In this document: positions 1-64,000 of the stretch, in pieces
Numbering within the stretch: the first letter of the stretch is position 1
How the letters are laid out: every line of letters begins with the position of its first letter
From: a virus
Reading direction: 5' to 3' (one strand)
Virus record (IMG/VR): IMGVR_UViG_3300044974_000700
Span: 1 to 64,000 of that record
DNA: 64,000 bases
Notes under the pieces: generated by a model
What the model was told of the DNA's origin: nothing
The model's input: only the letters and a program-made list of their open reading frames with translations
Database searches by the model: none
Position numbers and translations under genes: made by a program

Positions 1-2108
1 AGCTTAGCGTCTAACTGAGTTTGAATTGCTGAAGTGACACCGTCAAGGTATCCAATTTCTGTTGAGGAAACATTGCCTACGCTTGTAGTGCTTGGTAATA
101 CAACTGTTCCAGTGAAAGTTGGGCCTGAAAGAGGGGCCTTTAGGTCTAAAGCTGATTGTGTTGCTGTAGAAACTGGCTTGTTGGTATCTGAAGTATTGTC
201 TACGTTGCCAAGGCCTACCATGCTCTTTGTGACACCAGATACTGTGCCAGTAAATGTTGGTGAAGCAATTGGAGCATAGGTTGAAGCAGCAGTTGCAGAC
301 TCAAGTCTATCATTTAGCTGTGTCTGAATTGAAGATGTTACTCCATCAAGTGTTTCAATTTCAGAAGCAGAGACATTTCCAATGCTGGTTGTGCTTGGAA
401 GAACTACTGTACCAGTGAACGTTGGAGAAGCCGAAGGAGATTTGCTGTCAATTTGAGTTTGAATATTTGAATTAATTCCATTAAGGGTTTCAATTTCAGA
501 AGCAGAGACATTTCCAATGCTGGTTGTGCTTGGAAGAACTACTGTACCAGTGAACGTTGGAGAAGCTAAATTTGACTTTAGGTCTAACGCTGACTGAGTT
601 GCTGTAGAAACTGGCTTGTCTAAATCAGATGTATTGTCTGCACTTCCAAGTCCTACATCGGATTTAGAAATTCCAGTTGGGGAACTTATTACTGGAGAAG
701 ACAATGTTTTATTTGTTAGTGTTTCAGCGCCAGTTAGTGTTGCAAAATCTCCATCAGAAATTGCGGTATTAAATTCTGCAACTGTGCCTGATAATATATT
801 GTCTGATAAATTAATTGTTTTATTTGTTAATGTTTGTGAGTCAGAATTTCCAACTACTGTTCCTGAAGGAAGCGACTTTCCTAAAACTTGTGAAGAAGAT
901 AAAACTGTATCTCCATTAATTTTATAGGTTTTTCCTTCTGCTAAATCAACATTTTCTGAAGATGTCCAAGAATCTGTTGCATCTAACCAATTTATTGTTT
1001 TATCAGTTGAGCCTTTTAATGATATACCTCCACCATTTGCAGAGGCATCTGAAGGAGATGTTGTGTCTCCAAGGGTAATATTTTTATCTTCAACATTTAA
1101 ATCAACAGTATTTATATTGGTAGATGTTCCATTTACTGTTAAGTTTCCTGATAATGTTAAATCTGTACCTAAAACAGCTCCTGTAAATGTAGCTCCAGAA
1201 AGTGCTGCATAAGAATTTAAATTAGAAACTAGTGCTACTGTACCAGAATTATCTGGCAAATATATTGCTCTGTCTGCTGTAGGATCTGTAGCTAATAATG
1301 TTGTTTCATAATCATTATGTGTTGCACCTTCAAATGATACACCGCCGTTTATTTCTATTCCGTCTTGTACTACTGCAGAAGTTAACACTTTATTTGTTAA
1401 TGTTTGACTTCCTGTTGTTGTTACAAGAATATTTGTATCTGCAATTCCATGTACATTTGAGGTATCTGCTTCGTGTGAAGATAATGCATCTGTAGCAAGA
1501 CCTAATTGTGACAATGGCACCTGACCATTTCCATCTAATGTAGCAACACCTGTTGCAGTTCCTTTTTGTGATAAAGGAATATAATCTTCAATTGTGTTAT
1601 TTAAATTTGAATTTAAATTAGCAATTTCGTCATCTGTATAGGTATTAGCATTTGCCTCTGCTTGATCTGCATAAGCTCTTGTTGCTATAACATCTGTATC
1701 AACTGATACTGTTAGGGTATTTGCAGCATCATTGTAGTTCTTTGTTATACCTGTTCCCGCCGTCAAAGCTTGATCGATAGAATCCTGGGCAACTTCAGCT
1801 AATTCTGCCTTAGTAGCAATTACGGAAGTATCAACAGAAACTGTTATTGTATTTGCACCGTCATTATATGACTTAACAATACCCGTTCCAGCAACAAGGG
1901 CTGCGTCAATAGCATCTTGCGCTATTTCGCTAATTTCTGGATTGTCTGCTGCTATATAATTTAATGAAGTCCAGCCAGTGGTACCGTCACCAATTTTAAC
2001 TTTTCGTGTGTCTGTTTCAACACCCATTTCGCCAGCTGCTAGAATTGGGTTTGCGCTGGTCCATTGAGAGGCTGTACCTCTTCTAATTTGTAATCTTACT
2101 GTTGCCAT
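1..2108 (-). CDS. Tail fibre protein, repeat-rich (C-terminus cut by window edge)
   Basis: Long open frame on the minus strand from ATG at 2108 running past base 1 with no stop, so the C-terminus is missing. The N-terminus (about 45 residues, [33 protein letters not shown]) is the usual phage 'hyaluronidase/tail-appendage' start module. It is followed by repeated blocks of the type [25 protein letters not shown] and [27 protein letters not shown], which form elongated beta-rich fibre shafts in many tailed phages. It is the first of at least five fibre-like genes in tandem. Host binding is inferred from family and position; no receptor-binding tip is visible. Confidence 0.9.
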
Positions 2109-2132
2109 TTTATTTTATACCCCTATATTAGA

Positions 2133-2141
2133 ATTATACCA
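2133..2141 (-). promoter_or_regulatory. Extended -10 promoter for the fibre gene
   Basis: On the minus strand TGGTATAAT lies about 25 bases before the ATG at 2108, with a purine-rich AGGGG stretch between them as ribosome binding site. No clear -35 is seen. Confidence 0.45.
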
Positions 2142-2154
2142 TTTGCTAATTTTA

Positions 2155-2475
2155 TCAGGCTACTGTTCCTGAATCAAATGTTAAAGCAAATGATGAAGTG
2201 CTTGGGGAACCGCCATCAGCCATTTTATTTGCCTCAGTGATAACCCCATCCCCACCAACAGAATATATTGGTGCGCCATTATAATCAATAGCTAGATCTA
2301 TGTCATTGAATCCCATATCATTTGAATCTGATATATCAATCCATTGACCATTGACCTGAATTCTTAATTTATTATTATCTGTATTAAATGCGAGGGGCAC
2401 TGAGCCTAATGTAACCTGTCCAGACTGGACTACAAGGTTATTCTTTACTTTAAAATCTCTATTTGTTGTTGACAC
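2155..2475 (-). CDS. Small fibre-associated protein
   Basis: 106 residues. The N-terminal stretch NRDFKVKNNLVVQSGQVTLG is a variant of the start of the next gene (KNFRIKNGLVVEG), so the two share an attachment module of about 30 residues. The middle part (LRIQVNGQWIDISDSN) looks like the short beta module seen between phage fibre domains. Probably a fibre subunit or assembly partner. Located between two fibre genes on the same strand. No catalytic motif. Confidence 0.75.
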   Translation of the reverse strand: MSTTNRDFKVKNNLVVQSGQVTLGSVPLAFNTDNNKLRIQVNGQWIDISDSNDMGFNDIDLAIDYNGAPIYSVGGDGVITEANKMADGGSPSTSSFALTFDSGTVA

Positions 2476-2500
2476 GAGTTCAATATCCCCCGAATTTTAG

Positions 2501-2522
2501 GTGGGGGATTTTATTCCCCCAC
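2501..2522 (-). terminator. Hairpin after fibre gene
   Basis: Perfect inverted repeat GTGGGGG / CCCCCAC with an 8-base AT loop, placed between the stop at 2541 and the next start at 2475. The T-tract on the minus strand is weak, so termination may be partial. Confidence 0.5.
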
Positions 2523-2540
2523 CAATTAATTATTTAATTT

Positions 2541-4115
2541 TTATGAACCGATTAAGGTTCCAGCAACCAGTACGGTGCTGTTGTTGTTTAGAGTTGTTAC
2601 TCTAATTCTTATTTTGTTTGTATCAAAATCTGCTGAAATTGTCGATAATGATCCATTTGTTCCAACCATACCGTACTCAGTAAAGTGTACGTTATTGCTT
2701 GTATCAGTTGTTACAAGAATTTCAGACAATTCTGTGTGTGTTCCAGCTGCAACCTTTACAGTAAATTTACCGCTTGTAAATCCGTTATGATTCCACTCGT
2801 AGGCTGTTACTGTTGTCATTGTTGGAACAGTTACTTTAGCTGCAACATTCTTTGCAAGACCATTAAAGTCAATTGCTGCATATACTGGCTCTGCTACTGC
2901 ATTACCTGCAAGGATTGCTCCATCTGTATAAGAATTTGCAGAAGCAACAGCATCAGTTTCTGCTTGATCTACATATTGCTTTGTAGCTGCTTCAAGTGCA
3001 TTTGTTGGATCTGCATGAAGAGTCAAGGCTCCAGTCATTGTATCGCCAGACTTTGCCACCTTCTCGCCAATTTGGCCTGTTACTGTTGTAACGAAGTTTT
3101 CATCGTCTCCGATTGCTGCTGCTAGCTCATTCAATGTATCAAGTAGAGCTGGCGCTGAATCAACAAGTGCTGCTACTTCTTGATCAACATATGCTTTTGT
3201 TGAAATTACATTTGTATCAACAGAAATTGCTCCTGTTGTATCGTTATAAGAAAGTCCATTTCCTACGGCATTTCCTACCGCATCCTGTGCTCTTTCATCT
3301 GTAAAATATAGATTTGAACCCTCTTCAATATCTGTTGTTGTTAATGCATTAATTGCATTATCTGTATATGTGTTTGCATTTCCTTCTGCTGTAGAAGCTG
3401 CGCCATACGCATCGTATGTATTTGCAGCTACATTTATAATGCCGTCTGCTGAATTGTATGTTATTCCAGTTCCACCAGAAACTGCATTTCTTGCACGACC
3501 ATTTGTAAAATATAGGTTAGATAAACCCTCTTCAATATCGTCTGTATCTAGTCCGTTTACTAAATTGTCTGCATAATTCTGTGCGTTGGTTTGTGCTGTA
3601 GAAGCTGCACCTGCTGCATCATAATTTGACGCTAAGCTGTCTGCATAATTCTGTGCGTTGGTTTGTGCTGTAGAAGCTGCACCTGCTGCATCATAATTTG
3701 ACGCTAAGCTGTCTGCATAATTCTGTGCGTTGGTTTGTGCTGTAGAAGCTGCACCTGCTGCATCATATGCAGCTGCTGTAGCATCAAGCGCTCTTTGATT
3801 TGTAAAATATAAATTTGAACCTTCTGCAAGGTCGTCTGTGTCATGATTTGATAAACTTGAAACTGTACCAGTTACATCACCAGTTACGTTACCAGATAGA
3901 TTTGCTGTTATTGTACCAGCTGAGAAGTTGCCTGAACCATCACGCTTTACTACAGCATTTGGAGTATTTGCGGAGGTTGCTTGACCACCAATAAGGTTGA
4001 CGATATAACTATCTGATCCACCCTCTGTTAATATATTTTGACCATTTACTGTAGCTACTGATCCTTCAACTACAAGGCCATTTTTGATTCTAAAGTTTTT
4101 GTTAACTGTTGCCAC
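2541..4115 (-). CDS. Tail fibre protein with 24-residue tandem repeats
   Basis: 524 residues. Starts with the shared module KNFRIKNGLVVEGSVATVNGQNIL, then SGNVTGDVTGTVSSL and repeated LYFTNQRALDA / LYFTNGRARNAV / LYFTDERAQDAV units, all common in phage fibres. Residues about 115-185 hold three copies of a 24-residue repeat (DAAGAASTAQTNAQNYADSL...), encoded by a 72-bp near-perfect DNA repeat. Residues about 330-390 contain GDTMTGALTLHADPTNALEAATKQYVD, a typical fibre motif. The last 100 residues are beta-rich and could be the tip domain. Structural, host-recognition role inferred. Confidence 0.88.
   Translation of the reverse strand: MATVNKNFRIKNGLVVEGSVATVNGQNILTEGGSDSYIVNLIGGQATSANTPNAVVKRDGSGNFSAGTITANLSGNVTGDVTGTVSSLSNHDTDDLAEGSNLYFTNQRALDATAAAYDAAGAASTAQTNAQNYADSLASNYDAAGAASTAQTNAQNYADSLASNYDAAGAASTAQTNAQNYADNLVNGLDTDDIEEGLSNLYFTNGRARNAVSGGTGITYNSADGIINVAANTYDAYGAASTAEGNANTYTDNAINALTTTDIEEGSNLYFTDERAQDAVGNAVGNGLSYNDTTGAISVDTNVISTKAYVDQEVAALVDSAPALLDTLNELAAAIGDDENFVTTVTGQIGEKVAKSGDTMTGALTLHADPTNALEAATKQYVDQAETDAVASANSYTDGAILAGNAVAEPVYAAIDFNGLAKNVAAKVTVPTMTTVTAYEWNHNGFTSGKFTVKVAAGTHTELSEILVTTDTSNNVHFTEYGMVGTNGSLSTISADFDTNKIRIRVTTLNNNSTVLVAGTLIGS
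3568..3768 (-). repeat. 72-bp tandem repeat inside fibre gene
   Basis: The sequence CTGTGCGTTGGTTTGTGCTG recurs at 3579, 3651 and 3723, an exact 72-bp period, with nearly identical flanks. It encodes the 24-residue repeat and could change copy number by slippage or recombination. Confidence 0.9.
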
Positions 4116-4131
4116 TCTGACAACCCCCTAT

Positions 4132-4683
4132 TTAAGCTTTAAGCGCAGTTCTTACAAATCTTGCTGTAACAGCAGAAGTTGTAGGAGTTACGCATAAACT
4201 AATTATACCTGCATTTGATTCAAAAGTGACGGAAGCAAGATTATTTGAGGTATTTGAGATAATGTTGCTTTCTGATACGTTAATATCAGTTCCATCATTT
4301 AATAGCAAAAAGTCTGATGCATGATATTCAGAGCCTCTTGTTATTTGAAGATTATATTTAATTGTTCTATATGTTGATACCGCCCATGTATCTATGGCTG
4401 TTTTATTTTCTATACCTGTTATAGTGAGGTCATTATTGCCTTCTAGCCCAAGTAATTCTAATGTTGAATCTGATTGACTATCTAAATCAAATAATTGTGA
4501 TTCTATCTGAGCTACTTTATAATCAATAGAAGAAGAATCAGAAGATCCGTCAATACCAATTTTTGCTTGAATTGCTTCAATAGCATCATTTACGTTTCCG
4601 TGTAATGCTGCATGACCTGCCATGCTATCTGTAGAATTAGGATTATTTAAATTATCTAAACTTGCTGGGAAATTAGTTGCCAA
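4132..4683 (-). CDS. Fibre or baseplate-associated structural protein
   Basis: 183 residues. The N-terminal region contains DNLNNPNSTDSMAGHAALHG followed by NDAIEAIQAKIG, a module I know from many phage tail-appendage proteins (HxxLHxDVNDAIxAxQxKxG). A short helical stretch (YKVAQIESQL) and a beta-rich C-terminal half follow. It overlaps the next upstream gene by 11 bases, so the two are likely translationally coupled. Exact role unknown. Confidence 0.75.
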   Translation of the reverse strand: MATNFPASLDNLNNPNSTDSMAGHAALHGNVNDAIEAIQAKIGIDGSSDSSSIDYKVAQIESQLFDLDSQSDSTLELLGLEGNNDLTITGIENKTAIDTWAVSTYRTIKYNLQITRGSEYHASDFLLLNDGTDINVSESNIISNTSNNLASVTFESNAGIISLCVTPTTSAVTARFVRTALKA

Positions 4684-5047
4684 TTTCGCCTCCGTCTAAC
4701 AATGTTAACTGTACGTAAGAAGCATTGTTATATGTTGAGTCTGGTTCACCACCATCAAATCCTATTATAACAGGAATTTCTTCTTCAACATTAGCTTCAT
4801 TGTTAATATCTGTATTAAAGTTAATCGTTTCTTGTATGTCAATTGTATGAACATCTCCATCATATGAGTGTGTATGCATGTAGAATGGAGCGGGATCAGT
4901 AGAACCTGGAGTTAAATCAACCCAAATTGCACCATTATAAATTTTTATGTTTTTAGAAACTGTATTAAAATAAACATCTCCAGTAGAGCCAGCGATAGGA
5001 TCTTCTTCTAATGTTACTAAGTTTAATAATGATTTAAGCTTTGGCAT
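4673..5047 (-). CDS. Small tail-appendage protein
   Basis: 124 residues. Residues 15-45 (EDPIAGSTGDVYFNTVSKNI, IYNGAIWVDL) are the short 'PxGxxGDxYFNTxxxxxxxYxGxxW' module often found at the start of phage fibre proteins. The middle has His-rich HTHSYDGDVHTIDI. Between two larger fibre genes; structural role inferred. Confidence 0.75.
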   Translation of the reverse strand: MPKLKSLLNLVTLEEDPIAGSTGDVYFNTVSKNIKIYNGAIWVDLTPGSTDPAPFYMHTHSYDGDVHTIDIQETINFNTDINNEANVEEEIPVIIGFDGGEPDSTYNNASYVQLTLLDGGEIGN

Positions 5048-5058
5048 TATTAAACCCC

Positions 5059-6600
5059 TTATCCGATAACGACTACTCTGTAAGCTCCAGCTGAAGGCGC
5101 CACCGCAAATTTAATAGTAATTGCAGATGTTGATGTGTGCTCTACATCTGCCTCTATTTGTGCAAATGGAGAACCTACTTCATAAATTTGTACAGTAACA
5201 TCTTTTGTTCCAAGATTATGAGTTACAGTATATGTTGTTGCTGATGTGCTTAATGTAGCACTATACTTTCTTGTTATCTCATGATAATTTATGCCATCGT
5301 TAGTTAATTGCCATTGATCAGAAGATTCACTCCACTTTATATCAACATCATTCTCTAAACCACGATGTACTTTTATACCTGCATCTACAGAAGGAGAATT
5401 CTCCTCTGGCATATCGCTATTTAAGTTAATATAATTATCTGAAATATTAACTTGTGTAGTATTTACAGCATTTATGTTACCAGTAACATTTAAGTTACCG
5501 CCAACATTCAAGTTGTTAGTAATTGTTACATCATCTGGCAATCCAATTGTTACTGCTGCTGTTTCTGATCCAGAGCCAGAAACTGTAATTTCATTAGCTG
5601 TTCCTTGGATTGTAGCAACGTATGCGCCTGTAGTATCATCGCCAAGGGCTACTGAATTAGGCTGTACGGTTGTGGATATTGTTACATTTTGGCTGCCATC
5701 AAATGATACAGAACCAGCAACATCTCCAGATAGAGAAATTGTTCTTGCTGTTTCTAATTGTGATGCAGTATCTGCATTACCAGTCAGATCTCCAGTAACA
5801 TTTCCAGTAATTGTTCCAACTACTGTTAGATTTTGATTTGCCTGTATGTTTCCATCAAATGTTGCTGTAGATGCTACGTCTAATGTAGAATTTATATCTA
5901 CTCCGCCTGCAACTGTTAAGAAACTACCATTTGCAATAATTACATCTTCGTTAAATGTGGCTTCACCATTTACTACGGTTACTCCATCTACAGTTAAAGA
6001 TGAATTTATGTCTACTGGATCATTAAATGTAGATGAACCTGTAACAGTTAAAGATGTTCCTAATGTTACCGCACCGTCTACGTTTAATGTATTATCAAGA
6101 TCTACTGCACCAGTAACATTTAGGGAGTCGTTTACTGTAGTAGATCCTTGTATTGTTGCAATTCCAGAAACTTCTAAATTGCCGCCAACAGTTACGTGGG
6201 CAGATGTATCTAATGTGGCTGCATTTACATCTGTAACATCTAAAGTTGTTGGAATCGAAAGGGTTACGTCTCCATTGCCAGCTTTAGCTACTGTTATTTG
6301 ATTTGTTGTTCCTAGAATGTCTGCTACGTCGTGCTTATGATCTGCACGTGCAACATAAGGCGAAGTTCCATGACTTACTGCTTCACCAAATTTTAATCTT
6401 GTTGTATAATTTCCAACACCAAAGTCACCTGATGCTGTTAACCACTCTGTGCCATTCCAAAAATAGAGTAAGTTATCGTTTGAATCGTAATAAATTTGAC
6501 CAGTTACTGGGCTGCTTGGTGCAACTCCAAGATTCTGGATTCTGGCATTGAGTAATTCGTTTTTATTTAGGTCAATGCTAACCAAAAATTTTCTTGCCAT
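5059..6600 (-). CDS. Tail fibre protein with many beta repeats
   Basis: 513 residues. Starts with a module containing [22 protein letters not shown] and [22 protein letters not shown], common at the head of actinophage fibres. The shaft is built from repeats such as [20 protein letters not shown] and [19 protein letters not shown]. The C-terminal 90 residues ([20 protein letters not shown]) match the short C-terminal domain seen in many phage tail proteins. The N-terminal [20 protein letters not shown] is a likely attachment segment. Confidence 0.88.
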
Positions 6601-6612
6601 TATTCACTCCCT

Positions 6613-7050
6613 TTAAGACAGATGCGCTGTCCCTGAAAACGGCTGTGCCATCGTCAGTGTAATTATATTAAGACTATTATAGACTATTCCCGTTTCTAAT
6701 ATGTCGCCGCTACTGGACTTAACTGTTACGTTTGGATGAAAGCCTAAATTATGGACTATTTCTACTGAATATACTCCATCGGCTGGTCCAGTAACTTGAG
6801 CAAGCTCCCAAGAATGAGTTAGGGCTATTTGCTTATCTAATATAAAACTATTATTTATATTCCATGTATTGGTATTTGAATCTTTAGGTCCCCAAAATCT
6901 AGTTGTTAGCTTATCAAAATAAAAATCTCCAGGGACTCCTAAATTATTTGATGGGTCGCCTTCACCGCTAATAATAGTTCTTCCTGGTGCGCCAGAAGCT
7001 CTGACTACAACCAGTGGATTATTTTCAGTTACAATTAATCTTGTTCCCAT
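6613..7050 (-). CDS. Minor tail-appendage protein
   Basis: 145 residues. Contains GDPSNNLGVPGDFYFDKLT (a PGDFYFD fibre module) and, at the C-terminus, YSVEIVHNLGFHPNVTVKSS, which resembles the C-terminal HNLG domain of the neighbouring 513-residue fibre. Abuts the upstream gene with a one-base overlap. Probably part of the same appendage. Confidence 0.75.
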   Translation of the reverse strand: MGTRLIVTENNPLVVVRASGAPGRTIISGEGDPSNNLGVPGDFYFDKLTTRFWGPKDSNTNTWNINNSFILDKQIALTHSWELAQVTGPADGVYSVEIVHNLGFHPNVTVKSSSGDILETGIVYNSLNIITLTMAQPFSGTAHLS

Positions 7051-7394
7051 TAAATTGTCACGGCCCTATTAAGAGTCATATACCCTTCTAAAAGTCTTGT
7101 CTTATTTACACTTGGATCTATTAATACCAAATCATATGCAGATTTTGGATAAAACATTTTATTTGTTCTATCTGCTGCAATAGATATTGATAATTTGCCT
7201 TCAGTTGGACTTATTGTAATTCCGTCTTGTTCTGTTAATGTAAAAGCTATTTTTTTCCCACCTTGTGTATCTCTTACCTGCATTTTGGCAGTATGAAAAT
7301 GAAGTTGTATTGGGCTCTCATCCTCGTCTAGATATTGAACCTCAAATGTAAAAGTTGAGTTTTGATCAACTTCAAAATTCTTTTGTGCAGCCAT
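7050..7394 (-). CDS. Baseplate/tail-appendage protein (BppU-like N-terminal fold)
   Basis: 114 residues. The order 'FEVDQNSTFTFEVQYLDEDE ... MQVRDTQGGKKI ... YDLVLIDPSVNKTRLLEGYM' is a short beta-sandwich protein type found next to phage fibres, where a small number of residues set the link to the baseplate. First gene of the fibre operon after the membrane protein. Function inferred from position and fold pattern only. Confidence 0.7.
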   Translation of the reverse strand: MAAQKNFEVDQNSTFTFEVQYLDEDESPIQLHFHTAKMQVRDTQGGKKIAFTLTEQDGITISPTEGKLSISIAADRTNKMFYPKSAYDLVLIDPSVNKTRLLEGYMTLNRAVTI

Positions 7395-7465
7395 TAAATA
7401 CCCCTAAAATAGGAAAACTCCTATGCTTTATTTTAGCATAAGAGTTGTCCTAACTTGCTATTGAA

Positions 7466-7693
7466 TTATGCCTTCTTGGTAAATCCAAAACTTGGCTCGT
7501 TTGGATTAAGTGCCTTTAAAATAACAGGCAAACATGCTGCAATTCCACCCTTAATTAAATCTCCTGGGTCTGTATTGCCAGTCATATATAGAGCAATAGC
7601 GGCACCTAAAAAGTGACGACCATAGCTTGCTAACGCTGCTAGAATTTTTTCTTGCATTGTTACCTTTCCATCATTATTAAGATCTTCTTTCAT
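7466..7693 (-). CDS. Small membrane protein with EF-hand-like loop, holin-like
   Basis: 75 residues with a strong ribosome binding site (AAGGAGG). Residues 4-15 (DLNNDGKVTMQE) fit a calcium-binding EF-hand loop (DxNxDGxVxxxE). One or two hydrophobic segments follow (HFLGAAIALYMTG and LIKGGIAACLPVILKAL). This plan occurs in actinophage membrane proteins near lysis genes, so a holin is possible, but no endolysin is adjacent on this strand. Confidence 0.65.
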   Translation of the reverse strand: MKEDLNNDGKVTMQEKILAALASYGRHFLGAAIALYMTGNTDPGDLIKGGIAACLPVILKALNPNEPSFGFTKKA

Positions 7694-7758
7694 AAAGACC
7701 TCCTTATTCTGGGCCCTGTGCCCAGGAATTTAGGGTTTCCCCTAATTACATTATACTA

Positions 7759-9690
7759 CTAAGCTGAAATATCTACAATCTCACAATTTCCATCAGAAGT
7801 ACAAGCTAAAGTTTGAGTTCCACTTGTTCCATCTTCTGTTTCATAAAAAGATAAATCTTCCCAACGAATATTCTTTGGCATTTTTTCTAGAAGATCTAGA
7901 TATTCTGATTCTGTTACTTCTTGATATGGAGCTTGCTTATATGAATGATCTGAATGCGGTAGAAATGAAATACCTGACACTTCATCAAAATGCTTATATA
8001 CCCAAGCACCGACTTCCATCCACTCATCTTCTTTTACAGAAACTGTAATTGAAGGCTTATGCTCACACCATGCACGTTGATAAACTAACCAAGTATTCAG
8101 GTGTTCGATTGCTGTTAAATCATTTCTTACAATTGCACCTTCTGGTGCCTTTACTGGAAATGAGAATACATATGTATCGTTTGGCTTCATGAAGTCATCT
8201 TCGCATGGAATGCCAACTTCCTTTAAGAATGTAGAAAGTGGATCCTTTTTGTCTCCACGAACTGTGCGGATGTAATATTCAGAATGCCATGGATGCATTC
8301 CAGAAGATACTCCAACAAGTTGTGAAACTGTTCCAGATGGCTTGACACATGTAATTGCAGCAGATTCATTAATACCAATCTTTGTTGCCTCATCCTTATT
8401 TGTCTTTCTAGCAGAATCTCTTAGCTCTCCGAGATAATTTTCTAGCTGGTCCAATCCCTTTTTGCCAGACATGAAGGTATGTCCAAACTGACCAGTTAAC
8501 GAGACTCCTAATAGACGCTCTTCTTCTGTATTGTCTTTCCAAATTTTACGAAGATACTTGAAATCAGTAAGTGTTGATTGCCATGTCCCAAGAATAGTTG
8601 CTAGTCTTACCTTCTCTGCGATTGTCTCTCGTGTATCGTTTTCACGAATTACAACTTCGGATAGATTACAAAACTGATAAGGGCGAAGGATAATTTCTGA
8701 GCATGGGTTAGTTCCATAGTGTATTTCTGGATCTCTTCTACCCCATTTTGCTGCTTGCTTTTGAGCAGCGGCAACATTGTATATGCCACGTTCACCTGAT
8801 TTTGAGTCATATAAATTCTTCCATTCAGCAATAAACTGCTCCATTTCTGGCTTGCGAGAATATGCTACTGAGTTATTTGATAATGCACGTTGAGAATTAT
8901 TTTCCCACCAGTTACCTGACTTGGCTGCTGCCATCTCAATGTCATTAATGTTTGAAAGAGAAATCATTGCAGAACGACGAACTCCGCCAACCACAACAAT
9001 TTCACCAATCTTACACATTATATCGTGAGCTTCGATAGGCTTCAACTGGCGACCTGCTGCACCTTTAAATTTTGCGATTGTAAAATCAAAAAGATTTACA
9101 AGTGGCTGAGGGCCTGAAGATCTTCCGCCCATTGTTTTAAGTCTTGCTCCAGCTGGGCGAAGCTTTGATACATCAATTGCTGGAACCTGTCCTGCCCAAA
9201 GCATTGCAAGAAGTTCACGATATGCCTTTGCCCATCCCTGCTTTGAATCTTCTACAACGATAACTGTTGATGACTTTTCAAATGATTCTGGGACGGCAGG
9301 AAGTTTGTTAACATACTTATACTCAACAGAGAATCCAACACCAGTTCCACACATTAAAATATACATAGTTTCATCAAATGATCGTGGATTATCTACTGGG
9401 ACAAATGAGCAGTTATATCCTGCAACATGGTCTCTATCAAGAGCAGCGCCTGCAGTCATTACTGCTCTCATTGAAGGCATTACACTTCTGCTATAAACTG
9501 CTTCTTTTAGATCTTCAACAAGTTTTAAATCTGGAACATAACTAAATGTTTTTAAATGATCTAACATGAAAGCAAAATATCTATCTACTGTTTCTCCCCA
9601 AGTCTCACGGCGATTCTCATCCGATATCCATCTAGCATATCTAGATAATGCAATAAAATTTTCATATGGGGTTTCAATAACTTTTGACAT
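7759..9690 (-). CDS. nrdJ: Adenosylcobalamin-dependent ribonucleotide reductase, class II monomeric
   Basis: About 643 residues from ATG 9690 (AAAGG seven bases upstream; a GTG two codons earlier is the other option). Makes deoxyribonucleotides for phage replication. The catalytic pattern is visible: redox Cys near residue 94 (YNCSFVPVD), thiyl-radical Cys near 330 in NPCSEI and its partner Cys eleven residues on (QFCNLSEV). This is the C119/C408/C419 spacing of the Lactobacillus enzyme. The C-terminal tail carries a Cys pair (ACTSDGNC) for re-reduction by thioredoxin, which fits the phage thioredoxin at 41,249. No NrdB-type subunit is seen, consistent with class II. Ends in TAG. The host must supply B12. 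Confidence 0.96.
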   Translation of the reverse strand: MSKVIETPYENFIALSRYARWISDENRRETWGETVDRYFAFMLDHLKTFSYVPDLKLVEDLKEAVYSRSVMPSMRAVMTAGAALDRDHVAGYNCSFVPVDNPRSFDETMYILMCGTGVGFSVEYKYVNKLPAVPESFEKSSTVIVVEDSKQGWAKAYRELLAMLWAGQVPAIDVSKLRPAGARLKTMGGRSSGPQPLVNLFDFTIAKFKGAAGRQLKPIEAHDIMCKIGEIVVVGGVRRSAMISLSNINDIEMAAAKSGNWWENNSQRALSNNSVAYSRKPEMEQFIAEWKNLYDSKSGERGIYNVAAAQKQAAKWGRRDPEIHYGTNPCSEIILRPYQFCNLSEVVIRENDTRETIAEKVRLATILGTWQSTLTDFKYLRKIWKDNTEEERLLGVSLTGQFGHTFMSGKKGLDQLENYLGELRDSARKTNKDEATKIGINESAAITCVKPSGTVSQLVGVSSGMHPWHSEYYIRTVRGDKKDPLSTFLKEVGIPCEDDFMKPNDTYVFSFPVKAPEGAIVRNDLTAIEHLNTWLVYQRAWCEHKPSITVSVKEDEWMEVGAWVYKHFDEVSGISFLPHSDHSYKQAPYQEVTESEYLDLLEKMPKNIRWEDLSFYETEDGTSGTQTLACTSDGNCEIVDISA

Positions 9691-9841
9691 ATACACACCT
9701 TTTCCGCCTTTTGGCTACTAATTTTTATTAAGAAGTTAATTCTACCAAAAAGAATTCTCTATGTGAAGAGTTTTATATTTTTTATATTAAAAATAAATAT
9801 AATTATTAGTTAACTATAAATATATTTTTTAGTCAACTAAC

Positions 9842-9871
9842 TTGACATGCTTTATAAAACAATGTTATTAT
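9842..9871 (+). promoter_or_regulatory. Sigma70-type promoter for the lysozyme-like gene
   Basis: Consensus -35 TTGACA at 9842, 18-base spacer, then TATTAT. The start codon follows 33 bases on with GGAGG in front. It lies in the divergent gap between nrdJ and this gene. Confidence 0.7.
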
Positions 9872-9904
9872 TATAGTCCGTTATCTCTAATGGAGGAAAT
9901 GCCA

Positions 9905-10462
9905 ATGGAGAATATAAAAGAAAAACTTAGTGATGTTTTACATCATTACGTTGCAATAGCAGTTGGTTTAATGTTTTTATACTCTGGTACGCCAGTTATA
10001 AGTTCTATGCCAGCTGAGGCTTTGGTTGTAAAACCAGAGACAAAAAATGAAGCACAACTGAAAAGAGAAACGCTGGAAAAATTCAGCAATACTGTATATA
10101 AGCCTTCAGAGATGCTTACAGACGAAGAACTTAAAAAGCTTCTTAAGAATGTAGGATTTGAAGGAAACGCCCTTAAAATGGCGTGGGCCATTGCTAAAGC
10201 GGAGTCCAATGGGCGCCCTATGGCATATAATGGCAACAGGAATACTGGAGACAGTTCCTACGGAATTTTTCAGATCAATATGCTGGGAACTCTTGGCACA
10301 GATCGTAAAGAGAAATTCGAATTGAGATCAAACGTACTTTTGTTTGATCCAGTCATAAACGCAGAGATAACGTATTACATGACTCAAGGCGGAAAGAATT
10401 GGTCATCTTGGCCTAATTCTATTAGCAAAGCAAAGAAGTTGGTAACTCAATTTCCAAAGTAG
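9905..10462 (+). CDS. Secreted lysozyme/transglycosylase-like protein
   Basis: 185 residues from ATG 9905, chosen because GGAGG sits nine bases upstream and because a longer TTG start at 9842 would overlap the promoter. Residues 12-35 are hydrophobic (HYVAIAVGLMFLYSG), a signal peptide or anchor. The C-terminal 110 residues have the lysozyme-like pattern: AWAIAKAESNGRP with the likely catalytic Glu, then GDSSYGIFQINM, then FDPVINAEITYYM. This fold cleaves peptidoglycan glycan strands. Likely for cell-wall opening or lysis. Ends with tandem stops TAG TAA. Confidence 0.85.
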   Translation: MENIKEKLSDVLHHYVAIAVGLMFLYSGTPVISSMPAEALVVKPETKNEAQLKRETLEKFSNTVYKPSEMLTDEELKKLLKNVGFEGNALKMAWAIAKAESNGRPMAYNGNRNTGDSSYGIFQINMLGTLGTDRKEKFELRSNVLLFDPVINAEITYYMTQGGKNWSSWPNSISKAKKLVTQFPK

Positions 10463-10474
10463 TAAGGAGATAAA

Positions 10475-10684
10475 TTGAAGATACAGGTAGTATCTAAATA
10501 TTTAACTCTTGCAAGAGAGGGCCTTGTTCCTAATATAGAATGTCCATTAGATCAAGGCCTTCTTTTTGCTAATACAGATATGGAAGACAATATATTCATA
10601 TATTGCATATCCTGTGAGTACAAAAAATATATAGGAATGCATCTTTACAAAAACATGGAAGGCTTAATAAATGGAAAAAAGTAA
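10475..10684 (+). CDS. Small protein with zinc-binding Cys pattern
   Basis: 69 residues, TTG start with AAGGAG six bases upstream. Cys residues at NIECPLDQG and IYCISCEYKKY (C...CxxC) suggest a metal site. The end (YIGMHLYKNMEGL) is unremarkable. Overlaps the next gene by 14 bases. Not recognised beyond this. Confidence 0.65.
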   Translation: MKIQVVSKYLTLAREGLVPNIECPLDQGLLFANTDMEDNIFIYCISCEYKKYIGMHLYKNMEGLINGKK

Positions 10685-10868
10685 ATATAATAAAGATTTA
10701 ATTTTAGATTTATCAATGGTTATACCGTGTGCACATATACCACGTGAATTTATTGCTGATAGAGTAACCAAATATTTTATTACATATTTAGAAAAAAATT
10801 TAGAAAATGGTAAAAGTATTAAAGAAATTCTTTTAGATATAACTGGTGATGAAAAATATAATGGATGA
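10671..10868 (+). CDS. Hypothetical protein
   Basis: 65 residues, mainly helical (YNKDLILDLSMVIPCAHIP, RVTKYFITYLEKNLENG). Overlaps genes on both sides, as expected in a tight operon. Not recognised. Confidence 0.65.
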   Translation: MEKSKYNKDLILDLSMVIPCAHIPREFIADRVTKYFITYLEKNLENGKSIKEILLDITGDEKYNG

Positions 10869-11070
10869 GGCTCAAGATTTAGAAGAAAATTTACCTTTAG
10901 TAAATTATATTATGAGTCATAGAATATATGACATGCTTACATTGATAGCAAATATATTAGCAAAAGATGAAAATGATAGACATCAAATAAATAAAATGGT
11001 AGAATATCATAAAGAGGGATTTTTGCTGGGACCCTCCCCAGCATTTAGAGGCAAGGAAAATAATGAGTAA
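10861..11070 (+). CDS. Hypothetical helical protein
   Basis: 69 residues from ATG 10861; an in-frame GTG at 10846 could extend it by five residues. The coding overlap with the previous gene suggests coupling. Contains LVNYIMSHRIYDMLTLIANI and ends in a Pro-rich GPSPAFRG. Not recognised. Confidence 0.6.
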   Translation: MDEAQDLEENLPLVNYIMSHRIYDMLTLIANILAKDENDRHQINKMVEYHKEGFLLGPSPAFRGKENNE

Positions 11071-11248
11071 AGAAGAAGTAATTGCAATTATGGTTGCCAC
11101 ATTTAATGAAATTAATAAAAATATGGCAGTTATGAGCGGAATGGCAGAAGAAGAGGCAGATAAGTTTATAGAACAAAGTAGGCCTTCTATTGAACACACT
11201 TTAACTTCTGTTTATGACGTTTTAGTAGAAAAACAAATCATAAAATAA
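11063..11248 (+). CDS. Hypothetical helical protein
   Basis: 61 residues with AAGGAAAATA before the ATG. Predicted almost all alpha-helical (EVIAIMVATFNEINKNMAVM). Last gene before the hairpin cluster. Not recognised. Confidence 0.65.
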   Translation: MSKEEVIAIMVATFNEINKNMAVMSGMAEEEADKFIEQSRPSIEHTLTSVYDVLVEKQIIK

Positions 11249-11252
11249 TATT

Positions 11253-11341
11253 GCATGGAGCGGGCATTTTTGTCCCCGTGCAGTGCGCCTTATAGGCGCA
11301 GAAACCCCCACAGGATCCGCCTCTTGTTGGGGGTTTCGTTT
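11253..11341 (+). terminator. Three-hairpin region ending in a Rho-independent terminator
   Basis: Three stems in a row: GCATGG.../...CCCCGTGC (11253-11282), TGCGCC-TTATA-GGCGCA (11284-11300), and GAAACCCCCA / TGGGGGTTTC (11301-11337) followed by GTTTTG. The last is a clear terminator for the lysozyme operon. The first two are more than termination needs. Confidence 0.8.
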
Positions 11342-11344
11342 TGC

Positions 11345-11350
11345 TATAAT
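11345..11350 (+). promoter_or_regulatory. -10 box of a leaderless promoter
   Basis: TATAAT ends exactly six bases before the ATG at 11357, so the expected transcription start is the A of the start codon. There is no room for a Shine-Dalgarno site. Confidence 0.7.
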
Positions 11351-11356
11351 ATATAT

Positions 11357-12049
11357 ATGACAACTTATCTTCAAAAAGAAATGGAAGAGGCGGGATATAA
11401 AACGTCTTCGCCTATAGATGGTATTTTATTAGTACATGATTTTGTAACAGATGAAGAAATTAATCAGTATTTTGAAATGATAAATTCTGCAACAGAAGAA
11501 GATTGGCAGGGGTGGTATACAAATAATTTAAAAAATTTTTGTTTAGAAAAATTTGGTAGAGATGACGTAGAAAATCTAGTAGCTGAAGGAAAGTTTGAAA
11601 TTACAAGTAACTGGCATGACAAAAATTTAGAGTTTATAGACAATAAATTAAATCATATTGTGACTAAAAGATTGCAAGATGTAATAAAAACTGGTCCTGA
11701 AAAGTTAATATGTTCTGGATTTTATTTTTTTCAAAGAATGTATGAAGGGGTAGAATTAGTAGCACATACTGACCAATATACTGACCCTTCAATAAAATAT
11801 GCTGCAATTATATATATACATGATGATTACAATGCTGGAGAAATTTTTTGGCCCAATGTTAATTTTGAAATGAAGCCAAAGCCAAAAGACTTATTAATAT
11901 TTCCAGGTAATGATGAATTTAATCATGGAGTAAGACATGTTGCTGCTGGTCCTACAAGATATGTAGTTCCAGCATTTTTAAAATCTCCAAATTTTTATGA
12001 AGATAAAGTGTTTACAAATCAAAAAGAGTATTTACCTAAAGAATATTAA
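11357..12049 (+). CDS. 2OG-Fe(II) oxygenase
   Basis: 230 residues. ATG 11357 was chosen because the longer frame upstream runs through the terminator. Double-stranded beta-helix enzyme of the prolyl-hydroxylase type. Iron ligands are seen as HTD (LVAHTDQYTDP) and a distal His (DEFNHGVRHV), followed by the Arg for 2-oxoglutarate (GPTRYVVPAF). The conserved middle IYIHDDYNAGEIFW and KPKPKDLLIFPG match other copies in this window. Substrate unknown. The gene converges on the next gene with a four-base overlap of the 3' ends. Confidence 0.88.
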   Translation: MTTYLQKEMEEAGYKTSSPIDGILLVHDFVTDEEINQYFEMINSATEEDWQGWYTNNLKNFCLEKFGRDDVENLVAEGKFEITSNWHDKNLEFIDNKLNHIVTKRLQDVIKTGPEKLICSGFYFFQRMYEGVELVAHTDQYTDPSIKYAAIIYIHDDYNAGEIFWPNVNFEMKPKPKDLLIFPGNDEFNHGVRHVAAGPTRYVVPAFLKSPNFYEDKVFTNQKEYLPKEY

Positions 12050-12630
12050 AGTAATTCTTTTACTAATTTAAATTTTGAATCTGTATCGCAAAAAAACATT
12101 GTAAAGTTATATCTTTCGCCAGATGTTACTGGATAAACAGTGTGATAAACATTTTCAGTCATCAATATCAAAGTTCCTGGTTTAGGCCTAAACTTTAGAT
12201 CTCCTTCATGAACTACCCCAGCTACTCTATCTACAAAATCTGGATTTTCTAAATTAAGCTCTCCATTTTCATAATCATCATTTAGGTATAAAAGACTTGT
12301 GTAAATAACATCGCCTTCTTTTTCTTCTGGATAAAAATGTCTTTTGTCTTGGTGTCTTGTATATTCAGCATTATTTGCTAGCCTAGCGCCAAAGCAGGTG
12401 ATTATCCTTAAATCATTTTTTGTATTATATTTTTCTTTAAAAAAGTATTCTGAAAATCCAAATACTTTTCTAAGCACTTCTCTTACAGACCTGTCGCTTT
12501 CAAAAATATCATATCCTCCCAAAAACTTATCAGAATCTGGATTTTTTTTATAAATATCTTTACAGGATTTTAATAATATAGAAGTTTCTTCAGAAGATAA
12601 AAAATCTTCTATTATTGTCCACCCTAGCAT
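12046..12630 (-). CDS. 2OG-Fe(II) oxygenase
   Basis: 194 residues. Iron motif HQD (TRHQDKRHFYP), distal His in ENVYHTVYPVTSGERYNF with the 2-oxoglutarate Arg. Core LLYLNDDYENGELNL and FRPKPGTLILM is shared with its paralogues. First of three oxygenase-fold genes in a minus-strand run. Probably acts on a protein or small molecule; substrate unknown. Confidence 0.88.
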   Translation of the reverse strand: MLGWTIIEDFLSSEETSILLKSCKDIYKKNPDSDKFLGGYDIFESDRSVREVLRKVFGFSEYFFKEKYNTKNDLRIITCFGARLANNAEYTRHQDKRHFYPEEKEGDVIYTSLLYLNDDYENGELNLENPDFVDRVAGVVHEGDLKFRPKPGTLILMTENVYHTVYPVTSGERYNFTMFFCDTDSKFKLVKELL

Positions 12631-12636
12631 TATATA

Positions 12637-13335
12637 CTACTGCCAATAACCTTCTTGAATATCTGTCATAGTTAAATCTAAAAAGTTTTTTACAGTATCT
12701 GGAGTTGTATCTCCTACTGGCGTATTTATGTCTGATACTGGATCAAAACTTGAAACAGAGTAAGATTTTGATACAGAAGAGCTAAACCAGATAACGTCTC
12801 CAGAGTTAATCTTTTCAGAAACACTTCCTACATTAATATCTCCGCCTTCTTCAAAAGTGTCTGTTGAAAGACCAACAATGACACACCATGCAGGATCGGC
12901 TGAAGATTCTTGGCCTGGCGTCCAACCATCTGAAGTAGGCAAAACAAATTTTTTAACCACTATGCCGTTCTTGTCTTCAGAATCTTTTGAAGAATACGAA
13001 CTAGATGAAGCCCCTGTACCAATTGAAGAAGAGCTAATTTTTATATCTTGAACAATATTTAAATACAAACTGTCTATGTTGTATACAGATTTCATTTCAT
13101 TTTTTATTTTTGTAAAAATTTCTTTTACTTGATTTTTATATTGATAGCTCTCTGCGGCATTCTGAATAAATTTAGAAGAGATAAATCCAACTTCATACTT
13201 ATCTGACTCTGATTTATACAAAGAAGAATAATTAGATAAAACTGCAACTTCCTCTGGTGTTAAAAAACTTTTTCTGTAATATACACCTAAATGATCATAT
13301 TTTTTTGCAGGTGACGTTGAATTTAAAATTGACAT
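12637..13335 (-). CDS. Degenerate 2OG-oxygenase-like protein without iron ligands
   Basis: 232 residues. The second half follows the paralogue core (WCVIVGLSTDTFEEGGDINV, then INSGDVIWFSS, then SKSYSV) but the HxD and distal His are absent; Ser and Lys occupy the places where His is expected. The middle is Ser-rich (IGTGASSSSYSSKDSEDK). Likely a non-catalytic relative, perhaps a scaffold. The relation to the fold is my inference from pattern, not from a search. Confidence 0.6.
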   Translation of the reverse strand: MSILNSTSPAKKYDHLGVYYRKSFLTPEEVAVLSNYSSLYKSESDKYEVGFISSKFIQNAAESYQYKNQVKEIFTKIKNEMKSVYNIDSLYLNIVQDIKISSSSIGTGASSSSYSSKDSEDKNGIVVKKFVLPTSDGWTPGQESSADPAWCVIVGLSTDTFEEGGDINVGSVSEKINSGDVIWFSSSVSKSYSVSSFDPVSDINTPVGDTTPDTVKNFLDLTMTDIQEGYWQ

Positions 13336-13592
13336 TATGCCCTCTCAATTAACCATTCGTTATAAGATTTCTTTTCTGCTTCTGTTCCATATTTTTTAAC
13401 TAGGTAGTCGACTACTTCATCTGAAGTTTTACCATCGAACCATGCGGCTGTTAAAGAAGACCCAATCTCTTGACATTGTTCTTCTGTTAATTCATTAAAA
13501 TCGTGACCCGCCTCTTTTGAAAGGTCATTAGCTAGCTTTGATGTAAACTCTACTAAAAGATCTTCGCTTTTAGTGTACTCTATCCAATTCAT
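13335..13592 (-). CDS. Hypothetical acidic protein
   Basis: 85 residues, acidic and helical (NDLSKEAGHDFNELTEEQCQ, VVDYLVKKYGTEAEKK). Clear ribosome binding site AGGAGG before the ATG. One-base overlap with the downstream oxygenase-like gene. Not recognised. Confidence 0.7.
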   Translation of the reverse strand: MNWIEYTKSEDLLVEFTSKLANDLSKEAGHDFNELTEEQCQEIGSSLTAAWFDGKTSDEVVDYLVKKYGTEAEKKSYNEWLIERA

Positions 13593-13646
13593 TTTGTGCC
13601 TCCTATTGGCTTATCTTTGCCCTAAACATATTATACATCAAAAAAT

Positions 13647-14393
13647 TCAATGGGTAATGTACTGCTTAGAGGCTTTATAATCTTTAACAAAATCTATTAT
13701 ATATGATAGTTGACCAAAATTCATGGGGTTGTGAAAAAATATACCCTCAACTCCCTTTTTTTCAAGTTTTTCTATTATTTCCTTTAAATCACTACGACTA
13801 ACTACCATGTCATCTTTATCTATTTTATTTGGGTCTCCTTGTATGACTGGAGACATTGAAATATAAAATGGTTTAGACACTGGAATATATCCATAGTCAG
13901 AATTATAAACACGATAATTCATTATTAAAGAATCTGAATACTCAGAATACTCTACAATATCACAGTGATGCCCAGATACGTAAATTTTATTTTCTGTTTT
14001 TCTACATTGAGAATATTCCTTTATCCATTCACCTAAAAAGTTACGGCGATCTTCTTGCGAAGAAGAATCGTTTACTTCACCAATAATTCCGCCATATATT
14101 TTCTCTGAATCTATAACCGCTCCTGGGACTATATTTAAAGAAAGTCTTCCTGGAGCAAAGGACTCAAAAGATTCAACAATTTCAGAAACATATTGTGGTG
14201 AAATTAAATATGGTCTTACTGCAACTATATATTCCATTTTGCTGGAGGGCATAATGTTATGTGCAAGAACAGAAAATGGATCTCCCATTTGTGCGTAAGC
14301 TAAAAGTACTCCGTCAAATCCTGCGCTTTCTAATTTAACAAATAAATTTTTAATATCAAAATAGTTGTGTCTACAAAACCAATAAAATTTCAT
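13647..14393 (-). CDS. Luciferase-like flavin-dependent monooxygenase
   Basis: 248 residues, shorter than the usual 330-380. Residues about 70-120 (YIVAVRPYLISPQYVSEIVE, FAPGRLSLNIVPG) match the LLM class, where alkanesulfonate monooxygenase SsuD has 'ALRPGxxxPxxxARxxxTLDxxSxGRxxxNIVxG'. A conserved END-like segment is replaced by GGIIGEVNDSSSQEDRRNFL. These enzymes use reduced FMN and oxygen. A second copy lies at 31,363. The shortened TIM barrel is odd. Substrate unknown; an organosulfur substrate is possible. Confidence 0.8.
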   Translation of the reverse strand: MKFYWFCRHNYFDIKNLFVKLESAGFDGVLLAYAQMGDPFSVLAHNIMPSSKMEYIVAVRPYLISPQYVSEIVESFESFAPGRLSLNIVPGAVIDSEKIYGGIIGEVNDSSSQEDRRNFLGEWIKEYSQCRKTENKIYVSGHHCDIVEYSEYSDSLIMNYRVYNSDYGYIPVSKPFYISMSPVIQGDPNKIDKDDMVVSRSDLKEIIEKLEKKGVEGIFFHNPMNFGQLSYIIDFVKDYKASKQYITH

Positions 14394-14457
14394 AATTTGA
14401 CCTTAATAAGTGAAAAAAGTGCGAAAAAAGTGCGGCGGCAAAATAAGAACATCAATA

Positions 14458-14613
14458 TTAAATATCCCAATCCCATCCAATTGGAGGCATAAAGCCTAAA
14501 TTCGGATAATCTTCTTGTTTAGGTGCAAATATATGTTCTTTAGGAGTCCATGACCCCATATCAATAACTAACATATATATCATCAATGTTTCACATGAAA
14601 CAATATAGGTCAT
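14458..14613 (-). CDS. Small hypothetical protein
   Basis: 51 residues, GGAG seven bases before the ATG. The N-terminal part is hydrophobic and Met-rich (ETLMIYMLVIDMG) and the end is Pro/Trp-rich (FMPPIGWDWD). Fits the gap between two known genes on the same strand. Not recognised. Confidence 0.5.
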   Translation of the reverse strand: MTYIVSCETLMIYMLVIDMGSWTPKEHIFAPKQEDYPNLGFMPPIGWDWDI

Positions 14614-14621
14614 AAATACTC

Positions 14622-15437
14622 CTAAATATTAGCTACTCTTCTTGGTGTTAAATCAGAAGGTATATTTTTAAAATAAAACTTTTCTCTTATATGTTGAGCT
14701 TTTTTGGAAAGAATATCTAGCCATTCTTCTTCACCATATTTCTCCAGACCCTCCAAATATTCCGCACTTGCTTCTTTATTATATACAGCAAAGTATCTAG
14801 CAAAATACTTAGGATTGTCTTTTACTATATGAGATGCATGTAAATAGCGATTATTTGGATCTATATCTGGAGAGCCAGATGGAAATACTATTACATCCCC
14901 CGCCTTTGGTTTATATTGAACAACTTCTTCTCCAGTGTAAAAATCAATTTCTCCGCCATCAAAATCATCATTAAAATATACAGTTATAGTAAAACCAGAT
15001 TTTATACCTGGTTGCCCATCAAATTCATTTTGATAGTCAGTATGATATGTTAATGCATGATCTGGGTCCTCATGTGTGCCTTTATCTGTTGGTTCATATT
15101 TACACACACTAGGACCAGAAATTTGCCATTCATACTGGTCGACTATTTTTTTATAATTATATTTTTCTACATGATGCTTAAATGTAATGTCGACAATTTT
15201 AAGTAGCTCTTGATATATAGATAATTCTTCTTTATTTTTTTCATTTACTGCATTTATATCCTCTAGCGAACAAGTTCTTAATATTTTACCAAACACATAC
15301 CAATCTTCCCAGCTTCCGAGCATGCTACTATTTTTAACTTCAGTATCTTTTATAAATTCAAATGTTTCATCAAGATTTTTAAATAGGTTTCTGTATACGT
15401 TTATGCTTTTGCCTATTTCATAGTTTTCTATTGTCAT
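14622..15437 (-). CDS. 2OG-Fe(II) oxygenase
   Basis: 271 residues. HTD motif in LTYHTDYQNEFDGQPG, core VYFNDDFDGGEIDF and YKPKAGDVIVFPSG, distal His in RYLHASHIVKDNPKYFARYF with the 2-oxoglutarate Arg. The closest relative in the window is the 280-residue copy at 36,477, which shares the long insert after HTD. A leaderless promoter (TATAGT six bases before ATG) lies upstream. Substrate unknown. Confidence 0.88.
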   Translation of the reverse strand: MTIENYEIGKSINVYRNLFKNLDETFEFIKDTEVKNSSMLGSWEDWYVFGKILRTCSLEDINAVNEKNKEELSIYQELLKIVDITFKHHVEKYNYKKIVDQYEWQISGPSVCKYEPTDKGTHEDPDHALTYHTDYQNEFDGQPGIKSGFTITVYFNDDFDGGEIDFYTGEEVVQYKPKAGDVIVFPSGSPDIDPNNRYLHASHIVKDNPKYFARYFAVYNKEASAEYLEGLEKYGEEEWLDILSKKAQHIREKFYFKNIPSDLTPRRVANI

Positions 15438-15442
15438 ATACT

Positions 15443-15448
15443 AACTAT
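15443..15448 (-). promoter_or_regulatory. -10 box of a leaderless promoter
   Basis: TATAGT followed by six bases and the ATG at 15437 on the minus strand. Confidence 0.5.
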
Positions 15449-15470
15449 ATCATATCTGTATATCTATAAG

Positions 15471-15545
15471 TAGGCCTAATCGGATTTGAACCGATACTCG
15501 ATTGTATATAAGACAATTGCTTTCACCAGATTAAGCTATAGGCCC
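15471..15545 (-). tRNA. tRNA-Ile (anticodon TAT)
   Basis: Cloverleaf on the minus strand: acceptor GGGCCTA/TAGGCCT, D stem GCTT/AAGC, anticodon stem ATTGT/ACAAT with loop CTTATAT, T stem ATCGG/CCGAT with loop TTCAAAT. Reads AUA, a codon frequent in AT-rich genes. CCA is not encoded. Confidence 0.9.
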
Positions 15546-15617
15546 GTATATTTGTATTAATAAACCGCATATACAGGTTATTATGGCTATTGCTGTTATG
15601 GTGATAATTAGTCTCAT
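15531..15617 (-). CDS. Possible small membrane peptide
   Basis: 28 residues, almost entirely hydrophobic (IITITAIAIITCICGLLI), with AAAGGCGGG upstream. Its end overlaps the tRNA-Ile gene, which lowers confidence. Confidence 0.3.
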   Translation of the reverse strand: MRLIITITAIAIITCICGLLIQIYGPIA

Positions 15618-15726
15618 TTTTAGTTTCCCGCCTTTTCTTGTATATATATAATATATATTATATAGTGATATCTGGGAATATTAGATTTTAGGAAAGCCCC
15701 CCTACCCCCCAAAAAGAAAAAATCTT

Positions 15727-15804
15727 TTAAGAGATAGAGAAGCTACATCTGGTGTATATTGAGTTCCAGTGTAAGCCCCCACAAACCGAACATAAGTGTA
15801 ACAT
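15727..15804 (-). CDS. Possible 25-residue peptide
   Basis: Starts at ATG 15804 directly on the stop of the TauD-like gene (TAAATG) and has LCSVCGGLHW with a CxxC pair. Too short to be sure. The rest of 15,618-15,800 is AT-rich with a run of Cs (15,697-15,709). Confidence 0.25.
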   Translation of the reverse strand: MLHLCSVCGGLHWNSIYTRCSFSIS

Positions 15805-16716
15805 TTATGCTTTATCAAAGTCAATAGGTAGGGTACGATAATATACATCGAACGTGCCTTCCCAATTATTTTTAGTTGCCCACCATCCACGAAATTTTCT
15901 TTTCCTAGAATCAAAACCACCAGTTATTGAATGAGCCATTTTAAAAAGATCTGGTATTAGCAAATCACCTTCTTGCCATTCATGAATAAGACATATATCA
16001 TCTGTTTCGCTAGCAAGAGATTTTGCAACCTTCATCTTAGTTTGCATTGTTTGTTTTGCATACATTGCAATTTGTTCTTTAGTTGGCTTTTCTCCATTTA
16101 TGTTATCTAAACAATTTATTTTTCCAAGATGATTAGGCTGAACACCTAGATTTGCAATCCTATAAGTTTTTTTACCAGTTAAAAAATGGTCAACTGCTAT
16201 TGGTCTATTTGCAATCCATTCATCTCCGATTTTCCAATGTTTGTGTGGATCTGCAAATTCATTTAATCCATGTCCTTCTTTTGGTTCATGATAAACTTTT
16301 ATATATGCAGATAGTGCAAACTCTTTGTCTTCATCCGATAAGTTTTCAAAATATTTATCCATTGGATAAAATAAAGTTCTTCCGTTTTTAGAATCTTCTT
16401 CTTTAAATGTGTGCATATTCCAGCTAGCTGCACATATAGGATTTTCCCAATACGAATGCTCAACATGCCAGTTTAATATACAATGATCATTAGTTTGTTT
16501 TTCTAAAGTGTTATGATCTTCATTATATGCATTAGCAACCTTCCAACCAATTTTTTCTCCCAGCCCCACCATTAATCTTTTTTGTTCTTCAAAACTTACA
16601 AATGCATTTCTAAAAGCTATGAGACCTTGATTAATAAATATATCTCTGTATTTTTCCCAATCGTTTAGGATATTATCTACTCCAGGAAATTCTATTGGTT
16701 TAATAAGTGTTGGCAT
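15805..16716 (-). CDS. TauD/TfdA-like 2OG dioxygenase
   Basis: 303 residues, close to the TauD length. N-terminal GLIAFRNAFVSFEEQKRLMVG is the typical TauD start. Iron ligands: HVE in NWHVEHSYWENP, with Glu in place of Asp, and a distal His in KMAHSITGGF; the Arg for 2-oxoglutarate follows in SRKRKFRGWWA. TauD releases sulfite from taurine, but family members act on many small molecules. A leaderless promoter (TATAAT six bases before ATG) drives it. First gene of the minus-strand block, divergent from the early region. Confidence 0.85.
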   Translation of the reverse strand: MPTLIKPIEFPGVDNILNDWEKYRDIFINQGLIAFRNAFVSFEEQKRLMVGLGEKIGWKVANAYNEDHNTLEKQTNDHCILNWHVEHSYWENPICAASWNMHTFKEEDSKNGRTLFYPMDKYFENLSDEDKEFALSAYIKVYHEPKEGHGLNEFADPHKHWKIGDEWIANRPIAVDHFLTGKKTYRIANLGVQPNHLGKINCLDNINGEKPTKEQIAMYAKQTMQTKMKVAKSLASETDDICLIHEWQEGDLLIPDLFKMAHSITGGFDSRKRKFRGWWATKNNWEGTFDVYYRTLPIDFDKA

Positions 16717-16977
16717 GTATTTATTATACTATTTTATAATTCTAGTTGACTACTTTTTAGATTTCTAAAAATGTTAATATATTTTTATGATGTATGATGC
16801 ATATCTAATACAAAACGGACATTTCGGATAGTGCGCCCATAATTGTGGCGTATCTCACATGAATTTTGTGTGATGTCAATCACAATGTCCGAATTGTTTG
16901 CATTTTCAACTTGCAATTTGTCAGACCCCCATGATAGTATTTTATTATTAGATAGAAAAAAGAAAGGAAGTTTTATA
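16717..16977. promoter_or_regulatory. Divergent control region left of the early genes
   Basis: Holds the leaderless promoter of the TauD-like gene (minus, TATAAT at 16723-16728) and the first early promoter (plus, 16919). Between them are CGGACATTTCGGA at 16816, its partial inverse ATGTCCG at 16884, and the palindrome TGTGATGTCAATCACA at 16870. These are candidate operator sites. Confidence 0.55.
16919..16940 (+). promoter_or_regulatory. RecA-NDp/PafBC-like promoter, variant
   Basis: TGTCAGAC, 8 bases, TAGTAT. Fits TGTCRGxx-N8-TAnnnT; drives the gene at 16978. Confidence 0.6.
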
Positions 16978-17154
16978 ATGACTTCACTAACACTAGAGCA
17001 AAAGATTATCAAGGCTGCTCACCTTATCGCTGACGGAAAGCCAGTATCTTTCCGAGGTGCTTCATTTGATACATACATGAAAGTAGAACGCCTTGCTAAT
17101 CGTATCAAGCAAGAGCGTGAGTTTCCTCAATGCCCATGCGGTGAGTGTGATTAA
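16978..17154 (+). CDS. Small early protein with C-terminal Cys cluster
   Basis: 58 residues, AAAGGAAG before the ATG. Helical (TLEQKIIKAAHLIADGKPV, YMKVERLANRIKQE) and ends with FPQCPCGECD, a possible metal site. First gene of the plus-strand early block. Not recognised. Confidence 0.7.
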   Translation: MTSLTLEQKIIKAAHLIADGKPVSFRGASFDTYMKVERLANRIKQEREFPQCPCGECD

Positions 17155-17172
17155 CCTCACACAATAGACACA

Positions 17173-17180
17173 GCGTGTCG
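17173..17180 (+). repeat. GCGTGTCG repeat, copy 1 of 6
   Basis: GCGTGTCGGCTTGATAA in the gap after the first early gene. Other copies: 17457, 18073, 18210 (inverted), 18567, 19838 (inverted). Confidence 0.6.
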
Positions 17181-17242
17181 GCTTGATAAAATTGAATAAA
17201 TCTGAAATAATACTAACTAACTAAAAGAAAGAAGGTAGCATA

Positions 17243-17440
17243 ATGAGTGCTAATCTATACAATGTCGAAAGCCTACTAGTAGGGAAGACCTATCGTAGCC
17301 GCTCCGTAGAGGGCGAAATAGTAGAGGCTGAAAAGCACCCTAAAGCGGTATGGTATGCGGACGCTGAGGCGTATCGTGTGCGTATTCGCAAGAGTAGCGG
17401 AGGTTATACCTACCGCAGCGTAGCGGTGAGTGTGGCATAA
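17243..17440 (+). CDS. Early protein, 'LLVGxxYR' family
   Basis: 65 residues. Similar along its length to the protein at 18,633: both have YxxExLLVGxxYRxxS, then GEI with AEK and a terminal VAVSVA/IAVKVA strand. A small beta-barrel is likely. More GC-rich than the surrounding genes. Function unknown. Confidence 0.75.
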   Translation: MSANLYNVESLLVGKTYRSRSVEGEIVEAEKHPKAVWYADAEAYRVRIRKSSGGYTYRSVAVSVA

Positions 17441-17456
17441 GTCACACCACGCCTAC

Positions 17457-17465
17457 GGCGTGTCG
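17457..17465 (+). repeat. GCGTGTCG repeat, copy 2
   Basis: GGCGTGTCGCCTTGATAA, directly before the promoter at 17475 and after the inverted stretch ACGCC. Confidence 0.6.
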
Positions 17466-17474
17466 CCTTGATAA

Positions 17475-17496
17475 TGTCGGTCATGTGTGATAGTCT
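17475..17496 (+). promoter_or_regulatory. RecA-NDp/PafBC-like promoter
   Basis: TGTCGGTC, 8 bases, TAGTCT; drives the short genes from 17541. Confidence 0.6.
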
Positions 17497-17540
17497 AACG
17501 ACATAACAAAATAAGAACTAACGAAAAGGAATAAAAGAAA

Positions 17541-17684
17541 ATGGATAGATACTTACTAATAGAATTAGGCTCAGACGGAATTGCCTTTGAAACCGCTCAA
17601 TTTGATTTCTACGCTTCATGGCTAGGAATTGGAATTGCTATCGTGTCAGTGGTAGCGTATAAGATTTATAAGAACAGAAAGTAA
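17541..17684 (+). CDS. Single-span membrane peptide
   Basis: 47 residues behind AACGAAAAGGAATAAAAG. Residues 20-43 form one membrane segment (FYASWLGIGIAIVSVVAYKI) followed by basic residues KNRK, so the C-terminus likely faces the cytoplasm. Early expression and small size resemble superinfection-exclusion peptides, but that is a guess. Confidence 0.65.
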   Translation: MDRYLLIELGSDGIAFETAQFDFYASWLGIGIAIVSVVAYKIYKNRK

Positions 17685-17697
17685 AGGAATAAAAATA

Positions 17698-17868
17698 ATG
17701 TACTCATTTGATAACACTAATACAGAATACAAGTATGAAAGTATTCAACACGGATACGCCATAGAATACTATGATGAAGAAGAACCGCTAGAAATCTCAC
17801 TAGAGGAAATGCTAGAATTAGAAGATGAAGAAATGGAATTGGAAGAAATGGGTGAGATTTATGCCTAA
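17698..17868 (+). CDS. Very acidic small protein
   Basis: 56 residues, about one third Asp/Glu (LEDEEMELEEMGE). AAAGGAATAAAAATA precedes the ATG. Acidic small phage proteins often mimic DNA or bind basic host proteins; no specific evidence here. Overlaps the next gene by eight bases. Confidence 0.65.
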   Translation: MYSFDNTNTEYKYESIQHGYAIEYYDEEEPLEISLEEMLELEDEEMELEEMGEIYA

Positions 17869-17959
17869 GAATAAATGCTCTATGTGTTATGGTAGGGGCG
17901 TTATCTATGTAGGTAATCGCTATGAATACACAATAGAACCTTGTGAGTGTAAAGCATGA
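17861..17959 (+). CDS. Zinc-knuckle peptide, DnaJ-type CxxCxGxG
   Basis: 32 residues: CSMCYGRGVIY and EPCECK give two Cys pairs as in half of a DnaJ zinc finger. A paralogue lies at 19,029 (CDTCYGKGWLF, EPCDCN). Likely metal-binding; role unknown. Confidence 0.65.
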   Translation: MPKNKCSMCYGRGVIYVGNRYEYTIEPCECKA

Positions 17960-18069
17960 ATAGATTACTCACTAGCCTTGTTCAATTAGCCCTTGTCGTA
18001 CCCGCCCTAATTCTAGGGCGCATGGCTTGGGAAATGCTAAAAGAAGATGTGAGAGAACTCACAAAATAA
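17956..18069 (+). CDS. Single-span membrane peptide
   Basis: 37 residues. LVQLALVVPALILGRMAW spans the membrane, followed by a charged tail KEDVRELTK. ATGA overlap with the preceding gene indicates coupling. Confidence 0.6.
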   Translation: MNRLLTSLVQLALVVPALILGRMAWEMLKEDVRELTK

Positions 18070-18072
18070 TAC

Positions 18073-18081
18073 GGCGTGTCG
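18073..18081 (+). repeat. GCGTGTCG repeat, copy 3
   Basis: GGCGTGTCGCCTTGACA just upstream of the DnaA-box cluster. Confidence 0.6.
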
Positions 18082-18099
18082 CCTTGACAAAAGCTGATC

Positions 18100-18235
18100 C
18101 GCCCGCAGTCTTTTGCGGGCGTTATCCACAGGTTTATGCACAGCTGTGGAAATCCCCGAAATTTTGAGCGTAAGTTATCCACATGACCTAAATCACAAAA
18201 ATAGTTTTGCGACACGCCCGAGATTTGGGCAAAAA
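18100..18235. other. Candidate replication origin (DnaA-box cluster)
   Basis: Two perfect DnaA boxes TTATCCACA (18122-18130, 18175-18183), a one-mismatch box TTATGCACA (18134-18142) and an inverted near-box TGTGGAAAT (18145-18153) fall within 62 bases. A strong hairpin CGCCCGCA/TTGCGGGCG (18101-18121) sits on the left and the inverted repeat copy CGACACGCC (18210) on the right. No gene lies here (18,070-18,289). The box density is what an oriC-type site used by host DnaA would show. Confidence 0.65.
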
Positions 18236-18257
18236 TGTCAGACCCCTATGCTAGACT
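18236..18257 (+). promoter_or_regulatory. RecA-NDp/PafBC-like promoter, variant
   Basis: TGTCAGAC, 8 bases, TAGACT; nearly the same as the promoter at 16919; drives the gene at 18290. Confidence 0.6.
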
Positions 18258-18289
18258 AAAGTCATCAAAATAAAGAAAGGAAAACTTAA

Positions 18290-18421
18290 ATGAATAAAAT
18301 TTGTTGCTTCTGCGAAATAGAATTATCTGATGAAATTAAATTTTGCCCTAATTGCCTAGAATACAAAGGCGTAATGACTATTAAAGATTTTGAAACTTAC
18401 TATGGAGAAAGGATTTACTAA
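18290..18421 (+). CDS. Zinc-ribbon protein
   Basis: 43 residues after AAAGGAAAACTTAA. CCFCEIEL and FCPNCLEY form a CxxC...CxxC zinc ribbon. Small early zinc ribbons often bind nucleic acid or polymerase. Not assignable further. Confidence 0.7.
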   Translation: MNKICCFCEIELSDEIKFCPNCLEYKGVMTIKDFETYYGERIY

Positions 18422-18422
18422 A

Positions 18423-18545
18423 ATGGGATTTATTGAATTTGCTAGAATTGACGAAAATGGCGTTGAGTGGGTTAATCTTGAAAACGCTACTAATGACGAA
18501 TTACTAGATTTTGAAATTGCCCTCTTTCAAGAGGGGGCTTTGTGA
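18423..18545 (+). CDS. Hypothetical acidic protein
   Basis: 40 residues, start two bases after the previous stop, with GGAAAGG... upstream. Acidic, beta-alpha (FIEFARIDENGVEWVNLENA). Not recognised. Confidence 0.55.
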   Translation: MGFIEFARIDENGVEWVNLENATNDELLDFEIALFQEGAL

Positions 18546-18566
18546 TTTAATTCACACCGCTTAATC

Positions 18567-18575
18567 GGCGTGTCG
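18567..18575 (+). repeat. GCGTGTCG repeat, copy 4
   Basis: GGCGTGTCGATTTGATAAT, 58 bases before the gene at 18633. A TAAAAT box follows at 18600. Confidence 0.6.
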
Positions 18576-18632
18576 ATTTGATAATCCCGCCAAAATTTGC
18601 TAAAATCGCTCCCATAAATGAAAGGAAAACTA

Positions 18633-18848
18633 ATGAGAACTTACTCTATTGAGGATTTACTAGTAGGACAATTCTATCGCCCTACTTCTTATGCCCGCCG
18701 ATTTTTCGGTGGAGAAATAAATTTCGCTGAAAAGCGAGATGATGTCTGGGTAGGCACGGATTATCAAGCCTATTCAATTCGCTATCGTGTCGGTCAGTCA
18801 GTAAAAAATGAATGGGCTACCATAGCGGTAAAAGTCGCCGACTTATAA
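18633..18848 (+). CDS. Early protein, 'LLVGxxYR' family
   Basis: 71 residues from ATG 18633 (AAAGGA at 18621 fits this start better than the ATG at 18618). Paralogue of the 65-residue protein at 17,243: YSIEDLLVGQFYRPTS, GEINFAEK, YRVGQSVKNEWATIAVKVA. Function unknown. Confidence 0.75.
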   Translation: MRTYSIEDLLVGQFYRPTSYARRFFGGEINFAEKRDDVWVGTDYQAYSIRYRVGQSVKNEWATIAVKVADL

Positions 18849-18849
18849 A

Positions 18850-18871
18850 TGTCGGTGGCTTCCACTATAAT
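18850..18871 (+). promoter_or_regulatory. RecA-NDp/PafBC-like promoter
   Basis: TGTCGGTG, 8 bases, TATAAT. Leader AACGAAAGGAAAACTAAA then ATG 18899. Confidence 0.75.
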
Positions 18872-18898
18872 CCAATTACTAACGAAAGGAAAACTAAA

Positions 18899-19027
18899 AT
18901 GGATTTGATCGAATTTCGCAATTATGTAAAGGCTGAGCGTGAAGCAACACGCCAGCAAAACCTCACCGCAATTTTGTCGGTGGCTTCTGCTACAATTACA
19001 GACAACAACGAACGAAAGGAAAACTAA
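18899..19027 (+). CDS. Small early protein reading through the next promoter
   Basis: 42 residues. The start MDLIEFRNYVKAEREATRQQ is helical. The last 15 codons coincide with the next promoter (18975) and its leader, so ERKEN is simply the translated AACGAAAGGAAAAC leader. Either the stop drifted downstream or the overlap is regulatory. Confidence 0.55.
   Translation: MDLIEFRNYVKAEREATRQQNLTAILSVASATITDNNERKEN
18975..18996 (+). promoter_or_regulatory. RecA-NDp/PafBC-like promoter inside the preceding gene
   Basis: TGTCGGTG, 8 bases, TACAAT; leader AACGAAAGGAAAACTAAA then ATG 19029. Confidence 0.7.
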
Positions 19028-19028
19028 A

Positions 19029-19187
19029 ATGAAAGTAATTCACACTCTATCTTTTGACTGTGACACCTGCTATGGAAAAGGCTGGTTATTCTATGGCGGA
19101 AATGAGGATTATAATGTTGAACCTTGTGACTGTAATCCTAATTCTGATTTTGATGGCTCACTATTCACGAACGGAGAAAACGAATAA
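19029..19187 (+). CDS. Zinc-knuckle protein, DnaJ-type
   Basis: 52 residues. CDTCYGKGWLFYGG and EPCDCNPN give the CxxCxGxG...CxC plan, matching the peptide at 17,861. TAATG overlap couples it to the next gene. Confidence 0.65.
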   Translation: MKVIHTLSFDCDTCYGKGWLFYGGNEDYNVEPCDCNPNSDFDGSLFTNGENE

Positions 19188-19393
19188 TGTATAAAATAAC
19201 TGTTGCCTATGATGAAAACGCTCCCCACTATAATCAACAATTTTCAGATGAACTAGAGGCTCACAAAAGTTTTGCTAGTTATGTGGATTGGGGATTTGCT
19301 AACGAATACTCAACTGTAAATCTTTTTACACCTAACGGAAAATGCTATACAAAAATTTTCTATCGTGAAGGTAGAAGGGTGGTTGAAAAATAA
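19187..19393 (+). CDS. Hypothetical protein
   Basis: 68 residues, beta-alpha-beta-like (MYKITVAYDENAP, FSDELEAHKSFASYV, STVNLFTPNGKCYTKIF). Overlaps genes at both ends. Not recognised. Confidence 0.65.
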   Translation: MYKITVAYDENAPHYNQQFSDELEAHKSFASYVDWGFANEYSTVNLFTPNGKCYTKIFYREGRRVVEK

Positions 19394-19581
19394 TGATGAC
19401 ACGCAAAGACTATGTTGCTACCGCAGAAATTCTGCGGTATGTATCAGATAAAACTCACCCTGCTGTATTTTCTAAAATGGTTGTAGATTTTGCGGAGATG
19501 TTCGCAAAAGATAATCCAAAATTTGACGCAACAAAATTTTATTCCGCAAGTAATTATAAAATTCCAAGTTTTAGGAGTTGA
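19393..19581 (+). CDS. Conserved small actinophage protein
   Basis: 62 residues. The plan 'DYVATAEILRYV ... VVDFAEMFAKDNPKFDATKF' is one I recognise from many actinophages (short helix, then FAxMxAxDNPxFDxxxF). Function not known to me. May start at either of two adjacent ATGs. Confidence 0.7.
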   Translation: MMTRKDYVATAEILRYVSDKTHPAVFSKMVVDFAEMFAKDNPKFDATKFYSASNYKIPSFRS

Positions 19582-19582
19582 A

Positions 19583-19729
19583 ATGAAATTACCAAATAAA
19601 GAAAGAATAAAAAAAGTTTTGGAAATTCGCCGCAGTAATGCGGCGCAGCCAATTCCTAGTAAAAAAGTTTATTCACGAAAACGAAAACATAAAAAAACCG
19701 CAGTCGGAAAATCTATGAATTGGGATTAG
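19583..19729 (+). CDS. Small basic protein
   Basis: 48 residues, strongly basic (KERIKKVLEIRRSN, KKVYSRKRKHKKTAVGK), AGGAG before the ATG. Charge suggests nucleic-acid binding. No fold recognised. Confidence 0.6.
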   Translation: MKLPNKERIKKVLEIRRSNAAQPIPSKKVYSRKRKHKKTAVGKSMNWD

Positions 19730-19747
19730 TTGAAATTTCAACTAAGC

Positions 19748-19790
19748 GCCCGCAAAAGACTGTGGGGGCCAAAAGCTCGTTACGTCAAGT
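19748..19790 (+). repeat. Intergenic module GCCCGCA-TGTGGGGGC-TTACGTCA, copy 1
   Basis: CCCGCAAAAGACTGTGGGGGC followed by AAGCTCGTTACGTCAAG. The same order recurs at 21900, 22749, 23994 and 25702, each time between a gene end and a RecA-NDp-like promoter. Confidence 0.7.
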
Positions 19791-19863
19791 CAGAAATATG
19801 CTGGAAATTTGTGAGGTTTATCACAAAAAATAATTTCCGACACGCCGATACTCAAATAGAAAT

Positions 19864-19885
19864 TGTCAGTAATCTAATGTATAAT
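19864..19885 (+). promoter_or_regulatory. RecA-NDp/PafBC-like promoter
   Basis: TGTCAGTA, 8 bases, TATAAT; leader AACGAAAGGAAAAAA then ATG 19916. Confidence 0.7.
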
Positions 19886-19915
19886 TCCAACCATAACAAC
19901 AACGAAAGGAAAAAA

Positions 19916-20167
19916 ATGACAGACACAACTAACTGGGCTAAATACCCATTCACCGTAGATGGTGTGGAATTCGTATCACTACTAGACCCTAATGGCTCTA
20001 TGTATCAACAGGTATCTCGCATTCCTGCTTCTCTATTTACTACTATGAACGAGGGCGCTATCCGTGAAATCGTCGGTAAAGTTTCTCTAATGTCTAAGTC
20101 TGAAATTCAAGCAGAACTAGACCGTGTAAATGACGGATACTCTCAGGCTTATTTAGCCTTAGCCTAA
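19916..20167 (+). CDS. Hypothetical early protein
   Basis: 83 residues from ATG 19916, chosen for its leader; a longer TTG frame would read through the promoter. Contains FTVDGVEFVSLLDPNGSM and IREIVGKVSLMSKSEIQAEL. Not recognised. Confidence 0.7.
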   Translation: MTDTTNWAKYPFTVDGVEFVSLLDPNGSMYQQVSRIPASLFTTMNEGAIREIVGKVSLMSKSEIQAELDRVNDGYSQAYLALA

Positions 20168-20169
20168 AA

Positions 20170-20191
20170 TGTCGGTGGGCTAGTGTATAAT
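20170..20191 (+). promoter_or_regulatory. RecA-NDp/PafBC-like promoter with inverted repeat
   Basis: TGTCGGTG, 8 bases, TATAAT. A perfect inverted repeat GTGGGCTAG/CTAGCCCAC brackets the -10 box. Leader AACGAAAGGGAATT then ATG 20223. Confidence 0.75.
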
Positions 20192-20222
20192 CTAGCCCAC
20201 TAACAACAAACGAAAGGGAATT

Positions 20223-20495
20223 ATGTTATCAACTGCTTCTGCTCTACTTGAGGCTACTCAAGAGGGAATAATTGGCGATGAACAAATGGAACTTGCTTCT
20301 TTTATTGTAAATGCTCGCCACGAACTAGACCAAGAACAATTTGCTAAAGCGATGTTTATGTATGCTACTGCTATTGCTTCATGCGTAACTGATAAAGTTA
20401 CTAAAGTGTTACTAACTGAAACACAATTTAGAGAACTAATTGAAACTATTGACGAAATGGAAACAATGTCTAACGAGGTGTTAAATGGGAAGTAA
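20223..20495 (+). CDS. Hypothetical helical protein
   Basis: 90 residues, helical throughout (STASALLEATQEGI, IVNARHELDQEQFAKAMFMY, FRELIETIDEMETMSNEV). Overlaps the next gene by 11 bases. Not recognised. Confidence 0.65.
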   Translation: MLSTASALLEATQEGIIGDEQMELASFIVNARHELDQEQFAKAMFMYATAIASCVTDKVTKVLLTETQFRELIETIDEMETMSNEVLNGK

Positions 20496-20748
20496 TTTTG
20501 CTACTGATTTAGCTGACTATGATTTAGGATTAGATTTATCTACTGCCTTAGAGATACACTTAACTTCTAATCATTACCCGCCCATTCCTAAAACTATGGT
20601 GCTTCCTTGTATTGAGGCGCTTGAGGCTTATTGGGAGGATGAAACTGATCGTGAGATACCTATGCCCGAAGGCGTATCCTACAAAGGTGGGAATACCGCA
20701 CCAGCATGGGCTATTATTGAACAACACCACCTAGAGGCGTGGCTATAA
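20485..20748 (+). CDS. Hypothetical acidic protein
   Basis: 87 residues, acidic; HLTSNHYPPIPKTMVLPCIE and MPEGVSYKGGNTAPAWAIIE are reminiscent of conserved actinophage small proteins, but I cannot name the family. Coupled to the gene before it. Confidence 0.65.
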   Translation: MGSNFATDLADYDLGLDLSTALEIHLTSNHYPPIPKTMVLPCIEALEAYWEDETDREIPMPEGVSYKGGNTAPAWAIIEQHHLEAWL

Positions 20749-20752
20749 AAAA

Positions 20753-20774
20753 TGTCGGTGGGGTGGTGTATAAT
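20753..20774 (+). promoter_or_regulatory. RecA-NDp/PafBC-like promoter
   Basis: TGTCGGTG, 8 bases, TATAAT, with GGGTG/CACCC around the -10. Leader AACGAAAGGAAACAA then ATG 20804. Confidence 0.75.
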
Positions 20775-20803
20775 CACCCTGTCAAACTAACGAAAGGAAA
20801 CAA

Positions 20804-20950
20804 ATGCTAGAAATCGGACAAACCTATACAACCACTACGAGTGGAATTGTTGGAATTATCAAGGCGATTGATAATCACCCAAGTGGAGTAAATCGTATTC
20901 TCCTTGATGTAAATGGCGCAGAACGCTGGACAAGCGCACCTGCTAACTAA
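20804..20950 (+). CDS. Small beta-rich protein
   Basis: 48 residues; LEIGQTYTTTTSGIVGIIKA, IDNHPSGVNRILLDVNG, with a terminal strand. The 'GxxY' start resembles the LLVGxxYR proteins at 17,243 and 18,633, suggesting a shared small barrel. Function unknown. Confidence 0.6.
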   Translation: MLEIGQTYTTTTSGIVGIIKAIDNHPSGVNRILLDVNGAERWTSAPAN

Positions 20951-20978
20951 CAACTAAATAGGCAGGGCTCACCTAAAA

Positions 20979-21000
20979 TGTCGGTGGGCTCTGCTATAAT
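20979..21000 (+). promoter_or_regulatory. RecA-NDp/PafBC-like promoter
   Basis: TGTCGGTG, 8 bases, TATAAT; leader AACGAAAGGAAATCAA then ATG 21033. Confidence 0.75.
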
Positions 21001-21032
21001 AAAGAACTAAAACCATAACGAAAGGAAATCAA

Positions 21033-21455
21033 ATGGCTAGAAATGGAAAAGCGATAAATGTAAAAATCGCTACAACTAAAGTAATCAAGGCACTAGAGGG
21101 TGCGTTGGCTAAGTTAGAAAAAGAGTTTGCTTCACAAGAGGCAAATGAGGCTAAGCACGACAAGGCAGTAAAGGCATGGAATAAAGAGGTTGCTAAACTT
21201 GCTATGTCTGCTATCAACAAGGCAGAGGATTTGTCTGCTCATACAAGATACAATGGCGAAATCCAAGTATCTTTCTCACTACCTAAAAACTCTATTGAAA
21301 TACCTGCTGAACCTAAGAAAGACTATGTGTCTATCCATGAGTGGCAGTATCGTGAGAATAAAGAGGAAATTGAGAACGCAATTCGTATTCTCAAGATGAC
21401 AGATGAGGAAGTCGTAAGCACTTCTACTTACAACGCTATCGCTCGTTATCTCTAA
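21033..21455 (+). CDS. Conserved actinophage coiled-coil protein
   Basis: 140 residues. The start ARNGKAINVKIATTKVIKAL and a helical region with Ala/Lys/Glu repeats (EGALAKLEKEFASQE, NKEVAKLAMSAINKAE) match a family I have seen in many actinophages. The second half has EWQYRENKEEIENAIRIL and EVVSTSTYNAIARYL. Function unknown. Confidence 0.72.
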   Translation: MARNGKAINVKIATTKVIKALEGALAKLEKEFASQEANEAKHDKAVKAWNKEVAKLAMSAINKAEDLSAHTRYNGEIQVSFSLPKNSIEIPAEPKKDYVSIHEWQYRENKEEIENAIRILKMTDEEVVSTSTYNAIARYL

Positions 21456-21461
21456 TAAAAT

Positions 21462-21488
21462 GGGGGCTAGACAAAATCTAGCCCCCTA
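21462..21488 (+). terminator. Rho-independent-type hairpin
   Basis: GGGGGCTAGA/TCTAGCCCCC with a five-base loop, right after the stop at 21455. It is followed by a TAGAAT box (21491), so it may also overlap a weak promoter. Confidence 0.6.
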
Positions 21489-21582
21489 TGTTAGAATACT
21501 CTAACGCAAAAGAACCCTGACCTGAGTAAGTCAAGTGATAAACTGCTCAACCAATTATCCCTACTAACAGAAAGTAAAAAAA

Positions 21583-21840
21583 ATGCGTAATAGATTTAGA
21601 ATTGAAATCTATGATGAAAATAAGTTAAACGATTTAACTCTTTACTCAGAACAAGGCGTAGATAAAGAATACTTAACTGAAATGGTGTTTTCTAATTTAT
21701 CTCAATTTTCTGGTAAAGTAAAAGCATATGTCTATGATGAATTAAAAAAGAAAAAGACAGTTGCTTTATTAATACCTGAAGAAACTGTAACTAAATATAA
21801 ACCAAAACAATTAACTAGAATTGAGTTAGGTTTAATTTAA
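21583..21840 (+). CDS. Hypothetical protein
   Basis: 85 residues, beta-alpha plan (FRIEIYDENKLNDLTLYSEQ, YLTEMVFSNLSQFSGKVKAY, TVALLIPEETVTKYK). AGAAAGTAAAAAA precedes the ATG. Not recognised. Confidence 0.6.
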   Translation: MRNRFRIEIYDENKLNDLTLYSEQGVDKEYLTEMVFSNLSQFSGKVKAYVYDELKKKKTVALLIPEETVTKYKPKQLTRIELGLI

Positions 21841-21843
21841 AAT

Positions 21844-21890
21844 AATTGGGGCGGGTTTGAACTGTGTAATCATCTAGATCCCCGCCCCAA
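21844..21890 (+). terminator. Large GC-rich hairpin
   Basis: TTGGGGCGGG pairs with CCCGCCCCAA across a 26-base loop, followed by TCAAATTTTG. Confidence 0.65.
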
Positions 21891-21899
21891 TCAAATTTT

Positions 21900-21940
21900 G
21901 CCCGCAAAGACTGTGGGGGCACAAAGCTCTTTACGTCAAA
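21900..21940 (+). repeat. Intergenic module, copy 2
   Basis: GCCCGCAAAGACTGTGGGGG then AAGCTCTTTACGTCAAA; precedes the promoter at 21970. Confidence 0.7.
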
Positions 21941-21969
21941 TTATAAAAATCCCTTAAATTAATTGTAAA

Positions 21970-21991
21970 TGTCAGTGGCACCTGTTATAAT
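21970..21991 (+). promoter_or_regulatory. RecA-NDp/PafBC-like promoter
   Basis: TGTCAGTG, 8 bases, TATAAT; leader AGCGAAAGGAAAAGT then ATG 22015. Confidence 0.75.
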
Positions 21992-22014
21992 AATGGCCTA
22001 GCGAAAGGAAAAGT

Positions 22015-22731
22015 ATGTTAAAACGCTCGAAAGATAGAAAGGTCGCTAATGCCGTCTCCCCTAATGGAAAAACCCCAACAATTGCCAACACTTTTGGATT
22101 GCCTGCTGGAAAGAATTTCTCGTGTCCTGGTGCCACAAGTATTTGTGAAAGCGTATGCTACGCAGGAAAACTTGAAAAAGTCTACAAGGGAGTAAAAGCC
22201 GTACTCTTACACAATTGGGAATTGCTACGCAATGCAGACCATGACACTATGGTATCCCTAATTGATAGCATGATTGTGGAATTCAAGGCGGAATGCGATA
22301 AGCGTTCTGCAGATAAACTATTCCGCATTCACTGGGATGGCGATTTCTTTAATGATACTTATGCATATGCGTGGAAGACAGTAATCGAAAGCCATAAGGA
22401 TGTTCAATTTTGGGTATATACTCGTGTCTCTTCTGCCGCCGTCATTCTAAAAGATATTTCTAACCTATCTCTTTATTATTCTACCGATGATGAGAATAAA
22501 GATATTGCTGCAGGCCTACGCAATGAACACGGTACACGTCTTGCATATTTAGGAAAAACTTTTGCAGTCACCGAAACTACTATGAAAGAATTAACGGGTA
22601 AAGTGGGTGCAAAGTGTCCTGAAAATAATAAATCAATTCCGCTAATATCTACTAATGGTAGCGCATGTGTATCATGCGGATTGTGTGTATTTAATAAAGC
22701 AGATATTCGATTTTCTGCAAGCAAAAAATAA
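22015..22731 (+). CDS. GP88-family phage protein
   Basis: 238 residues. Matches the mycobacteriophage 'gene product 88' family: NTFGLPAGKNFSCPGATSIC followed by ESVCYAGK, giving Cys residues as in CPGAxxxCxxxCYA. Later come LFRIHWDGDFFND and FWVYTRVSSAAVIL and a C-terminal CVSCGLCVFNK. Two Cys clusters suggest metal or Fe-S binding. The biochemical role is not established as far as I know. It has its own strong promoter. Confidence 0.85.
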   Translation: MLKRSKDRKVANAVSPNGKTPTIANTFGLPAGKNFSCPGATSICESVCYAGKLEKVYKGVKAVLLHNWELLRNADHDTMVSLIDSMIVEFKAECDKRSADKLFRIHWDGDFFNDTYAYAWKTVIESHKDVQFWVYTRVSSAAVILKDISNLSLYYSTDDENKDIAAGLRNEHGTRLAYLGKTFAVTETTMKELTGKVGAKCPENNKSIPLISTNGSACVSCGLCVFNKADIRFSASKK

Positions 22732-22748
22732 GATCGGCAGCGAAAGCT

Positions 22749-22790
22749 GCCCGCAAGAACTGTGGGGGCGCCGAGCTCTTTACGTCAAGT
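22749..22790 (+). repeat. Intergenic module, copy 3
   Basis: GCCCGCAAGAACTGTGGGGG then GAGCTCTTTACGTCAAG; precedes the promoter at 22869. Confidence 0.7.
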
Positions 22791-22868
22791 CCAAAACACC
22801 CCTGGATTTTGTGATAATGCTCACAGATGTCCAATTTGCCCCATCTTACATCTAATCTATTGCCAAAT

Positions 22869-22890
22869 GTCGGTGGGGTAGTGTATAATT
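22869..22890 (+). promoter_or_regulatory. RecA-NDp/PafBC-like promoter
   Basis: TGTCGGTG, 8 bases, TATAAT; leader AATGAAAGGAAATAAATTC then ATG 22925. Confidence 0.75.
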
Positions 22891-22924
22891 CAGATTCAAT
22901 CTAACAATGAAAGGAAATAAATTC

Positions 22925-23935
22925 ATGGCTCACAACCTAGAAATGAATGGCAACGATGTTGCTTTTGCCCTACGTGGCACACCTGCTTGGCATAATCTTG
23001 CCAATCGTATCTTCTCACAAGATGAAGACGTATCAACTCAACTAATGCTAGATGAGGCTAAACTTTCCAATTGGGATGTTCGCTTATCTCCATTATCCGA
23101 TTTTGTTCCTGCTGATTGGAATGAAACTTCAGATTCACAATTAGTTATTAGAACTAATCCATTTACAAATGGAACTGATGTTTTATCTACTGTAGGCTCA
23201 CGATATAAAGTGGTTCAGAATGAAGAACTATTTTCATTCGCTGATAATATCCTAGATGGCGATTCTCGCTGTGCTTGGGAATCTGCTGGTTCATTAAAGA
23301 ATGGTAAAGTCGTTTTCGGCTCCCTTACTGTTCCCCGTGAAATGGTATTAGACCCACAAGGTGCTAACGATACAACAAAATTGTATCTAATCGTTTGGAC
23401 ATCTCACGATGGTTCTGTCGCTGTTCAAGCAGCAATCACGCCTGTGCGTGTTGTATGCCAAAACACTTTGAATCTCGCAATGCGCTCTGCTAAGCAATCT
23501 TTCAAGATTCGCCATACTCAGACCGCTGAGGGTAAGATTCAAATCGCTCGTGAAACTCTTGGTCTAACTCTTGGATACTTTGATGCGTTCGAGAAAGAGG
23601 CTCAGGAATTGTTCAAGTCAGAAATTACTGATAAGCAATTTTCTGAACTTATCAAGACTATTTATCCTAAGCCTGCGGAAGATGCTTCCAAATTGGCTTT
23701 AACTAAGTGGGAGAATAAAGTTGTCTTGCTTGATGACCTTTATCATAATTCTCCAACGAATGCTAATATCAAGGGAACTAAGTGGGGCGCATTCAACGCT
23801 CTAACTGAACGCCTTGATTATTTCCGACCAACTCGGAAAAATAATTCAGAATCTAAGTGGGCTTCTGCTTCAGGTTTTGACCCGATTATTACTGCTGAGA
23901 AAAATAAAATTCTTCAAGTTGTAAAATCATTCTAA
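22925..23935 (+). CDS. DUF932 phage/plasmid-like protein
   Basis: 336 residues from ATG 22925, chosen because AAAGGAA lies ten bases upstream; an ATG at 22907 overlaps that site. The N-terminus (MAHNLEMNGNDVAFALRGTP, AWHNLANRIF) and GSRYKVVQNEELFSFADNIL, ITPVRVVCQNTLNLAM and the C-terminal KWGAFNALTERLDYF region are the DUF932/TIGR03299 signature. The family is common in phages and plasmids; its role is not settled. One of the best expressed-looking early genes by promoter quality. Confidence 0.9.
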   Translation: MAHNLEMNGNDVAFALRGTPAWHNLANRIFSQDEDVSTQLMLDEAKLSNWDVRLSPLSDFVPADWNETSDSQLVIRTNPFTNGTDVLSTVGSRYKVVQNEELFSFADNILDGDSRCAWESAGSLKNGKVVFGSLTVPREMVLDPQGANDTTKLYLIVWTSHDGSVAVQAAITPVRVVCQNTLNLAMRSAKQSFKIRHTQTAEGKIQIARETLGLTLGYFDAFEKEAQELFKSEITDKQFSELIKTIYPKPAEDASKLALTKWENKVVLLDDLYHNSPTNANIKGTKWGAFNALTERLDYFRPTRKNNSESKWASASGFDPIITAEKNKILQVVKSF

Positions 23936-23937
23936 AG

Positions 23938-23963
23938 AATGGGGCCCCGCAAGGGGCCCCTCC
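23938..23963 (+). terminator. Rho-independent-type hairpin
   Basis: GGGGCCCC-GCAA-GGGGCCCC followed by TCCTCTTTG, three bases after the DUF932 stop. Confidence 0.75.
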
Positions 23964-23993
23964 TCTTTGATCTAATTTGACAAAGCTGCAAAA

Positions 23994-24045
23994 CGCCCGC
24001 AGAAGCTAAAGGCAGAAAATGTGTTTTACGTCACATTTTAAAAAT
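23994..24045 (+). repeat. Intergenic module, copy 4 (degenerate)
   Basis: GCCCGCAGAAGCTAAAGGC followed by TTTTACGTCACATTTT; precedes the promoter at 24066. Confidence 0.6.
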
Positions 24046-24065
24046 CCTCTAAAACCCTGGACTTT

Positions 24066-24087
24066 TGTCAGTGAGGTCCGCTATAAT
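24066..24087 (+). promoter_or_regulatory. RecA-NDp/PafBC-like promoter
   Basis: TGTCAGTG, 8 bases, TATAAT; leader AACGAAAGGAATAAA then ATG 24115. Heads an operon of five overlapping or abutting genes. Confidence 0.75.
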
Positions 24088-24114
24088 ACTCCACATAACA
24101 ACGAAAGGAATAAA

Positions 24115-24585
24115 ATGGAAACAGTAACAAATGATATGTATAACCCACATTCATTGGTAACTCTTAAGAAGATTATCAATACAGAAAGCGGAGATGTACA
24201 GTTTGAACTATATAAGGTTACAGAACTAGAATCAGTTCTAGATGAAATGACTCGTCGCAATAATCTTATTTCACAACGTATCGAAGCACAAGAAAAACAA
24301 ATTGGTCAGATTATAGATAACTTAACTGCACAGGGTTGGTATAACCCTAATTATGAGAAGTCAGAAGTTTTGTCAGACCTATGTGATATTCTTGGCCATG
24401 AACCAAAGCAAGAAATTCGTATTACTGCAACCGTGCAGGTTGAAGTTGTATATGACTGCCCACTTGATGAGGTTGAAGACTTTGACGCAAGATATTTCTT
24501 GCAAGATGTACTTACAGTTGATGCATATAATGGAGATGTCATTGTTGAGTCATTCGATGTTGAAGATGCGGACGTGAACTGGTAA
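24115..24585 (+). CDS. Hypothetical early protein with coiled coil
   Basis: 156 residues from ATG 24115. Residues 45-75 are a coiled coil (LDEMTRRNNLISQRIEAQEK). The C-terminal half is acidic and beta-rich (IRITATVQVEVVYDCPLDEV ... DVIVESFDVED). Start of a coupled operon. Not recognised. Confidence 0.65.
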   Translation: METVTNDMYNPHSLVTLKKIINTESGDVQFELYKVTELESVLDEMTRRNNLISQRIEAQEKQIGQIIDNLTAQGWYNPNYEKSEVLSDLCDILGHEPKQEIRITATVQVEVVYDCPLDEVEDFDARYFLQDVLTVDAYNGDVIVESFDVEDADVNW

Positions 24586-24797
24586 TGTATTATCAATTAC
24601 AGGCACCCACTAGCGCAGCCTGCAAGGCTGCCTATTGGGAGGCAGAGTTTTCAGGGCTTGACCCATATTGGCTTGAATCTAATGTATTTGAATTAGGAAC
24701 AGGAAGCATTGAAAAAGTTTCTGCCTTGATTTCCAAATATAATCTTGATATACTAGTTGAATCAGATTATCAACCAACTGGTTACACAAGGAGGTAG
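24585..24797 (+). CDS. Hypothetical protein
   Basis: 70 residues, TAATG overlap. YYQLQAPTSAACKAAYWEAE, then LISKYNLDILVESD. Not recognised. Confidence 0.6.
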   Translation: MYYQLQAPTSAACKAAYWEAEFSGLDPYWLESNVFELGTGSIEKVSALISKYNLDILVESDYQPTGYTRR

Positions 24798-24798
24798 T

Positions 24799-24963
24799 AT
24801 GGATTACAAAGACGGTTTTGAAGACGGAGTTAAGTTTACTCGTGAAGTCATCATTGCTAATATTCGTAAATGGGCTGAGGATTCTATTCTTGGAGAAGAA
24901 GGAGCAATTATGGATAGCATTGCAGATAAAATCGAATTTGGGACATTAGACAATGACCTCTGA
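24799..24963 (+). CDS. Small helical protein
   Basis: 54 residues from ATG 24799, AAGGAGG six bases upstream, the strongest Shine-Dalgarno in the operon. FEDGVKFTREVIIANIRKW and AIMDSIADKIEFG form two helices; this plan occurs in other actinophages. Confidence 0.65.
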   Translation: MDYKDGFEDGVKFTREVIIANIRKWAEDSILGEEGAIMDSIADKIEFGTLDNDL

Positions 24964-25174
24964 GGATCTTACAATAGAATGGATTAAATGTGATTCTTGC
25001 TCTGCCCGTGCAGCTTGGGTTGCACGTGGTACTAGTGGTGAGCTTACATTTTGTGGACACCATTTAAATAAGAATAAGCAGGCCCTTGACAGTTGGGCCT
25101 ATGAAATTATAGAATTGGGTAAAGAAGAACTACCTAAAAAACAAACTAGACGAAAGGCGGTACAAAATGGGTGA
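24953..25174 (+). CDS. DUF7455-like zinc-binding protein
   Basis: 73 residues. CDSCSARAAWVARGTSGELT followed by FCGHHLNKN gives the CxxC...CxHH pattern of the actinobacterial/actinophage DUF7455 family. Overlaps both neighbours. Likely a zinc-binding helper protein; function unknown. Confidence 0.75.
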   Translation: MTSEDLTIEWIKCDSCSARAAWVARGTSGELTFCGHHLNKNKQALDSWAYEIIELGKEELPKKQTRRKAVQNG

Positions 25175-25571
25175 CAGAGCAAACTTTGTATTTGTTCAAC
25201 CAAGCGGAGAAACCATTGTTTTATACGGACACTGGGCAGGACATGGCATGTTAGAAAAATTAGGTGAGGCTGTAGCAAAAGCACAGCCACGCTGGACGGA
25301 CCCTTCATATGCTACACGAATTGCTATCAGTCAAATGATTGGCGACGGATGGGGCATGGAAACTGGATGGGGCCTGCAGGTCAATGAGATATCTGATAAT
25401 GAGCACAAGATTCCTGTGATTAATTGGATAGACCAAACAATGTCTCTGCATGAAGAGGATTCATTCTATAACGAATCTAATAAGGTCCGTGGAATGAAGA
25501 ACGACGCTATATTTACCATGGACTTGAGAACGTTTGTAGAGAAATACACAGACGCCAAGATTTTGGTATAA
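25167..25571 (+). CDS. Conserved actinophage protein (MGDRANFVF family)
   Basis: 134 residues. The start MGDRANFVFVQPSGETIVLY and GHWAGHGMLEKL is a family I recognise from many actinophages. Middle TRIAISQMIGDGWGMETGWG, end FTMDLRTFVEKY. Function unknown. The stop codon lies inside the -10 box of the small RNA. Confidence 0.8.
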   Translation: MGDRANFVFVQPSGETIVLYGHWAGHGMLEKLGEAVAKAQPRWTDPSYATRIAISQMIGDGWGMETGWGLQVNEISDNEHKIPVINWIDQTMSLHEEDSFYNESNKVRGMKNDAIFTMDLRTFVEKYTDAKILV

Positions 25572-25572
25572 T
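25567..25572 (+). promoter_or_regulatory. Extended -10 promoter of the small RNA
   Basis: TGGTATAAT overlaps the stop codon of the preceding gene; predicted start near 25579. It lacks the TGTCRGTG element. Confidence 0.55.
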
Positions 25573-25578
25573 ATTAAT

Positions 25579-25703
25579 AATGAGGTGCCGCTACTAGCGA
25601 TTCCGCAAGTGGTTAACTAAAGCAGCGTTTACTTAAATTCCTTTCGTTTGGCTAGCAGCCTCATGTTAATAGGGCCCCTGGAATCCAGGGGCCCTTCCTT
25701 TTG
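25579..25703 (+). ncRNA. Candidate small RNA with anti-leader sequence and terminator
   Basis: No open frame of note here. Predicted RNA of about 120 bases: outer stem ATGAGG/CCTCAT (25580-25585, 25659-25664), inner hairpins CGCTACTAGCG and CCGCAAGTGG, then an open stretch TTCCTTTCGTT (25638-25648). That stretch is the exact complement of AACGAAAGGAA, the leader of at least nine early genes. A perfect terminator GGGCCCCTGGA/TCCAGGGGCCC with a T-rich tail ends it at about 25700. A trans-acting regulator of those leaders is inferred; 16S rRNA anti-Shine-Dalgarno mimicry explains seven of the eleven bases. Confidence 0.6.
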
Positions 25704-25746
25704 CCCGTAGTTTGTGAGGGTAGCAAAAGCTTGTTACGTTGTCAAG
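25702..25746 (+). repeat. Intergenic module, copy 5 (degenerate)
   Basis: GCCCGTAGTTTGTGAGGGTAG, then AAGCTTGTTACGTTGTCAAG; precedes the promoter at 25820. Confidence 0.6.
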
Positions 25747-25819
25747 CCAAAATCCCCTAAAATTGTGAGGTTTTGATCACAAACCTTACACTACATGTGA
25801 GGTTTATCATATAGACATT

Positions 25820-25841
25820 TGTCAGTGGGTGGATGTATAAT
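25820..25841 (+). promoter_or_regulatory. RecA-NDp/PafBC-like promoter
   Basis: TGTCAGTG, 8 bases, TATAAT; leader AACGAAAGGAAATAAT then ATG 25867. Heads the last early operon. Confidence 0.75.
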
Positions 25842-25866
25842 AATGCCAATAACGAAAGGAAATAAT

Positions 25867-26616
25867 ATGCCAAACTGGGTATATAACGGATTAACTATAG
25901 AGGGAAATCCACAATTAGTCAATACATTGGTAGCACAATTAAATAAGCCATTTGTTCAAGTTCATGATTCATGGAACATGGAAAATGGTCAAATGGAAAA
26001 AAAGCAAACTACATATCCTAATCCTGTATTTGCATTTCATAATATCTATAATCATTTACAAGCAAGTATTACTGAATATGAATATCTTCAGCAACCCGAC
26101 CATAAATTACCAATTGCAGAACAAATGAAATTTGCAACAAATGATTGGTATTCATTTAATGTTCGTGAATGGGGAACAAAATGGGATGTTGCTGTATCTT
26201 CAGATAATGAATATCCTGATACATATATTGAAGGACCTACTCCTAATGGAGAGAATCTAGTTGTATATTATAATTTTAATACTGCTTGGTCTCCACCGTT
26301 CCCTGCCCTTGCAAAATTATCTGCACAATATCCAGCATTACTACTTACACTTAGTTATGAAGAAGAAACAGGTTGGGGTGGTGAATGTGAATTCCTACGT
26401 GGTGAAATGATATCTAATTCAGAATATGAAAGCATGTGTCGTGATTGTGAAGCAACAGATACATTAGATTATTGTGAGAATGACTGTGGCCAAATCTGTT
26501 CTAAATGTAATTGGCTTGGGGAGGCAGACCTAGAATGTGTCAAAGAATGTCAGACCCATAAGATATACTTGGATTCCGAGCATGTCCCTGATTATAGAAT
26601 GGAGCAAATCAAATGA
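25867..26616 (+). CDS. YubB/DUF1281-like ferredoxin-fold protein
   Basis: 249 residues from ATG 25867. The start MPNWVYNGLTIEGNP and later WGTKWDVAVSSDNE, FNTAWSPPFPALAKLSAQYP and LSYEEETGWGGECEF are the signature of the MPNWxxN family with a ferredoxin-like domain, common on phages and plasmids. The C-terminal 60 residues add a Cys-rich tail (CRDCEATDTLDYCENDC, CSKCNW), probably zinc-binding. Role unknown. Confidence 0.8.
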   Translation: MPNWVYNGLTIEGNPQLVNTLVAQLNKPFVQVHDSWNMENGQMEKKQTTYPNPVFAFHNIYNHLQASITEYEYLQQPDHKLPIAEQMKFATNDWYSFNVREWGTKWDVAVSSDNEYPDTYIEGPTPNGENLVVYYNFNTAWSPPFPALAKLSAQYPALLLTLSYEEETGWGGECEFLRGEMISNSEYESMCRDCEATDTLDYCENDCGQICSKCNWLGEADLECVKECQTHKIYLDSEHVPDYRMEQIK

Positions 26617-26837
26617 GTTTCCTAGAAGAAGCCAACATTAACCAAATGGTTATTGATTATGAGATACAAGTAATATCAGAACATCTATTTGATGAATGGA
26701 TGAATTCTAATTTAGATGAAGGTTCATTTTATGCAGATTATCAATTTGCAGTAATGTGTGATTCTAAAGAGATTAAACAAGCATTTAATCAATTCTATAA
26801 TTTAAAGGAGGATGATGAACATTATGTTGGGTTATAA
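26613..26837 (+). CDS. Hypothetical acidic protein
   Basis: 74 residues, ATGA overlap with the gene before. Helical and acidic (FLEEANINQMVIDYEIQVIS, FNQFYNLKEDDEHY). Not recognised. Confidence 0.6.
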   Translation: MSFLEEANINQMVIDYEIQVISEHLFDEWMNSNLDEGSFYADYQFAVMCDSKEIKQAFNQFYNLKEDDEHYVGL

Positions 26838-26973
26838 ATTAAAAGATGTAGAAGAAATGGTTGAAGGTTTATTGAATGTACATGAATCTTTACCTGATTC
26901 TAGGAATAAAGAAGAAGTTTGGTTAGCCGCCGACTTTTTAATTGGATTAATGGAAGAGGGGCATGTTCAATAA
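26815..26973 (+). CDS. Hypothetical small acidic protein
   Basis: 52 residues. AAGGAGG lies just upstream; starts at 26812, 26815 or 26824 are all in frame, and 26815 is a compromise. YKLKDVEEMVEGLLNVHESL, then VWLAADFLIGLMEEG. TAATG joins it to the next gene. Confidence 0.55.
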   Translation: MNIMLGYKLKDVEEMVEGLLNVHESLPDSRNKEEVWLAADFLIGLMEEGHVQ

Positions 26974-27194
26974 TGGAATCAGAATACATTCGTAGAACTG
27001 GTCAACTGAAAGAATATATAAAGCTCCATATAATTAGTTTGGAACAAGACTTAGAGGGAATTGCTGAACAAATGGAAATGCTTGACCCTGAATCTAAGGA
27101 ATGTAAAGAACTAGATTTTGAATATAATCATTGGAGTGGGCAATTGCTTTCTGCCCGCCACATTTTGTCAGTGGCAGAGGATATACTAGGATGA
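26973..27194 (+). CDS. Coiled-coil protein
   Basis: 73 residues, one long helix pair: GQLKEYIKLHIISLEQDLEG and MEMLDPESKECKELDFEY. Its last 10 codons contain the promoter at 27166. Similar in plan to the following 91-residue protein (WSGQLLSARHIL versus WEGQLDALSHVY), suggesting duplication. Confidence 0.6.
   Translation: MESEYIRRTGQLKEYIKLHIISLEQDLEGIAEQMEMLDPESKECKELDFEYNHWSGQLLSARHILSVAEDILG
27166..27187 (+). promoter_or_regulatory. RecA-NDp/PafBC-like promoter inside a gene
   Basis: TGTCAGTG, 8 bases, TATACT, ending four bases before the ATG at 27191. It would give a near-leaderless transcript of the last early genes. Confidence 0.6.
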
Positions 27195-27466
27195 TGTACA
27201 CAACTGAACTACCAGACAATCTACAGAAACTTGTCGACATGAACATCCCTGGAACCGATATCTTGCACGGTGAACTTAAGTGGCTAATGAAAGAGGCCGA
27301 AGAGCAACTGGAGTTGGCACAGGAGGCAGAGAACAAGACTGGCGAAGCCATGGATTCCATGGACCGCAAATATTGGGAGGGACAGTTAGACGCTCTCTCA
27401 CATGTATATGCATTAACATACCAATTAGCATTTGCAATAGACGAAAGGACAAAAGCACGTGGCTGA
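27191..27466 (+). CDS. Coiled-coil protein
   Basis: 91 residues. ELKWLMKEAEEQLELAQEAE and KYWEGQLDALSHVYALTYQL are helical. Resembles the preceding protein. ATGA overlap. Function unknown. Confidence 0.6.
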   Translation: MMYTTELPDNLQKLVDMNIPGTDILHGELKWLMKEAEEQLELAQEAENKTGEAMDSMDRKYWEGQLDALSHVYALTYQLAFAIDERTKARG

Positions 27467-27809
27467 ATTAGATCTAAATAAACTATATAACGATATGGTT
27501 GATATCAATGACAGGATTACCAAACTTCCTGTATTCCCGTCCCTTGGCTGGGTATGGACCTTTGACATCTTAAAAGATATCTTTGATAACAATCATGAAG
27601 ACGGTATGGCTGAAGGTGACATCATTGATGAGGTCGTTCCTACTGCAGTTACCTTACAACAAATCTTTAATAAGTTCTACGAAGACATCGACAAGTTGGA
27701 CCTTAACATGGACCAAGGTGGCGAAATGTTGGAGGAGACAATCAGAGACTGGATGAGAGACAACGACTTCCTCGTTGCTCTAGACGAAGACGGGTGGTTA
27801 GATGACTAG
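27459..27809 (+). CDS. Hypothetical acidic protein
   Basis: 116 residues, GTG start, ACGAAAGGACAAAAGCAC before it. Acidic with aromatic residues: DMVDINDRITKLPVFPSLGW, LEETIRDWMRDNDFLVALDE. Overlaps both neighbours. Not recognised. Confidence 0.6.
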   Translation: MAELDLNKLYNDMVDINDRITKLPVFPSLGWVWTFDILKDIFDNNHEDGMAEGDIIDEVVPTAVTLQQIFNKFYEDIDKLDLNMDQGGEMLEETIRDWMRDNDFLVALDEDGWLDD

Positions 27810-27975
27810 AAAAGACTATAAGGTATTTGGGGACAAGTTGTCCAAGTACTATGTAACAATCAATGCCGAGTCCCCTGACATTGCGTGGGAGGCGGCGGCA
27901 GGCATGGATACACATCAATGGGAACAGGTCCCAACTGATTATATAATCGAACCATATGCAGTAGAAGAAATATAA
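27802..27975 (+). CDS. Small hypothetical protein
   Basis: 57 residues. DYKVFGDKLSKYYVTINAES, then IAWEAAAGMDTHQWEQVP: a beta-alpha-beta plan seen in other short phage proteins. Last gene of the coupled run. Confidence 0.55.
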   Translation: MTRKDYKVFGDKLSKYYVTINAESPDIAWEAAAGMDTHQWEQVPTDYIIEPYAVEEI

Positions 27976-28001
27976 TAGATCTATGAGCTTTGTCTTGAAA
28001 T

Positions 28002-28014
28002 CGGACATTTCGGA
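28002..28014 (+). repeat. CGGACATTTCGGA, copy 2
   Basis: Identical to 16816-16828. The two copies sit near the left and right borders of the early region. Confidence 0.6.
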
Positions 28015-28122
28015 CAAAAGCTATGGGCAAAGGGCCCAAAAAATGCTTTACGCAGGTATTTACAAATTCGTGGAAATCTGCTAAAATATACATTAATAAC
28101 TGATCATGAAAGGATCAAACAA

Positions 28123-28272
28123 ATGACTACACCAACAACTACACGTGAATATCTAAAGGCCCAGGGAATTACCGTGGGCAAGCGTGGTCGCTTCTCAGCT
28201 GCAGCAAAGAATGCAATCTCAGAGGCTTCTAAGAAGGGCGTTGTCTTCTCAGACAAGAAGAACGTCAAGTAA
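28123..28272 (+). CDS. Lsr2 DNA-binding domain, stand-alone
   Basis: 49 residues. REYLKAQGITVGKRGRFSAA matches the C-terminal domain of Lsr2, where 'IREWAxxxGxxVxxRGRIPxxVxxAY' holds the RGR loop that enters the minor groove of AT-rich DNA. The N-terminal oligomerisation domain is absent. Lsr2 silences AT-rich foreign DNA in Actinobacteria, so a lone domain could compete for sites and relieve silencing. AAAGGATCAAACAA precedes ATG 28123. Confidence 0.75.
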   Translation: MTTPTTTREYLKAQGITVGKRGRFSAAAKNAISEASKKGVVFSDKKNVK

Positions 28273-28282
28273 CAATAGATGT

Positions 28283-28339
28283 GGTCCCCTGCAGCCTCTG
28301 GTGGGAAAACTGGGAGGGTTGCGGGGGATTCACCTTTTT
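28283..28339 (+). terminator. Long imperfect hairpin with T-tract
   Basis: GTCCCCTGCAGCCTC pairs with GGGTTGCGGGGGA over a short loop, then CACCTTTTTG. Confidence 0.6.
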
Positions 28340-28370
28340 GATATAATGCTAACAAAGAAAGGCGGACACA

Positions 28371-28700
28371 ATGGCAAAATCATCAGAAGAAAAACTAGCA
28401 GAGAAAATCACAGACGAACTGTCTAATCATTATTTTAATGTATCAGTTCTAGCAAATGTCCTAACTACTTATTATCCTATTTATACACAAGATAGGTTAA
28501 TGGAATTAGTTAAATATATCATCAAGTATAACTCTATTCGGATGAAATCCGAATGGGAAGCCAATGAAGTCACCAGCGACGGATTATTGTTGGCGGATGC
28601 TCTAAATGATTTAATAGAAACCCTAAGACCTGAACCTCCACTAGTAATAAATCAAAGAATAAGAGATTCCAAATATCTAATGGATTTGGATAGCTTCTAA
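28371..28700 (+). CDS. Hypothetical helical protein
   Basis: 109 residues behind AAAGGCGGACACA; a TATAAT box lies at 28342. KSSEEKLAEKITDELSNHY, VLANVLTTYYPIYTQDRLME, LLLADALNDLIETL. Last gene of the early block. Not recognised. Confidence 0.65.
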   Translation: MAKSSEEKLAEKITDELSNHYFNVSVLANVLTTYYPIYTQDRLMELVKYIIKYNSIRMKSEWEANEVTSDGLLLADALNDLIETLRPEPPLVINQRIRDSKYLMDLDSF

Positions 28701-28725
28701 TTAAATAAATATATCTAGCCCAATT

Positions 28726-28762
28726 AGCACATATAACTTTAAATAGTTATATGTGCTTTTTG
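28726..28762 (+). terminator. Rho-independent terminator
   Basis: AGCACATATAACT/AGTTATATGTGCT, six-base loop, then TTTTTGTTG. Ends the early transcription unit. Confidence 0.85.
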
Positions 28763-29180
28763 TTGTGCAAAATTATGGGCCAAATATTCTTTTTACGACA
28801 ATTGATCAAAATCGTGGAAATTTCATATCATATCGATCAAAATCTGTCAATAATATAACAGAATGTTATATAAATGTGACAAAATTGATCAAAATCATGT
28901 GGGCCAATTTGATCATTTACGAACAATTTTCAAAAATCGTGGAAATTTTATATGAAATCTATTGACAAATATTGATCAATATGCCACATTTGACATTACG
29001 GCGTATGAAATGATATGCTCAATTACTCATATATCTTTTTGTTATAAATATGATAGTAATTGCTAGATAATTAATAGCATAATTCTCCACTTTGCTCCAC
29101 AATTCTCCATTTTAAAATAGCCAGAATGGCCTATAACAGGAGATAAATTGGAGGGGGATGATAGGAGGTCTACTTTGGAT
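28763..29180. other. AT-rich non-coding region with TTGATCA and CGTGGAAATT repeats
   Basis: About 420 bases with no credible gene. Contains TGATCA words at 28803, 28886, 28911 and 28975, CGATCA at 28833, and two copies of AAATCGTGGAAATTT (28811, 28931), each after a TTTACGA word. A third relative of that block precedes the Lsr2 gene (28070). The right end has CTCCACTTTGCTCC and CTCCACAATTCTCC. Lies between two facing gene blocks; candidate operator or origin-type site. Confidence 0.5.
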
Positions 29181-29459
29181 TTATTTGCCTAGAATCTGCT
29201 TTATAAGCTCTATTGGCGTAGTTGGATCTTCATCTGGTAGTGAACCATATTTATGTAATAATTTAAGTAATATGCCAGCTATGAATACATCATCTGAATA
29301 TGCCATCCATGGGAATAATATATCAAATAAGTCTATAGGTACTAATATGTATCCTACACACGCCACCGCCACAATTTTGACCCATATTGGAGATCTATTA
29401 AATTGATCTTTATAGGGTCTAATTATTTGGCGAAATGGGGTTCTATTTTTGCGTTTCAC
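29181..29459 (-). CDS. DUF1232 (YkvA-like) membrane protein
   Basis: 92 residues, GTG start. VGYILVPIDLFDILFPWMAY followed by SDDVFIAGILLKLL is the DUF1232 signature (YxxxPxDLxPDxxPxxGxxDDxxV). One or two membrane segments. Function of the family is not known. Confidence 0.85.
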   Translation of the reverse strand: MKRKNRTPFRQIIRPYKDQFNRSPIWVKIVAVACVGYILVPIDLFDILFPWMAYSDDVFIAGILLKLLHKYGSLPDEDPTTPIELIKQILGK

Positions 29460-29621
29460 TTAATCCCATAAATTATATGCATATTCAGGACTATTTAAAC
29501 TAATCATTCTAGACTTGTTACATGGACATGGTGGAGCTTTATGTATCTTATCTTCTGGTAATTCAGTCTCTATTGTTAATAATGTCTTACATTCCTTACA
29601 TTTAAACATATATTTAGTCAT
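29460..29621 (-). CDS. Small zinc-ribbon protein
   Basis: 53 residues. MFKCKECKTLLTI and PPCPCNKSR form the metal site. Ends one base before the start of DUF1232 and overlaps the oxygenase-like gene upstream by eight bases. Confidence 0.65.
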   Translation of the reverse strand: MTKYMFKCKECKTLLTIETELPEDKIHKAPPCPCNKSRMISLNSPEYAYNLWD

Positions 29622-30213
29622 TGTTATGTCCTTTGTTAAATAATCTATCTCTAAATTGGTTGACTGATTTAAAGATTTTATCCTCTACTACATAATCTAA
29701 ATGCGAGTAATCAGATGGCTTTTTCTTATTATTCATTCTAAAAAATATCATTTTTACATATTCCCCGTCTTTAAAATTTTTAATTGGTCTCCAATGTATA
29801 TTTTCATTGGCATTAAATACTATGGCTGAGTTATCCTCTAGTGGGTATACTTCTGTTCCCACCCCTAAATCCCAAGAAGTATTTGCTTCCCATTGATAAT
29901 CAAAAACTAGATCCTTATCGTCATGATCAAAGTGTGCTGGTAAATTTGGTTGACCAAATTTATTGTTATATTCTACATATGTAGCATTAGCAAAATCTAA
30001 ATTTTTATTAAATAAATTTACTGAAAGCATGGATATTTTATTTTCTATACTTGGTGGCAAGTTATTTAATTCTATTTTTAATCGACCAAGATTTGGGTCT
30101 TCCCCTGCTTGATCTGAATCTATAATACATTGACGAATAATTTCAATATCTTCTAAATTAAATAGATTTTGAATTTTTTCAATCTGTGTCATCTTTTTTA
30201 TTAAGCCATCCAC
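29614..30213 (-). CDS. 2OG-oxygenase-like protein
   Basis: 199 residues (or 192 from an inner ATG at 30192). HFDHDDKDLVFDYQWEANTS carries a likely HxD iron motif, followed by a cupin-type turn (PLEDNSAIVFNANENIHWRP) with a distal His and YVKMIFFRMN. Less like the other copies, so the assignment to the fold is likely but less certain. The gene overlaps the AdoMet decarboxylase gene by 35 bases. Confidence 0.65.
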   Translation of the reverse strand: MDGLIKKMTQIEKIQNLFNLEDIEIIRQCIIDSDQAGEDPNLGRLKIELNNLPPSIENKISMLSVNLFNKNLDFANATYVEYNNKFGQPNLPAHFDHDDKDLVFDYQWEANTSWDLGVGTEVYPLEDNSAIVFNANENIHWRPIKNFKDGEYVKMIFFRMNNKKKPSDYSHLDYVVEDKIFKSVNQFRDRLFNKGHNND

Positions 30214-30658
30214 CTATATTGGGATCTTTTAAACCTGGTTCTATTCCATTAGGGTATTTACTATAGAATACTCCATCAGCTTCCCGCCCCGCTTGTTCTA
30301 CAACAAATCCATTTTCACGATCAAACATAACATAATCTAGTTCTTGTACATCAAAGTATTGCTTGAATATTCTTAGTGCCTTATGAAGGTCAAGTGTTCC
30401 GCATGTATAAAGATCAAATTGAACCAGTCCTGGGTCTATTTCATCCCAGATATGAAATGCAATATGGCTTGTTTCAATCATAACGACTGCGGTTAAGCCT
30501 TTATTGCCATCTGCATCTACGTAAGAAGCAAATGGGCCCTTAATTATTTTCATATCAATCTGATTGACTAGGAATTTAAGAAATTCAATACCCTGTTCTT
30601 CGGTATTCATTGGGTTCTTTACTTTAGCGTTAACGAGTAAATGCTTATGGTATATCAT
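30179..30658 (-). CDS. speD: S-adenosylmethionine decarboxylase-like protein
   Basis: 159 residues from ATG 30658, chosen because AAGGAAC lies upstream. The core TSHIAFHIWDEIDPGLVQFD followed by LYTCG matches bacterial SpeD (ESHIxIHTWPExxYxxxDxxTCG). The Ser that becomes the pyruvoyl group, the His five residues on, and the Cys in TCG are kept; the Glu before the Ser is Thr. SpeD makes decarboxylated AdoMet for spermidine. No spermidine synthase is seen in the window, so another use is possible. Confidence 0.8.
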   Translation of the reverse strand: MIYHKHLLVNAKVKNPMNTEEQGIEFLKFLVNQIDMKIIKGPFASYVDADGNKGLTAVVMIETSHIAFHIWDEIDPGLVQFDLYTCGTLDLHKALRIFKQYFDVQELDYVMFDRENGFVVEQAGREADGVFYSKYPNGIEPGLKDPNIGGWLNKKDDTD

Positions 30659-30824
30659 TAAGATGTTCCTTACATACAAATATTATTCGATACCCGTCCG
30701 AATTGATCCCAACGGATGCCTTCTTGCAAAAATTGCAGACAGATGCTATTCTAACATTTCTGTTTCTCAAATGCTGCACATATGCAGCTTGGAATGGATC
30801 TTTTGGAATCGGATATCCGCTCAT
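30645..30824 (-). CDS. DUF7455-like zinc-binding protein
   Basis: 59 residues. VCNFCKKASVG and FVCKEHLND give CxxC...CxxH. Preceded by a coupled start (ATGA with the membrane peptide). Overlaps the SpeD start by 14 bases. One of several CxxC/CxxH small proteins here. Confidence 0.65.
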   Translation of the reverse strand: MSGYPIPKDPFQAAYVQHLRNRNVRIASVCNFCKKASVGINSDGYRIIFVCKEHLNDIP

Positions 30825-30898
30825 GTTCTACCCTGTAACCATGCCATATAATTTAAAATGGCGAATATCGCCAGCATGAGAAAAATTGCATATTTCAT
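30821..30898 (-). CDS. Membrane peptide
   Basis: 25 residues, MKYAIFLMLAIFAILNYMAW then a polar end; one membrane span. Start lies four bases after the nuclease stop. Short, but the ATGA junctions on both sides support it. Confidence 0.5.
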   Translation of the reverse strand: MKYAIFLMLAIFAILNYMAWLQGRT

Positions 30899-30901
30899 GT
30901 T

Positions 30902-31360
30902 CTACTTTTGCGCTTCACTTTCGTCGATTTTAAATAATACTAATTCATCAGTATTTTGTGTTCTATCTATTATATATCTAACTTCATCTATTATTTTATG
31001 ACAAAGGGCAGTATGTATCATTTGATCAGAGTAGCTGCCAGTTAGTGGCTTTGCTGAAAAATAAACTACATAATATATATCTGGATACATGGCTTTTATT
31101 AAAGCTCCATTTGCGATAGCTTTCTTTACATTATCTGTTCTTTGGGCTCCAGGTCGCTTCTTGTCGTCATCCCGCCCTCCTTTTGCCTCTACATGCTCTA
31201 GCGGCCACTGATTGCCATATGCAACAAAATCTACTTCACATCCAGTCCCAGGCATGTAAACATTTTTCTTAATTAAAAAGAATCCACGTTCTTTAAGATC
31301 ATTTAAAACCTTGTCTTCAAATTCATCTCCTGAACGTTTTGAATCAGATTGAAAATTCAT
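30902..31360 (-). CDS. PD-(D/E)XK nuclease-like protein
   Basis: 152 residues. GDEFEDKVLNDLKERGFFLI then GTGCEVDFVAYG and HVEAKGG give the Glu...Asp...ExK active site of restriction-type/Holliday-resolvase-like nucleases. The length fits a minimal nuclease fold. Possibly degrades host or competitor DNA or takes part in repair. Confidence 0.75.
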   Translation of the reverse strand: MNFQSDSKRSGDEFEDKVLNDLKERGFFLIKKNVYMPGTGCEVDFVAYGNQWPLEHVEAKGGRDDDKKRPGAQRTDNVKKAIANGALIKAMYPDIYYVVYFSAKPLTGSYSDQMIHTALCHKIIDEVRYIIDRTQNTDELVLFKIDESEAQK

Positions 31361-31362
31361 TT

Positions 31363-32118
31363 CTACTTTTCCGCTTCACTTTTTTGAACTTTGTATTCTT
31401 TAATACATTGAGATATTGTGCTATATTCTGAATCTGGTATAGACTCTTGTAATAAAATTCCTTCTACATTATTTTCATTACAGTCATCAAGAAATTTAAA
31501 AAAATCATTTTTTGTAAAAGCAGCAGCGTCTTGATTATCTGGTATTACTTTTAATTCATCAGATATAATTGGCGCAACTGAAACTATATATTTTTGATTA
31601 GTCGTATTAAACTTATTTGTTTTATAGTATGAGTATGGTATTATCATTGGGAAAGAGTTGGCTTTAGATAAATCAAATATAGTTTCATTAGTAGTAGATA
31701 TATAAAATTCATTTTTAGATATCTTTTTAAATTCTTTTGCATATTCAATCATATAGTTTGAACGATCTATATTAGTAGAATTATCATTGACTTCAGACAA
31801 TATCCCGCCAAAAAATTTTTCATTATCATATATCCAACCAGTTAAGAAATTAATTGCAACTCTTCCGTGTGATATTTGATTCAATGAAGAACATATCATA
31901 TGCAGATATTGTGGAGAAATTACATATGGCCTAATTGCAACTATATATTTAAACTTACTAGATTTATCTATATTGCGAGCTATTCTTGTAAAATAGTCAT
32001 TAATAAAAATGCCATAAGGGTACATGGTAGCAGTAAATCCGTTTTTTTCTAACTCTACAGACCTGCTCGATATACCGCCTGGTACTGGAAAATTACGCTC
32101 AAACCAAATTATTTGCAT
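31363..32118 (-). CDS. Luciferase-like flavin monooxygenase, second copy
   Basis: 251 residues, same length and plan as the copy at 13,647: YIVAIRPYVISPQYLHMICS, ISHGRVAINFLTG, GGILSEVNDNSTNIDRSNYM. Sequence between the shared motifs differs a lot, so the duplication is old or the two came separately. Overlaps the oxygenase gene upstream by 20 bases. Substrate unknown. Confidence 0.8.
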   Translation of the reverse strand: MQIIWFERNFPVPGGISSRSVELEKNGFTATMYPYGIFINDYFTRIARNIDKSSKFKYIVAIRPYVISPQYLHMICSSLNQISHGRVAINFLTGWIYDNEKFFGGILSEVNDNSTNIDRSNYMIEYAKEFKKISKNEFYISTTNETIFDLSKANSFPMIIPYSYYKTNKFNTTNQKYIVSVAPIISDELKVIPDNQDAAAFTKNDFFKFLDDCNENNVEGILLQESIPDSEYSTISQCIKEYKVQKSEAEK

Positions 32119-32944
32119 CTATCAGCTTATTTAGTTCTTGATATGGTTCCCCAAGTGCGGTAACAATATTTCTTTCTGTATGCATAAATAAAAATATATA
32201 AGTTTTTGTTCCAGACAAAACTGGCTTTACGCTATGTACAAGTAAACATGGAAGTATAACTACGCTTCCTGCTTTGGGCTGAATACAATATCCATAATCA
32301 TTTACAACCAATTCTCCGCCCGTATAGTCATCATTTAAATAAATTAAAGCAGTCCAATCCATTGTGTTTAATGGGTTCTCTATGTTTCTGTCAATATGTA
32401 CGCCAAGATCCCCACCAGTTCTGTACTGTCTTATGCAATAGTTTCTTGTTACCCAAATAGGTTTTTGGCTACCAGTTTTTTCTTGCCATATTTCAAGAAC
32501 TTTATTTAAATCTGGCTCAATTAAATTATAAATAGGATCGGCAAGTTTATGTGCATTAGAATATTCAGAAGTAACTTCTTTGCGTGGCCACATACTGTTT
32601 CGATTATTTATTGTCTCATCCCAGTCTAGGTTTTTACATAAGCCTCTGTGGGCATGCTCATTATCTGGAAAAACATGATCCCATTTAGTGTCATCATTTG
32701 GATCAAGCCTAACTGGGTATCCGTCTACCCATTTTAGCCATGGGGGTATTACTGAATGCAGTTCTTTATTGTTATTTTCTTTTTCAATTGTATCTAAAAA
32801 TTTCTCAGCATTTGGAAATGCGTTTTCTATGTATAGAACACCGCCTGGCAATTCGTAGACCTTTAGATCATTTGAATAATTTGGAGCAACCCAATTTTCT
32901 CCACGATTTATTTTTAATAATCTTTCCCATTCTTTATTTTCCAC
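32099..32944 (-). CDS. 2OG-Fe(II) oxygenase
   Basis: 281 residues from GTG 32944, which has GGAGG seven bases upstream; a TTG four codons earlier would overlap that site. HID iron motif in LGVHIDRNIENP, core LIYLNDDYTGGELVV and IQPKAGSVVILPC, distal His in LLVHSVKPVLSGTKTYIF (Lys where others have Arg). Prolyl-hydroxylase type. Substrate unknown. Confidence 0.88.
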   Translation of the reverse strand: MENKEWERLLKINRGENWVAPNYSNDLKVYELPGGVLYIENAFPNAEKFLDTIEKENNNKELHSVIPPWLKWVDGYPVRLDPNDDTKWDHVFPDNEHAHRGLCKNLDWDETINNRNSMWPRKEVTSEYSNAHKLADPIYNLIEPDLNKVLEIWQEKTGSQKPIWVTRNYCIRQYRTGGDLGVHIDRNIENPLNTMDWTALIYLNDDYTGGELVVNDYGYCIQPKAGSVVILPCLLVHSVKPVLSGTKTYIFLFMHTERNIVTALGEPYQELNKLIDANNLV

Positions 32945-32973
32945 TATTACCTCCAATATGCCAAATAATTATA

Positions 32974-33138
32974 TCATTTCTTTGAATTTATTATTTCCAA
33001 TAATAAAATTTTAAATCCTAATGCATTTACTTGTGACGGGCCGTCTACATCAATGGATTCTATTGCTTCTAAAATTCTCTTTTGTTCTTGCTTTACAGCT
33101 TTTTTACAGCCACTACATGGGCATACCCAATCAGACAC
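32974..33138 (-). CDS. Small zinc-knuckle protein
   Basis: 54 residues, GTG start overlapping the stop of the gene before (GTGTCTGA). DWVCPCSGCKKAVKQEQKRI has three Cys, followed by a helix. Not recognised further. Confidence 0.6.
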   Translation of the reverse strand: MSDWVCPCSGCKKAVKQEQKRILEAIESIDVDGPSQVNALGFKILLLEIINSKK

Positions 33139-33493
33139 GCTTAATCATCCTAAATGCATCCCCGTTATCATCTTCGTAGTCCCATGTGCTTCTATGCTCA
33201 CAATAATCTGGATCTACGCATCCAGTTTTTTCCCAATACGGCACACCTTCCTCATCATAATCATTCCACCCATCTCCATTCATATCAAAACTAAATTCAT
33301 ACATTGTGCCAAATCTATAATATACTGGCCAAGTAATTTTCCAAATAAATGAATGTAATTTATATCTCCATCCAAAATCTTCTAACTCGTCTTGATAGGA
33401 AATATGCATAATTGCCCATCCTGCAATTGATCCACACATATTAGCAAACCAACGTAAGGGAAGAACTTTGGTTTTATTTATCTTAATACTCAT
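33131..33493 (-). CDS. Hypothetical protein with EF-hand-like loop
   Basis: 120 residues. Residues about 68-80 (DMNGDGWNDYDEEG) fit a calcium-binding loop (DxNxDGxxDxDE). The N-terminal half has a hydrophobic stretch (MCGSIAGWAIMHISY) and Trp-rich WKITWPVYYRFG. Also two Cys (GCVDPDYCEHRS). This plan occurs in other phages, but I do not know its role. Confidence 0.65.
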   Translation of the reverse strand: MSIKINKTKVLPLRWFANMCGSIAGWAIMHISYQDELEDFGWRYKLHSFIWKITWPVYYRFGTMYEFSFDMNGDGWNDYDEEGVPYWEKTGCVDPDYCEHRSTWDYEDDNGDAFRMIKRV

Positions 33494-33617
33494 TATCTAC
33501 ATCCTCCTCCCAATCCATTTCCCACGACTCCATTGATTTAGATAAATCATTAAATGCTCTGTATGCAGTAAAAGCCGCAGCAAAAGCAGCAAATGCTAAT
33601 AGGCTAATTTTTTTCAT
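33483..33617 (-). CDS. Small membrane or exported peptide
   Basis: 44 residues. KKISLLAFAAFAAAFTAYRA is a membrane or signal segment, followed by an acidic tail. A complete promoter stands in front: TTGACG, 17 bases, TATAAT, six bases, ATG, so the mRNA should be leaderless. Confidence 0.65.
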   Translation of the reverse strand: MKKISLLAFAAFAAAFTAYRAFNDLSKSMESWEMDWEEDVDNEY

Positions 33618-33623
33618 ATATAT

Positions 33624-33652
33624 ATTATATAATTTTATGCAAATTTCGTCAA
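33624..33652 (-). promoter_or_regulatory. Full leaderless promoter (TTGACG-17-TATAAT-6-ATG)
   Basis: The best-formed member of the leaderless promoter group on the minus strand; drives the gene at 33617. Confidence 0.7.
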
Positions 33653-33656
33653 TAGT

Positions 33657-34316
33657 TTATTTATGAACAAAATCAGAGTCAAAACCTTTAAATTTATTTT
33701 CTTCTTCTGCCACTATCCAAAATATAACGGCATACCTATTGCCTGAAGTTATTTTCTCGCCGCCGTGTAATTGGTCAGCCTTAAACAATACAGCTCCTCC
33801 AGATTTAGGAGTTACCTTTAATGAATCCATCCATTCTTTAGGTAATGGGAAGTGCTGCATCTCTTGATCACGAACTAAATCTATTTCATTATCGACAAAA
33901 ACCATTTCTCCGCCTTCATAATCGTCATTTAGTACTGCAACACAGCTATATGTTAAATTAGAATAAGTGTTATGTATATCTTTATGTATTCTAAGCTGTA
34001 TACCCTCAGTTAATTTTGTAATAGAAACACCATAGAAAAAGGGATTTTCTATTTCGTAATTTTCTTTTACTAATTTTTTAAATTTTTCAGAATATTTATT
34101 TGTCCAAATTTCTAAATCTTTAAAAAGCGTTGCTGGTTTTTCGTCTGGGAAAACAGCTCTGTATGCAGCTCCTTCTCCATGTGCGACGCCAATTCTTTTT
34201 CTAAACAAATTTTCATTTTCAAAATTATTATCTATCCATTTTATTAAAAAATCACAATCATCTTTTTCAATAAAATCATATTCTTCTGTAAATAGCTTTA
34301 TCTGATCATTATTCAT
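33657..34316 (-). CDS. 2OG-Fe(II) oxygenase
   Basis: 219 residues, GGAG before ATG 34316. HKD iron motif in LRIHKDIHNTYSNL, core VAVLNDDYEGGEMVF and VTPKSGGAVLFKADQ, distal His in QLHGGEKITSGNRYAVIFW with the 2-oxoglutarate Arg. Prolyl-hydroxylase type; overlaps the two-domain oxygenase gene by four bases. Confidence 0.88.
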   Translation of the reverse strand: MNNDQIKLFTEEYDFIEKDDCDFLIKWIDNNFENENLFRKRIGVAHGEGAAYRAVFPDEKPATLFKDLEIWTNKYSEKFKKLVKENYEIENPFFYGVSITKLTEGIQLRIHKDIHNTYSNLTYSCVAVLNDDYEGGEMVFVDNEIDLVRDQEMQHFPLPKEWMDSLKVTPKSGGAVLFKADQLHGGEKITSGNRYAVIFWIVAEEENKFKGFDSDFVHK

Positions 34317-35554
34317 TTTTTATTCTCCTTTATTGCAAAATGCCAATCCTTATTAGATTTAACAGGATGATTATCATTATCAAATAAATTATATTTTGCA
34401 CCCTTTGATGCCCACATGGGCAAGGCGTACCTTGCCCCCCTTTTTATATTAGTGACTCTATGCTCAATTGTTGATTCAAACATTATTAAACTAAATTTTT
34501 TAGGTTTAAGAGTTAAATTATTATTTATAAATTCTAAATAGCCACCATCGAAATCGTCACTTAAATACAAAACTGCACTTTTATATAGATGTTCAGCTTC
34601 TATATGGTTATCCCTATGTGCGTTTATTTTAGTATCTTTGCCTAATAAAACCATCCAGAATGCAGAAATATACAGATCATCTTCTTTAAAAAAATTTTTA
34701 AACTCTGTCAAAGTTTTATCAGAGTACTTTTTAATTAAATCTAAAATTTCAGAATGTTCTGACAATGAAACACTTTCTGGTATATTTGCCTGAATGCTAA
34801 GTCTTCCAAACTCAAACTCACCTCTGGTTAAAGGAAATTTTTCTTTATTATTTTGATTTAGATTTATGTATTCAATAAATTTATTTGCATCTTCATTTGA
34901 TATAAAATCTTCTATTATTTTTATTTTAATAGGGTTTTCAGTATTAGACATAATAGAATCTAGGGTTTCAAAGTAACATTTTGGCATTATATCTATTAAT
35001 AAATGTATTCTATCTTCTAAGCCACCATTTACAACAGAGTGTGGTTTAAAATTATTTATTTCCCAGCATTCTCCCTCTTTCATATGTATTTTTTCTTCAT
35101 TTACAATGTAAAAAACTTCATCATTTGTTATTAAAGGTATATGATATCTTCTTACAGTAGACAAATAATCTCCGCCGTCGGTATGCGTAGAAACATCACT
35201 TTTTGCATTTAATTTAATTAATAAAATTCTAGCTGCACGTCCAACAACTTCTTCTTCCAGTGGCCTTATTATAGATTCTTCTATAATTTTATATATTTTT
35301 TCATCTTTGAGAATAGGATTTGCCATGGAGCCAAATTTCCAGAATAGGTCGTGATCTTGAACTATATAGGTATTTGTAAAAAGATGTGGATTTCTTCGAT
35401 CTTCATAAACCTGACTTTGTCTTGAAGTGTCTATATTCCACTCATCGTTAAATTTTTTAACAACATTTATTAAAGAATTAACATCAAATTTTTTAAAAAA
35501 ATTAAAATTAAAAGTTTCTAATTCCTTTTTAGGAGTATTTTCACCTCTAAGCAT
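34313..35554 (-). CDS. Fused oxygenase: Asp/Asn-beta-hydroxylase-like plus prolyl-hydroxylase-like
   Basis: 413 residues with two oxygenase domains of different type. N-terminal (about 85-190): STHTDGGDYLSTVRRYHIPL, KEGECWEINNFKPHSVVN, DRIHLLIDIM, matching aspartyl/asparaginyl beta-hydroxylases (HxDGG...RxHIPL...W...PHxVxNxxxxDRIHL). C-terminal (about 215-390): HRDNHIEAEHLYKSAVLYLS, DDFDGGYLEF, STIEHRVTNIKRGARYALPM, as in the prolyl-hydroxylase copies. Both iron triads look complete. It could carry out two hydroxylations on one target. Overlaps neighbours on both sides. Confidence 0.85.
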   Translation of the reverse strand: MLRGENTPKKELETFNFNFFKKFDVNSLINVVKKFNDEWNIDTSRQSQVYEDRRNPHLFTNTYIVQDHDLFWKFGSMANPILKDEKIYKIIEESIIRPLEEEVVGRAARILLIKLNAKSDVSTHTDGGDYLSTVRRYHIPLITNDEVFYIVNEEKIHMKEGECWEINNFKPHSVVNGGLEDRIHLLIDIMPKCYFETLDSIMSNTENPIKIKIIEDFISNEDANKFIEYINLNQNNKEKFPLTRGEFEFGRLSIQANIPESVSLSEHSEILDLIKKYSDKTLTEFKNFFKEDDLYISAFWMVLLGKDTKINAHRDNHIEAEHLYKSAVLYLSDDFDGGYLEFINNNLTLKPKKFSLIMFESTIEHRVTNIKRGARYALPMWASKGAKYNLFDNDNHPVKSNKDWHFAIKENKK

Positions 35555-36347
35555 TTTCTATATCCTTAATTAATTTATAAAGATTATAATCTATTTGGTT
35601 ATTTTCTATAATTTGAGCAATATCATCATTTGATAACAAACTCATTAAATCCTGAGTTTTATATAGCTTGCCGTCTCCATAGTCACATACACTTTCATTT
35701 GTTTTAATATTTTTTTCAAAGTTTATTTCTATTTTATAATTTTCCATAAACCATTTGTTAATATTATTTTCAAATTTTTCAAAACTATCTAACGTGTTTT
35801 TAATTTTAAATTTAGTAATTTGCTGAACTGCAAATGAATATGAAGTTTTTTCATTTTCAACAAACCAAGTAAATGCTTTACCTTCATTAAACTCTTTTAA
35901 CATTTCAAATCCATGTTCTTTATAAAATTGAGGAACGTCAAAAGATCTTTCATCAGCAGGATTACAAATAAATCTTGCTTGGTAGTTATTGTGTAAAGAA
36001 TAATTCTTATCTTCAAATAGATAATAACTTAACTTATCTTTAACATTTTTTATTGATGAATATTCTTCTCTATCAACCAAATACATGTTATATATAAAAT
36101 TAAAATAACTTAATCGTGCCTCAACTGGATTTCTTATTATAGTTGCTACATCCATATTTGGATTCTTTAAGATTGGATATGTCCCAGCATGTATAGAAAC
36201 ATAAACCTTGTCTTCAAAATTATTATAGTTTGGGAAATGTGTACTTATATAATATTTTAAATTATTTTCATCTAAAGATTTTTTAATACATTTACTGACA
36301 TGTTTACCTGCAGTTTTAGGTATATGTAAAAAATATAACTGTTTCAT
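35547..36347 (-). CDS. Sulfotransferase family protein
   Basis: 266 residues. LYFLHIPKTAGKHVSKCI is the 5'-phosphosulfate-binding loop, and ATIIRNPVEARLSYFNFIY the 3'-phosphate-binding segment of PAPS-dependent sulfotransferases (carbohydrate type). Transfers sulfate from PAPS to a sugar or other hydroxyl. PAPS could come from the APS-kinase-like domain at 59,614. Lies within an oxygenase operon, overlapping the fused oxygenase gene by eight bases. Confidence 0.82.
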   Translation of the reverse strand: MKQLYFLHIPKTAGKHVSKCIKKSLDENNLKYYISTHFPNYNNFEDKVYVSIHAGTYPILKNPNMDVATIIRNPVEARLSYFNFIYNMYLVDREEYSSIKNVKDKLSYYLFEDKNYSLHNNYQARFICNPADERSFDVPQFYKEHGFEMLKEFNEGKAFTWFVENEKTSYSFAVQQITKFKIKNTLDSFEKFENNINKWFMENYKIEINFEKNIKTNESVCDYGDGKLYKTQDLMSLLSNDDIAQIIENNQIDYNLYKLIKDIENA

Positions 36348-36487
36348 TAAGAACTTGCTTCTAAAAATCCTTTGAAATGATATTTACACACTTCAACAAC
36401 CTGATATTCGTTATTTTTTTCTACAAGTTCTCCAGTGTATTCTGCTGGACATTCACAAAAAAAGCATGGTGGCAAATTATTTTCCAT
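36347..36487 (-). CDS. DUF7455-like zinc-binding protein
   Basis: 46 residues. PPCFFCECPAEYTG and VCKYHFKGF give CxxC...CxxH. TAATG junction with the sulfotransferase gene and an 11-base overlap with the oxygenase upstream. Confidence 0.65.
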   Translation of the reverse strand: MENNLPPCFFCECPAEYTGELVEKNNEYQVVEVCKYHFKGFLEASS

Positions 36488-37319
36488 ATACCCCTCCATT
36501 TAATTCTGAATCTGAATTATTAATTAATTGTCCTCTTTCAAATCCAACCCTTTTTCTTTTTTCTTTAAGATATAATTCCCACTCATCTTCTTTTTCATAT
36601 TTTGCTTTTTCTTCCCAGTAAGATGGTGCTCCTTCGTCTTCATATCTCCAATATAATCTTAAAATATATTTTTTAGCATCTTCACACTTTCTTGTGGCAT
36701 GGTATATGGGATGTTTAGCTGGGAATATAACTATGTCACCTGCAGATGGCTTATAGCTACCTCTCCAAACTACTTCTTGTAAATCATCTGATAACTCTTT
36801 AAATATTATTTCTCCGCCAGAATACTCGTCATTTAAATAAAACAAACATGTAAAACCAAATTTAACCCCTGGCTCATCATGTCTTTCATGTTGAAAATCG
36901 GTATGGTATGGCATACCGTGATCTATGCCAGCACCAGCTCCTGGCGTGTAAGAAGCTATATCAAAAGCCTCCCACTTCCAGTTTGGCAAATTTATATTTT
37001 GATCTTCTGCATATATTTTTGTAGAATAATAATATAAATCTAAAACTTCTTTAATCAAAAAGTTTTTATGTGCTTCATTTTCTATTCCATCAAAAACTTT
37101 ATCAAAAGATTCTTTAGAAGGAAAAGATTCCCACGTCGGCCCTGGGGTAAATATCCTTCTATGATCTCCAAAAGCATACCACCCTTCCCAGTTTTCGGCT
37201 TCATTCTCAAATGGTGGCAATGACTCATAATAATTGATTAACTCTTTACCATATTTATAAGCTTTTTTGAAAACCCATATGGAATCATGAATTTTTTCAA
37301 CTTCAAAATTAACTGTCAT
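36477..37319 (-). CDS. 2OG-Fe(II) oxygenase
   Basis: 280 residues. HTD motif in MPYHTDFQHERHDEPG, core LFYLNDEYSGGEIIF and YKPSAGDIVIFPAKHP, distal His in YHATRKCEDAKKYILRLYW with Arg. Long N-terminal part with NWEGWYAFGDHRRIF. The closest relative here is the copy at 14,622. Substrate unknown. Confidence 0.88.
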   Translation of the reverse strand: MTVNFEVEKIHDSIWVFKKAYKYGKELINYYESLPPFENEAENWEGWYAFGDHRRIFTPGPTWESFPSKESFDKVFDGIENEAHKNFLIKEVLDLYYYSTKIYAEDQNINLPNWKWEAFDIASYTPGAGAGIDHGMPYHTDFQHERHDEPGVKFGFTCLFYLNDEYSGGEIIFKELSDDLQEVVWRGSYKPSAGDIVIFPAKHPIYHATRKCEDAKKYILRLYWRYEDEGAPSYWEEKAKYEKEDEWELYLKEKRKRVGFERGQLINNSDSELNGGVYGK

Positions 37320-37548
37320 TTTTTAGCTTCCCCTTTATTTTGATCCATGTACCTATTTTACCAGAATGGACTTTTCCCCTCAATATCTCAGAAAAGGTTG
37401 GATGTGGATTCTCATTTCCAATATACTCTTGGCCAGTTTCCATATCTATAATTTTCCATTTTGCAGGAGCTTTAGTATGTATGACTAAATCAACGGGATG
37501 ATCAAAATCTTCTACCGTTGATCCATCTAAAAGTTTTCTAAGTTTAAT
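37309..37548 (-). CDS. Hypothetical protein with probable ATT start
   Basis: 79 residues if translation begins at ATT 37548; the frame is closed three codons further up and holds no ATG, GTG or TTG before codon 37. AGGT lies upstream. The protein (VIHTKAPAKWKIIDMETGQE, YIGNENPHPTFSEILRG, GTWIKIKGK) reads as real coding sequence and ends inside the next start. A rare start codon or a damaged 5' end are both possible. Confidence 0.55.
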   Translation of the reverse strand: MKLRKLLDGSTVEDFDHPVDLVIHTKAPAKWKIIDMETGQEYIGNENPHPTFSEILRGKVHSGKIGTWIKIKGKLKNDS

Positions 37549-37549
37549 G

Positions 37550-37645
37550 CTAAATACCTAAATCTTCTACAAAATCTATTTGATCATCAATAGAATTAAT
37601 TATATCTAGCTCAAGATCTGATGAGCTATTTTTTGTTTGACACAT
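37550..37645 (-). CDS. Small acidic peptide
   Basis: 31 residues, SDLELDIINSIDDQIDFVED. Overlaps the gene before it by 20 bases and stops two bases before the ATT start. Ends in TAG. Confidence 0.45.
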   Translation of the reverse strand: MCQTKNSSSDLELDIINSIDDQIDFVEDLGI

Positions 37646-37781
37646 CTTTCTTAGGATGGTTAGGCTTATAATCATCAATAACAGCTTTTACTGTTCCGTC
37701 TTTTCTAAGCCTAACTATCTTTCCATCTTTAATTTGTGTTTTATTAAAAGGAAAACTTCCTCTTCGTTGACCAGAAGACAT
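37626..37781 (-). CDS. Small basic protein
   Basis: 51 residues; GQRRGSFPFNKTQIKDGKIV then VKAVIDDYKPNHPKKD. One-base overlap with the next gene (TAATG). Short basic proteins of this type are common in actinophages; function unknown. Confidence 0.55.
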   Translation of the reverse strand: MSSGQRRGSFPFNKTQIKDGKIVRLRKDGTVKAVIDDYKPNHPKKDVSNKK

Positions 37782-37936
37782 TATACTTTCTTCCTGCCAA
37801 CTTTTTTAGGCTGCAATACAGTTTCTCTTCTTATGCCGTGCTTGTTTCTATCTATTTTAATAGCAGGCTTAAATTTACCCTGATGTGGGTGTTTCCTTGT
37901 AGCGCTACCTGTTGTTACTGTATTATTTTCTGACAT
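37781..37936 (-). CDS. Small basic protein
   Basis: 51 residues; Ser/Thr-rich start, then KHPHQGKFKPAIKIDRNKHG and a basic end PKKVGRKKV. TAATG junctions at both ends. Confidence 0.55.
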   Translation of the reverse strand: MSENNTVTTGSATRKHPHQGKFKPAIKIDRNKHGIRRETVLQPKKVGRKKV

Positions 37937-38034
37937 TATCTTCCTTTTACGGAGTCAGAAGTAACTACATTGCGATCAGAAGCGGATTCGTATTGAATAT
38001 CTTCTGTATTTTCGCAACCACATTCTTTACACAT
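37936..38034 (-). CDS. Cys-motif peptide
   Basis: 32 residues. MCKECGCEN has the same CxxCxC start as the next protein (MCVECGCNN), so the pair arose by duplication. TAATG overlap. Confidence 0.5.
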   Translation of the reverse strand: MCKECGCENTEDIQYESASDRNVVTSDSVKGR

Positions 38035-38225
38035 TAGTCTGGGTCCTCTATACCTTCTCGCATTTCATGAACAGGATCTTCTTCAATAAATTCTTCTCTC
38101 TGTTCACGTGTTGCTGTCATGCCAAGTGTCAATCCTGCATTGCCTTGACTTGTCATATCTTTTAAAGATACTGGAGTTACGCCTACTGGGCTGCCAACAT
38201 TATTGCAACCGCACTCAACGCACAT
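38034..38225 (-). CDS. Cys-motif protein
   Basis: 63 residues. Starts MCVECGCNNVGSPVGVTPVS and ends acidic (FIEEDPVHEMREGIEDPD). The CxxCxC head at the very N-terminus is seen in other actinophage small proteins. Confidence 0.55.
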   Translation of the reverse strand: MCVECGCNNVGSPVGVTPVSLKDMTSQGNAGLTLGMTATREQREEFIEEDPVHEMREGIEDPD

Positions 38226-38227
38226 TA

Positions 38228-38386
38228 TTACTTACCACCTTGTCCAAGTCCAGATCCGTCTTGTGTAGACTTATCTGATGCTGCTGGCATAGATCCAGTT
38301 GCTGGAGACTGCGATGCAGCATTCCATGGTGTTGTTCCTGCTGGCTTAGTGTTATTAAAGCCATCTAAATTTAATCCGTCTGACAT
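38228..38386 (-). CDS. Low-complexity protein
   Basis: 52 residues, Gly/Ser/Ala/Pro-rich with no predicted fold (PAGTTPWNAASQSPATGSMP). Good start with AGGAGT upstream. Possibly a minor structural or linker protein. Confidence 0.5.
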   Translation of the reverse strand: MSDGLNLDGFNNTKPAGTTPWNAASQSPATGSMPAASDKSTQDGSGLGQGGK

Positions 38387-38409
38387 TTTATTACTCCTAT
38401 AGGTTTATT

Positions 38410-38432
38410 TAAGCGGGTCTAGAAGTCCGCTT
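38410..38432 (-). terminator. Weak hairpin
   Basis: AAGCGG/CCGCTT with a ten-base loop between two genes; the tail is AT-rich but not a T-run. Confidence 0.35.
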
Positions 38433-38446
38433 ATTCTTCAATTATA

Positions 38447-38569
38447 TCATTTTTTGTATTTTTTACTGTAACAGTCCCTACATACCTGAATTATCTTAGT
38501 TTCTGTAGATGTTATTCGTTCTGCTGGACTAGTACATCCGTCTATCTCACAAATATCTAATATATCCAT
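38447..38569 (-). CDS. Small zinc-binding protein
   Basis: 40 residues. ICEIDGCTSPAER and VCRDCYSKK provide four Cys. TAATG-type overlap with the gene before it. Resembles the CxxC/CxxH group in this window. Confidence 0.55.
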   Translation of the reverse strand: MDILDICEIDGCTSPAERITSTETKIIQVCRDCYSKKYKK

Positions 38570-38787
38570 TAATTTATTTTATTGCCAAACTTGGCCCAAA
38601 CTCTTTCATGTAGATAATAGCCTAAAGCTTCCCATGCTATATAGCCGAGGGCTCCAAGAGTTGCATATTCATATTCAATCTTTCCAGTTAGCATCCAGCT
38701 AACAACAGCAATAATTCCAGCTACGCCTACAAGGTGAAAAGTTTCCCAGCTTAGAGTTTTTAATAAGCTTTTTTTATTTGATTCCAT
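38569..38787 (-). CDS. DUF2061 membrane protein
   Basis: 72 residues. SLLKTLSWETFHLVGVAGII and WEALGYYLHERVWAKFG match DUF2061 (two membrane segments, YYxHERxWxKxxWG). A second copy is at 59,365. Function unknown. Confidence 0.8.
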   Translation of the reverse strand: MESNKKSLLKTLSWETFHLVGVAGIIAVVSWMLTGKIEYEYATLGALGYIAWEALGYYLHERVWAKFGNKIN

Positions 38788-39026
38788 TACGCAACCTGAT
38801 TTGTTTTTCCGCCACCGACTACCTTTTTGGCTGGTGCCTTCTTGGCTGGTGCCTTCTTGGCTGGTGCCTTCTTGGCTGGTGCCTTCTTGGCTGGTGCCTT
38901 CTTGGCTGGTGCCTTCTTTTCTGTCATTTCTAACTCCTTAATTTTTTCTTTTATTATTTTTTCAACTTCTTTTTGGTATTCTGTTGCCAATGGGAAGCCA
39001 AACCATTTTTTTAGATTTCTTAACAT
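38787..39026 (-). CDS. Protein with KAPAK tandem repeats
   Basis: 79 residues. N-terminal half is a charged helix; residues 38-70 are seven copies of the five-residue unit KKAPA encoded by a perfect 15-bp repeat. Such Lys/Ala/Pro tails are typical of actinobacterial HU and histone-H1-like proteins and bind DNA without sequence preference. Here the globular HU domain is missing. Confidence 0.75.
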   Translation of the reverse strand: MLRNLKKWFGFPLATEYQKEVEKIIKEKIKELEMTEKKAPAKKAPAKKAPAKKAPAKKAPAKKAPAKKVVGGGKTNQVA

Positions 39027-39190
39027 GCTTTTTCCTTATCTTCTAACTTTCTGATTATAAGTCTGAAAACGTCTTTTGGTTTCCAGTCTGGAGGGTACTC
39101 AAGCCCCTCTAATTCTATTATTAATTCACGTAAAACTTTTTTCTTTATTGTATTAAAATGATCCCATTCCATATTATCTAATTTTATCAT
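39020..39190 (-). CDS. Hypothetical protein
   Basis: 56 residues; EWDHFNTIKKKVLRELIIEL, then YPPDWKPKDVFRLIIRKLED. Overlaps the repeat protein start by seven bases. Not recognised. Confidence 0.55.
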   Translation of the reverse strand: MIKLDNMEWDHFNTIKKKVLRELIIELEGLEYPPDWKPKDVFRLIIRKLEDKEKAC

Positions 39191-39192
39191 AA

Positions 39193-39825
39193 TTAATAAG
39201 AATAATCAACATCTTTTTCTGAAGATGAATACAAAAGAAGTCCCATTCTTGGTCCATCAGACCAAACTTCGTGGCTAGTTTCTTTAGGGAATAATAAAAT
39301 GTCCCCTTCTTCAAGTTTATACTCTACAGAATCATATCCAGTTATTTTCCAATAAGAATTGCCTTTTATTTGAAAATAACATGCGTCCCAGGGATCGCTG
39401 TGGGTTCCTACAAATTTATTAGATAAAGAAATTTTAATTCCTTCTGAGTGCCAAATAGAATTGCAATCACAACTTCTGGTATCCCAATGTTTATAAGAGT
39501 TACAATTTTTAAAATTTTCTGAATTTTCAAAATCTGAATTTAATTTTTCTAAAAATAATTTTATTTCTGGAAAATTATTTTCATCCCAAACCATTCCAGT
39601 TTGAGGAGCCATCCATAATGGCCTTTGTAACAACACATTTCCAAAAACATCTACTCCGCTTGCCAAATCTCTATCTTTTTCAATTAATTTTATATTATCA
39701 ATTAAAGATTGATTGTATAAAAACCATAATATTCTTTCCCAATTTATTTCTGTTGGAAAATATTTTTTTAAAAAAATAGCTCTTTTTTCTTTTTTTGCTA
39801 TTTTAAAATCTTCAACTAAACTCAT
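39193..39825 (-). CDS. Cupin/JmjC-like 2OG oxygenase
   Basis: 210 residues. VGTHSDPWDACYFQIKGNSY has HSD, then EEGDILLFPKETSHEVWSDG with the distal His, and GPRMGLLLY. This spacing and the 'Q-x-K-G-x-x-W' strand are typical of JmjC/cupin-8 hydroxylases that act on proteins or tRNA. Leaderless promoter (TAGAAT six bases before ATG). Substrate unknown. Confidence 0.75.
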   Translation of the reverse strand: MSLVEDFKIAKKEKRAIFLKKYFPTEINWERILWFLYNQSLIDNIKLIEKDRDLASGVDVFGNVLLQRPLWMAPQTGMVWDENNFPEIKLFLEKLNSDFENSENFKNCNSYKHWDTRSCDCNSIWHSEGIKISLSNKFVGTHSDPWDACYFQIKGNSYWKITGYDSVEYKLEEGDILLFPKETSHEVWSDGPRMGLLLYSSSEKDVDYSY

Positions 39826-39831
39826 ATTTTT

Positions 39832-39837
39832 ATTCTA
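39832..39837 (-). promoter_or_regulatory. -10 box of a leaderless promoter
   Basis: TAGAAT, six bases, ATG 39825. Confidence 0.5.
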
Positions 39838-39849
39838 TCATATTTATTA

Positions 39850-39885
39850 AAATAGGGCGGTATTTCTACCGCCCTATTTTTAATA
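39850..39885 (-). terminator. Bidirectional terminator
   Basis: AAAATAGGGCGGTA/TACCGCCCTATTTT with a short loop and A/T runs on both sides, directly after the secreted protein gene. Confidence 0.85.
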
Positions 39886-39888
39886 AAA

Positions 39889-41037
39889 TTACTTTACTAA
39901 AGTAACTTTAGCCTTTGGATTCTTTGCATTCCATTGGCGAGCCAATTTATTAAAAGCATCCTTTAGGGATTTAATTGCTGCTGCATTATCTGCAGTTAGC
40001 TTAGCAATTTGTGCATCTTTAGCGGCGATGGTATCTGCAGCGACCTTAGCGGCAGCAGCGGCTTTATCAACCTCTGCCTTTACAGCAGCAGCCTTATCAG
40101 CATCTGCGGCGGCCTTAGCGGCAGCAGCATCTGCGGCGGCCTTAGCGGCAGCAGTAGCAGCATCTGATACTGCCTTAGAAAGGGCTGCATCTACGGCAGC
40201 CTTAGCGGCAACTGCAGCGTCCTTGGCAGCCTTTTCAGCAGCGAGTTCGCCAAGCAAATCACGCACTGTAATTGTCTTTACTACGCTTGAAGTTACAGTA
40301 TTGAAACCTGTTACAACAGTTGCAACATCAGATGAATTTGTAACAGATACAACAAGAGTCGAAGAACCAGTTGCTGGAAGAGTTACCTTGAAATCTGCCT
40401 GACCAAAATTAGTTAGAGTAGATCCTGTAGTTGCAGTTGTTGTATCAAGAGTTCCTCCAACAACAAGTGCTGTTAGTCCTTTGCTTGAAACCTTATTTCC
40501 AAATACGTCGGTTGCGGTTACTGTTGCAGTAACAACACTTGATGTTGTTCCAGCATCAGCAGCAGAGAGGGAAAGAGTATTAATCTTACCTGCTACGCCC
40601 TGTACATAATATGTTAATGTTGTTCCTTGGTTAGTAATTACTACTGAACCAATTGCTGTCGTTTTAGTATATACATAAAACGTTGCTGTTGTTCCTGTAC
40701 CTGTAGCAATTGTCAAAGATGAAGATCCTGACGATGCTGATACTGGAGCAGCAGATGTATGTAGTGCAGAAACAATTGTTGCGTTGGTTGCTACAATAGA
40801 AACTGATGTTCCCGTATCAACTGTTGCGACAAATTTTAATGCATCTGTTGCATCTACTGTGTTATCAGCAGGCACTGGCAATGCAGCGGGTGTAGCAATA
40901 GCGGATGCTGTTGTATTAGCGGTTCCGTTAAGGTCTACAGCGACTGTCATTACAGCAGCACTTGCAGGTGTTGCTACGATTGTTGCGGTAGTCATGGCTG
41001 CAACCATGGCTAGAGCGATTTTCTTAAATGATTTCAT
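39889..41037 (-). CDS. Secreted surface protein with Ig-like and Ala-rich coiled-coil regions
   Basis: 382 residues. Residues 1-27 are a Sec signal peptide (KKIALAMVAAMTTATIVATP, cleavage after ASA). Residues about 30-255 are Thr/Val/Ala-rich beta sandwiches with a bacterial Ig-like segment (VVTATVTATDVFGNKVSSKG). Residues 265-350 are an Ala-rich heptad coiled coil (AAEKAAKDAAVAAKAAVDAA). It looks like a host envelope or surface-layer protein rather than a virion part. Strong ribosome site (GGAG) and own terminator, so expression may be high. Role unknown. Confidence 0.75.
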   Translation of the reverse strand: MKSFKKIALAMVAAMTTATIVATPASAAVMTVAVDLNGTANTTASAIATPAALPVPADNTVDATDALKFVATVDTGTSVSIVATNATIVSALHTSAAPVSASSGSSSLTIATGTGTTATFYVYTKTTAIGSVVITNQGTTLTYYVQGVAGKINTLSLSAADAGTTSSVVTATVTATDVFGNKVSSKGLTALVVGGTLDTTTATTGSTLTNFGQADFKVTLPATGSSTLVVSVTNSSDVATVVTGFNTVTSSVVKTITVRDLLGELAAEKAAKDAAVAAKAAVDAALSKAVSDAATAAAKAAADAAAAKAAADADKAAAVKAEVDKAAAAAKVAADTIAAKDAQIAKLTADNAAAIKSLKDAFNKLARQWNAKNPKAKVTLVK

Positions 41038-41087
41038 TTAATTTATTTCTCCTTATATACTCTGATTCTAAATTGTGAATCAGAATT

Positions 41088-41258
41088 CTATTCTAATTCC
41101 CATATTCTTACGTGAAAAGAACATGGGTCTCCGCCTTGATCCCATTCTTGGGACTCTTGATCTGTTAATGGTGGTCCATCATGAGTATTACAAAATACAT
41201 CTGATATCCATCCATTATCATAACCAAACTTTATCCAGTTATCGAAATCTAAATCCAT
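41088..41258 (-). CDS. Conserved small actinophage protein
   Basis: 56 residues. DLDFDNWIKFGYDNGWISDV, FCNTHDGPPLTDQE, GDPCSFHVRIWE is a family I recognise (CxTHDGxPMTxxEExxWxxGxDPC). Two Cys and His could bind metal. Overlaps the thioredoxin gene end. Confidence 0.75.
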   Translation of the reverse strand: MDLDFDNWIKFGYDNGWISDVFCNTHDGPPLTDQESQEWDQGGDPCSFHVRIWELE

Positions 41259-41551
41259 TCTTTGACTTCTTCCATCATTATATGTTTTGGTTTTGCCCCG
41301 ACAATTCTTTTAACGGGATTACCGTCTTTAAAAAGTATAGTAGTTGGAATACTTGTTACTTCATATTCCACAGGTTTTACTATTTCATTGTCAACATTTA
41401 TTTTGCCTAACCATATACCAGTTTCTTGTGAAACTTCTTCTATGATTGGACTAAACATTTTACATGGCCTACACCACTCCGCCCAAAAGTCTATCATTAT
41501 GAGCTTATGAGCTTTGACAACTTCTTCAAAATTATCATCAGTTACTATCAT
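41249..41551 (-). CDS. trxA: Thioredoxin
   Basis: 100 residues from ATG 41551 (ATGA overlap with the gene before). Active site FWAEWCRPCKMFSP (WCxPC) and cis-Pro in VTSIPTTILFKDG, followed by KRIVGAKPK. A complete, short thioredoxin. It could re-reduce NrdJ and the AhpC/AhpD pair also carried by this phage. Confidence 0.93.
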   Translation of the reverse strand: MIVTDDNFEEVVKAHKLIMIDFWAEWCRPCKMFSPIIEEVSQETGIWLGKINVDNEIVKPVEYEVTSIPTTILFKDGNPVKRIVGAKPKHIMMEEVKEWI

Positions 41552-42021
41552 ACAGACTCCACGTGGGTTGGCCAGTAATAATTGCAAGAACCGCAGCAAG
41601 TATACCCTAGCTGCTTATAGTCTGCAAACTCTGAATAAAAATAATACCTATCAGGGTCTTTTTCATATAGCCGACCTTTATGTGAATAATGTAGGCTTTC
41701 ATTGCCTAGCCACCAGGGTGTGTCTGATTCTAATCCCATAAAATTATTTTGATATATTTCATCAAACTGTACGTGGGTAGTATTTTTATAACCACGCAAT
41801 AGTATCTCTTTTACTATAGATTCGTTATAAAGAAAAAGGAAGTCTTCGTGGCCTTTCCACATTTTAACTGCTGGATGATTACGCCAAGCACCAGTTTCTC
41901 CATATAATCCCGCCAGAGATTTAAGTATTTGTAAGTTTTCTACACTTTGCTTTATCAAACGCTTTCGATCAAGATGCTTAGCTGTTTTTGCAAAGTCACG
42001 ATGTGGTAAAAAAGTTTGCAT
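41548..42021 (-). CDS. Pyrimidine-dimer glycosylase-like protein (MSMEG_6728 family)
   Basis: 157 residues. The start MQTFLPHRDFAKTAKHLDRK followed by RLIKQSVENLQIL and WRNHPAVKMWKGHEDFLFLY matches the actinobacterial MSMEG_6728 family, related to T4 endonuclease V. Such enzymes cut at UV-induced thymine dimers. A leaderless promoter (TAGAAT six bases before ATG) lies upstream. C-terminal CCGSCNYYWP may bind metal. Confidence 0.78.
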   Translation of the reverse strand: MQTFLPHRDFAKTAKHLDRKRLIKQSVENLQILKSLAGLYGETGAWRNHPAVKMWKGHEDFLFLYNESIVKEILLRGYKNTTHVQFDEIYQNNFMGLESDTPWWLGNESLHYSHKGRLYEKDPDRYYFYSEFADYKQLGYTCCGSCNYYWPTHVESV

Positions 42022-42027
42022 GTGTCT

Positions 42028-42033
42028 ATTCTA
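42028..42033 (-). promoter_or_regulatory. -10 box of a leaderless promoter
   Basis: TAGAAT, six bases (AGACAC), ATG 42021. Confidence 0.5.
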
Positions 42034-42039
42034 CTAAAT

Positions 42040-42065
42040 AGCAGGGGGTTGGTCAACCCCCTGCT
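42040..42065 (-). terminator. Perfect palindrome terminator
   Basis: AGCAGGGGGTTGG/TCAACCCCCTGCT follows the subtilase gene; AT-rich on both sides. Confidence 0.75.
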
Positions 42066-42073
42066 TTAATTAA

Positions 42074-43048
42074 CTAGTTAGTTATTGCTTTATCCGAATT
42101 CAAAAGAATGCCATTTATCTTTAAAATTGGGTTAGTTATTGGAGTTGATGTTTTCTTAATTAAATCAAGTAGTTGAGATTGAGTTAATCCTGTTTTATAA
42201 CTTGAAATTGCAAGCCACTTAGCTGCTGCAATTTGTGTAGAAATAGAAGTTCCAAATCCATTACCTTCAGATCCGCCAGGAAAGTTGATTCTTGAAGAAA
42301 TAGGAGCCCAAAAATCTATTAGATTCTTGTCGTAGTTACTTGTTGAAGAAACATAAAATCCTGATGATCCAAAATCTTCTGCACCGCCAACTGCAATTGA
42401 TGAAGGTATACATGCAGGCCAATCGATTCTACTGTAATCTCTTCCGTTTCCTGCTGGGAAAAATACAGCAATATTTGATTTAACAAGCCAATCAACCCAA
42501 TAATCTGTTTGTGTTACTGGACAATAGTTTGTTGAATTTAACAAATTATGATGTCCCTGTGACATTGAAACTGCTTTAATGTTGTATTTTGCTTGGTTGT
42601 CATAAATCCATTTTAAAGCATTTGGTACAGTATTTATAGTTGTGCTTTGTCTTGTTCCATTAGGATTGTGCCCAATAATTCGAATAAATAAAATATTCAT
42701 GTTTGGATTATTTCTTATTGCAGCAGAAACCATTTGAGTACCGTGACTAAAATCACGATTACTAAGTATTGTCATTGGCAAAACTGAAGCGCCTGGCCCC
42801 TCCATAAATAAAGAACTATTTGGACAAGAAGGCTTTTCTCCACGACGAATTTGAGATTGAGATAAGTCTAAAATGCAAACTTCTCCAATCAACTTTTCTT
42901 TAATTGATGGGATTGATGTATCTAGAGCTGTATCTAGTACCGCCAGCGTAGGCAGTGTTAATGTTTTATTTTTTAGACCTGCTGAATTTGCAGGTGATAT
43001 TGTGATTAGTAGTAGTGTGGCCACTATAGCCGTTATTAGTTTTTTCAT
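42074..43048 (-). CDS. Secreted subtilisin-like serine protease (S8)
   Basis: 324 residues. Signal peptide at 1-23 (LITAIVATLLLITISPANSA). Catalytic triad visible: Asp in LAVLDTALD (near 40), His in DFSHGTQMVSAA (near 105), Ser in GFGTSISTQIAAA (near 275), plus the oxyanion Asn in FFPAGNGRD. It is a small, pro-domain-poor subtilase exported to the cell surface. Could trim host surface proteins or help release. Leaderless promoter TAGAAT six bases before ATG. Confidence 0.88.
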   Translation of the reverse strand: MKKLITAIVATLLLITISPANSAGLKNKTLTLPTLAVLDTALDTSIPSIKEKLIGEVCILDLSQSQIRRGEKPSCPNSSLFMEGPGASVLPMTILSNRDFSHGTQMVSAAIRNNPNMNILFIRIIGHNPNGTRQSTTINTVPNALKWIYDNQAKYNIKAVSMSQGHHNLLNSTNYCPVTQTDYWVDWLVKSNIAVFFPAGNGRDYSRIDWPACIPSSIAVGGAEDFGSSGFYVSSTSNYDKNLIDFWAPISSRINFPGGSEGNGFGTSISTQIAAAKWLAISSYKTGLTQSQLLDLIKKTSTPITNPILKINGILLNSDKAITN

Positions 43049-43054
43049 ATGTGT

Positions 43055-43060
43055 ATTCTA
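43055..43060 (-). promoter_or_regulatory. -10 box of a leaderless promoter
   Basis: TAGAAT, six bases (ACACAT), ATG 43048. Confidence 0.5.
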
Positions 43061-43086
43061 CTAAATTAGTACGGCAATGTCAATAG

Positions 43087-43254
43087 TTATTGTTGTGGTG
43101 GCAATCTTCTTGGGTACCATTTACCAGAATCCATGTTTTGCTGGGACTTGTTTTCCGATAAAATACCACTTAAAATTTCATGGATTAAATCTAATTCAAT
43201 TCTAAGCTTGTATAATTCTAATTCAAGCATATTAATTTTTTGCGACTTTCTCAT
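43087..43254 (-). CDS. Small coiled-coil protein
   Basis: 55 residues. INMLELELYKLRIELDLIHE is a clear heptad helix. The tail is polar (SGKWYPRRLPPQQ). ATGA overlap with the zinc-ribbon gene. Confidence 0.6.
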   Translation of the reverse strand: MRKSQKINMLELELYKLRIELDLIHEILSGILSENKSQQNMDSGKWYPRRLPPQQ

Positions 43255-43475
43255 TCCGATCCATCTCTATCTAAAGGCGTTGGAGCCGTTGCTAGTGTGC
43301 CACAATTGGCACACTCCATATCTAAAAAATAACTTGCAATTTCAAAGTTATAAAAAATTACTTTTAAGTTAAAAATGTCACATCCACAAGGACAAACATG
43401 AGTTGGTACACCACGAAGATCCATAGCCTTTGTATAATCAGGCCTTAAATCGTTTATATCACGTGGCTCTTCCAT
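43251..43475 (-). CDS. Conserved zinc-ribbon actinophage protein
   Basis: 74 residues. VCPCGCDIFNLKVIFYNFEI, ASYFLDMECANCGTLATAPT gives CPCG...CxxCG with the 'YEIAxYFLDMxCxxCGxxAxAPTPxD' pattern I know from many actinophages. Role unknown. Confidence 0.78.
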   Translation of the reverse strand: MEEPRDINDLRPDYTKAMDLRGVPTHVCPCGCDIFNLKVIFYNFEIASYFLDMECANCGTLATAPTPLDRDGSE

Positions 43476-43489
43476 TAATTAATTATATC

Positions 43490-44056
43490 CTATACCTCTA
43501 TAATTGTAAAGGGGCCTCTTACACTCATTATAAACTTAGATGCCGCTTCTAGAGCCATTCTAACACGTTTGCGAGGAGTTTTAATTGTAGTTGTAGAGGC
43601 CAGAGATCCAAGCGCTACCTGCTGCCCACTTCCTTCTGCATAATAATCTGTATTTAATTCAGAAACATGGTAATCGACATCCATAGTAAATATTCTTCCA
43701 GTATTCTGTACTGCTATTATTATGATACCGCCTTCATCACCATCTTCTGTATTGTTTCCAAATCTTCCAAACCCATGTTCTTGATACACTTCTTTAATAG
43801 ACTCTACAAACTTAGTACGCATAAACTTATCTAAGTTTTTAAAGCCTGCAGTTGGCTTATATATTGGCGGAGTCCAGTTGTATTGTAGTATCTGACCCAT
43901 TCTAAAACTTTCTACAAACCCTATCCCAAACTGACCAACTTTAAAAACTTTTGGATCAGTTGTTTGAAGTATTAATCCACTTTTTTCTTCCGATGCTGCG
44001 GAGTCTCCTCCAAGCACTACTTTATTCCCAACAGATAGGGCAACTATACAGGTCAT
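43490..44056 (-). CDS. Proteasome beta-subunit-like Ntn hydrolase
   Basis: 188 residues from ATG 44056. After Met removal the N-terminal Thr would be the nucleophile (TCIVALSVGNKVVLGGDSAA), with Asp17-like GGDSAAS and Lys33-like DPKVFKV. The C-terminal half has GSGQQVALGSL and RVRMALEAASKFI. There is no propeptide. This family occurs in actinobacteria and their phages; a peptidase role, perhaps in head maturation or host control, is inferred. No alpha subunit or ATPase gene is seen nearby. Confidence 0.82.
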   Translation of the reverse strand: MTCIVALSVGNKVVLGGDSAASEEKSGLILQTTDPKVFKVGQFGIGFVESFRMGQILQYNWTPPIYKPTAGFKNLDKFMRTKFVESIKEVYQEHGFGRFGNNTEDGDEGGIIIIAVQNTGRIFTMDVDYHVSELNTDYYAEGSGQQVALGSLASTTTIKTPRKRVRMALEAASKFIMSVRGPFTIIEV

Positions 44057-44069
44057 ATAACCTATTGTA

Positions 44070-44393
44070 CTATTTATAAAATTCGGAGTCCATGTCCTCA
44101 TGCATTTCAATATGGCTGAGCTGGCTTAAAGCATTTTCTAATTCGGCTTTAAGCCCAATTAATTCCTGAATGGCATTATAATATTTGTCTTTCCATTCGG
44201 TTAATTCCTTTTCTAATTTATATAGGTCTATTTTTAGGTCTTTTATCTCTAATTTAAGATGGTCTTTTTCCCGTTCTTCCCGCCTAATTTTTTCTTTTTT
44301 AGAGTCCCTGAAGCCAGCTACTATGGCTGTACCCATACCGCTAAGAATTGCTGCCAAAAGAGACAGTACCAATGTCACATAATTGATTTCCAT
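44070..44393 (-). CDS. Membrane-anchored coiled-coil protein
   Basis: 107 residues. One N-terminal span (YVTLVLSLLAAILSGMGTAI) followed by about 75 residues of charged coiled coil (RREEREKDHLKLEIKDLKID, LYKLEKELTEWKDKYYNA). An inner-membrane spanin-like or anti-host role is possible; no lysis gene is adjacent. Confidence 0.65.
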   Translation of the reverse strand: MEINYVTLVLSLLAAILSGMGTAIVAGFRDSKKEKIRREEREKDHLKLEIKDLKIDLYKLEKELTEWKDKYYNAIQELIGLKAELENALSQLSHIEMHEDMDSEFYK

Positions 44394-44423
44394 TATATAG
44401 ACAATTATACAGCAAAATTACAT

Positions 44424-44660
44424 TTAAACTAATAGTTCTGATGCGGTTATTTCTTGACCAATATATCTTTTCTTTTGAATTACTTCTTTTACGAATTCAT
44501 GACCGCTTGATCTGCCAGCCAAAATTATAACCCAGCGTGGTTCGTATTTTGAGTCTATGCAGGTCTGACACATAAATAAATTAATTGGCATTAAGGTTGA
44601 TTGCTTAACAGATAATTTATTTTTTGTTTTATTGCATGAATAGCAAAGTATTTTTTCCAT
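44424..44660 (-). CDS. Zinc-binding hypothetical protein
   Basis: 78 residues. ILCYSCNKTKNKL and FMCQTCIDSKYEPRWVIILA (CxxC...CxxC) then GHEFVKEVIQKKRYIGQEIT. Recognisable as a recurring actinophage plan, but unnamed. TAATG junction with the next gene. Confidence 0.65.
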   Translation of the reverse strand: MEKILCYSCNKTKNKLSVKQSTLMPINLFMCQTCIDSKYEPRWVIILAGRSSGHEFVKEVIQKKRYIGQEITASELLV

Positions 44661-44821
44661 TATTCCTCTTCTATGAAGGTGAGATCTTCATTTTCAATAT
44701 CTTCATATTGAATTTTACCATCTTTAAAATATCTAACTTTTGACATAAATAAACCTATGGAGATGGCTTCTCCATAAAGATTTTCAGAATGTATTAACAC
44801 TCTAACCGATTCCTTTTGCAC
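44660..44821 (-). CDS. Small hypothetical protein
   Basis: 53 residues from GTG 44821, which has GAAGGGG six bases upstream; an inner ATG at 44746 would leave 28 residues. VRVLIHSENLYGEAISIGLF then an acidic end (YEDIENEDLTFIEEE). Overlaps the gene before it by 20 bases. Confidence 0.55.
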   Translation of the reverse strand: MQKESVRVLIHSENLYGEAISIGLFMSKVRYFKDGKIQYEDIENEDLTFIEEE

Positions 44822-45119
44822 TTGGTACCCCTTCAAGTTCGCATCTTACTCCGTAGGACTCTATCATCTTTTTTACTCTTGTAACATAATCTATAACTTG
44901 TTCTTTTTTACTTCCAGTAAACTGTATAAAGTTATCTTCATATAATCTTAAAGCTAGGAATTCTGGATATTTAACAACATCCATTTCCAAAAGAAGCGGC
45001 TTGTTCATTTCCCTAAGCCTTTTTCTCATCTCTTCGTTGTAAAACACTGGCTTGTTAGGTTCACCAGTCCAAAGATTAACGCCATGCTTAAAATGGTTTT
45101 TATCGTTATTAGATACCAT
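44802..45119 (-). CDS. Hypothetical protein next to WhiB
   Basis: 105 residues. HFKHGVNLWTGEPNKPVFYN, then FLALRLYEDNFIQFTGSKKE and VIDYVTRVKKMIESYG. A beta-alpha plan conserved beside whiB in other actinophages as far as I recall. Overlaps whiB by 11 bases. Confidence 0.65.
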   Translation of the reverse strand: MVSNNDKNHFKHGVNLWTGEPNKPVFYNEEMRKRLREMNKPLLLEMDVVKYPEFLALRLYEDNFIQFTGSKKEQVIDYVTRVKKMIESYGVRCELEGVPSAKGIG

Positions 45120-45420
45120 TTTTTTTGTTAATCTGCTTCCAAATTTCTTTTGTTTTATGAGTATTTCTCATTTTATCTACTCCGCCTGCATTTAAATAAA
45201 TACCGCCCCATACTCCGTATTCATTGTTTTCTATTCCAGACTGATAACACATATCTATTACTGGGCAAGACAAACAACACTGATCTATATTGGCTGCTAT
45301 TTTGGGATCAAGTTCGTACTTATCAAAAAATAAATTTGTATCCATTCCTTGACATGCTGCTAGATGCCACCAATTGAGATTGTCTTCGTCTGTGTTTAAA
45401 TCATTTAAAATATTTGACAT
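45109..45420 (-). CDS. WhiB-family iron-sulfur transcription regulator
   Basis: 103 residues. Four Cys that hold a [4Fe-4S] cluster: HLAACQGMD, then QCCLSCPVIDMC (CxxC...C spacing), followed by the turn YGVWGGIYLN (GVWGG) that contacts the sigma factor. A short basic tail (RNTHKTKEIWKQINKKN) contacts DNA. WhiB proteins occur only in Actinobacteria and their phages. Phage WhiB can repress host whiB genes and block superinfection (known for mycobacteriophage TM4). This anchors the host assignment. Confidence 0.93.
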   Translation of the reverse strand: MSNILNDLNTDEDNLNWWHLAACQGMDTNLFFDKYELDPKIAANIDQCCLSCPVIDMCYQSGIENNEYGVWGGIYLNAGGVDKMRNTHKTKEIWKQINKKNGI

Positions 45421-45634
45421 ATTTTGGCGGAAGTATCCAAGTTCCTTTAAAGCTAATGGGAATTTTGTTTGCTATTCCCCAGCTATTATTTCTAAATACA
45501 CCATTTGTATTTGAATACCCGCCTATATTTTTTTTCCATATAATAAATGTATAGTTGTCCCAATAGGTTTCTATATCTTTATTAGATATTTTTTTTCTGA
45601 GTATTTCTACTCCATGTTCATTTAAGTGTAACAT
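45401..45634 (-). CDS. Hypothetical protein
   Basis: 77 residues. EHGVEILRKKISNKDIETYW, FIIWKKNIGGYSNTNGVFRN, WGIANKIPISFKGTWILPPK. Overlaps whiB by 20 bases. Not recognised. Confidence 0.6.
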   Translation of the reverse strand: MLHLNEHGVEILRKKISNKDIETYWDNYTFIIWKKNIGGYSNTNGVFRNNSWGIANKIPISFKGTWILPPKYVKYFK

Positions 45635-45693
45635 TAGTCCAATTTGTACTTTTTGAACCTATATAATATTATACAGGAAATTGACAGGTGTTG

Positions 45694-46323
45694 TCAACCA
45701 TTTGGAGGAAGAATCATTTGCCAGTGGTGGGTTATAAGCATTTTTCTGCCTTTTGTAACTTCCATAGATTGGTGAGTATATGGCAATGCAGAAGGGTACA
45801 TTATTATACTTCCAGCCTCTGGCTTTATTTTAATATCTAGGTCATTAAAATAAAGTTCTCCACCCTCATAATCATCATTTAAATAAACTACAATCGTATA
45901 TGCTAGGTAGTAATTGTCTTCGTTAAAATCTACATGTGCTCCCATAAATGCTTTTTCGTCATATTTATTTATGCCCATAGTTGTTCTTGGATCAGTCAAT
46001 AATGATACAGCATAATATAAAGCTTTTCTGTCTATATTAAATATGTCTGCATATTTAATCATACATTCAGACATTTTATTAGTTAAATTATTTATTGCAT
46101 ATGAAGTTTTAGCTCTATCTTCATCAGAATTTATATAAACAATTTTATCTCTTTTAACATGTTTTATTTCGCCATATCTAGAGCTGCTGCCATGTCCATT
46201 CCAAGGCTCCCAATCACTCATTGCATCATTAGATATAGATTCTATAATATCAATTATTTCTTGATAATTATTTATAGCACCCTTAAAATAAATTATTTTT
46301 TCTTCTGGTTGTTCAAAATACAA
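45694..46323 (-). CDS. 2OG-Fe(II) oxygenase
   Basis: 209 residues, TTG start directly after the preceding stop (TAATTG), with AAGG upstream. HVD iron motif in MGAHVDFNEDNYYLAY, core VVYLNDDYEGGELYF and IKPEAGSIIMYPSALP, distal His in YTHQSMEVTKGRKMLITHHW (Lys where others have Arg). Prolyl-hydroxylase type. Substrate unknown. Confidence 0.85.
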   Translation of the reverse strand: MYFEQPEEKIIYFKGAINNYQEIIDIIESISNDAMSDWEPWNGHGSSSRYGEIKHVKRDKIVYINSDEDRAKTSYAINNLTNKMSECMIKYADIFNIDRKALYYAVSLLTDPRTTMGINKYDEKAFMGAHVDFNEDNYYLAYTIVVYLNDDYEGGELYFNDLDIKIKPEAGSIIMYPSALPYTHQSMEVTKGRKMLITHHWQMILPPNG

Positions 46324-46467
46324 TTATTTTTCCTTAACATTAATTATCTTGACTAATTTTATTTCTTCGTCAATACCAAATATATCTGATATATATTCTC
46401 TTGCATCCTCTTCATTAAATGCTTCAACTTCTGCACTTATTTCTAACTTGATGCTGTACTTATTCAT
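46324..46467 (-). CDS. Small hypothetical protein
   Basis: 47 residues: KYSIKLEISAEVEAFNEEDA, REYISDIFGIDEEIKLVKII. A ferredoxin-like beta-alpha-beta half; this 'YxIxxxxxxxxEAxxExDAxEYI' plan is common in phages. Coupled to genes on both sides. Confidence 0.6.
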   Translation of the reverse strand: MNKYSIKLEISAEVEAFNEEDAREYISDIFGIDEEIKLVKIINVKEK

Positions 46468-47009
46468 TATGCTTTAAATTTGGGACGACCAAATCCTACT
46501 ATAGAAATCATTACGCCTTTTTTATTCTTTTTAAAGGCACGAAGTTGCTTACATGCTTCTCCGCCATTTCTCTGGCTACCCTTTTTATTTGAAGAAGTAT
46601 TTCCCTCAATACACCATACAGTTCCGTCTTCATTGTCTTCAATAACAATCCCTACGTGAGAAATTCTATCAACGCCATCTGATGGGAAATCAAAATAAGC
46701 TATATCTCCTGGCTCTGGGTCTGCCAAATCTCCATCAATCCATGCGCCCTTCTTTTTAAATGCCGCAGCTCCTGCTGGAGTATAAACTGTATTTGGAACT
46801 TTTACTCCTGCTTCATTAGCGCACCACATTACAAAAGATCCACACCATGGCTGGAAATTAGATTTTGTAAAAGCACCATACTTTGTTTCATTATCTTTTG
46901 GACCTTCAATATAACCAACTTGAGATTTTGCTACCTGAATTAAACGTTTTGCGCTTCCTACAGGAGCCTTATCTGTTACTGGTGGAACTGAAAATTCGTT
47001 ATTAGACAT
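46467..47009 (-). CDS. CHAP-domain endolysin
   Basis: 180 residues. CHAP amidase/peptidase: catalytic Cys in PWCGSFVMWCAN (near 56), His in DRISHVGIVIEDNE (near 118), and Asn in WCIEGNTSS. The region before the Cys (RLIQVAKSQVGYIEGPKDNE) is also typical. Cuts peptide cross-links or the amide bond of peptidoglycan at lysis. It lies among membrane-protein genes that could be holin and spanin partners. Confidence 0.9.
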   Translation of the reverse strand: MSNNEFSVPPVTDKAPVGSAKRLIQVAKSQVGYIEGPKDNETKYGAFTKSNFQPWCGSFVMWCANEAGVKVPNTVYTPAGAAAFKKKGAWIDGDLADPEPGDIAYFDFPSDGVDRISHVGIVIEDNEDGTVWCIEGNTSSNKKGSQRNGGEACKQLRAFKKNKKGVMISIVGFGRPKFKA

Positions 47010-47011
47010 TG

Positions 47012-47272
47012 TTATCTCCCAAATACTCTAAATATTTTTTTGACTTTAGGAACACAATTAGGAACTTTTTTTCCACCTTTATTCTTCCAGCCAATTTGCT
47101 CATAGCCATCCCAACATGGGTTGGCTTTGTTAACTTCACTTGCGTATAAAGCTCTAAGTTGTGCTTTCGCTTTAGTTTCACTATCGTGGCATCCAACTAA
47201 CTCATTAGTGCCTTCTTTTACTACTGCATATCCTCTGCAGCCAGAAGCTCCCTGTTTAATTTGCCAAGGCAT
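47012..47272 (-). CDS. Phage prohead/structure-associated small protein
   Basis: 86 residues. MPWQIKQGASGCRGYAVVKE, GCHDSETKAKAQLRALYASE, then NPCWDGYEQIGWKNKGGKKV and PNCVP. This is a module often found fused to actinophage head proteins. Here it stands alone in the lysis region. Function unknown. Confidence 0.7.
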   Translation of the reverse strand: MPWQIKQGASGCRGYAVVKEGTNELVGCHDSETKAKAQLRALYASEVNKANPCWDGYEQIGWKNKGGKKVPNCVPKVKKIFRVFGR

Positions 47273-47718
47273 TAGTCTTTATCCCAATCTTCATCTACTG
47301 AATGTTCTGCTGGCACTTGTCCATCTGGCTTAGCTGCAAGACGAGCTCTTACTGCATCTAGTTCAGCATCAAGTTTATCTTCTGCCATTTTAATTTCAGA
47401 TTCAAGTTTTTTATCTGCCTGTGTATTTTTAGCATCTATCTCTTTGTTGTCCATCTGTGCCTTCATAATATCTTTAGCACCTGATTGTCCAATTAACAAA
47501 CCAGCAAGGGTTCCTGTAATAAATGTAGCTACGCTACCAAGAACGTTAAAAAACATTTTGTCATTTTCAGATTGTGCACCAATTGGCTGGGACACAAATA
47601 ATAATCCATAAAGGATTCCAACTGATGTGAGTAATAAAATTGTTCCAAGGGTTAGACCAAGAATAAATTTTAATCTTGCATCTAAGTCTGCTGGAGTTAG
47701 TCTTTCTCTTTTAGCCAT
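47272..47718 (-). CDS. Two-span membrane protein with coiled coil
   Basis: 148 residues. Two hydrophobic segments (ILGLTLGTILLLTSVGILYG; FFNVLGSVATFITGTLAGLL) and a charged coiled coil (DIMKAQMDNKEIDAKNTQAD). A holin or a spanin-like partner of the CHAP endolysin is likely by position. Confidence 0.7.
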   Translation of the reverse strand: MAKRERLTPADLDARLKFILGLTLGTILLLTSVGILYGLLFVSQPIGAQSENDKMFFNVLGSVATFITGTLAGLLIGQSGAKDIMKAQMDNKEIDAKNTQADKKLESEIKMAEDKLDAELDAVRARLAAKPDGQVPAEHSVDEDWDKD

Positions 47719-47932
47719 TCTTTACCTTATTCTTTTCATATTCAGCCCAAATTTCTTCGCCAACTATGTCTTTTGAACATGTTCCTGTAGCGTCACAGAC
47801 TGGAGGATTGCACTCTGCATTTCCCCAATTTTCTGGATCTTGACAAGGATAACGGTAACTACCTTGATACCCACAAGAGGTAATAGTTACTGCCAGCATA
47901 ACGCTTGCCAATGAGGCTTTTAATTTTCTCAT
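47711..47932 (-). CDS. Putative lipoprotein
   Basis: 73 residues. Signal peptide ending in a lipobox-like VTITSCGYQ, then four Cys in the mature part (YPCQDPENWGNAECNPPVCD). Small secreted lipoproteins near lysis genes may act as o-spanin or exclusion factors. Confidence 0.7.
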   Translation of the reverse strand: MRKLKASLASVMLAVTITSCGYQGSYRYPCQDPENWGNAECNPPVCDATGTCSKDIVGEEIWAEYEKNKVKNG

Positions 47933-47949
47933 GCCTCAATTATAGCATT

Positions 47950-48144
47950 TTACTCTTCTTTTCTTAAAGGGATAGTGGCAAGCCAAATAACTGTAGCAAT
48001 TAATGTTGCAATTCCTACCACCTGTTGGGCCGTGCCAGTAAGGGTTAGCCAGGCAATAAAAAAGCCAAGAAGGGTGAATATTTGAGCTATGCTCTCTTTA
48101 ATAACTTCCCAGGCATAATTAAATATAGCTTTTATTATTTTCAT
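47950..48144 (-). CDS. Holin-like two-span membrane protein
   Basis: 64 residues, two spans (IFTLLGFFIAWLTLTGTAQQ; VVGIATLIATVIWLATIPL) and a charged end RKEE. Topology fits a class II holin. Starts on the stop of the PA14 protein gene. Confidence 0.7.
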   Translation of the reverse strand: MKIIKAIFNYAWEVIKESIAQIFTLLGFFIAWLTLTGTAQQVVGIATLIATVIWLATIPLRKEE

Positions 48145-50222
48145 TATATCCTCCTAATCATGGCTGCTGCCACGATATTACTTGCAATAATTACTGGCAC
48201 AATTACTTCTTGTGCCTTTTCTCTTTGGTCATCTGTCATATCTTTACCCCACTCTGAAGGGCTTAGAACTTTACTTAAATCTATATCTAATACTGCCCCT
48301 ATTGGATCCTCTAAAAATGCTTCTGTTTGAACCTCAGTTGTAGCATCAGCTAAAGTATAGGGCATTGTTGCATTTTCTGCTGCCGCCTCTCTATCTTTAA
48401 ATTCTACAAATGCTGTTGCTAATTCTGGATTAGATTTCATAGCCTCAGCAATTACCGCAACTTCTGATGCTTTAATTCCTAAACCTTGTGCTACTTCTAC
48501 TTTTGCTTCTTGAGTTAACGCAACAAGAGTTTGGCTGACTGCAGCAATTTGTTCTGTAGACAATACAACTAGTTTATTATCTTTGCTTGTTAAATTAGCT
48601 ATAACCCCAGAGAGATCTTCTGCAGTACCTGTCCCTTTTTCTGGAATTAATTCTTTTAATTCTTCATCAATTATGATATTATTATCTTGTGATTCTTCAA
48701 AAGGTTCAGTCGGAGTTGGCTTTGGTTCAGGAGTTGGCTCTGGATCTATATCCGTTGGCTGAGGTGAAGGCTCTAATGAGGGCTCAGGAGTGGGCTCAGG
48801 GTCAACAGTTGGTTCTGGCTTCGGTTCATCTGTGGTTTCAGGCGTTGGCTCAGGAGTGGGACCAACTGGTTCTGTTTGCTCAGGAGATGGCTCAGGACTA
48901 GGACTAGGTTCTGGTGATGGCTCTGGTTCTGGACTAGGTTCTGGTGATGGCTCTGGTTCTGGACTTGCAGCAGGTGTTGGTTGATTTGCTGCAGCGGCAG
49001 CAGCTTGTGCTAAGGCAATAGCAATTTCCCTAGCCATTTGCTCTTCATAATATAACCATGCATTATCTATTGCATCATTTAAATCAATAATTGATTGATC
49101 ATAGGCTTCAATATAATTATTTTTATCAATTAAAGCATTTGCTGTATTTGTTACAGCAGTATCATATGCAGTAATCTTATTTGTTAATGTTTGATTATAT
49201 GTAGTTAATGTAGAGTTTTCTGTATTGTATATGGAAAGCTTGTTATTATACTCTGTTTGTGCCGCCGATTGTGCGGTTACTGCTGCATTGTATGCATCAA
49301 TTTGTGACTGTGTTGCACCTACACCATAAGAAAATGTATTTAAATTACAACTAAATCCTACACCCCAGCCTCCAGTATAGTCACATCCTGCTCCAGTCCA
49401 CCCACCAGGGATTGCCCATCCAAGATGAAAGTAGCCTGGTCCTCCGCCGTTATACCACCAAATTTCTACATCTAATGTTTTGTCTTGGCTTACGTTATAA
49501 ACTGGAGAATATTCACTCCATGATGATCCTTTTTCTACCCATTCATCAATTGCAAGTTGTCCGTCTATATACATTCTAAATCCATCATCTGTATACCCAG
49601 CAAAGTAGGTGGTGGTCCAATGAGAAGGGACCGTAATCTTTCCAGTAAATTTAACTATAAAGTCTTCATATCTACCGCATACTGGTGGCTGCATTGAATT
49701 TGAATTCCAGACTCCAGTACATAGAACACCGCTTGGAATTGCAACTCCGCCAAACCCTCTTGTAAGATAATATACTGTATATTGTAACCCAGAATTACCA
49801 GCATTTTGAACTGTTAATTGAGTTGTTTGAACATTAAGATTTGCTATATCTAACGCATCTTGTGCGTCATTTTTATTTTCTAGTGCCGTAGCAACTGTAA
49901 CAGTATGTCCATCTACCGCTGATTGAGCTAAATTCTTTTCTTCTAATGCTGTTGCCTCTGCTGCTACCGCCACATCATATGCATCATAGGCATCATCTCT
50001 AGCCTCTTTTGCAGCTACTGCATCATCATATTTGTCTTCTGCAATATCTATTAATGATATAAATTCGTCCTTATAATTTAAATCAGATACGCTTTCGTTT
50101 AATTTTTGTATTTCTTGGGCGGCTAAACTTAATGGGTCATCACTATAAGCAGGTGTTAAGAACAGCCAACCAAAGCCTAAAATGGCGGCTAATGATAATC
50201 TCCATAATTTAGTCCTAGTCAA
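48144..50222 (-). CDS. Secreted PA14-domain surface protein with Pro/Glu repeat linker
   Basis: 692 residues, TTG start at 50222 with AAGGAG eight bases upstream. Signal peptide 1-27. Helical regions (about 35-130 and 300-410) flank a PA14-like carbohydrate-binding domain (about 145-290: [45 protein letters not shown]). Residues about 415-530 are a PEPSPEP linker. A C-terminal membrane segment ([17 protein letters not shown]) would anchor it. The plan is host-like; it may alter the cell surface or serve as a fibre decoration. Confidence 0.75.
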
Positions 50223-50233
50223 CTAGATAACTC

Positions 50234-50265
50234 CTTGTTATAACTTTTATAACAAGTTAATTATA
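50234..50265 (-). promoter_or_regulatory. Palindrome between promoter and ribosome site
   Basis: CTTGTTATAA-CTT-TTATAACAAG (50234-50256), with a TATAAT box on the minus strand at 50260-50265. The inner arm includes the AAG of the AAGGAG ribosome site, so the palindrome could be an operator or a hairpin that masks translation. Confidence 0.55.
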
Positions 50266-50273
50266 CCATTGAG

Positions 50274-50456
50274 CTATTTACGATTATCTGTACTGTAGAA
50301 TCCTGAACCTTTTAGATTGATACCAAATGTTCCAAAAACTTTATTCATTCTGCTACCACACTTTTCACAAATCTCTAGCGAGTCAGCTTGATCAAATGTT
50401 TTTGTTACTTCTATATTGAAATCACATTCAATACATGCGTATTCATATCTTGGCAT
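50274..50456 (-). CDS. FmdB-type zinc-ribbon protein
   Basis: 60 residues from ATG 50456, GGAG eight bases before. PRYEYACIECDFNIEVTKTF, SLEICEKCGSRMNKVFG, NLKGSGFYSTDNRK is the FmdB/CxxC_CxxC regulatory-domain pattern. Likely zinc-binding; role in gene control is suggested for the family but not shown. Confidence 0.8.
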   Translation of the reverse strand: MPRYEYACIECDFNIEVTKTFDQADSLEICEKCGSRMNKVFGTFGINLKGSGFYSTDNRK

Positions 50457-50518
50457 TTCTTCTCCTAATTTTAATGAGCAGTTTACAAGGTCATGCTCAG
50501 GACCATAAATCAAATTAT

Positions 50519-50935
50519 TTATTTGATCTTGATGGTTTTTGGCTTCTTCTCTTCGGGAATGTTGCGTTCCACAAAGATGTCAAGAATACCGTCTGCCATT
50601 TCAGCACGATCCACCTCCATATACTCTCCAAGAGCAAAGGTGCGTGTGAACTTTCTGGTTGCGATACCCTTATGAAGAATCTGATTTTCTGACTCTTCGG
50701 TTTTCTCACCCTTAACAATTAAACTTCCATTGTCTACAGAAACACTTACTTCGTCCTTGCTGAAACCAGCAATGGCAAGTGATAACTGATAGGTATCCTC
50801 GTCAATCTTTACCAAATTATATGGCGGATAAGATTGATGATTAGCCTCACGATAGACATTAGAAAGACGGGTTAGATTATCAAACCCGATAAAAAAAGGA
50901 TCTCTAAAAAGATCCATGGCAAATTGAGTTACCAT
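50519..50935 (-). CDS. Small heat shock protein Hsp20
   Basis: 138 residues. Alpha-crystallin domain about 38-130: PPYNLVKIDEDTYQLSLAIA, GFSKDEVSVSVDNGSLIVKG, IATRKFTRTFALGEYMEVDR, ADGILDIFVER. The C-terminal tail KTIKIK replaces the IxI motif. IbpA-like. Holds unfolded proteins; also known from T4-like cyanophages, where it may help assembly. Strong AAGGAGG site. Confidence 0.93.
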   Translation of the reverse strand: MVTQFAMDLFRDPFFIGFDNLTRLSNVYREANHQSYPPYNLVKIDEDTYQLSLAIAGFSKDEVSVSVDNGSLIVKGEKTEESENQILHKGIATRKFTRTFALGEYMEVDRAEMADGILDIFVERNIPEEKKPKTIKIK

Positions 50936-50961
50936 TATTCCTCCTTTAAGCGAATAAGTTA

Positions 50962-50986
50962 TTAGAGCCCCATTTGGCGGCTCTAA
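50962..50986 (-). terminator. Hairpin after carbamoyltransferase
   Basis: TTAGAGCC/GGGCTCTAA with an eight-base loop; overlaps the stop codon at 50983. Confidence 0.65.
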
Positions 50987-52404
50987 GATATTATATCAAA
51001 TTTATATAAGTTTTGCCAGTCACTTATATCTTTTTTATCATTTAATAAAGGCTGTCCTTTTATATTTAAACTAGTATTTAATAATATTGGAACTCCAGTT
51101 AGGGAATTCCAATTGTTTAAAACTTCATATAGTCCTGGATGTTGTTTTTTATTAACAGTTTGTACTCTTGATGTTCCGTCTGCGTGAACAACAGAAGGAA
51201 TTTCGTTTGGCCTTAAGCATTTAACTGTATATTGCATATATGGAGAAGGAAAATCCATGTCAAACCATTTGGAGGCATGCTATTCCATAATTACTGGGGC
51301 AAATGGTCTAAATAATTCTCTTTGTTTAATTAAATTAACTTTGTCTTTTATATTTGGATCACGTGGATCTGCAAAAATACTTCTATTGCCCAAAGCCCTG
51401 GGACCGTACTCTGCTCTGCCAGTTGCTACTGCAACTATTTTATTACTTATTAGTCCTGTAACAATTTCTGAAACTGGATAAGTTCCTCCTAAATCATATC
51501 CAATGTATGGAGTTTCCCAATTTAAATGTTTACCATACAATGCAGCTGCTGCGCCTAAAGAACTTCCAGCGTCTCCAGGATTGGGCATTATCCAAATATT
51601 ATCAAAAATTTTCCATAGGTAGGTATTTGCTGATGAGTTTAGGGCACATCCACCCATAAAAACTAAATTGTTTTTACCTGTTATAGCTTTAGCGCTATGC
51701 ATAAACTCCATGAGGTTACTCTGATAAACTACTTGAACTGCTGCTGCAATATCAAATTTATCTTGTTCAGAAATCTTCATGCCCCAATCGTTAATCCCTG
51801 TATGAAAATTATATTTTTGTTTATTAGGAGATGGGAAATATTCAAGAACTTCTTTTAAATATCTATTTGGATCTCCATACGCTGCCATACCCATCATAAT
51901 ATATTCTTCTTGATTCGGCACCAATCCAATTAATTTAGTAAAAGCTGAGTAAAAAAGTCCAAAACTAACTGGGTAATTTTGCTTATATTTTAATTTAATT
52001 TTTTCGCCTTCACCAACCCATATAGTAGAAGTGTTATACTCTCCTATCGCATCTAATATTACAATCACAGCATCTGTAAAATTGCTTGTGTAATAGCCAG
52101 CTGCTGCATGCGAATAATGATGTTTAAAATAATGTACTGGTAAATCCAAAGGTATATTTGGTTTCCAATCGCCAGCCCCGCCTTTCAAAATTATTCTAGA
52201 CCTCTTAAGCTGCGGCTTTTCATAATAAGCTATGTGTGTAGGGTACCCATAGCTTAATGCATCTGCAAGAATTTCATCATTGTTATACCAATCGTTTTTT
52301 TGTTTGCTATACCTTTCGGAATGGGCAGCAAATAGTATTTCCCCATCTTTTATTAAAGACATGGATGCATCATGTGATGTTTCATTAATCCCTAGTATGA
52401 TCAT
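50983..52404 (-). pseudogene. Carbamoyltransferase (NodU/CmcH family) interrupted by an in-frame amber codon
   Basis: One continuous frame of 474 codons apart from TAG at 51280-51282. Before it: ILGINETSHDASMSLIKDGE (N-terminal), NLVFMGGCALNSSANTYL, GRAEYGPRALGNRSI, RPFAPVIME; after it: HASKWFDMDFPSPYMQYTVK, HADGTSRVQTVNK, GVPILLNTSLN. Relatives read ...APVxLEExxxxWF..., so TAG probably replaces a Glu codon. The family transfers carbamoyl groups to sugars or antibiotics. Either readthrough, a truncated enzyme, or a mutated gene. No suppressor tRNA is visible here. Confidence is for family and lesion. Confidence 0.85.
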
Positions 52405-52479
52405 CAGTATGTAAAATCTTTTTTATTTTTTTTATTTATTTTTAATATCTTAATTAATTTATAAAGATAATATTGTATT

Positions 52480-53433
52480 TTAATTTTCATTATATCCCGC
52501 TTCCTCTTTATATTTTTTATAAATAAAATCTGCCCAAAACGCATGTGGAGCAATTCCTAAATGACTTCCATCCCTTGAGATTTGCAAAAATTGTTTATTT
52601 TTGCCCTGATAATTTTTTATAAAATCTTCACAAAATTTTATAAGATTTTCTTTTTCCCAAACATGAAATGTTTTAAATTGTTTTATTTTTGAAAAATCAA
52701 AAAATAAAGATTTTTCATCAATCTCTTTTTTCATTGCTTGCCAAGTAAATGAATATATTTTTATATTGTTTGTTTTGCAATAAGAATATACTTGATAGTA
52801 TGCTATATAATTAGCTAATTCATTTAGGTCTATGTGGTAGGAGGGATGTTTCTTTTTTGTTACTTCTGTATACATTTCATTAATAGCTGAATCTATGTTT
52901 CCATTTCTTGAACTGCTTTTTGGCATTTGTATTAAATCATTTGATGCAAAATTTGAATAGCCTCGACTGGTTGGTGGCATCAACCAAAAAAGAATTTCTG
53001 GGTGTCCAAATTTTTCAAAATATTTTAAAATCATAAATGATTGTTCATGTATAGATGTATTAGGAAATCCTATATTAAAAAATCCTGAAATTTTTTCTTC
53101 TTCACAAATTTTTTTATAAACATTGTATGCCCATATTTCCTCTAGTGTCATACCAGAGCCGTGTGTATAAGAGCATCCTGCAAATAATATATGTTTAGAA
53201 TCATGTTGTTTTTTAAATGGATCAGATGTAAAACCATAGCTGTTTATACACGGGTTATTTATGCAACAACACTGATCTATATAATTGACAGCCTTTTTAG
53301 TTTTAGGATCTGGATTTTTAAGATTGCATCCATTTTTGTTTTCCTTGCATGCGCCTTGATGATAACATTTTTCAACAAATGTAATATTTTCTTTTTCATT
53401 AAATAACATTTCTAAAATAAATGGGTTTGTCAT
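52480..53433 (-). CDS. SGNH-hydrolase-like protein
   Basis: 317 residues. HILFAGCSYTHGSGMTLEEI is a GDSL-like nucleophile block with Ser/Thr in GCSYT; a likely distal Asp-x-x-His lies in SRDGSHLGIAPHAFW near the C-terminus. N-terminal region is Cys-rich (YHQGACKENKNGC, QCCCINNPC), possibly metal-binding. The family includes esterases and acetyl-transfer enzymes on glycans. Adjacent to a second member. Confidence 0.75.
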   Translation of the reverse strand: MTNPFILEMLFNEKENITFVEKCYHQGACKENKNGCNLKNPDPKTKKAVNYIDQCCCINNPCINSYGFTSDPFKKQHDSKHILFAGCSYTHGSGMTLEEIWAYNVYKKICEEEKISGFFNIGFPNTSIHEQSFMILKYFEKFGHPEILFWLMPPTSRGYSNFASNDLIQMPKSSSRNGNIDSAINEMYTEVTKKKHPSYHIDLNELANYIAYYQVYSYCKTNNIKIYSFTWQAMKKEIDEKSLFFDFSKIKQFKTFHVWEKENLIKFCEDFIKNYQGKNKQFLQISRDGSHLGIAPHAFWADFIYKKYKEEAGYNEN

Positions 53434-53437
53434 TTTA

Positions 53438-54238
53438 CTATTCCTCTTTTATGTATTGCTCTATAGAATCTGATATATGTATATGGTCATGATAAGACCA
53501 ATGCCCTGGCCTGTCTTTATTTTCATAATCAGCAGCACAATTAAAATATTTTTTATCAGAAAATTCAATATGACAATTTTTTCTTACAATTTCTATAGGG
53601 AAATAACTTTTAGAATGTCTCATCATAATATCTTTTAAAGGATATTCATTATATTCTTTATGCCAAATATTATACAAAAATTTTATATTATTTGAAATAC
53701 AATACTGTTCTAAAATATTTATAAAAGTATGTGTATAAAACGTGGCCATTTCTTTTAACATTATGTCTTCTATTTTATACGGAGCTTTTGATATTTTTTC
53801 AAAATTTTCATTTACATCAATCATTGCAACTTTTGTTGTAGAAGTGTTTTCATCCCCGTGAGACCAAAACTTTTCTACTATTGGAAATTCAATTCTATAA
53901 GCTGGAAAAACACCTATTACAATTTTAGGATTTCCATATCTCTTAAAATATTCAAAAGCTTTTGTTACCTGACCCTGTGCACTATCTCCTGGCAATGATA
54001 TATTTGTTACAGAAATATTATTGTTTTTAGCAAAAATTTCTGGCCAAGTTTGATCTATGTTTACGCCCCATCCAAAAGTTTGCGAACATCCTAAAGCCAA
54101 AAGATCTTCGTTGTTTTTAAAATTTTTTGTTCTATATCCATCTTCATTTAAACTATAATCAATATTATGATTATTAGGTATTAGATTTTGATAAGACATT
54201 TGTTTTAATGTTCTTCTAAGAAACAAACTATTAATCAT
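53438..54238 (-). CDS. SGNH-hydrolase-like protein
   Basis: 266 residues. LLALGCSQTFGWGVNIDQTW matches the first block of its neighbour (GCSxTxGxG), and PGHWSYHDHIHISDSIEQYI holds the distal Asp/His. Likely duplicated from or paired with the gene downstream. Could edit acyl groups on a glycan along with the carbamoyltransferase; inference only. Confidence 0.75.
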   Translation of the reverse strand: MINSLFLRRTLKQMSYQNLIPNNHNIDYSLNEDGYRTKNFKNNEDLLALGCSQTFGWGVNIDQTWPEIFAKNNNISVTNISLPGDSAQGQVTKAFEYFKRYGNPKIVIGVFPAYRIEFPIVEKFWSHGDENTSTTKVAMIDVNENFEKISKAPYKIEDIMLKEMATFYTHTFINILEQYCISNNIKFLYNIWHKEYNEYPLKDIMMRHSKSYFPIEIVRKNCHIEFSDKKYFNCAADYENKDRPGHWSYHDHIHISDSIEQYIKEE

Positions 54239-54356
54239 AATAATCTTTCTAATAAATAAAATCTTTTTTATTATTTAAAGATTTATAAATTTTTTTATAT
54301 TTAATTTTAAAATATATTTTTTTTATTAATTTAATCATAATACATTATATCATTTG

Positions 54357-54429
54357 TGCCCCTGGTTGGATTCGAACCAACGCTTTTACGATTTTAAGTC
54401 GTATGCCTCTGCCACTGGGCTACAAGGGC
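54357..54429 (-). tRNA. tRNA with anticodon TAA (Leu), short variable loop
   Basis: Acceptor GCCCTTG/CAGGGGC, anticodon stem TACGA/TCGTA with loop CTTAAAA, T stem GTTGG/CCAAC. Anticodon UAA reads UUA (Leu). The variable loop has five bases, unlike the long arm of normal Leu tRNAs. Confidence 0.85.
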
Positions 54430-54430
54430 G

Positions 54431-54503
54431 TGTCCCCAGTAGGTATCGAACCTACGACCCACAGATTAAAAGTCTGTTGCTCTACCAACTGAGCTATAGG
54501 GAC
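54431..54503 (-). tRNA. tRNA-Lys (anticodon TTT)
   Basis: Full cloverleaf; anticodon stem CAGA/TCTG around CTTTTAA. Reads AAA/AAG. Confidence 0.93.
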
Positions 54504-54508
54504 TTGTG

Positions 54509-54581
54509 AGCCCCCCAACAGAATCGAACTGTCAACCTACGCATTACAAGTGCGTTGCTCTACCTATTGAGCTAAGGAGGC
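54509..54581 (-). tRNA. tRNA-Thr (anticodon TGT)
   Basis: Anticodon stem ACGCA/TGCGT around CTTGTAA; acceptor GCCTCCT with GGGGGGC contains G-U pairs. Reads ACA. Confidence 0.92.
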
Positions 54582-54585
54582 TAAG

Positions 54586-54659
54586 CGATCCATAACGGAC
54601 TTGAACCGTCGACCTCTACCGTGACAGGGTAGCGCTCTAACCAACTGAGCTAATGGACC
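54586..54659 (-). tRNA. tRNA-Asp (anticodon GTC)
   Basis: Anticodon stem TACC/GGTA around CTGTCAC; acceptor GGTCCAT/ATGGATC. Confidence 0.92.
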
Positions 54660-54665
54660 ACTTGA

Positions 54666-55178
54666 CTAAGAATTTAAAATTTTAGCCAATGCGTTCACTG
54701 TAGCAGCAATTCTTCCAATGTCTCTTAATTGCTCTACTGTAAACCCTTCTTGCTTTAATGTCTCATAATGTGCTTTTACACAAAAATGACATTTACCAAT
54801 AATTGAGGATGCTAGTGAGTAAGCTTCAAAGTTGGCTTTTGTTGTTCCTCCGTGTGACGTTATGGCATTCATTCTTAACTGTGCAGGCAAACCCTTTAAA
54901 TTAGAATCGTCTGCCATTTCAATGTATGGATACCACACATTGTTTTGTGCCATGATAGCACCAGCTGTCATTGCGGCATTTTTTTCTACTTCATTTGTAG
55001 AGCTTGCAGCAATAAAAGCAATAAGTTTTCCATTGCCAGTAGCAAAGGAAGCTGCCAGAGCTAGGTGGGTTGCTAGCTCTGGGTCAACTGTACTGCGATT
55101 AATGACAGCATCAAGATTTAATTTTATATCTTTTGCATACTCTGGTAAAGATTCCTTTAGCTGCTCAACCCAAGACAT
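54666..55178 (-). CDS. ahpD: AhpD-like alkylhydroperoxidase
   Basis: 170 residues, the usual AhpD length. Active site KCHFCVKAHYETL carries the CxxC pair and the His four residues on; an upstream Glu (NFEAYSLASSII) fits the proton relay. In mycobacteria AhpD uses lipoamide to re-reduce AhpC. Its start overlaps the AhpC stop (TAATG), so the pair is co-translated. Confidence 0.93.
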   Translation of the reverse strand: MSWVEQLKESLPEYAKDIKLNLDAVINRSTVDPELATHLALAASFATGNGKLIAFIAASSTNEVEKNAAMTAGAIMAQNNVWYPYIEMADDSNLKGLPAQLRMNAITSHGGTTKANFEAYSLASSIIGKCHFCVKAHYETLKQEGFTVEQLRDIGRIAATVNALAKILNS

Positions 55179-55714
55179 TATAGAGTTTCTCCTCCGAGAG
55201 GCCTATTGCATGCACAAAGTTCTCCCGTTTGAAGAGCATCAAGAACACGTAGTGCTTCATCTGCATTTCTACCGACATCTAAATTATTACATGTAACATG
55301 CTGAATAATATTATCTGGGTCAACAATAAATGTTGCACGGTAAGTAACACCAGAGGAATGATGTATGCCAAGATCACTTGCCAATTGATGTGCAGTATCT
55401 GCAAACGACCAAGAATTTGTTTTCTTAAGATCCTCATGAGCATTTCTCCATGCTATCTTACAGAATTCGTTATCTACAGACCCAGTCATTAGAACTGCAT
55501 CCCTATCATTAAAATCATTAACCAAAGCATCGTATGCGACAATTTCTGTCGGGCATACAAATGTAAAATCTTTTGGATAAAATGCAATAACTTTCCATTT
55601 ACCTGGAAAAGAATCTTGCGTAATTACTTCAAATGAGGAATCGTCATAAGACAAAGCCCCAGGCTTAACTCCAGTAACAGCAAAGTTACCAAGTTTTTCT
55701 CCTACAGTTTTCAT
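55178..55714 (-). CDS. ahpC: Peroxiredoxin AhpC
   Basis: 178 residues. Peroxidatic Cys in DFTFVCPTEIVAYD (near 53), resolving Cys in ELCACNRP (near 168), as in mycobacterial-type AhpC; WRNAHEDLKKTNSWSFADTA and GVTYRATFIVDPDN also match. Reduces hydrogen and organic peroxides. With AhpD and thioredoxin it forms a complete peroxide defence on the phage genome. Confidence 0.95.
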   Translation of the reverse strand: MKTVGEKLGNFAVTGVKPGALSYDDSSFEVITQDSFPGKWKVIAFYPKDFTFVCPTEIVAYDALVNDFNDRDAVLMTGSVDNEFCKIAWRNAHEDLKKTNSWSFADTAHQLASDLGIHHSSGVTYRATFIVDPDNIIQHVTCNNLDVGRNADEALRVLDALQTGELCACNRPLGGETL

Positions 55715-55747
55715 ATTTCTCCTTATATATAAGTGGGTTTATTCCCG

Positions 55748-55820
55748 CTGGACCACCAGGGCTCGAACCTGGGACATCAGAGTTAACAGCTCTGCGCTCT
55801 GCCGACTGAGCTATGGTCCA
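55748..55820 (-). tRNA. tRNA-Asn (anticodon GTT)
   Basis: Anticodon stem CAGAG/CTCTG around CTGTTAA; acceptor TGGACCA/TGGTCCA. Confidence 0.92.
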
Positions 55821-55831
55821 AAATTACAATG

Positions 55832-55904
55832 CGCCCCTGAAAGGAATCGAACCTCTGACGCAGGCCTTAGAAGAGCCTCGCTCTATCCGCTGAGCTACAA
55901 GGGC
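55832..55904 (-). tRNA. tRNA-Arg (anticodon TCT)
   Basis: Anticodon stem AGGCT/GGCCT around CTTCTAA; acceptor GCCCTTG/CAGGGGC. Reads AGA, rare in GC-rich but common in AT-rich genes. Its first base is the last base of the next coding frame. Confidence 0.92.
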
Positions 55905-56215
55905 TAAAATTCTTGGTCTTCTAAAGGTATTATTCCTTTTTCTACTGCTATATCGTATCCTTCTTTTGAAAAATGCATTGTTGCTTGAAGATTTTCATCA
56001 TACTCTACATTCATCAAACCATCTTCAAATAACTCTGCTAAATTACTGTCAACATATTCCATATGGGATTCCCATAATTCTGGAGCAAGTTCTTTTGTTA
56101 TATCTTCTCTTAATTCAAATACAGCTTCGCCCTCATCATTATAGCCAGCTAATCTTATTGCACCAATATCTATGTAGTATTGTATTTTTTTTAGAGCTTC
56201 TTCTTCTTCCACCAT
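55904..56215 (-). CDS. Conserved hypothetical protein
   Basis: 103 residues, acidic. EEALKKIQYYIDIGAIRLAG, YNDEGEAVFELREDITKELA, PELWESHMEYVDSNLAELFE. A winged-helix-like plan common in actinophages near the terminase. Ends in TAG that runs into the tRNA-Arg gene. Role unknown. Confidence 0.7.
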   Translation of the reverse strand: MVEEEEALKKIQYYIDIGAIRLAGYNDEGEAVFELREDITKELAPELWESHMEYVDSNLAELFEDGLMNVEYDENLQATMHFSKEGYDIAVEKGIIPLEDQEF

Positions 56216-56224
56216 ACTCCTTTG

Positions 56225-56298
56225 TGCACCAGGTAGGACTTGAACCTACGACTACCCGATTATGAGTCGGGGGCTCTAACCAACTAAGCTACTGGTGC
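56225..56298 (-). tRNA. tRNA with anticodon CAT (Met or modified Ile)
   Basis: Acceptor GCACCAG/CTGGTGC, anticodon stem CCCGA/TCGGG around CTCATAA. Elongator Met is likely; a lysidine-modified Ile tRNA cannot be excluded from sequence. Confidence 0.88.
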
Positions 56299-56310
56299 CT
56301 AGTTGATTAA

Positions 56311-56559
56311 TTATATATTTTCTATATCTTTTTTGTCAATAGACTGTTCAACTATTTGTTGAACGTAATCTGAAAAATGTTTTCTTATATTTCCTGGGGG
56401 CCTATAACCTATCTCATTCCATATTCTTTTATATTCTGATATATTATCAAATGTAGTGGGGCAAACTTTTATTCCATTAAATTCTTTTAATCTAACTGGA
56501 AGAGGTACGTGCTTTCCACAACATTTGCATTCTTTAGCTTTATCTTGATATATGCTCAT
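56311..56559 (-). CDS. Zinc-binding conserved phage protein
   Basis: 82 residues. ECKCCGKHVPLPVRLKEFNG, then VCPTTFDNISEYKRIWNEIG give CxxC...C. It abuts the terminase gene (ATGA-type overlap). Common beside terminases of actinophages as I recall; function unknown. Confidence 0.7.
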   Translation of the reverse strand: MSIYQDKAKECKCCGKHVPLPVRLKEFNGIKVCPTTFDNISEYKRIWNEIGYRPPGNIRKHFSDYVQQIVEQSIDKKDIENI

Positions 56560-58346
56560 ATAATTTCCATTCCGTCTAAAACATCAGCCAACCTTTTTGG
56601 TATTGGGGCCCTGATAACATTTCTATCATCTTCAACAAGTGTTTCTTTAACCCTATCTCTAGAGCGTAAAGATGAGTATGTATGTACTTCTACATTTCCA
56701 AAATCAGGCCTTGTCAAACTAATTGCATTAAATATAGATCCGCATACCGCATCAGCTAAATCTTTAGATCCTTTTCTTGGGTGATCGACTTTATCTTTCA
56801 TGATCCTAAGCTCAAGCAACTCATCGATTAAAAGCTTTATGTGTGGCCCGCTTAATCTTTCTTCTAAAACAACCATTGCCATATCATCATAATGTTTTTT
56901 TGCTACAGATAGAGTTTCAGTATTAATACCATACTGCCTTAGCTGCTGCATCATGTCATGAGAGTTCCATCTATCGAATGTACAAATTCTAATATTAAAT
57001 CCACGTGATCTTAATGACAAAATATAATCTCTAACTTCTGTAAAGTCTACGGATTTATCAGAAGTTGGTGTCCAATATCTAACAGCATCGACTTCTACAA
57101 TCGGAGCTGGCTGAGAGTAATTATCTGTTACTTTAACATTAACCCATTTATTAATATGTGACATTGCAACAGCACAGTGGTCATGTTTTTGTGCTAAGTC
57201 TACATGTATAAAGTACTCTTTGTCTTGTTGTGGAACAAACCACTCTTCAAATCTGCCGAAATTATCTACCGCTAAAGACATATTATTGAATGCTTTCTCT
57301 ACCTTTTCTCTTGATTTAAAGAAAGCATCTATAGCTTCTGGTGGCATGCATGCAAATCTACCTAGAGCATCTATTGGGTCTCTATAAAATGGAACCTTAA
57401 AATCATCTATGCTTCTAGTGGGGTTAATCTCCCATGTAGGCCTTTTTATTGCATATATCTTTGGCAATTTATATGAAACTATATGATCTTCTTCCCAGGA
57501 AACTTCGAACTGATTGCCTGGAGTATTTTCTGGTAAATCTGGATCAATATCAAATGTATGAGTTCTAATTATAGTTTCTTTTTCTGCAACAACTTCTGCA
57601 TATCTTTGCTGAATGTAATCATTTTTAAATCTTGGAAATGAAAGTAAAATTACTTTACCGTAATCTGGAAAACGTGAATCAACAGATCCTCTATACATTT
57701 CATAAATGGCGCTGGCTGTTTTTGCCTGGTCATGTCCACTTGTACTTTCAAGAGCAAATCCAGATATCTCGTCAAGAACCGCTACTAGAACGTTATAACC
57801 TTCAAAAGCTTCTCTTTCTGAGTGTCCAGAATAAACCGTTACATTTTTATTAAATTTAATTTCAGAGGCCTTGGCTTCATATTTTCCAATAAACCACGGA
57901 CTTCTTTCAATTCTAGTCTTAAAACCTTTAAAGAAAACATTGTTAGCCTGCTGTGCGTTAATAGCAATATTAATGATGTCTATAGTATCACCAGGTGGTT
58001 TGCCATAATAAGTTGCTGGATCTTTAAGTGATAATAGCAAATAAACTATATAGGCTACAGATATGGTTGAGCAATAGTCTTTACCACTACCTTTACCTAA
58101 TTGTGCTATTACCTCATTACAAGTTTGTTTATATCTAGTTCTACCCTCTGATTCTCCAAAAAGTTTGACTAGGGTAGACTCTTTATAGATTTGGCTACTC
58201 TTCTCAATGAGTGTATACTGGTACTCCGAAAGCGGAGGTAAGCCGAGATAATCTGGGCTTGTAACAAATGTTCGTAAGTCGACTGGTCTTTCATCAAATT
58301 CCTCTCCGTCTAGGATATCAATGAGATCATTAAAATTAAGATCCAC
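56556..58346 (-). CDS. terL: Terminase large subunit
   Basis: 596 residues. ATPase: Walker-A-like IAQLGKGSGKDYCSTISVAY (near 85), Walker B VLVAVLDEISGF (near 195). Nuclease: FIHVDLAQKHDHCAVAMSHI (first Asp), TFDRWNSHDMMQQLRQYGIN, and SKDLADAVCGSIFNAI (last Asp). Packages DNA into heads. Ten-base overlap with the small subunit gene. Confidence 0.93.
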   Translation of the reverse strand: MDLNFNDLIDILDGEEFDERPVDLRTFVTSPDYLGLPPLSEYQYTLIEKSSQIYKESTLVKLFGESEGRTRYKQTCNEVIAQLGKGSGKDYCSTISVAYIVYLLLSLKDPATYYGKPPGDTIDIINIAINAQQANNVFFKGFKTRIERSPWFIGKYEAKASEIKFNKNVTVYSGHSEREAFEGYNVLVAVLDEISGFALESTSGHDQAKTASAIYEMYRGSVDSRFPDYGKVILLSFPRFKNDYIQQRYAEVVAEKETIIRTHTFDIDPDLPENTPGNQFEVSWEEDHIVSYKLPKIYAIKRPTWEINPTRSIDDFKVPFYRDPIDALGRFACMPPEAIDAFFKSREKVEKAFNNMSLAVDNFGRFEEWFVPQQDKEYFIHVDLAQKHDHCAVAMSHINKWVNVKVTDNYSQPAPIVEVDAVRYWTPTSDKSVDFTEVRDYILSLRSRGFNIRICTFDRWNSHDMMQQLRQYGINTETLSVAKKHYDDMAMVVLEERLSGPHIKLLIDELLELRIMKDKVDHPRKGSKDLADAVCGSIFNAISLTRPDFGNVEVHTYSSLRSRDRVKETLVEDDRNVIRAPIPKRLADVLDGMEII

Positions 58347-58872
58347 TTAACTCCTCGTTTATAACTACTGGCTCAACAATCCCAGTTATCTGAGAAAGTC
58401 TTTTTGCTACCTCTAATTTACATTTAGGACATGTAGCAGTAACTTCTTTTAAAATATTAACAAGTATTTCTTGTTTTCTTTCAGTGTCAGCAATTTGTGT
58501 AGCAAGTTCAGCATTATCTAAAAGGCCAACCTCTTGCAACATTCCAATTCTTTTACCCTCTATATCTGCAATTAATTTTAAAGAAGTTGCCTTTACATTT
58601 AGCTGCCCAGATTGATCTGCATCCTCTACGGTTTTCCATGCTTCTTTAATGAGCATAGCGTAATGTTGGTCAGCTCCAGAGATGGCCTCCTTTGCCCTTT
58701 CACGGGCCCCAGAATCGCTTCTGACGACCCCTTTCCACTCGTCTATATACTCTATAACCTCTGATCGCTTAAACCCTGTTAGGGTGGCAATCTGGGTAGG
58801 GTTATTTCCTTTTAATAATTCTTCTACAACCCTGTTCATACGATCAAAATGATCAGATAATTCAATTTCCAT
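58336..58872 (-). CDS. Terminase small subunit (HTH protein)
   Basis: 178 residues. Helix-turn-helix at about 12-45 (VEELLKGNNPTQIATLTGFK, RSEVIEYIDEW), then helices for oligomerisation and ATCPKCKLEVAKRLSQITG near the end, a Cys pair. Position and overlap with terL support the small-subunit call. Promoter on the minus strand: TATAAT eight bases before ATG. Confidence 0.75.
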   Translation of the reverse strand: MEIELSDHFDRMNRVVEELLKGNNPTQIATLTGFKRSEVIEYIDEWKGVVRSDSGARERAKEAISGADQHYAMLIKEAWKTVEDADQSGQLNVKATSLKLIADIEGKRIGMLQEVGLLDNAELATQIADTERKQEILVNILKEVTATCPKCKLEVAKRLSQITGIVEPVVINEELSGS

Positions 58873-58901
58873 ATAAATTTATTATACCATATCCTGGTTG
58901 A

Positions 58902-59231
58902 CTAGGATTGAGATTTGGCTATTTTTAACAATACTAAATATCCAATCAGATCATCAATATCATTATCACCTGGATAATCTGTGCCCTTCATAAGCCTATT
59001 TAATTTATCATCAATTCTGACATGAAGTTGCTCTCTTGGTCCCGCCTTTGAAAATATACGCACAGGGTCTAAGGCTGAGTTGCCGTAGGCAATATTTTTC
59101 TTTACTAGCATATGTGCAATTTCGTGGCAGGTCTCTAATATCTCTTTTCCTGCCTCTGTTCCAACTGTTAGCAAATATAAATCATCACACTGAAATTGAC
59201 CTGAATCTGGAAATACTGGCTGAAGACTCAT
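58902..59231 (-). CDS. Nmad1/MazG-like all-alpha nucleotide-handling protein
   Basis: 109 residues. KKNIAYGNSALDPVRIFSK, then EQLHVRIDDKLNRLMKGTDY and NDIDDLIGYLVLLKIA match a phage family with the pattern 'KNxxYGNSAL...RIDDKxxRL...EDxxxDLxGYLxLL', related to MazG/dUTPase-type NTP pyrophosphatases. Probably clears or modifies nucleotides. Exact reaction unknown. Confidence 0.7.
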   Translation of the reverse strand: MSLQPVFPDSGQFQCDDLYLLTVGTEAGKEILETCHEIAHMLVKKNIAYGNSALDPVRIFSKAGPREQLHVRIDDKLNRLMKGTDYPGDNDIDDLIGYLVLLKIAKSQS

Positions 59232-59368
59232 TTAATTAATCCATTCTCTTTTAATGCTCTATATATGGTCATAACAGTTACGCCACATTCTTTTGCTATA
59301 TCTTCCATAGTTTTCTTTTGAACTACATATCTACGATATAGCCAATCTTTACTTTTATATAATTTCAT
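59228..59368 (-). CDS. Small HTH DNA-binding protein
   Basis: 46 residues. WLYRRYVVQKKTMEDIAKEC, GVTVMTIYRALKENGL is a Homeodomain/resolvase-like helix-turn-helix with little else. Likely a DNA-binding regulator or a relic of an HNH/recombinase. ATGA overlap with the next gene. Confidence 0.75.
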   Translation of the reverse strand: MKLYKSKDWLYRRYVVQKKTMEDIAKECGVTVMTIYRALKENGLIK

Positions 59369-59577
59369 TTTCTACCCCACTGTATTTTATTCCATCCTCG
59401 CTCATGAAAATAATAAAGAACAGTTTTAGTAATAATCTCCATGCTGGCAATTGCTCCAGCAGTAACTGGCTCTTTAGTTATCAAAAATGATATTAAAAAT
59501 GTATCAAGTGTACCTATAACTCTCCATGTTACAGCTTTTATAGCAGATCTAGATTTACTTACATTCATGATGGCCAT
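59365..59577 (-). CDS. DUF2061 membrane protein
   Basis: 70 residues. RSAIKAVTWRVIGTLDTFLI, ASMEIITKTVLYYFHERGWN: the standard DUF2061 pattern and second copy beside 38,569. Two spans. Function unknown. Confidence 0.82.
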   Translation of the reverse strand: MAIMNVSKSRSAIKAVTWRVIGTLDTFLISFLITKEPVTAGAIASMEIITKTVLYYFHERGWNKIQWGRK

Positions 59578-59613
59578 TCCATATTGTTTGGCTTAGTAAT
59601 CCAATTCCAAACT

Positions 59614-60375
59614 TTAGATGCCCATTTCTTTACGCTTCTGCGTAGCCGATATAGCATGAATCTCTGCCCCCAAATCTACTTGTTCAATCTTGTACCCAAC
59701 ATCACGACCATATACAATATTAGTAATATTAGGCAATCTTAATACCATTGCTCTATCCATAAATTCATCTTTAGATATATACTCTTTTACTTGATCAAAT
59801 GTTAGAGGATCTTTTGGACTTGTATTATATGTATTTCTAACACCCAAAAGTACCTGATCTGTTCTTTTGCCCGCCTCAACATACAAAGCATGATGCCCCT
59901 CATGCCATGGTTGATATCTGCCAAGCATTAATGTTGTAGGTTCTGACCAATCATGCAGCTTAAAAATCTTACATATATCTTTTGCTCTTGAGCTTACGTC
60001 ATCTACAAAATCAATATATGAAATATTAAAATCTTCTGGATCTTGCCATAATTTATTTGTATCTTCAAATCTTCCCTCTGGTATAGTGTTCATCCAAATT
60101 AAAATGTCTGGCTTGCCAAAAGCTGATCTTGTTGCATTTGTTGGACATACAAAGTCAACAATAACTGGCGCAACATTTTGTTTAGCAATTAACCTTGCCA
60201 TTTCTCCCATACGACGTGCCTGTTCAACTCTATCATCAGGACTAAATCCTAAATCTGAATTAACAGTTGATCGAACCTCGTCTGCATTTAAATGGATTGC
60301 ATTAATTCTTTCCTTCAAAGCTTTTGCTAACTCTGTCTTTCCAGAGCCAGGAAGTCCTATAATCTGTATAATCAT
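59614..60375 (-). CDS. APS-kinase-like / nucleotidyltransferase fusion
   Basis: 253 residues. N-terminal 1-145: P-loop IIGLPGSGKTELAKAL, HLNADEVRSTVNSDLGFSPD, DRVEQARRMGEMARLIAKQN, as in adenylylsulfate kinase (LDGDxVR...DLGFSxxDRxENxRR). C-terminal 146-253: GRYQPWHEGHHALYVEAGKR with the HxGH motif of cytidylyl/NMN-adenylyltransferases, and later ISATQKRKE near the end (ISxTxxR). The first domain could make PAPS; the second joins a nucleotide to a phosphate substrate. Substrates are not certain. Confidence 0.8.
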   Translation of the reverse strand: MIIQIIGLPGSGKTELAKALKERINAIHLNADEVRSTVNSDLGFSPDDRVEQARRMGEMARLIAKQNVAPVIVDFVCPTNATRSAFGKPDILIWMNTIPEGRFEDTNKLWQDPEDFNISYIDFVDDVSSRAKDICKIFKLHDWSEPTTLMLGRYQPWHEGHHALYVEAGKRTDQVLLGVRNTYNTSPKDPLTFDQVKEYISKDEFMDRAMVLRLPNITNIVYGRDVGYKIEQVDLGAEIHAISATQKRKEMGI

Positions 60376-60938
60376 CTTTTAGTTAACACTTCATTAGCAT
60401 AGTAGGCAATTCCGAATGAATCTGCCACATCAAAATCTTCTAGGCTTAAATTATATTTTTTATTAAAATAATCTACTGTTCTTTGCTTTCTAATTTCCCG
60501 CATTTTATTCTTATACCAAGAATCTGCGTACCCAGGATTTTCTGATCTTAGTTTGTCTTTTTCCCACTTCGTTGGGTTTTTATTGCCGATATGTGCCTGC
60601 CAAGAACTAGGGGATACAGTAATAACGGAAGAGCCAGTAGACATAAGTTCAGCAATAACAACACCGTAGACATAAGATAATTTTATCACAGCATCAGCAG
60701 ATTTGACAAGTATTGCCCCTTCAATTGCAATATAGTCTGACTTTAATTCATCTATCATTGCAAACGTTTTGCATTTAGCATCATATATTTTTTCATATAT
60801 GTCATTTCCTGTTAAATTAATTTTACCCCATTTAATTGGCTTGTTATTTTCAAGCAGACAAAAAGCAATTGAATTTGTGGATGCATCAATTCCCAAAACT
60901 CTATTTGCTTTAGTTTTAATCAGGCTGGCTAATGTCAT
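60372..60938 (-). CDS. RuvC-like Holliday junction resolvase
   Basis: 188 residues. Acidic active site: Asp in RVLGIDASTNSIAFCLLE, Glu in YIAIEGAILVKSA, Asp pair in DFDVADSFGIAYYANE. RNase-H-fold resolvase used in recombination and DNA packaging. Four-base overlap with the fusion gene. Confidence 0.85.
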   Translation of the reverse strand: MTLASLIKTKANRVLGIDASTNSIAFCLLENNKPIKWGKINLTGNDIYEKIYDAKCKTFAMIDELKSDYIAIEGAILVKSADAVIKLSYVYGVVIAELMSTGSSVITVSPSSWQAHIGNKNPTKWEKDKLRSENPGYADSWYKNKMREIRKQRTVDYFNKKYNLSLEDFDVADSFGIAYYANEVLTKR

Positions 60939-61203
60939 TTAACATCCTTTTAATTTGATTTCTATGTTTTGATACGTTTCCCTTTTCGCATTTAGAACAA
61001 ATTAAAGACTGGTTGTACCTACTTAAACGAGATTTACAATACTTACATTCTCTTTTAACTCCAGACCTGATTGCTTTTTTTTCATAATATTTTTCCATTA
61101 TTTTTTTATTTGTTGCAATTCTGCAGCATTCATCACAACAATATTTTTGATTATGAGTTTTAGGATTGAAATCCTTAGCGCATTCTTTATTACCGCATAT
61201 CAT
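60916..61203 (-). CDS. Multi-Cys zinc protein
   Basis: 95 residues with about ten Cys: ICGNKECAKDFNPKTHNQKY, CCDECCRIATNKK, ECKYCKSRL, ICSKCEKG. Two or three zinc knuckles; DNA binding is plausible. Sits between the nuclease and resolvase genes. Confidence 0.7.
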   Translation of the reverse strand: MICGNKECAKDFNPKTHNQKYCCDECCRIATNKKIMEKYYEKKAIRSGVKRECKYCKSRLSRYNQSLICSKCEKGNVSKHRNQIKRMLNDISQPD

Positions 61204-61976
61204 ATTTTAATTGGCTCATACGGAGCTATTTCTACTAGCCCCTCCTCTATAGACCAGCATTCTTTTTTTACTGGACAGTTTTTACATTGAGATGCAGATT
61301 TTTTAAATGGACGAATTGGAAGGTCTCCATCATTAAAGTTATCATAAACAGAGCAAAGCCATTCAAATAATTCTTCAATAATTTTTTTATTTCTATCATT
61401 CATTTGAATAGGAATAATCAAAACCTGCTGAGTATTTTTATTTTCATATAAAAAGAAACCCTCTTTGACATTTCTTAATTTCATATATGTCAATAATTGC
61501 AATAAATGATTTGGAGCAGGACTCATTTTACCCTGATACGTATCCCAGCTTTCTTGCTTTGCAGTCTTTATTTCTCCAATAACCTCTTCGTTATTCCAGT
61601 CCAGTATCACATCGATGAATCCCCTTATTGGTGGATATTCATTTATAATTTCGTACTCTTCATGTTTCATAACACCCATTTTTGTAATCATTTTTTGTAT
61701 TCTTTCATGAGCCTGGGTGCCTTGAGACATATTTGCAATAGCTACAGAATCATTTTCATCTATAAACATTGCACCAGAGAATGCTAAATACCAATATCTT
61801 GGACAATTACCGTGTCCATACCCTAAAGAACTTGGACTAAAACTAGTCTTTGTTGTTTTTTGATTAGGTTTTTTTGTTGACAAATAAGCATCATTTAACA
61901 TTTTAGAAAATGAAGATGGGTCAAAGTTACCTGTATTTTTTTTAAATTTTAAATTGTTTACTATTTCTCTAGCCAT
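61200..61976 (-). CDS. Cas4/RecB-like PD-(D/E)XK exonuclease with Fe-S site
   Basis: 258 residues. Nuclease motifs: QGTQAHERIQKM, PIRGFIDVILDWNN, EEVIGEIKTAKQESW, HLLQLLTYMKL. Fe-S cysteines: NCPRYWYLAFSG early and QCKNCPVKKECWS late, the Cas4/AddB arrangement. Likely 5'-3' resection for recombination with the SSB and RecA nearby. Confidence 0.88.
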   Translation of the reverse strand: MAREIVNNLKFKKNTGNFDPSSFSKMLNDAYLSTKKPNQKTTKTSFSPSSLGYGHGNCPRYWYLAFSGAMFIDENDSVAIANMSQGTQAHERIQKMITKMGVMKHEEYEIINEYPPIRGFIDVILDWNNEEVIGEIKTAKQESWDTYQGKMSPAPNHLLQLLTYMKLRNVKEGFFLYENKNTQQVLIIPIQMNDRNKKIIEELFEWLCSVYDNFNDGDLPIRPFKKSASQCKNCPVKKECWSIEEGLVEIAPYEPIKI

Positions 61977-62313
61977 TATATCTTACGACATACTTGAGGG
62001 CATCCACAAGTTTATCTATTGACTCCTTTGCTGAATAATATATGTTCTTCTTATTGTTATTTGCAGTGCCCGCTTTATCTTTTGCAATTGTAGAATACAC
62101 CGCAGCCATCATAGAGAATTTTGTAGACATAGCCTGCAACTCAATAATTAACTGCGGTGCTTTAGCAGCGGGAACATCTGGATTCATTAAAAGCTTAACA
62201 ACAATTGATAAAGCTTTATCTAACTGTTCGTCTTTCATATACTCATGAAGGTCATTAAATTCAGTTATTTTATTAATTAATTCCAAGGTGTTCACGTCTG
62301 ACATGCTATCCAA
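61969..62313 (-). CDS. Hypothetical helical protein
   Basis: 114 residues, helical. ELINKITEFNDLHEYMKDEQ, IELQAMSTKFSMMAAVYSTI, SAKESIDKLVDALKYVVRYN. A conserved phage protein that often lies beside recombination genes. Function unknown. Confidence 0.65.
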   Translation of the reverse strand: MDSMSDVNTLELINKITEFNDLHEYMKDEQLDKALSIVVKLLMNPDVPAAKAPQLIIELQAMSTKFSMMAAVYSTIAKDKAGTANNNKKNIYYSAKESIDKLVDALKYVVRYNG

Positions 62314-62467
62314 CCATAATTCTTGTAACTAATGCATAGCCGATCCACAATCCAACTATTCCCATAAGTCCAGCAAAAACTGGAGGAGCTGGAATTGGCA
62401 ACTTAAATGCACTAAAAATTCCACCAACGACGGTACCGACTAATGTTGTTAAAAATATTTCTTTCAT
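62306..62467 (-). CDS. XapX-domain membrane protein
   Basis: 53 residues. EIFLTTLVGTVVGGIFSAFK, LPIPAPPVFAGLMGIVGLWI is the XapX domain (two spans with a PxPxPPxxAGxxGxxG turn). Found in many bacteria with no assigned role; unusual among replication genes. TAATG overlap with ssb. Confidence 0.82.
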   Translation of the reverse strand: MKEIFLTTLVGTVVGGIFSAFKLPIPAPPVFAGLMGIVGLWIGYALVTRIMVG

Positions 62468-62868
62468 TAAAATGGTACCTCTACTTCATCAAAAAATTTA
62501 TCTGATGCACGATCTTTCTGAAGACTATAAGAAGTTACTGCTATGCAGTGTCCCTCCATCTGCTTATATACCTTAACCTCGTGCTCACTTCTGTTATTCC
62601 CAGATTTATCGGTCCAAGTAGATTCGTATATGGTGCCAGTGAGGGTTATCTCTTGACCCTTTTTAATAGTATGTCTTGCCTGTTCAGCAAATCTGCCCCA
62701 AAGTTTTACAGTCCACCATGAGGTTGCGGAATCTTCATACTTTCCTGTCTCTTCATTTTTTACTCTATCATGTGTAACCACACGCAGCCTAAGACCTGTA
62801 TCTCCAATTGGAGCTGGGTCTTGGCCAAGCCTACCTACTAATGTAATAGTTGGATTTGGCATCTTCAT
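62467..62868 (-). CDS. ssb: Single-stranded DNA-binding protein
   Basis: 133 residues. OB-fold: TITLVGRLGQDPAPIGDTGL, SWWTVKLWGRFAEQARHTIK, KGQEITLTGTIYESTW. The C-terminal FFDEVEVPF resembles the acidic PF-ending tail that recruits other replication proteins. Coats single strands during phage replication. Confidence 0.93.
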   Translation of the reverse strand: MKMPNPTITLVGRLGQDPAPIGDTGLRLRVVTHDRVKNEETGKYEDSATSWWTVKLWGRFAEQARHTIKKGQEITLTGTIYESTWTDKSGNNRSEHEVKVYKQMEGHCIAVTSYSLQKDRASDKFFDEVEVPF

Positions 62869-63197
62869 TCTCCCTTTTCTGAAGCCTCTACTATTTTATC
62901 AAGTAAAGACCAAGCTTCTACTAGATCCTCTAGCATAGCCCATTCAATTACGGCAAGTCTTACTTTTTTCTTTTCGCCTATAATTAACTTTAATGCTGGA
63001 TACTTTTCTCTACTAACCTTAAAAGTATCCGTGCAGATCTTAGACCAAACATCTTGATTTAATGTAAAAGATGATTTTGATTCTTTATAATCTACAACAA
63101 ACTGATTCCACTGGGCGTCGCCTTTTTGGTATTGGCCACGTCCAGAATTTTTTTGCGCCTTTGCCCCATCTCTTTTAGCTTCGCCACGTTCTGTCAT
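62865..63197 (-). CDS. Nuclease-fold-like recombination protein
   Basis: 110 residues. GRGQYQKGDAQWNQFVVDYK, ESKSSFTLNQDVWSKICTDT, KVRLAVIEWAMLEDL. The 'GDxxW...VVDYKExKxSF' stretch resembles the core of restriction-type/resolvase-like nucleases. Family not firmly identified. Overlaps ssb by four bases. Confidence 0.6.
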   Translation of the reverse strand: MTERGEAKRDGAKAQKNSGRGQYQKGDAQWNQFVVDYKESKSSFTLNQDVWSKICTDTFKVSREKYPALKLIIGEKKKVRLAVIEWAMLEDLVEAWSLLDKIVEASEKGE

Positions 63198-63391
63198 TGA
63201 TTAACCGATACATTATTTTCATGACCATTACTACATGTCCATGTCATAATAAACTTAATTGGGTCCCAATAATACTCTTTAACATCTAACTCACATTTAA
63301 AACAAGGTTTAGATCCAATTACTTTTTCTAAAGTACTGATATTTTCTTGTGTTGGTTTTGGTCCAATAAACTCATTAATATCTGGCATCAA
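63194..63391 (-). CDS. Zinc-ribbon protein
   Basis: 65 residues. PCFKCELDVKEYYW, then TWTCSNGHENNV (CxxC...CxxxH). Lies between recA and the nuclease-like gene, overlapping both. Common in actinophages; role unknown. Confidence 0.65.
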   Translation of the reverse strand: MMPDINEFIGPKPTQENISTLEKVIGSKPCFKCELDVKEYYWDPIKFIMTWTCSNGHENNVSVNQ

Positions 63392-64000
63392 TTTCTTCTT
63401 TCAAATTATCAACTACATCAGGATTATCTTTAAGATATTGAACTGCTTTTGCTCTTCCCTGTAATCTTTCTCCATTTACTGTATACCATGCTCCGCCTTT
63501 TTCCACGATACCGCACATTTCTGCAACATCTAAAGTTTCTCCAACTCCATCTACTCCTAAAGTTTCTCCTTGGAAGTAGAAATCATATTGTCCAGATAGA
63601 TTTGGGGGCCCAAGTTTGTTGTAATCAATAATCCAATTAACTGGTCTTCCGACTCTTTGTTCAATAATTTTATCGCCAACCTTAATGCCAGATTTGATAG
63701 CATTAGCCTCAGCCTCGGAAGACCAAAGCTTAATGACTGTGGAGGAAAAGAATTTGACTGCCATTCCTCCCGTAGGTATGTGGCTGGCATGCATAGAGCC
63801 AAATTGATTTCTTTGTTGGGAAATGAGAACAAGTAATGTATTTTTGTTTGCATAATTTAACATTTTGACCGCATGGGTCATATCCTTTGCTTCTGCGCCT
63901 ATTTGTTTTGTGTCCTCAAGTTTTTTGAGTTCATCTGAATCTTTTTCAAAATATATTGCAGGAAGAAGCGCAGATATAGAATCAACTACAATTATATCTA
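63375..64000 (-). CDS. recA: RecA-like recombinase (5' end outside window)
   Basis: Frame open to base 64000, so the N-terminal part with Walker A is missing. Visible: Walker B IIVVDSISALLPA, then TLLVLISQQRNQFGSM and the L2-like GGMAVKFFSSTVIKLW, all typical of RecA/UvsX. The C-terminal LQGRAKAVQYLKDNPDVVDN follows. Strand exchange in phage recombination. The last gene of the visible recombination cluster. Confidence 0.88.
   Translation of the reverse strand, partial: DIIVVDSISALLPAIYFEKDSDELKKLEDTKQIGAEAKDMTHAVKMLNYANKNTLLVLISQQRNQFGSMHASHIPTGGMAVKFFSSTVIKLWSSEAEANAIKSGIKVGDKIIEQRVGRPVNWIIDYNKLGPPNLSGQYDFYFQGETLGVDGVGETLDVAEMCGIVEKGGAWYTVNGERLQGRAKAVQYLKDNPDVVDNLKEEIDARY

Follow-up and report, generated by a model that had tools for sequence, protein, structure and literature searches.

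Damage promoters of the RecA-NDp/PafBC type, found in mycobacteria and other actinobacteria, carry a TTGTCRGTG-type box at −26, followed after 8 bases by a TAnnnT −10 element, and have no −35 element. PafBC is activated by ssDNA and binds the −26 element (PMC11804915; PMC10693628). CRP/GlxR-activated promoters of the class I type have an upstream TGTGA-N6-TCACA whose distance varies in steps of one helical turn. The stretch analysed here (the window) comprises 64,000 nucleotides of an 85,553-base viral record, IMGVR_UViG_3300044974_000700. It contains promoters of the PafBC build, several of them paired with an upstream site of the CRP type. Phages under SOS/LexA control likewise couple their genes to the host damage response, but by repressor release, whereas activation here would act via the −26 box; LexA control of the module was rejected, since neither the viral genome nor 80 relatives contain an SOS box. 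Karimac, a Streptomyces phage of the Stanwilliamsviridae, has orthologs of the GP88 and DUF932 genes of the window at 50% and, similarly, mostly one promoter per small gene; its promoters, however, are of the −35/−10 kind (TTGACA-N18-TAAGCT, TAGACT type), with no box array.

Between 16.9 and 27.2 kb, 17 sites on the plus strand and none on the minus strand match TGTCRG-N10-TAnnnT (equivalent to TGTCRGTG-N8-TAnnnT), and the combination of box and −10 occurs nowhere else in the whole record. Dinucleotide shuffles of this region, a comparison suggested by the initial annotation, gave a mean of 0.09 matches and a maximum of 2, and none of the strict motif, of which the region holds 11; this rules out a chance origin of the array. 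The same annotation had listed fourteen sites, all of which were found, the one given as 22869 starting in fact at 22868. Its total was too low, as the sites at 17644, 24371 and 26548, each inside the upstream gene, also fit the motif. Its account of the boxes as TGTC(A/G)GTG or a close variant, exactly 8 bases from a −10 that is mostly TATAAT, was borne out: ten of the fourteen are exact, the variants being TGTCAGAC (16919 and 18236), TGTCGGTC (17475) and TGTCAGTA (19864), and the −10 is TATAAT in nine and TAGTAT, TAGTCT, TAGACT, TACAAT or TATACT in the remaining five. A scan of the distance between TGTCRG and TAnnnT has a sharp optimum at the N8 spacing, most other spacings yielding 0–2 matches; spacing 3 yields 6, at least four of which are the same boxes paired with a second TAnnnT. 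Downstream of most sites stand a ribosome-binding site and, 20–45 nt past the −10, a start codon. The region is the sole plus-strand gene block in its surroundings, and we infer that it is early.

All promoters and CRP-type sites described below lie on the plus strand. The first promoter (TGTCAGAC-N8-TAGTAT, 16919–16940) precedes a gene at 16978 and has its box in 19/19 orthologs; a CRP-type palindrome (TGTGATGTCAATCACA, 16869–16884) lies 50 bp before the box, and another (TGTGATTAACCTCACA) is found at 17146–17161. The promoter at 17475–17496 (gene at 17541; box in 4/12 orthologs) has a CRP-type site with one mismatch 44 bp before its box (17431–17446). Inside gene 17541 and before the gene at 17698 lies the extra site TGTCAGTG-N8-TAAGAT (17644–17665), which is also present in a relative. 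Two palindromes, TGTGAGAGAACTCACA (18048–18063) and TGTGATTTAATTCACA (18541–18556), flank the promoter at 18236–18257 (gene at 18290; 14/16). The promoter at 18850–18871 (gene at 18900; 8/10) is followed by that at 18975–18996 (gene at 19029), whose sequence, TGTCGGTGGCTTCTGCTACAAT, is near that of the recA promoter of the proposed host order. The box of the promoter at 19864–19885 (gene at 19916; 22/23) stands 54 bp from the palindrome TGTGAGGTTTATCACA (19810–19825), and the promoter at 20170–20191 (gene at 20223) retains its box in 21/26 orthologs.

The promoter at 20753–20774 (gene at 20804) has its box in 74/74 orthologs, relatives placing a CRP-type site either 34 or 54 bp before it, and that at 20979–21000 (gene at 21033) in 76/77, almost never with a CRP-type site. 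The promoter at 21970–21991 (23/35) serves the GP88 family gene (22015–22731, plus strand; PF17338, E 3e-53), and that at 22868–22889 (79/80) the DUF932 gene (22925–23935, plus strand; PF06067, E 2e-56, scanned from 22934); the palindrome TGTGATAATGCTCACA (22810–22825) lies 58 bp upstream of the latter box, a distance that is usually 54 in relatives. Upstream of the promoter at 24066–24087 (gene at 24115; 20/21) there is a one-mismatch CRP-type site at 46 bp (24020–24035), in relatives at 43–44 bp and often with a leaderless start. The extra site TGTCAGACCTATGTGATATTCT (24371–24392), inside gene 24115, is near-identical in two relatives, G001 and G004. The promoter at 25820–25841 (67/68) precedes a DUF1281_C gene at 25867 and has a one-mismatch CRP-type site 24 bp before its box (25796–25811). 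The extra site at 26548–26569, at the 3′ end of gene 25867 and before the gene at 26613, is kept in 28/28 orthologs, its 22-mer recurring unchanged in diverged relatives. For the last promoter (27166–27187; 40/58), +1 is predicted to coincide with the ATG at 27194, i.e., the transcript would be leaderless.

A search of 82 loci gave 1156 motif matches on one strand and 2 on the other, all but a few of them coming from 80 related viral contigs; many such family counts are of related sequences and not independent. Near-complete relatives carry 12–19 sites of the looser motif each; such arrays, spread over a phage block of small genes, set them apart from known RecA-NDp/PafBC promoters. Genes without a box stay without one in their orthologs (0/78, 0/75, 0/74 and 0/73). 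The logo of 592 unique sites shows A/T at −31 to −29, TGTCRG, an extended −10 (T−15/G−14) and TATAAT, and almost no information at −36/−35, i.e., no −35 signal.

Exact TGTGA-N6-TCACA occurs six times in the viral genome, every time in the module. In relatives, 459 CRP-type sites have the N6 spacer compared to 0–17 for other spacers, and such a site lies upstream of 365 of the family's 662 unique promoters, an addition that known PafBC promoters lack. Its distance to the promoter has a period of 10.25–10.5 bp, with peaks at 33/34, 43/44, 53/54, 64/65 and 75/76, and at single orthologous promoters the site is shifted by one helical turn among relatives. The 49/50 class is out of phase, between helical positions, and the distances in the window (24, 44, 46, 50, 54 and 58) are more loosely phased than those of the family. 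Known CRP/GlxR promoters differ in that their sites are not paired with a −26 PafBC-type box, and a search of 296 genomes from the proposed host order found no such composite. The helical phasing of CRP-type sites at about half of the family's promoters indicates that control is probably not by PafBC alone. The initial annotation, which made the early region a PafBC regulon, overlooked these sites; its proposal is partly supported, by the box, its spacing, the −10, the missing −35, the PafB, PafC and recA box of plausible actinobacterial hosts, and the absence of any WYL protein from the phages.

The proposed host order consists of small-genome actinobacteria, to which the host presumably belongs. 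The search for pafBC in candidate hosts, another suggested check, found PafC in 61/61 genomes of this order and TrmI-PafB-PafC-TatC synteny in 29/30 loci; against the solved PafBC, the order's PafB scores E 2e-42 and its PafC E 4e-29. Upstream of recA, the box seen in the phage abuts an SOS box (CGAACAGATGTTCG) in 26/29 loci, and these recA boxes include the CCC variant also found in phages. A CRP homolog is present in 24/24 host-order genomes scanned. A genome-wide exact-motif scan returned mostly chance matches, one actinobacterial contig (L237) pointing to this order, and a scan of genomes for host contigs, made with an alignment of DUF932, found nothing. The phage terminase has no real match in the 296 host-order genomes (one trivial match, 28% over 188 residues), which leaves the link to the host an indirect one. 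A WhiB gene (45109–45420, minus strand) marks the host as actinobacterial; as a marker for placing the host it was rejected, being too divergent. Nothing in this analysis supports a mycobacterium as host.

Considering (i) the sequence architecture, (ii) its conservation, (iii) the host-order genes and (iv) the host-order recA promoter, all directly seen, we propose the following model, in which binding, activation and timing at the module promoters are deduced. The module, at 16.9–28.7 kb on the plus strand, consists of small phage genes, the majority of which have a promoter to themselves; these promoters are built like host PafBC-dependent damage promoters from a −26 box, TGTCRG(TG/AC/CC), 8 bases and an extended −10, with no −35. 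Host PafBC, activated by ssDNA, would bridge σA to the −26 box by sigma adaptation, thereby recruiting host RNA polymerase to the phage promoters; the ssDNA may come from earlier host damage, processing of incoming linear DNA or phage replication. At roughly half of the promoters in the family, a host CRP dimer (GlxR-type) would bind upstream on a set helix face as second activator. Both regulators would be borrowed from the host. The PafBC reading of the boxes is well supported by sequence, and it is quite likely that host PafBC drives the module promoters with host CRP assisting at about half of those in the family; the virus probably reads two alarm signals of its host, DNA damage and cAMP. 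One argument against PafBC is that a promoter needing ssDNA would be a strange one to use for immediate-early genes. If the model is true, this would be, in the literature found, the first known phage in which the host PafBC damage pathway controls an entire block of genes, and a promoter joining PafBC and CRP is not described there. The phage promoters, as natural reporters, could be used to find out directly at what stage of infection PafBC is active, and the arrangement hints at the way in which phages sense the state of small-genome actinobacterial hosts, many of them difficult to culture.

An activator encoded by the phage, such as a small early protein or WhiB, might instead read the box, its likeness to PafBC being mimicry or ancestry. 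WhiB is encoded by all 13 phages examined (the viral genome and 12 near relatives), the phages also have numerous small proteins that belong to no known family, and the density of the box is much higher in the phage than in cellular genomes. None of the 13 has a WYL protein or a CRP, and a phage-encoded PafB or PafC was looked for and not found. The WhiB gene, however, is not part of the module, the recA promoter of a PafBC-bearing host order has the same box with the same variants, and the array recurs in a very distantly related phage with only one small early gene in common, all of which makes this explanation unlikely.

Less probable still are constitutive extended −10 promoters of housekeeping σA, with the TGTC box of minor or other use. 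The TG of the extended −10, the frequent TATAAT and a partial −35 at a few sites of the window fit such promoters, and the phage −10 boxes are closer to consensus than the host recA −10, which makes some PafBC-independent activity plausible. Yet across 80 contigs the box equals the −10 in conservation and keeps a constant distance to it, and cultured Streptomyces cousins have ordinary −35/−10 promoters (TTGACA/TAGACT type in one of them) at the same genes and no array. Cultured Stanwilliamsviridae are related to the phage, with 65% (terminase) and 67% (RNR) identity in the two proteins compared, and a DNA search with the module found no match among cultured phages. That every actinophage uses the box was likewise dismissed: in five cultured Stanwilliamsviridae and one mycobacteriophage it has no matches or a few scattered ones.

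We regard another host WYL activator, for example one like SiwR, as very improbable in the place of PafBC: SiwR also acts via the −26 region, but its site is described as a GGA triplet (PMC10693628), the phage box is the box at recA, and in G013, the single host-order genome scanned, PafB and PafC are accompanied by just one other WYL protein, of 735 residues. That the array is a decoy titrating PafBC–RNA polymerase and damping host repair is hardly credible, since most boxes are followed by a −10, ribosome-binding site and start codon at set distances, needless for a decoy, even if the strict motif has only 123 sites in 121 host-order genomes (39 for the control) compared to 12–19 sites of the looser motif per phage.

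On the evolution of host PafBC control, we consider it conceivable, if somewhat short of probable, that a large actinobacterial phage lineage exchanged the −35/−10 promoters of its early module for composites of PafBC (ssDNA) and CRP (cAMP) that tie takeover genes to the host's damage and energy state, and that a second, very distant lineage reached or borrowed the PafBC half. In the distant phage that shares the array, the box once stands beside an SOS box of the host type.

A scan of the window recovered all fourteen TGTCRG(TG) boxes that the initial annotation had listed as promoters of early genes, and its coordinates were correct save for one, 22869, whose true start is 22868. When spacings of 0–19 bases were considered, TGTCRG was followed by TAnnnT at a spacing of 8 seventeen times on the + strand and never on the − strand, compared to a mean of 0.09 in shuffled sequence. 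Other spacings mostly gave 0–2 matches each, and spacing 3 gave six, at least four of which are the same boxes paired with a second TAnnnT. The sites absent from the earlier list (17644, 24371 and 26548, all on the + strand) lie within upstream genes. The whole virus record comprises 85,553 bases (G+C 35%), 64 kb of which form the window, and contains no spacing-8 box beyond 16.9–27.2 kb.

Relatives were gathered with the DUF932 gene of this module of small genes, which yielded 80 related viral contigs. Many of the counts are drawn from sequences related to one another, including the 1156 spacing-8 motifs on the module strand of the collected loci and the 2 on the opposite strand. The 13 near-complete records (85–120 kb, the window's record among them) carry 12–19 sites per genome, nearly all within the module and in a single orientation. 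We also inspected, without requiring the presence of a box, the 130-base stretch ahead of each orthologous gene. The box precedes 79/80 orthologs of the DUF932 gene and 74/74, 76/77, 67/68 and 28/28 orthologs of other module genes, and it is found at none of the orthologs of module genes that lack it in the window (0/78, 0/75, 0/74 and 0/73). An unbiased exact-motif scan of 2.9 million viral contigs returned mostly the window's own lineage.

WhiB is encoded in 13/13 phages (the window's record and 12 relatives), which points to an actinobacterial host. The exact motif also occurs in an actinobacterial contig (L237, MAG Ki1-1-6m_bin-0456), our entry point to the genomes of a proposed host order, which genome sizes of 0.6–2.2 Mb suggest to be Nanopelagicales. 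The genome of this contig has two neighbouring WYL genes, in the order nuclease, TrmI-like, WYL, WYL, TatA-like, TatC, and no Pup-proteasome genes interrupt this series. The two WYL products match solved PafB and PafC. PafBC had been named as the activator in the initial annotation, and a search of candidate hosts found a PafC relative in 61/61 genomes of this order. The TrmI-PafB-PafC-TatC synteny is seen at 29/30 loci, the remaining one being truncated by a contig end. At L351 (8705–13289, host-order genome G013), where pafB-pafC has trmI and tatC as neighbours and Pup-proteasome genes are missing from between them, PafBC thus appears to persist without the latter. Upstream of recA in this order, the same box and spacing occur in 26/29 usable loci, with an SOS box, CGAACAGATGTTCG, immediately after. 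The strict motif is rare in this order (123 matches vs 39 for a reversed control in 121 genomes); variants such as TGTCAGCCCC are found both in its genomes and in the phages.

In the logo of 592 unique sites, A/T at −31 to −29 precedes TGTCRG, and mostly TG or a C-rich variant comes next. These are followed by an extended −10, in which T stands at −15 in 56% of sites and G at −14 in 71%, and by TATAAT; there is no −35 signal. This anatomy puts the box at −26, the promoter position read by PafBC in mycobacteria (PMC11804915; PMC10693628), where the RecA-NDp promoter has been described (PMC8223512, PMC6789036). Considering the extended −10, the module promoters could possibly be constitutive, a reading that would leave the conserved −26 box to be accounted for. 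Start codons peak 24–35 nt past the −10 and again at 7–8 nt, the latter implying leaderless messages. Such an ATG (TATAATTCTCTTCATG), at 27194 of the window and about 9197 of loci L031–L082, is kept in most relatives.

The CRP operator TGTGA-N6-TCACA has six exact copies in the record, every one inside the module. These palindromes concentrate at 16869–25811 of the window and are helically phased to the box across the family. The relatives contain 459 operators at N6 vs 0–17 with other spacers, and a site with at most one mismatch lies 16–110 bases upstream of 365/662 unique promoters. Site-to-box distances peak at 33/34, 43/44, 53/54, 64/65 and 75/76 (best-fit period 10.25–10.5), the 49/50 class being out of phase, and at single orthologous promoters the distance moves in whole turns (e.g. 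34 to 54, 24 to 34, 43 to 53 and 54 to 65). Promoters 20979, 18975 and 27166 are among those that almost never have the site. CRP-family proteins are present in 24/24 host-order genomes tested, and none was found in the phages examined. The composite of CRP site and box is absent from 296 host-order genomes and abundant among the matches listed in the viral scan.

Two repeats also occur in the module. GGCGTGTCGnnTTGATAA (17169–17189, 17454–17474, 18070–18090 and 18564–18584) occupies its first part, usually right after a CRP-type palindrome, and perhaps represents degenerate boxes. A 56-base repeat (GCCCGCAAAGACTGTGGGGGC...TTTACGTCAA; 19748–19803, 21899–21954, 22748–22803 and 23994–24049) lies shortly upstream of promoters and could be a terminator or operator.

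On sequence grounds, the simplest account is that the module would be read by host PafBC and partly by host CRP too. A phage-encoded protein, for example WhiB, might possibly read the box instead; a WYL protein was found in 0/13 of these phages. For reading by host PafBC, the protein binds ssDNA, after which σA polymerase can use −26-box promoters (PMC11804915). During infection, candidate sources of ssDNA would be pre-existing damage, processing of incoming ends, and replication; if ssDNA is strictly required, the module may come on a little later than ‘early’ implies. Among the papers listed in a literature search for PafBC with phage, none apparently reports phage promoters under PafBC, judging by titles and abstracts.

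Spacing-8 boxes recur in a second, very distantly related phage lineage (11 copies in contig L179, 13 in L530 and 5 in L533), mostly ahead of small genes; 12/13 in L530 form an array before such genes, and those of L179 lie at about 100–4700. These three contigs have no homologs of the window's early genes and no CRP-type site. The lineage's RNR is just 28% identical, and one of its small proteins is 44–49% identical to an early protein of the window's relatives. In both L179 and L530, a single SOS box sits about 30 bases ahead of a box and matches the SOS box at recA of the proposed host order exactly. As cassette sharing between the two lineages is possible, we do not claim strict convergence.

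Among cultured phages, those of Streptomyces are the closest relatives (terminase 65%, RNR 67%). One of them, Karimac, has GP88 and DUF932 orthologs (50%), but −35/−10 promoters precede its small early genes, which show no box array. The promoter class thus differs between the branches, whereas the one-gene-one-promoter layout is common to both. The phage also carries, at 41548–42021 of the window, an enzyme of UV repair, the pyrimidine dimer DNA glycosylase (PF03013), and elsewhere in the window an unusual load of modifying enzymes, namely several 2OG-Fe(II)/TauD-type oxygenases and a Nol-like carbamoyltransferase (14622–16716, 29614–30213, 33657–37319 and 51280–52404).
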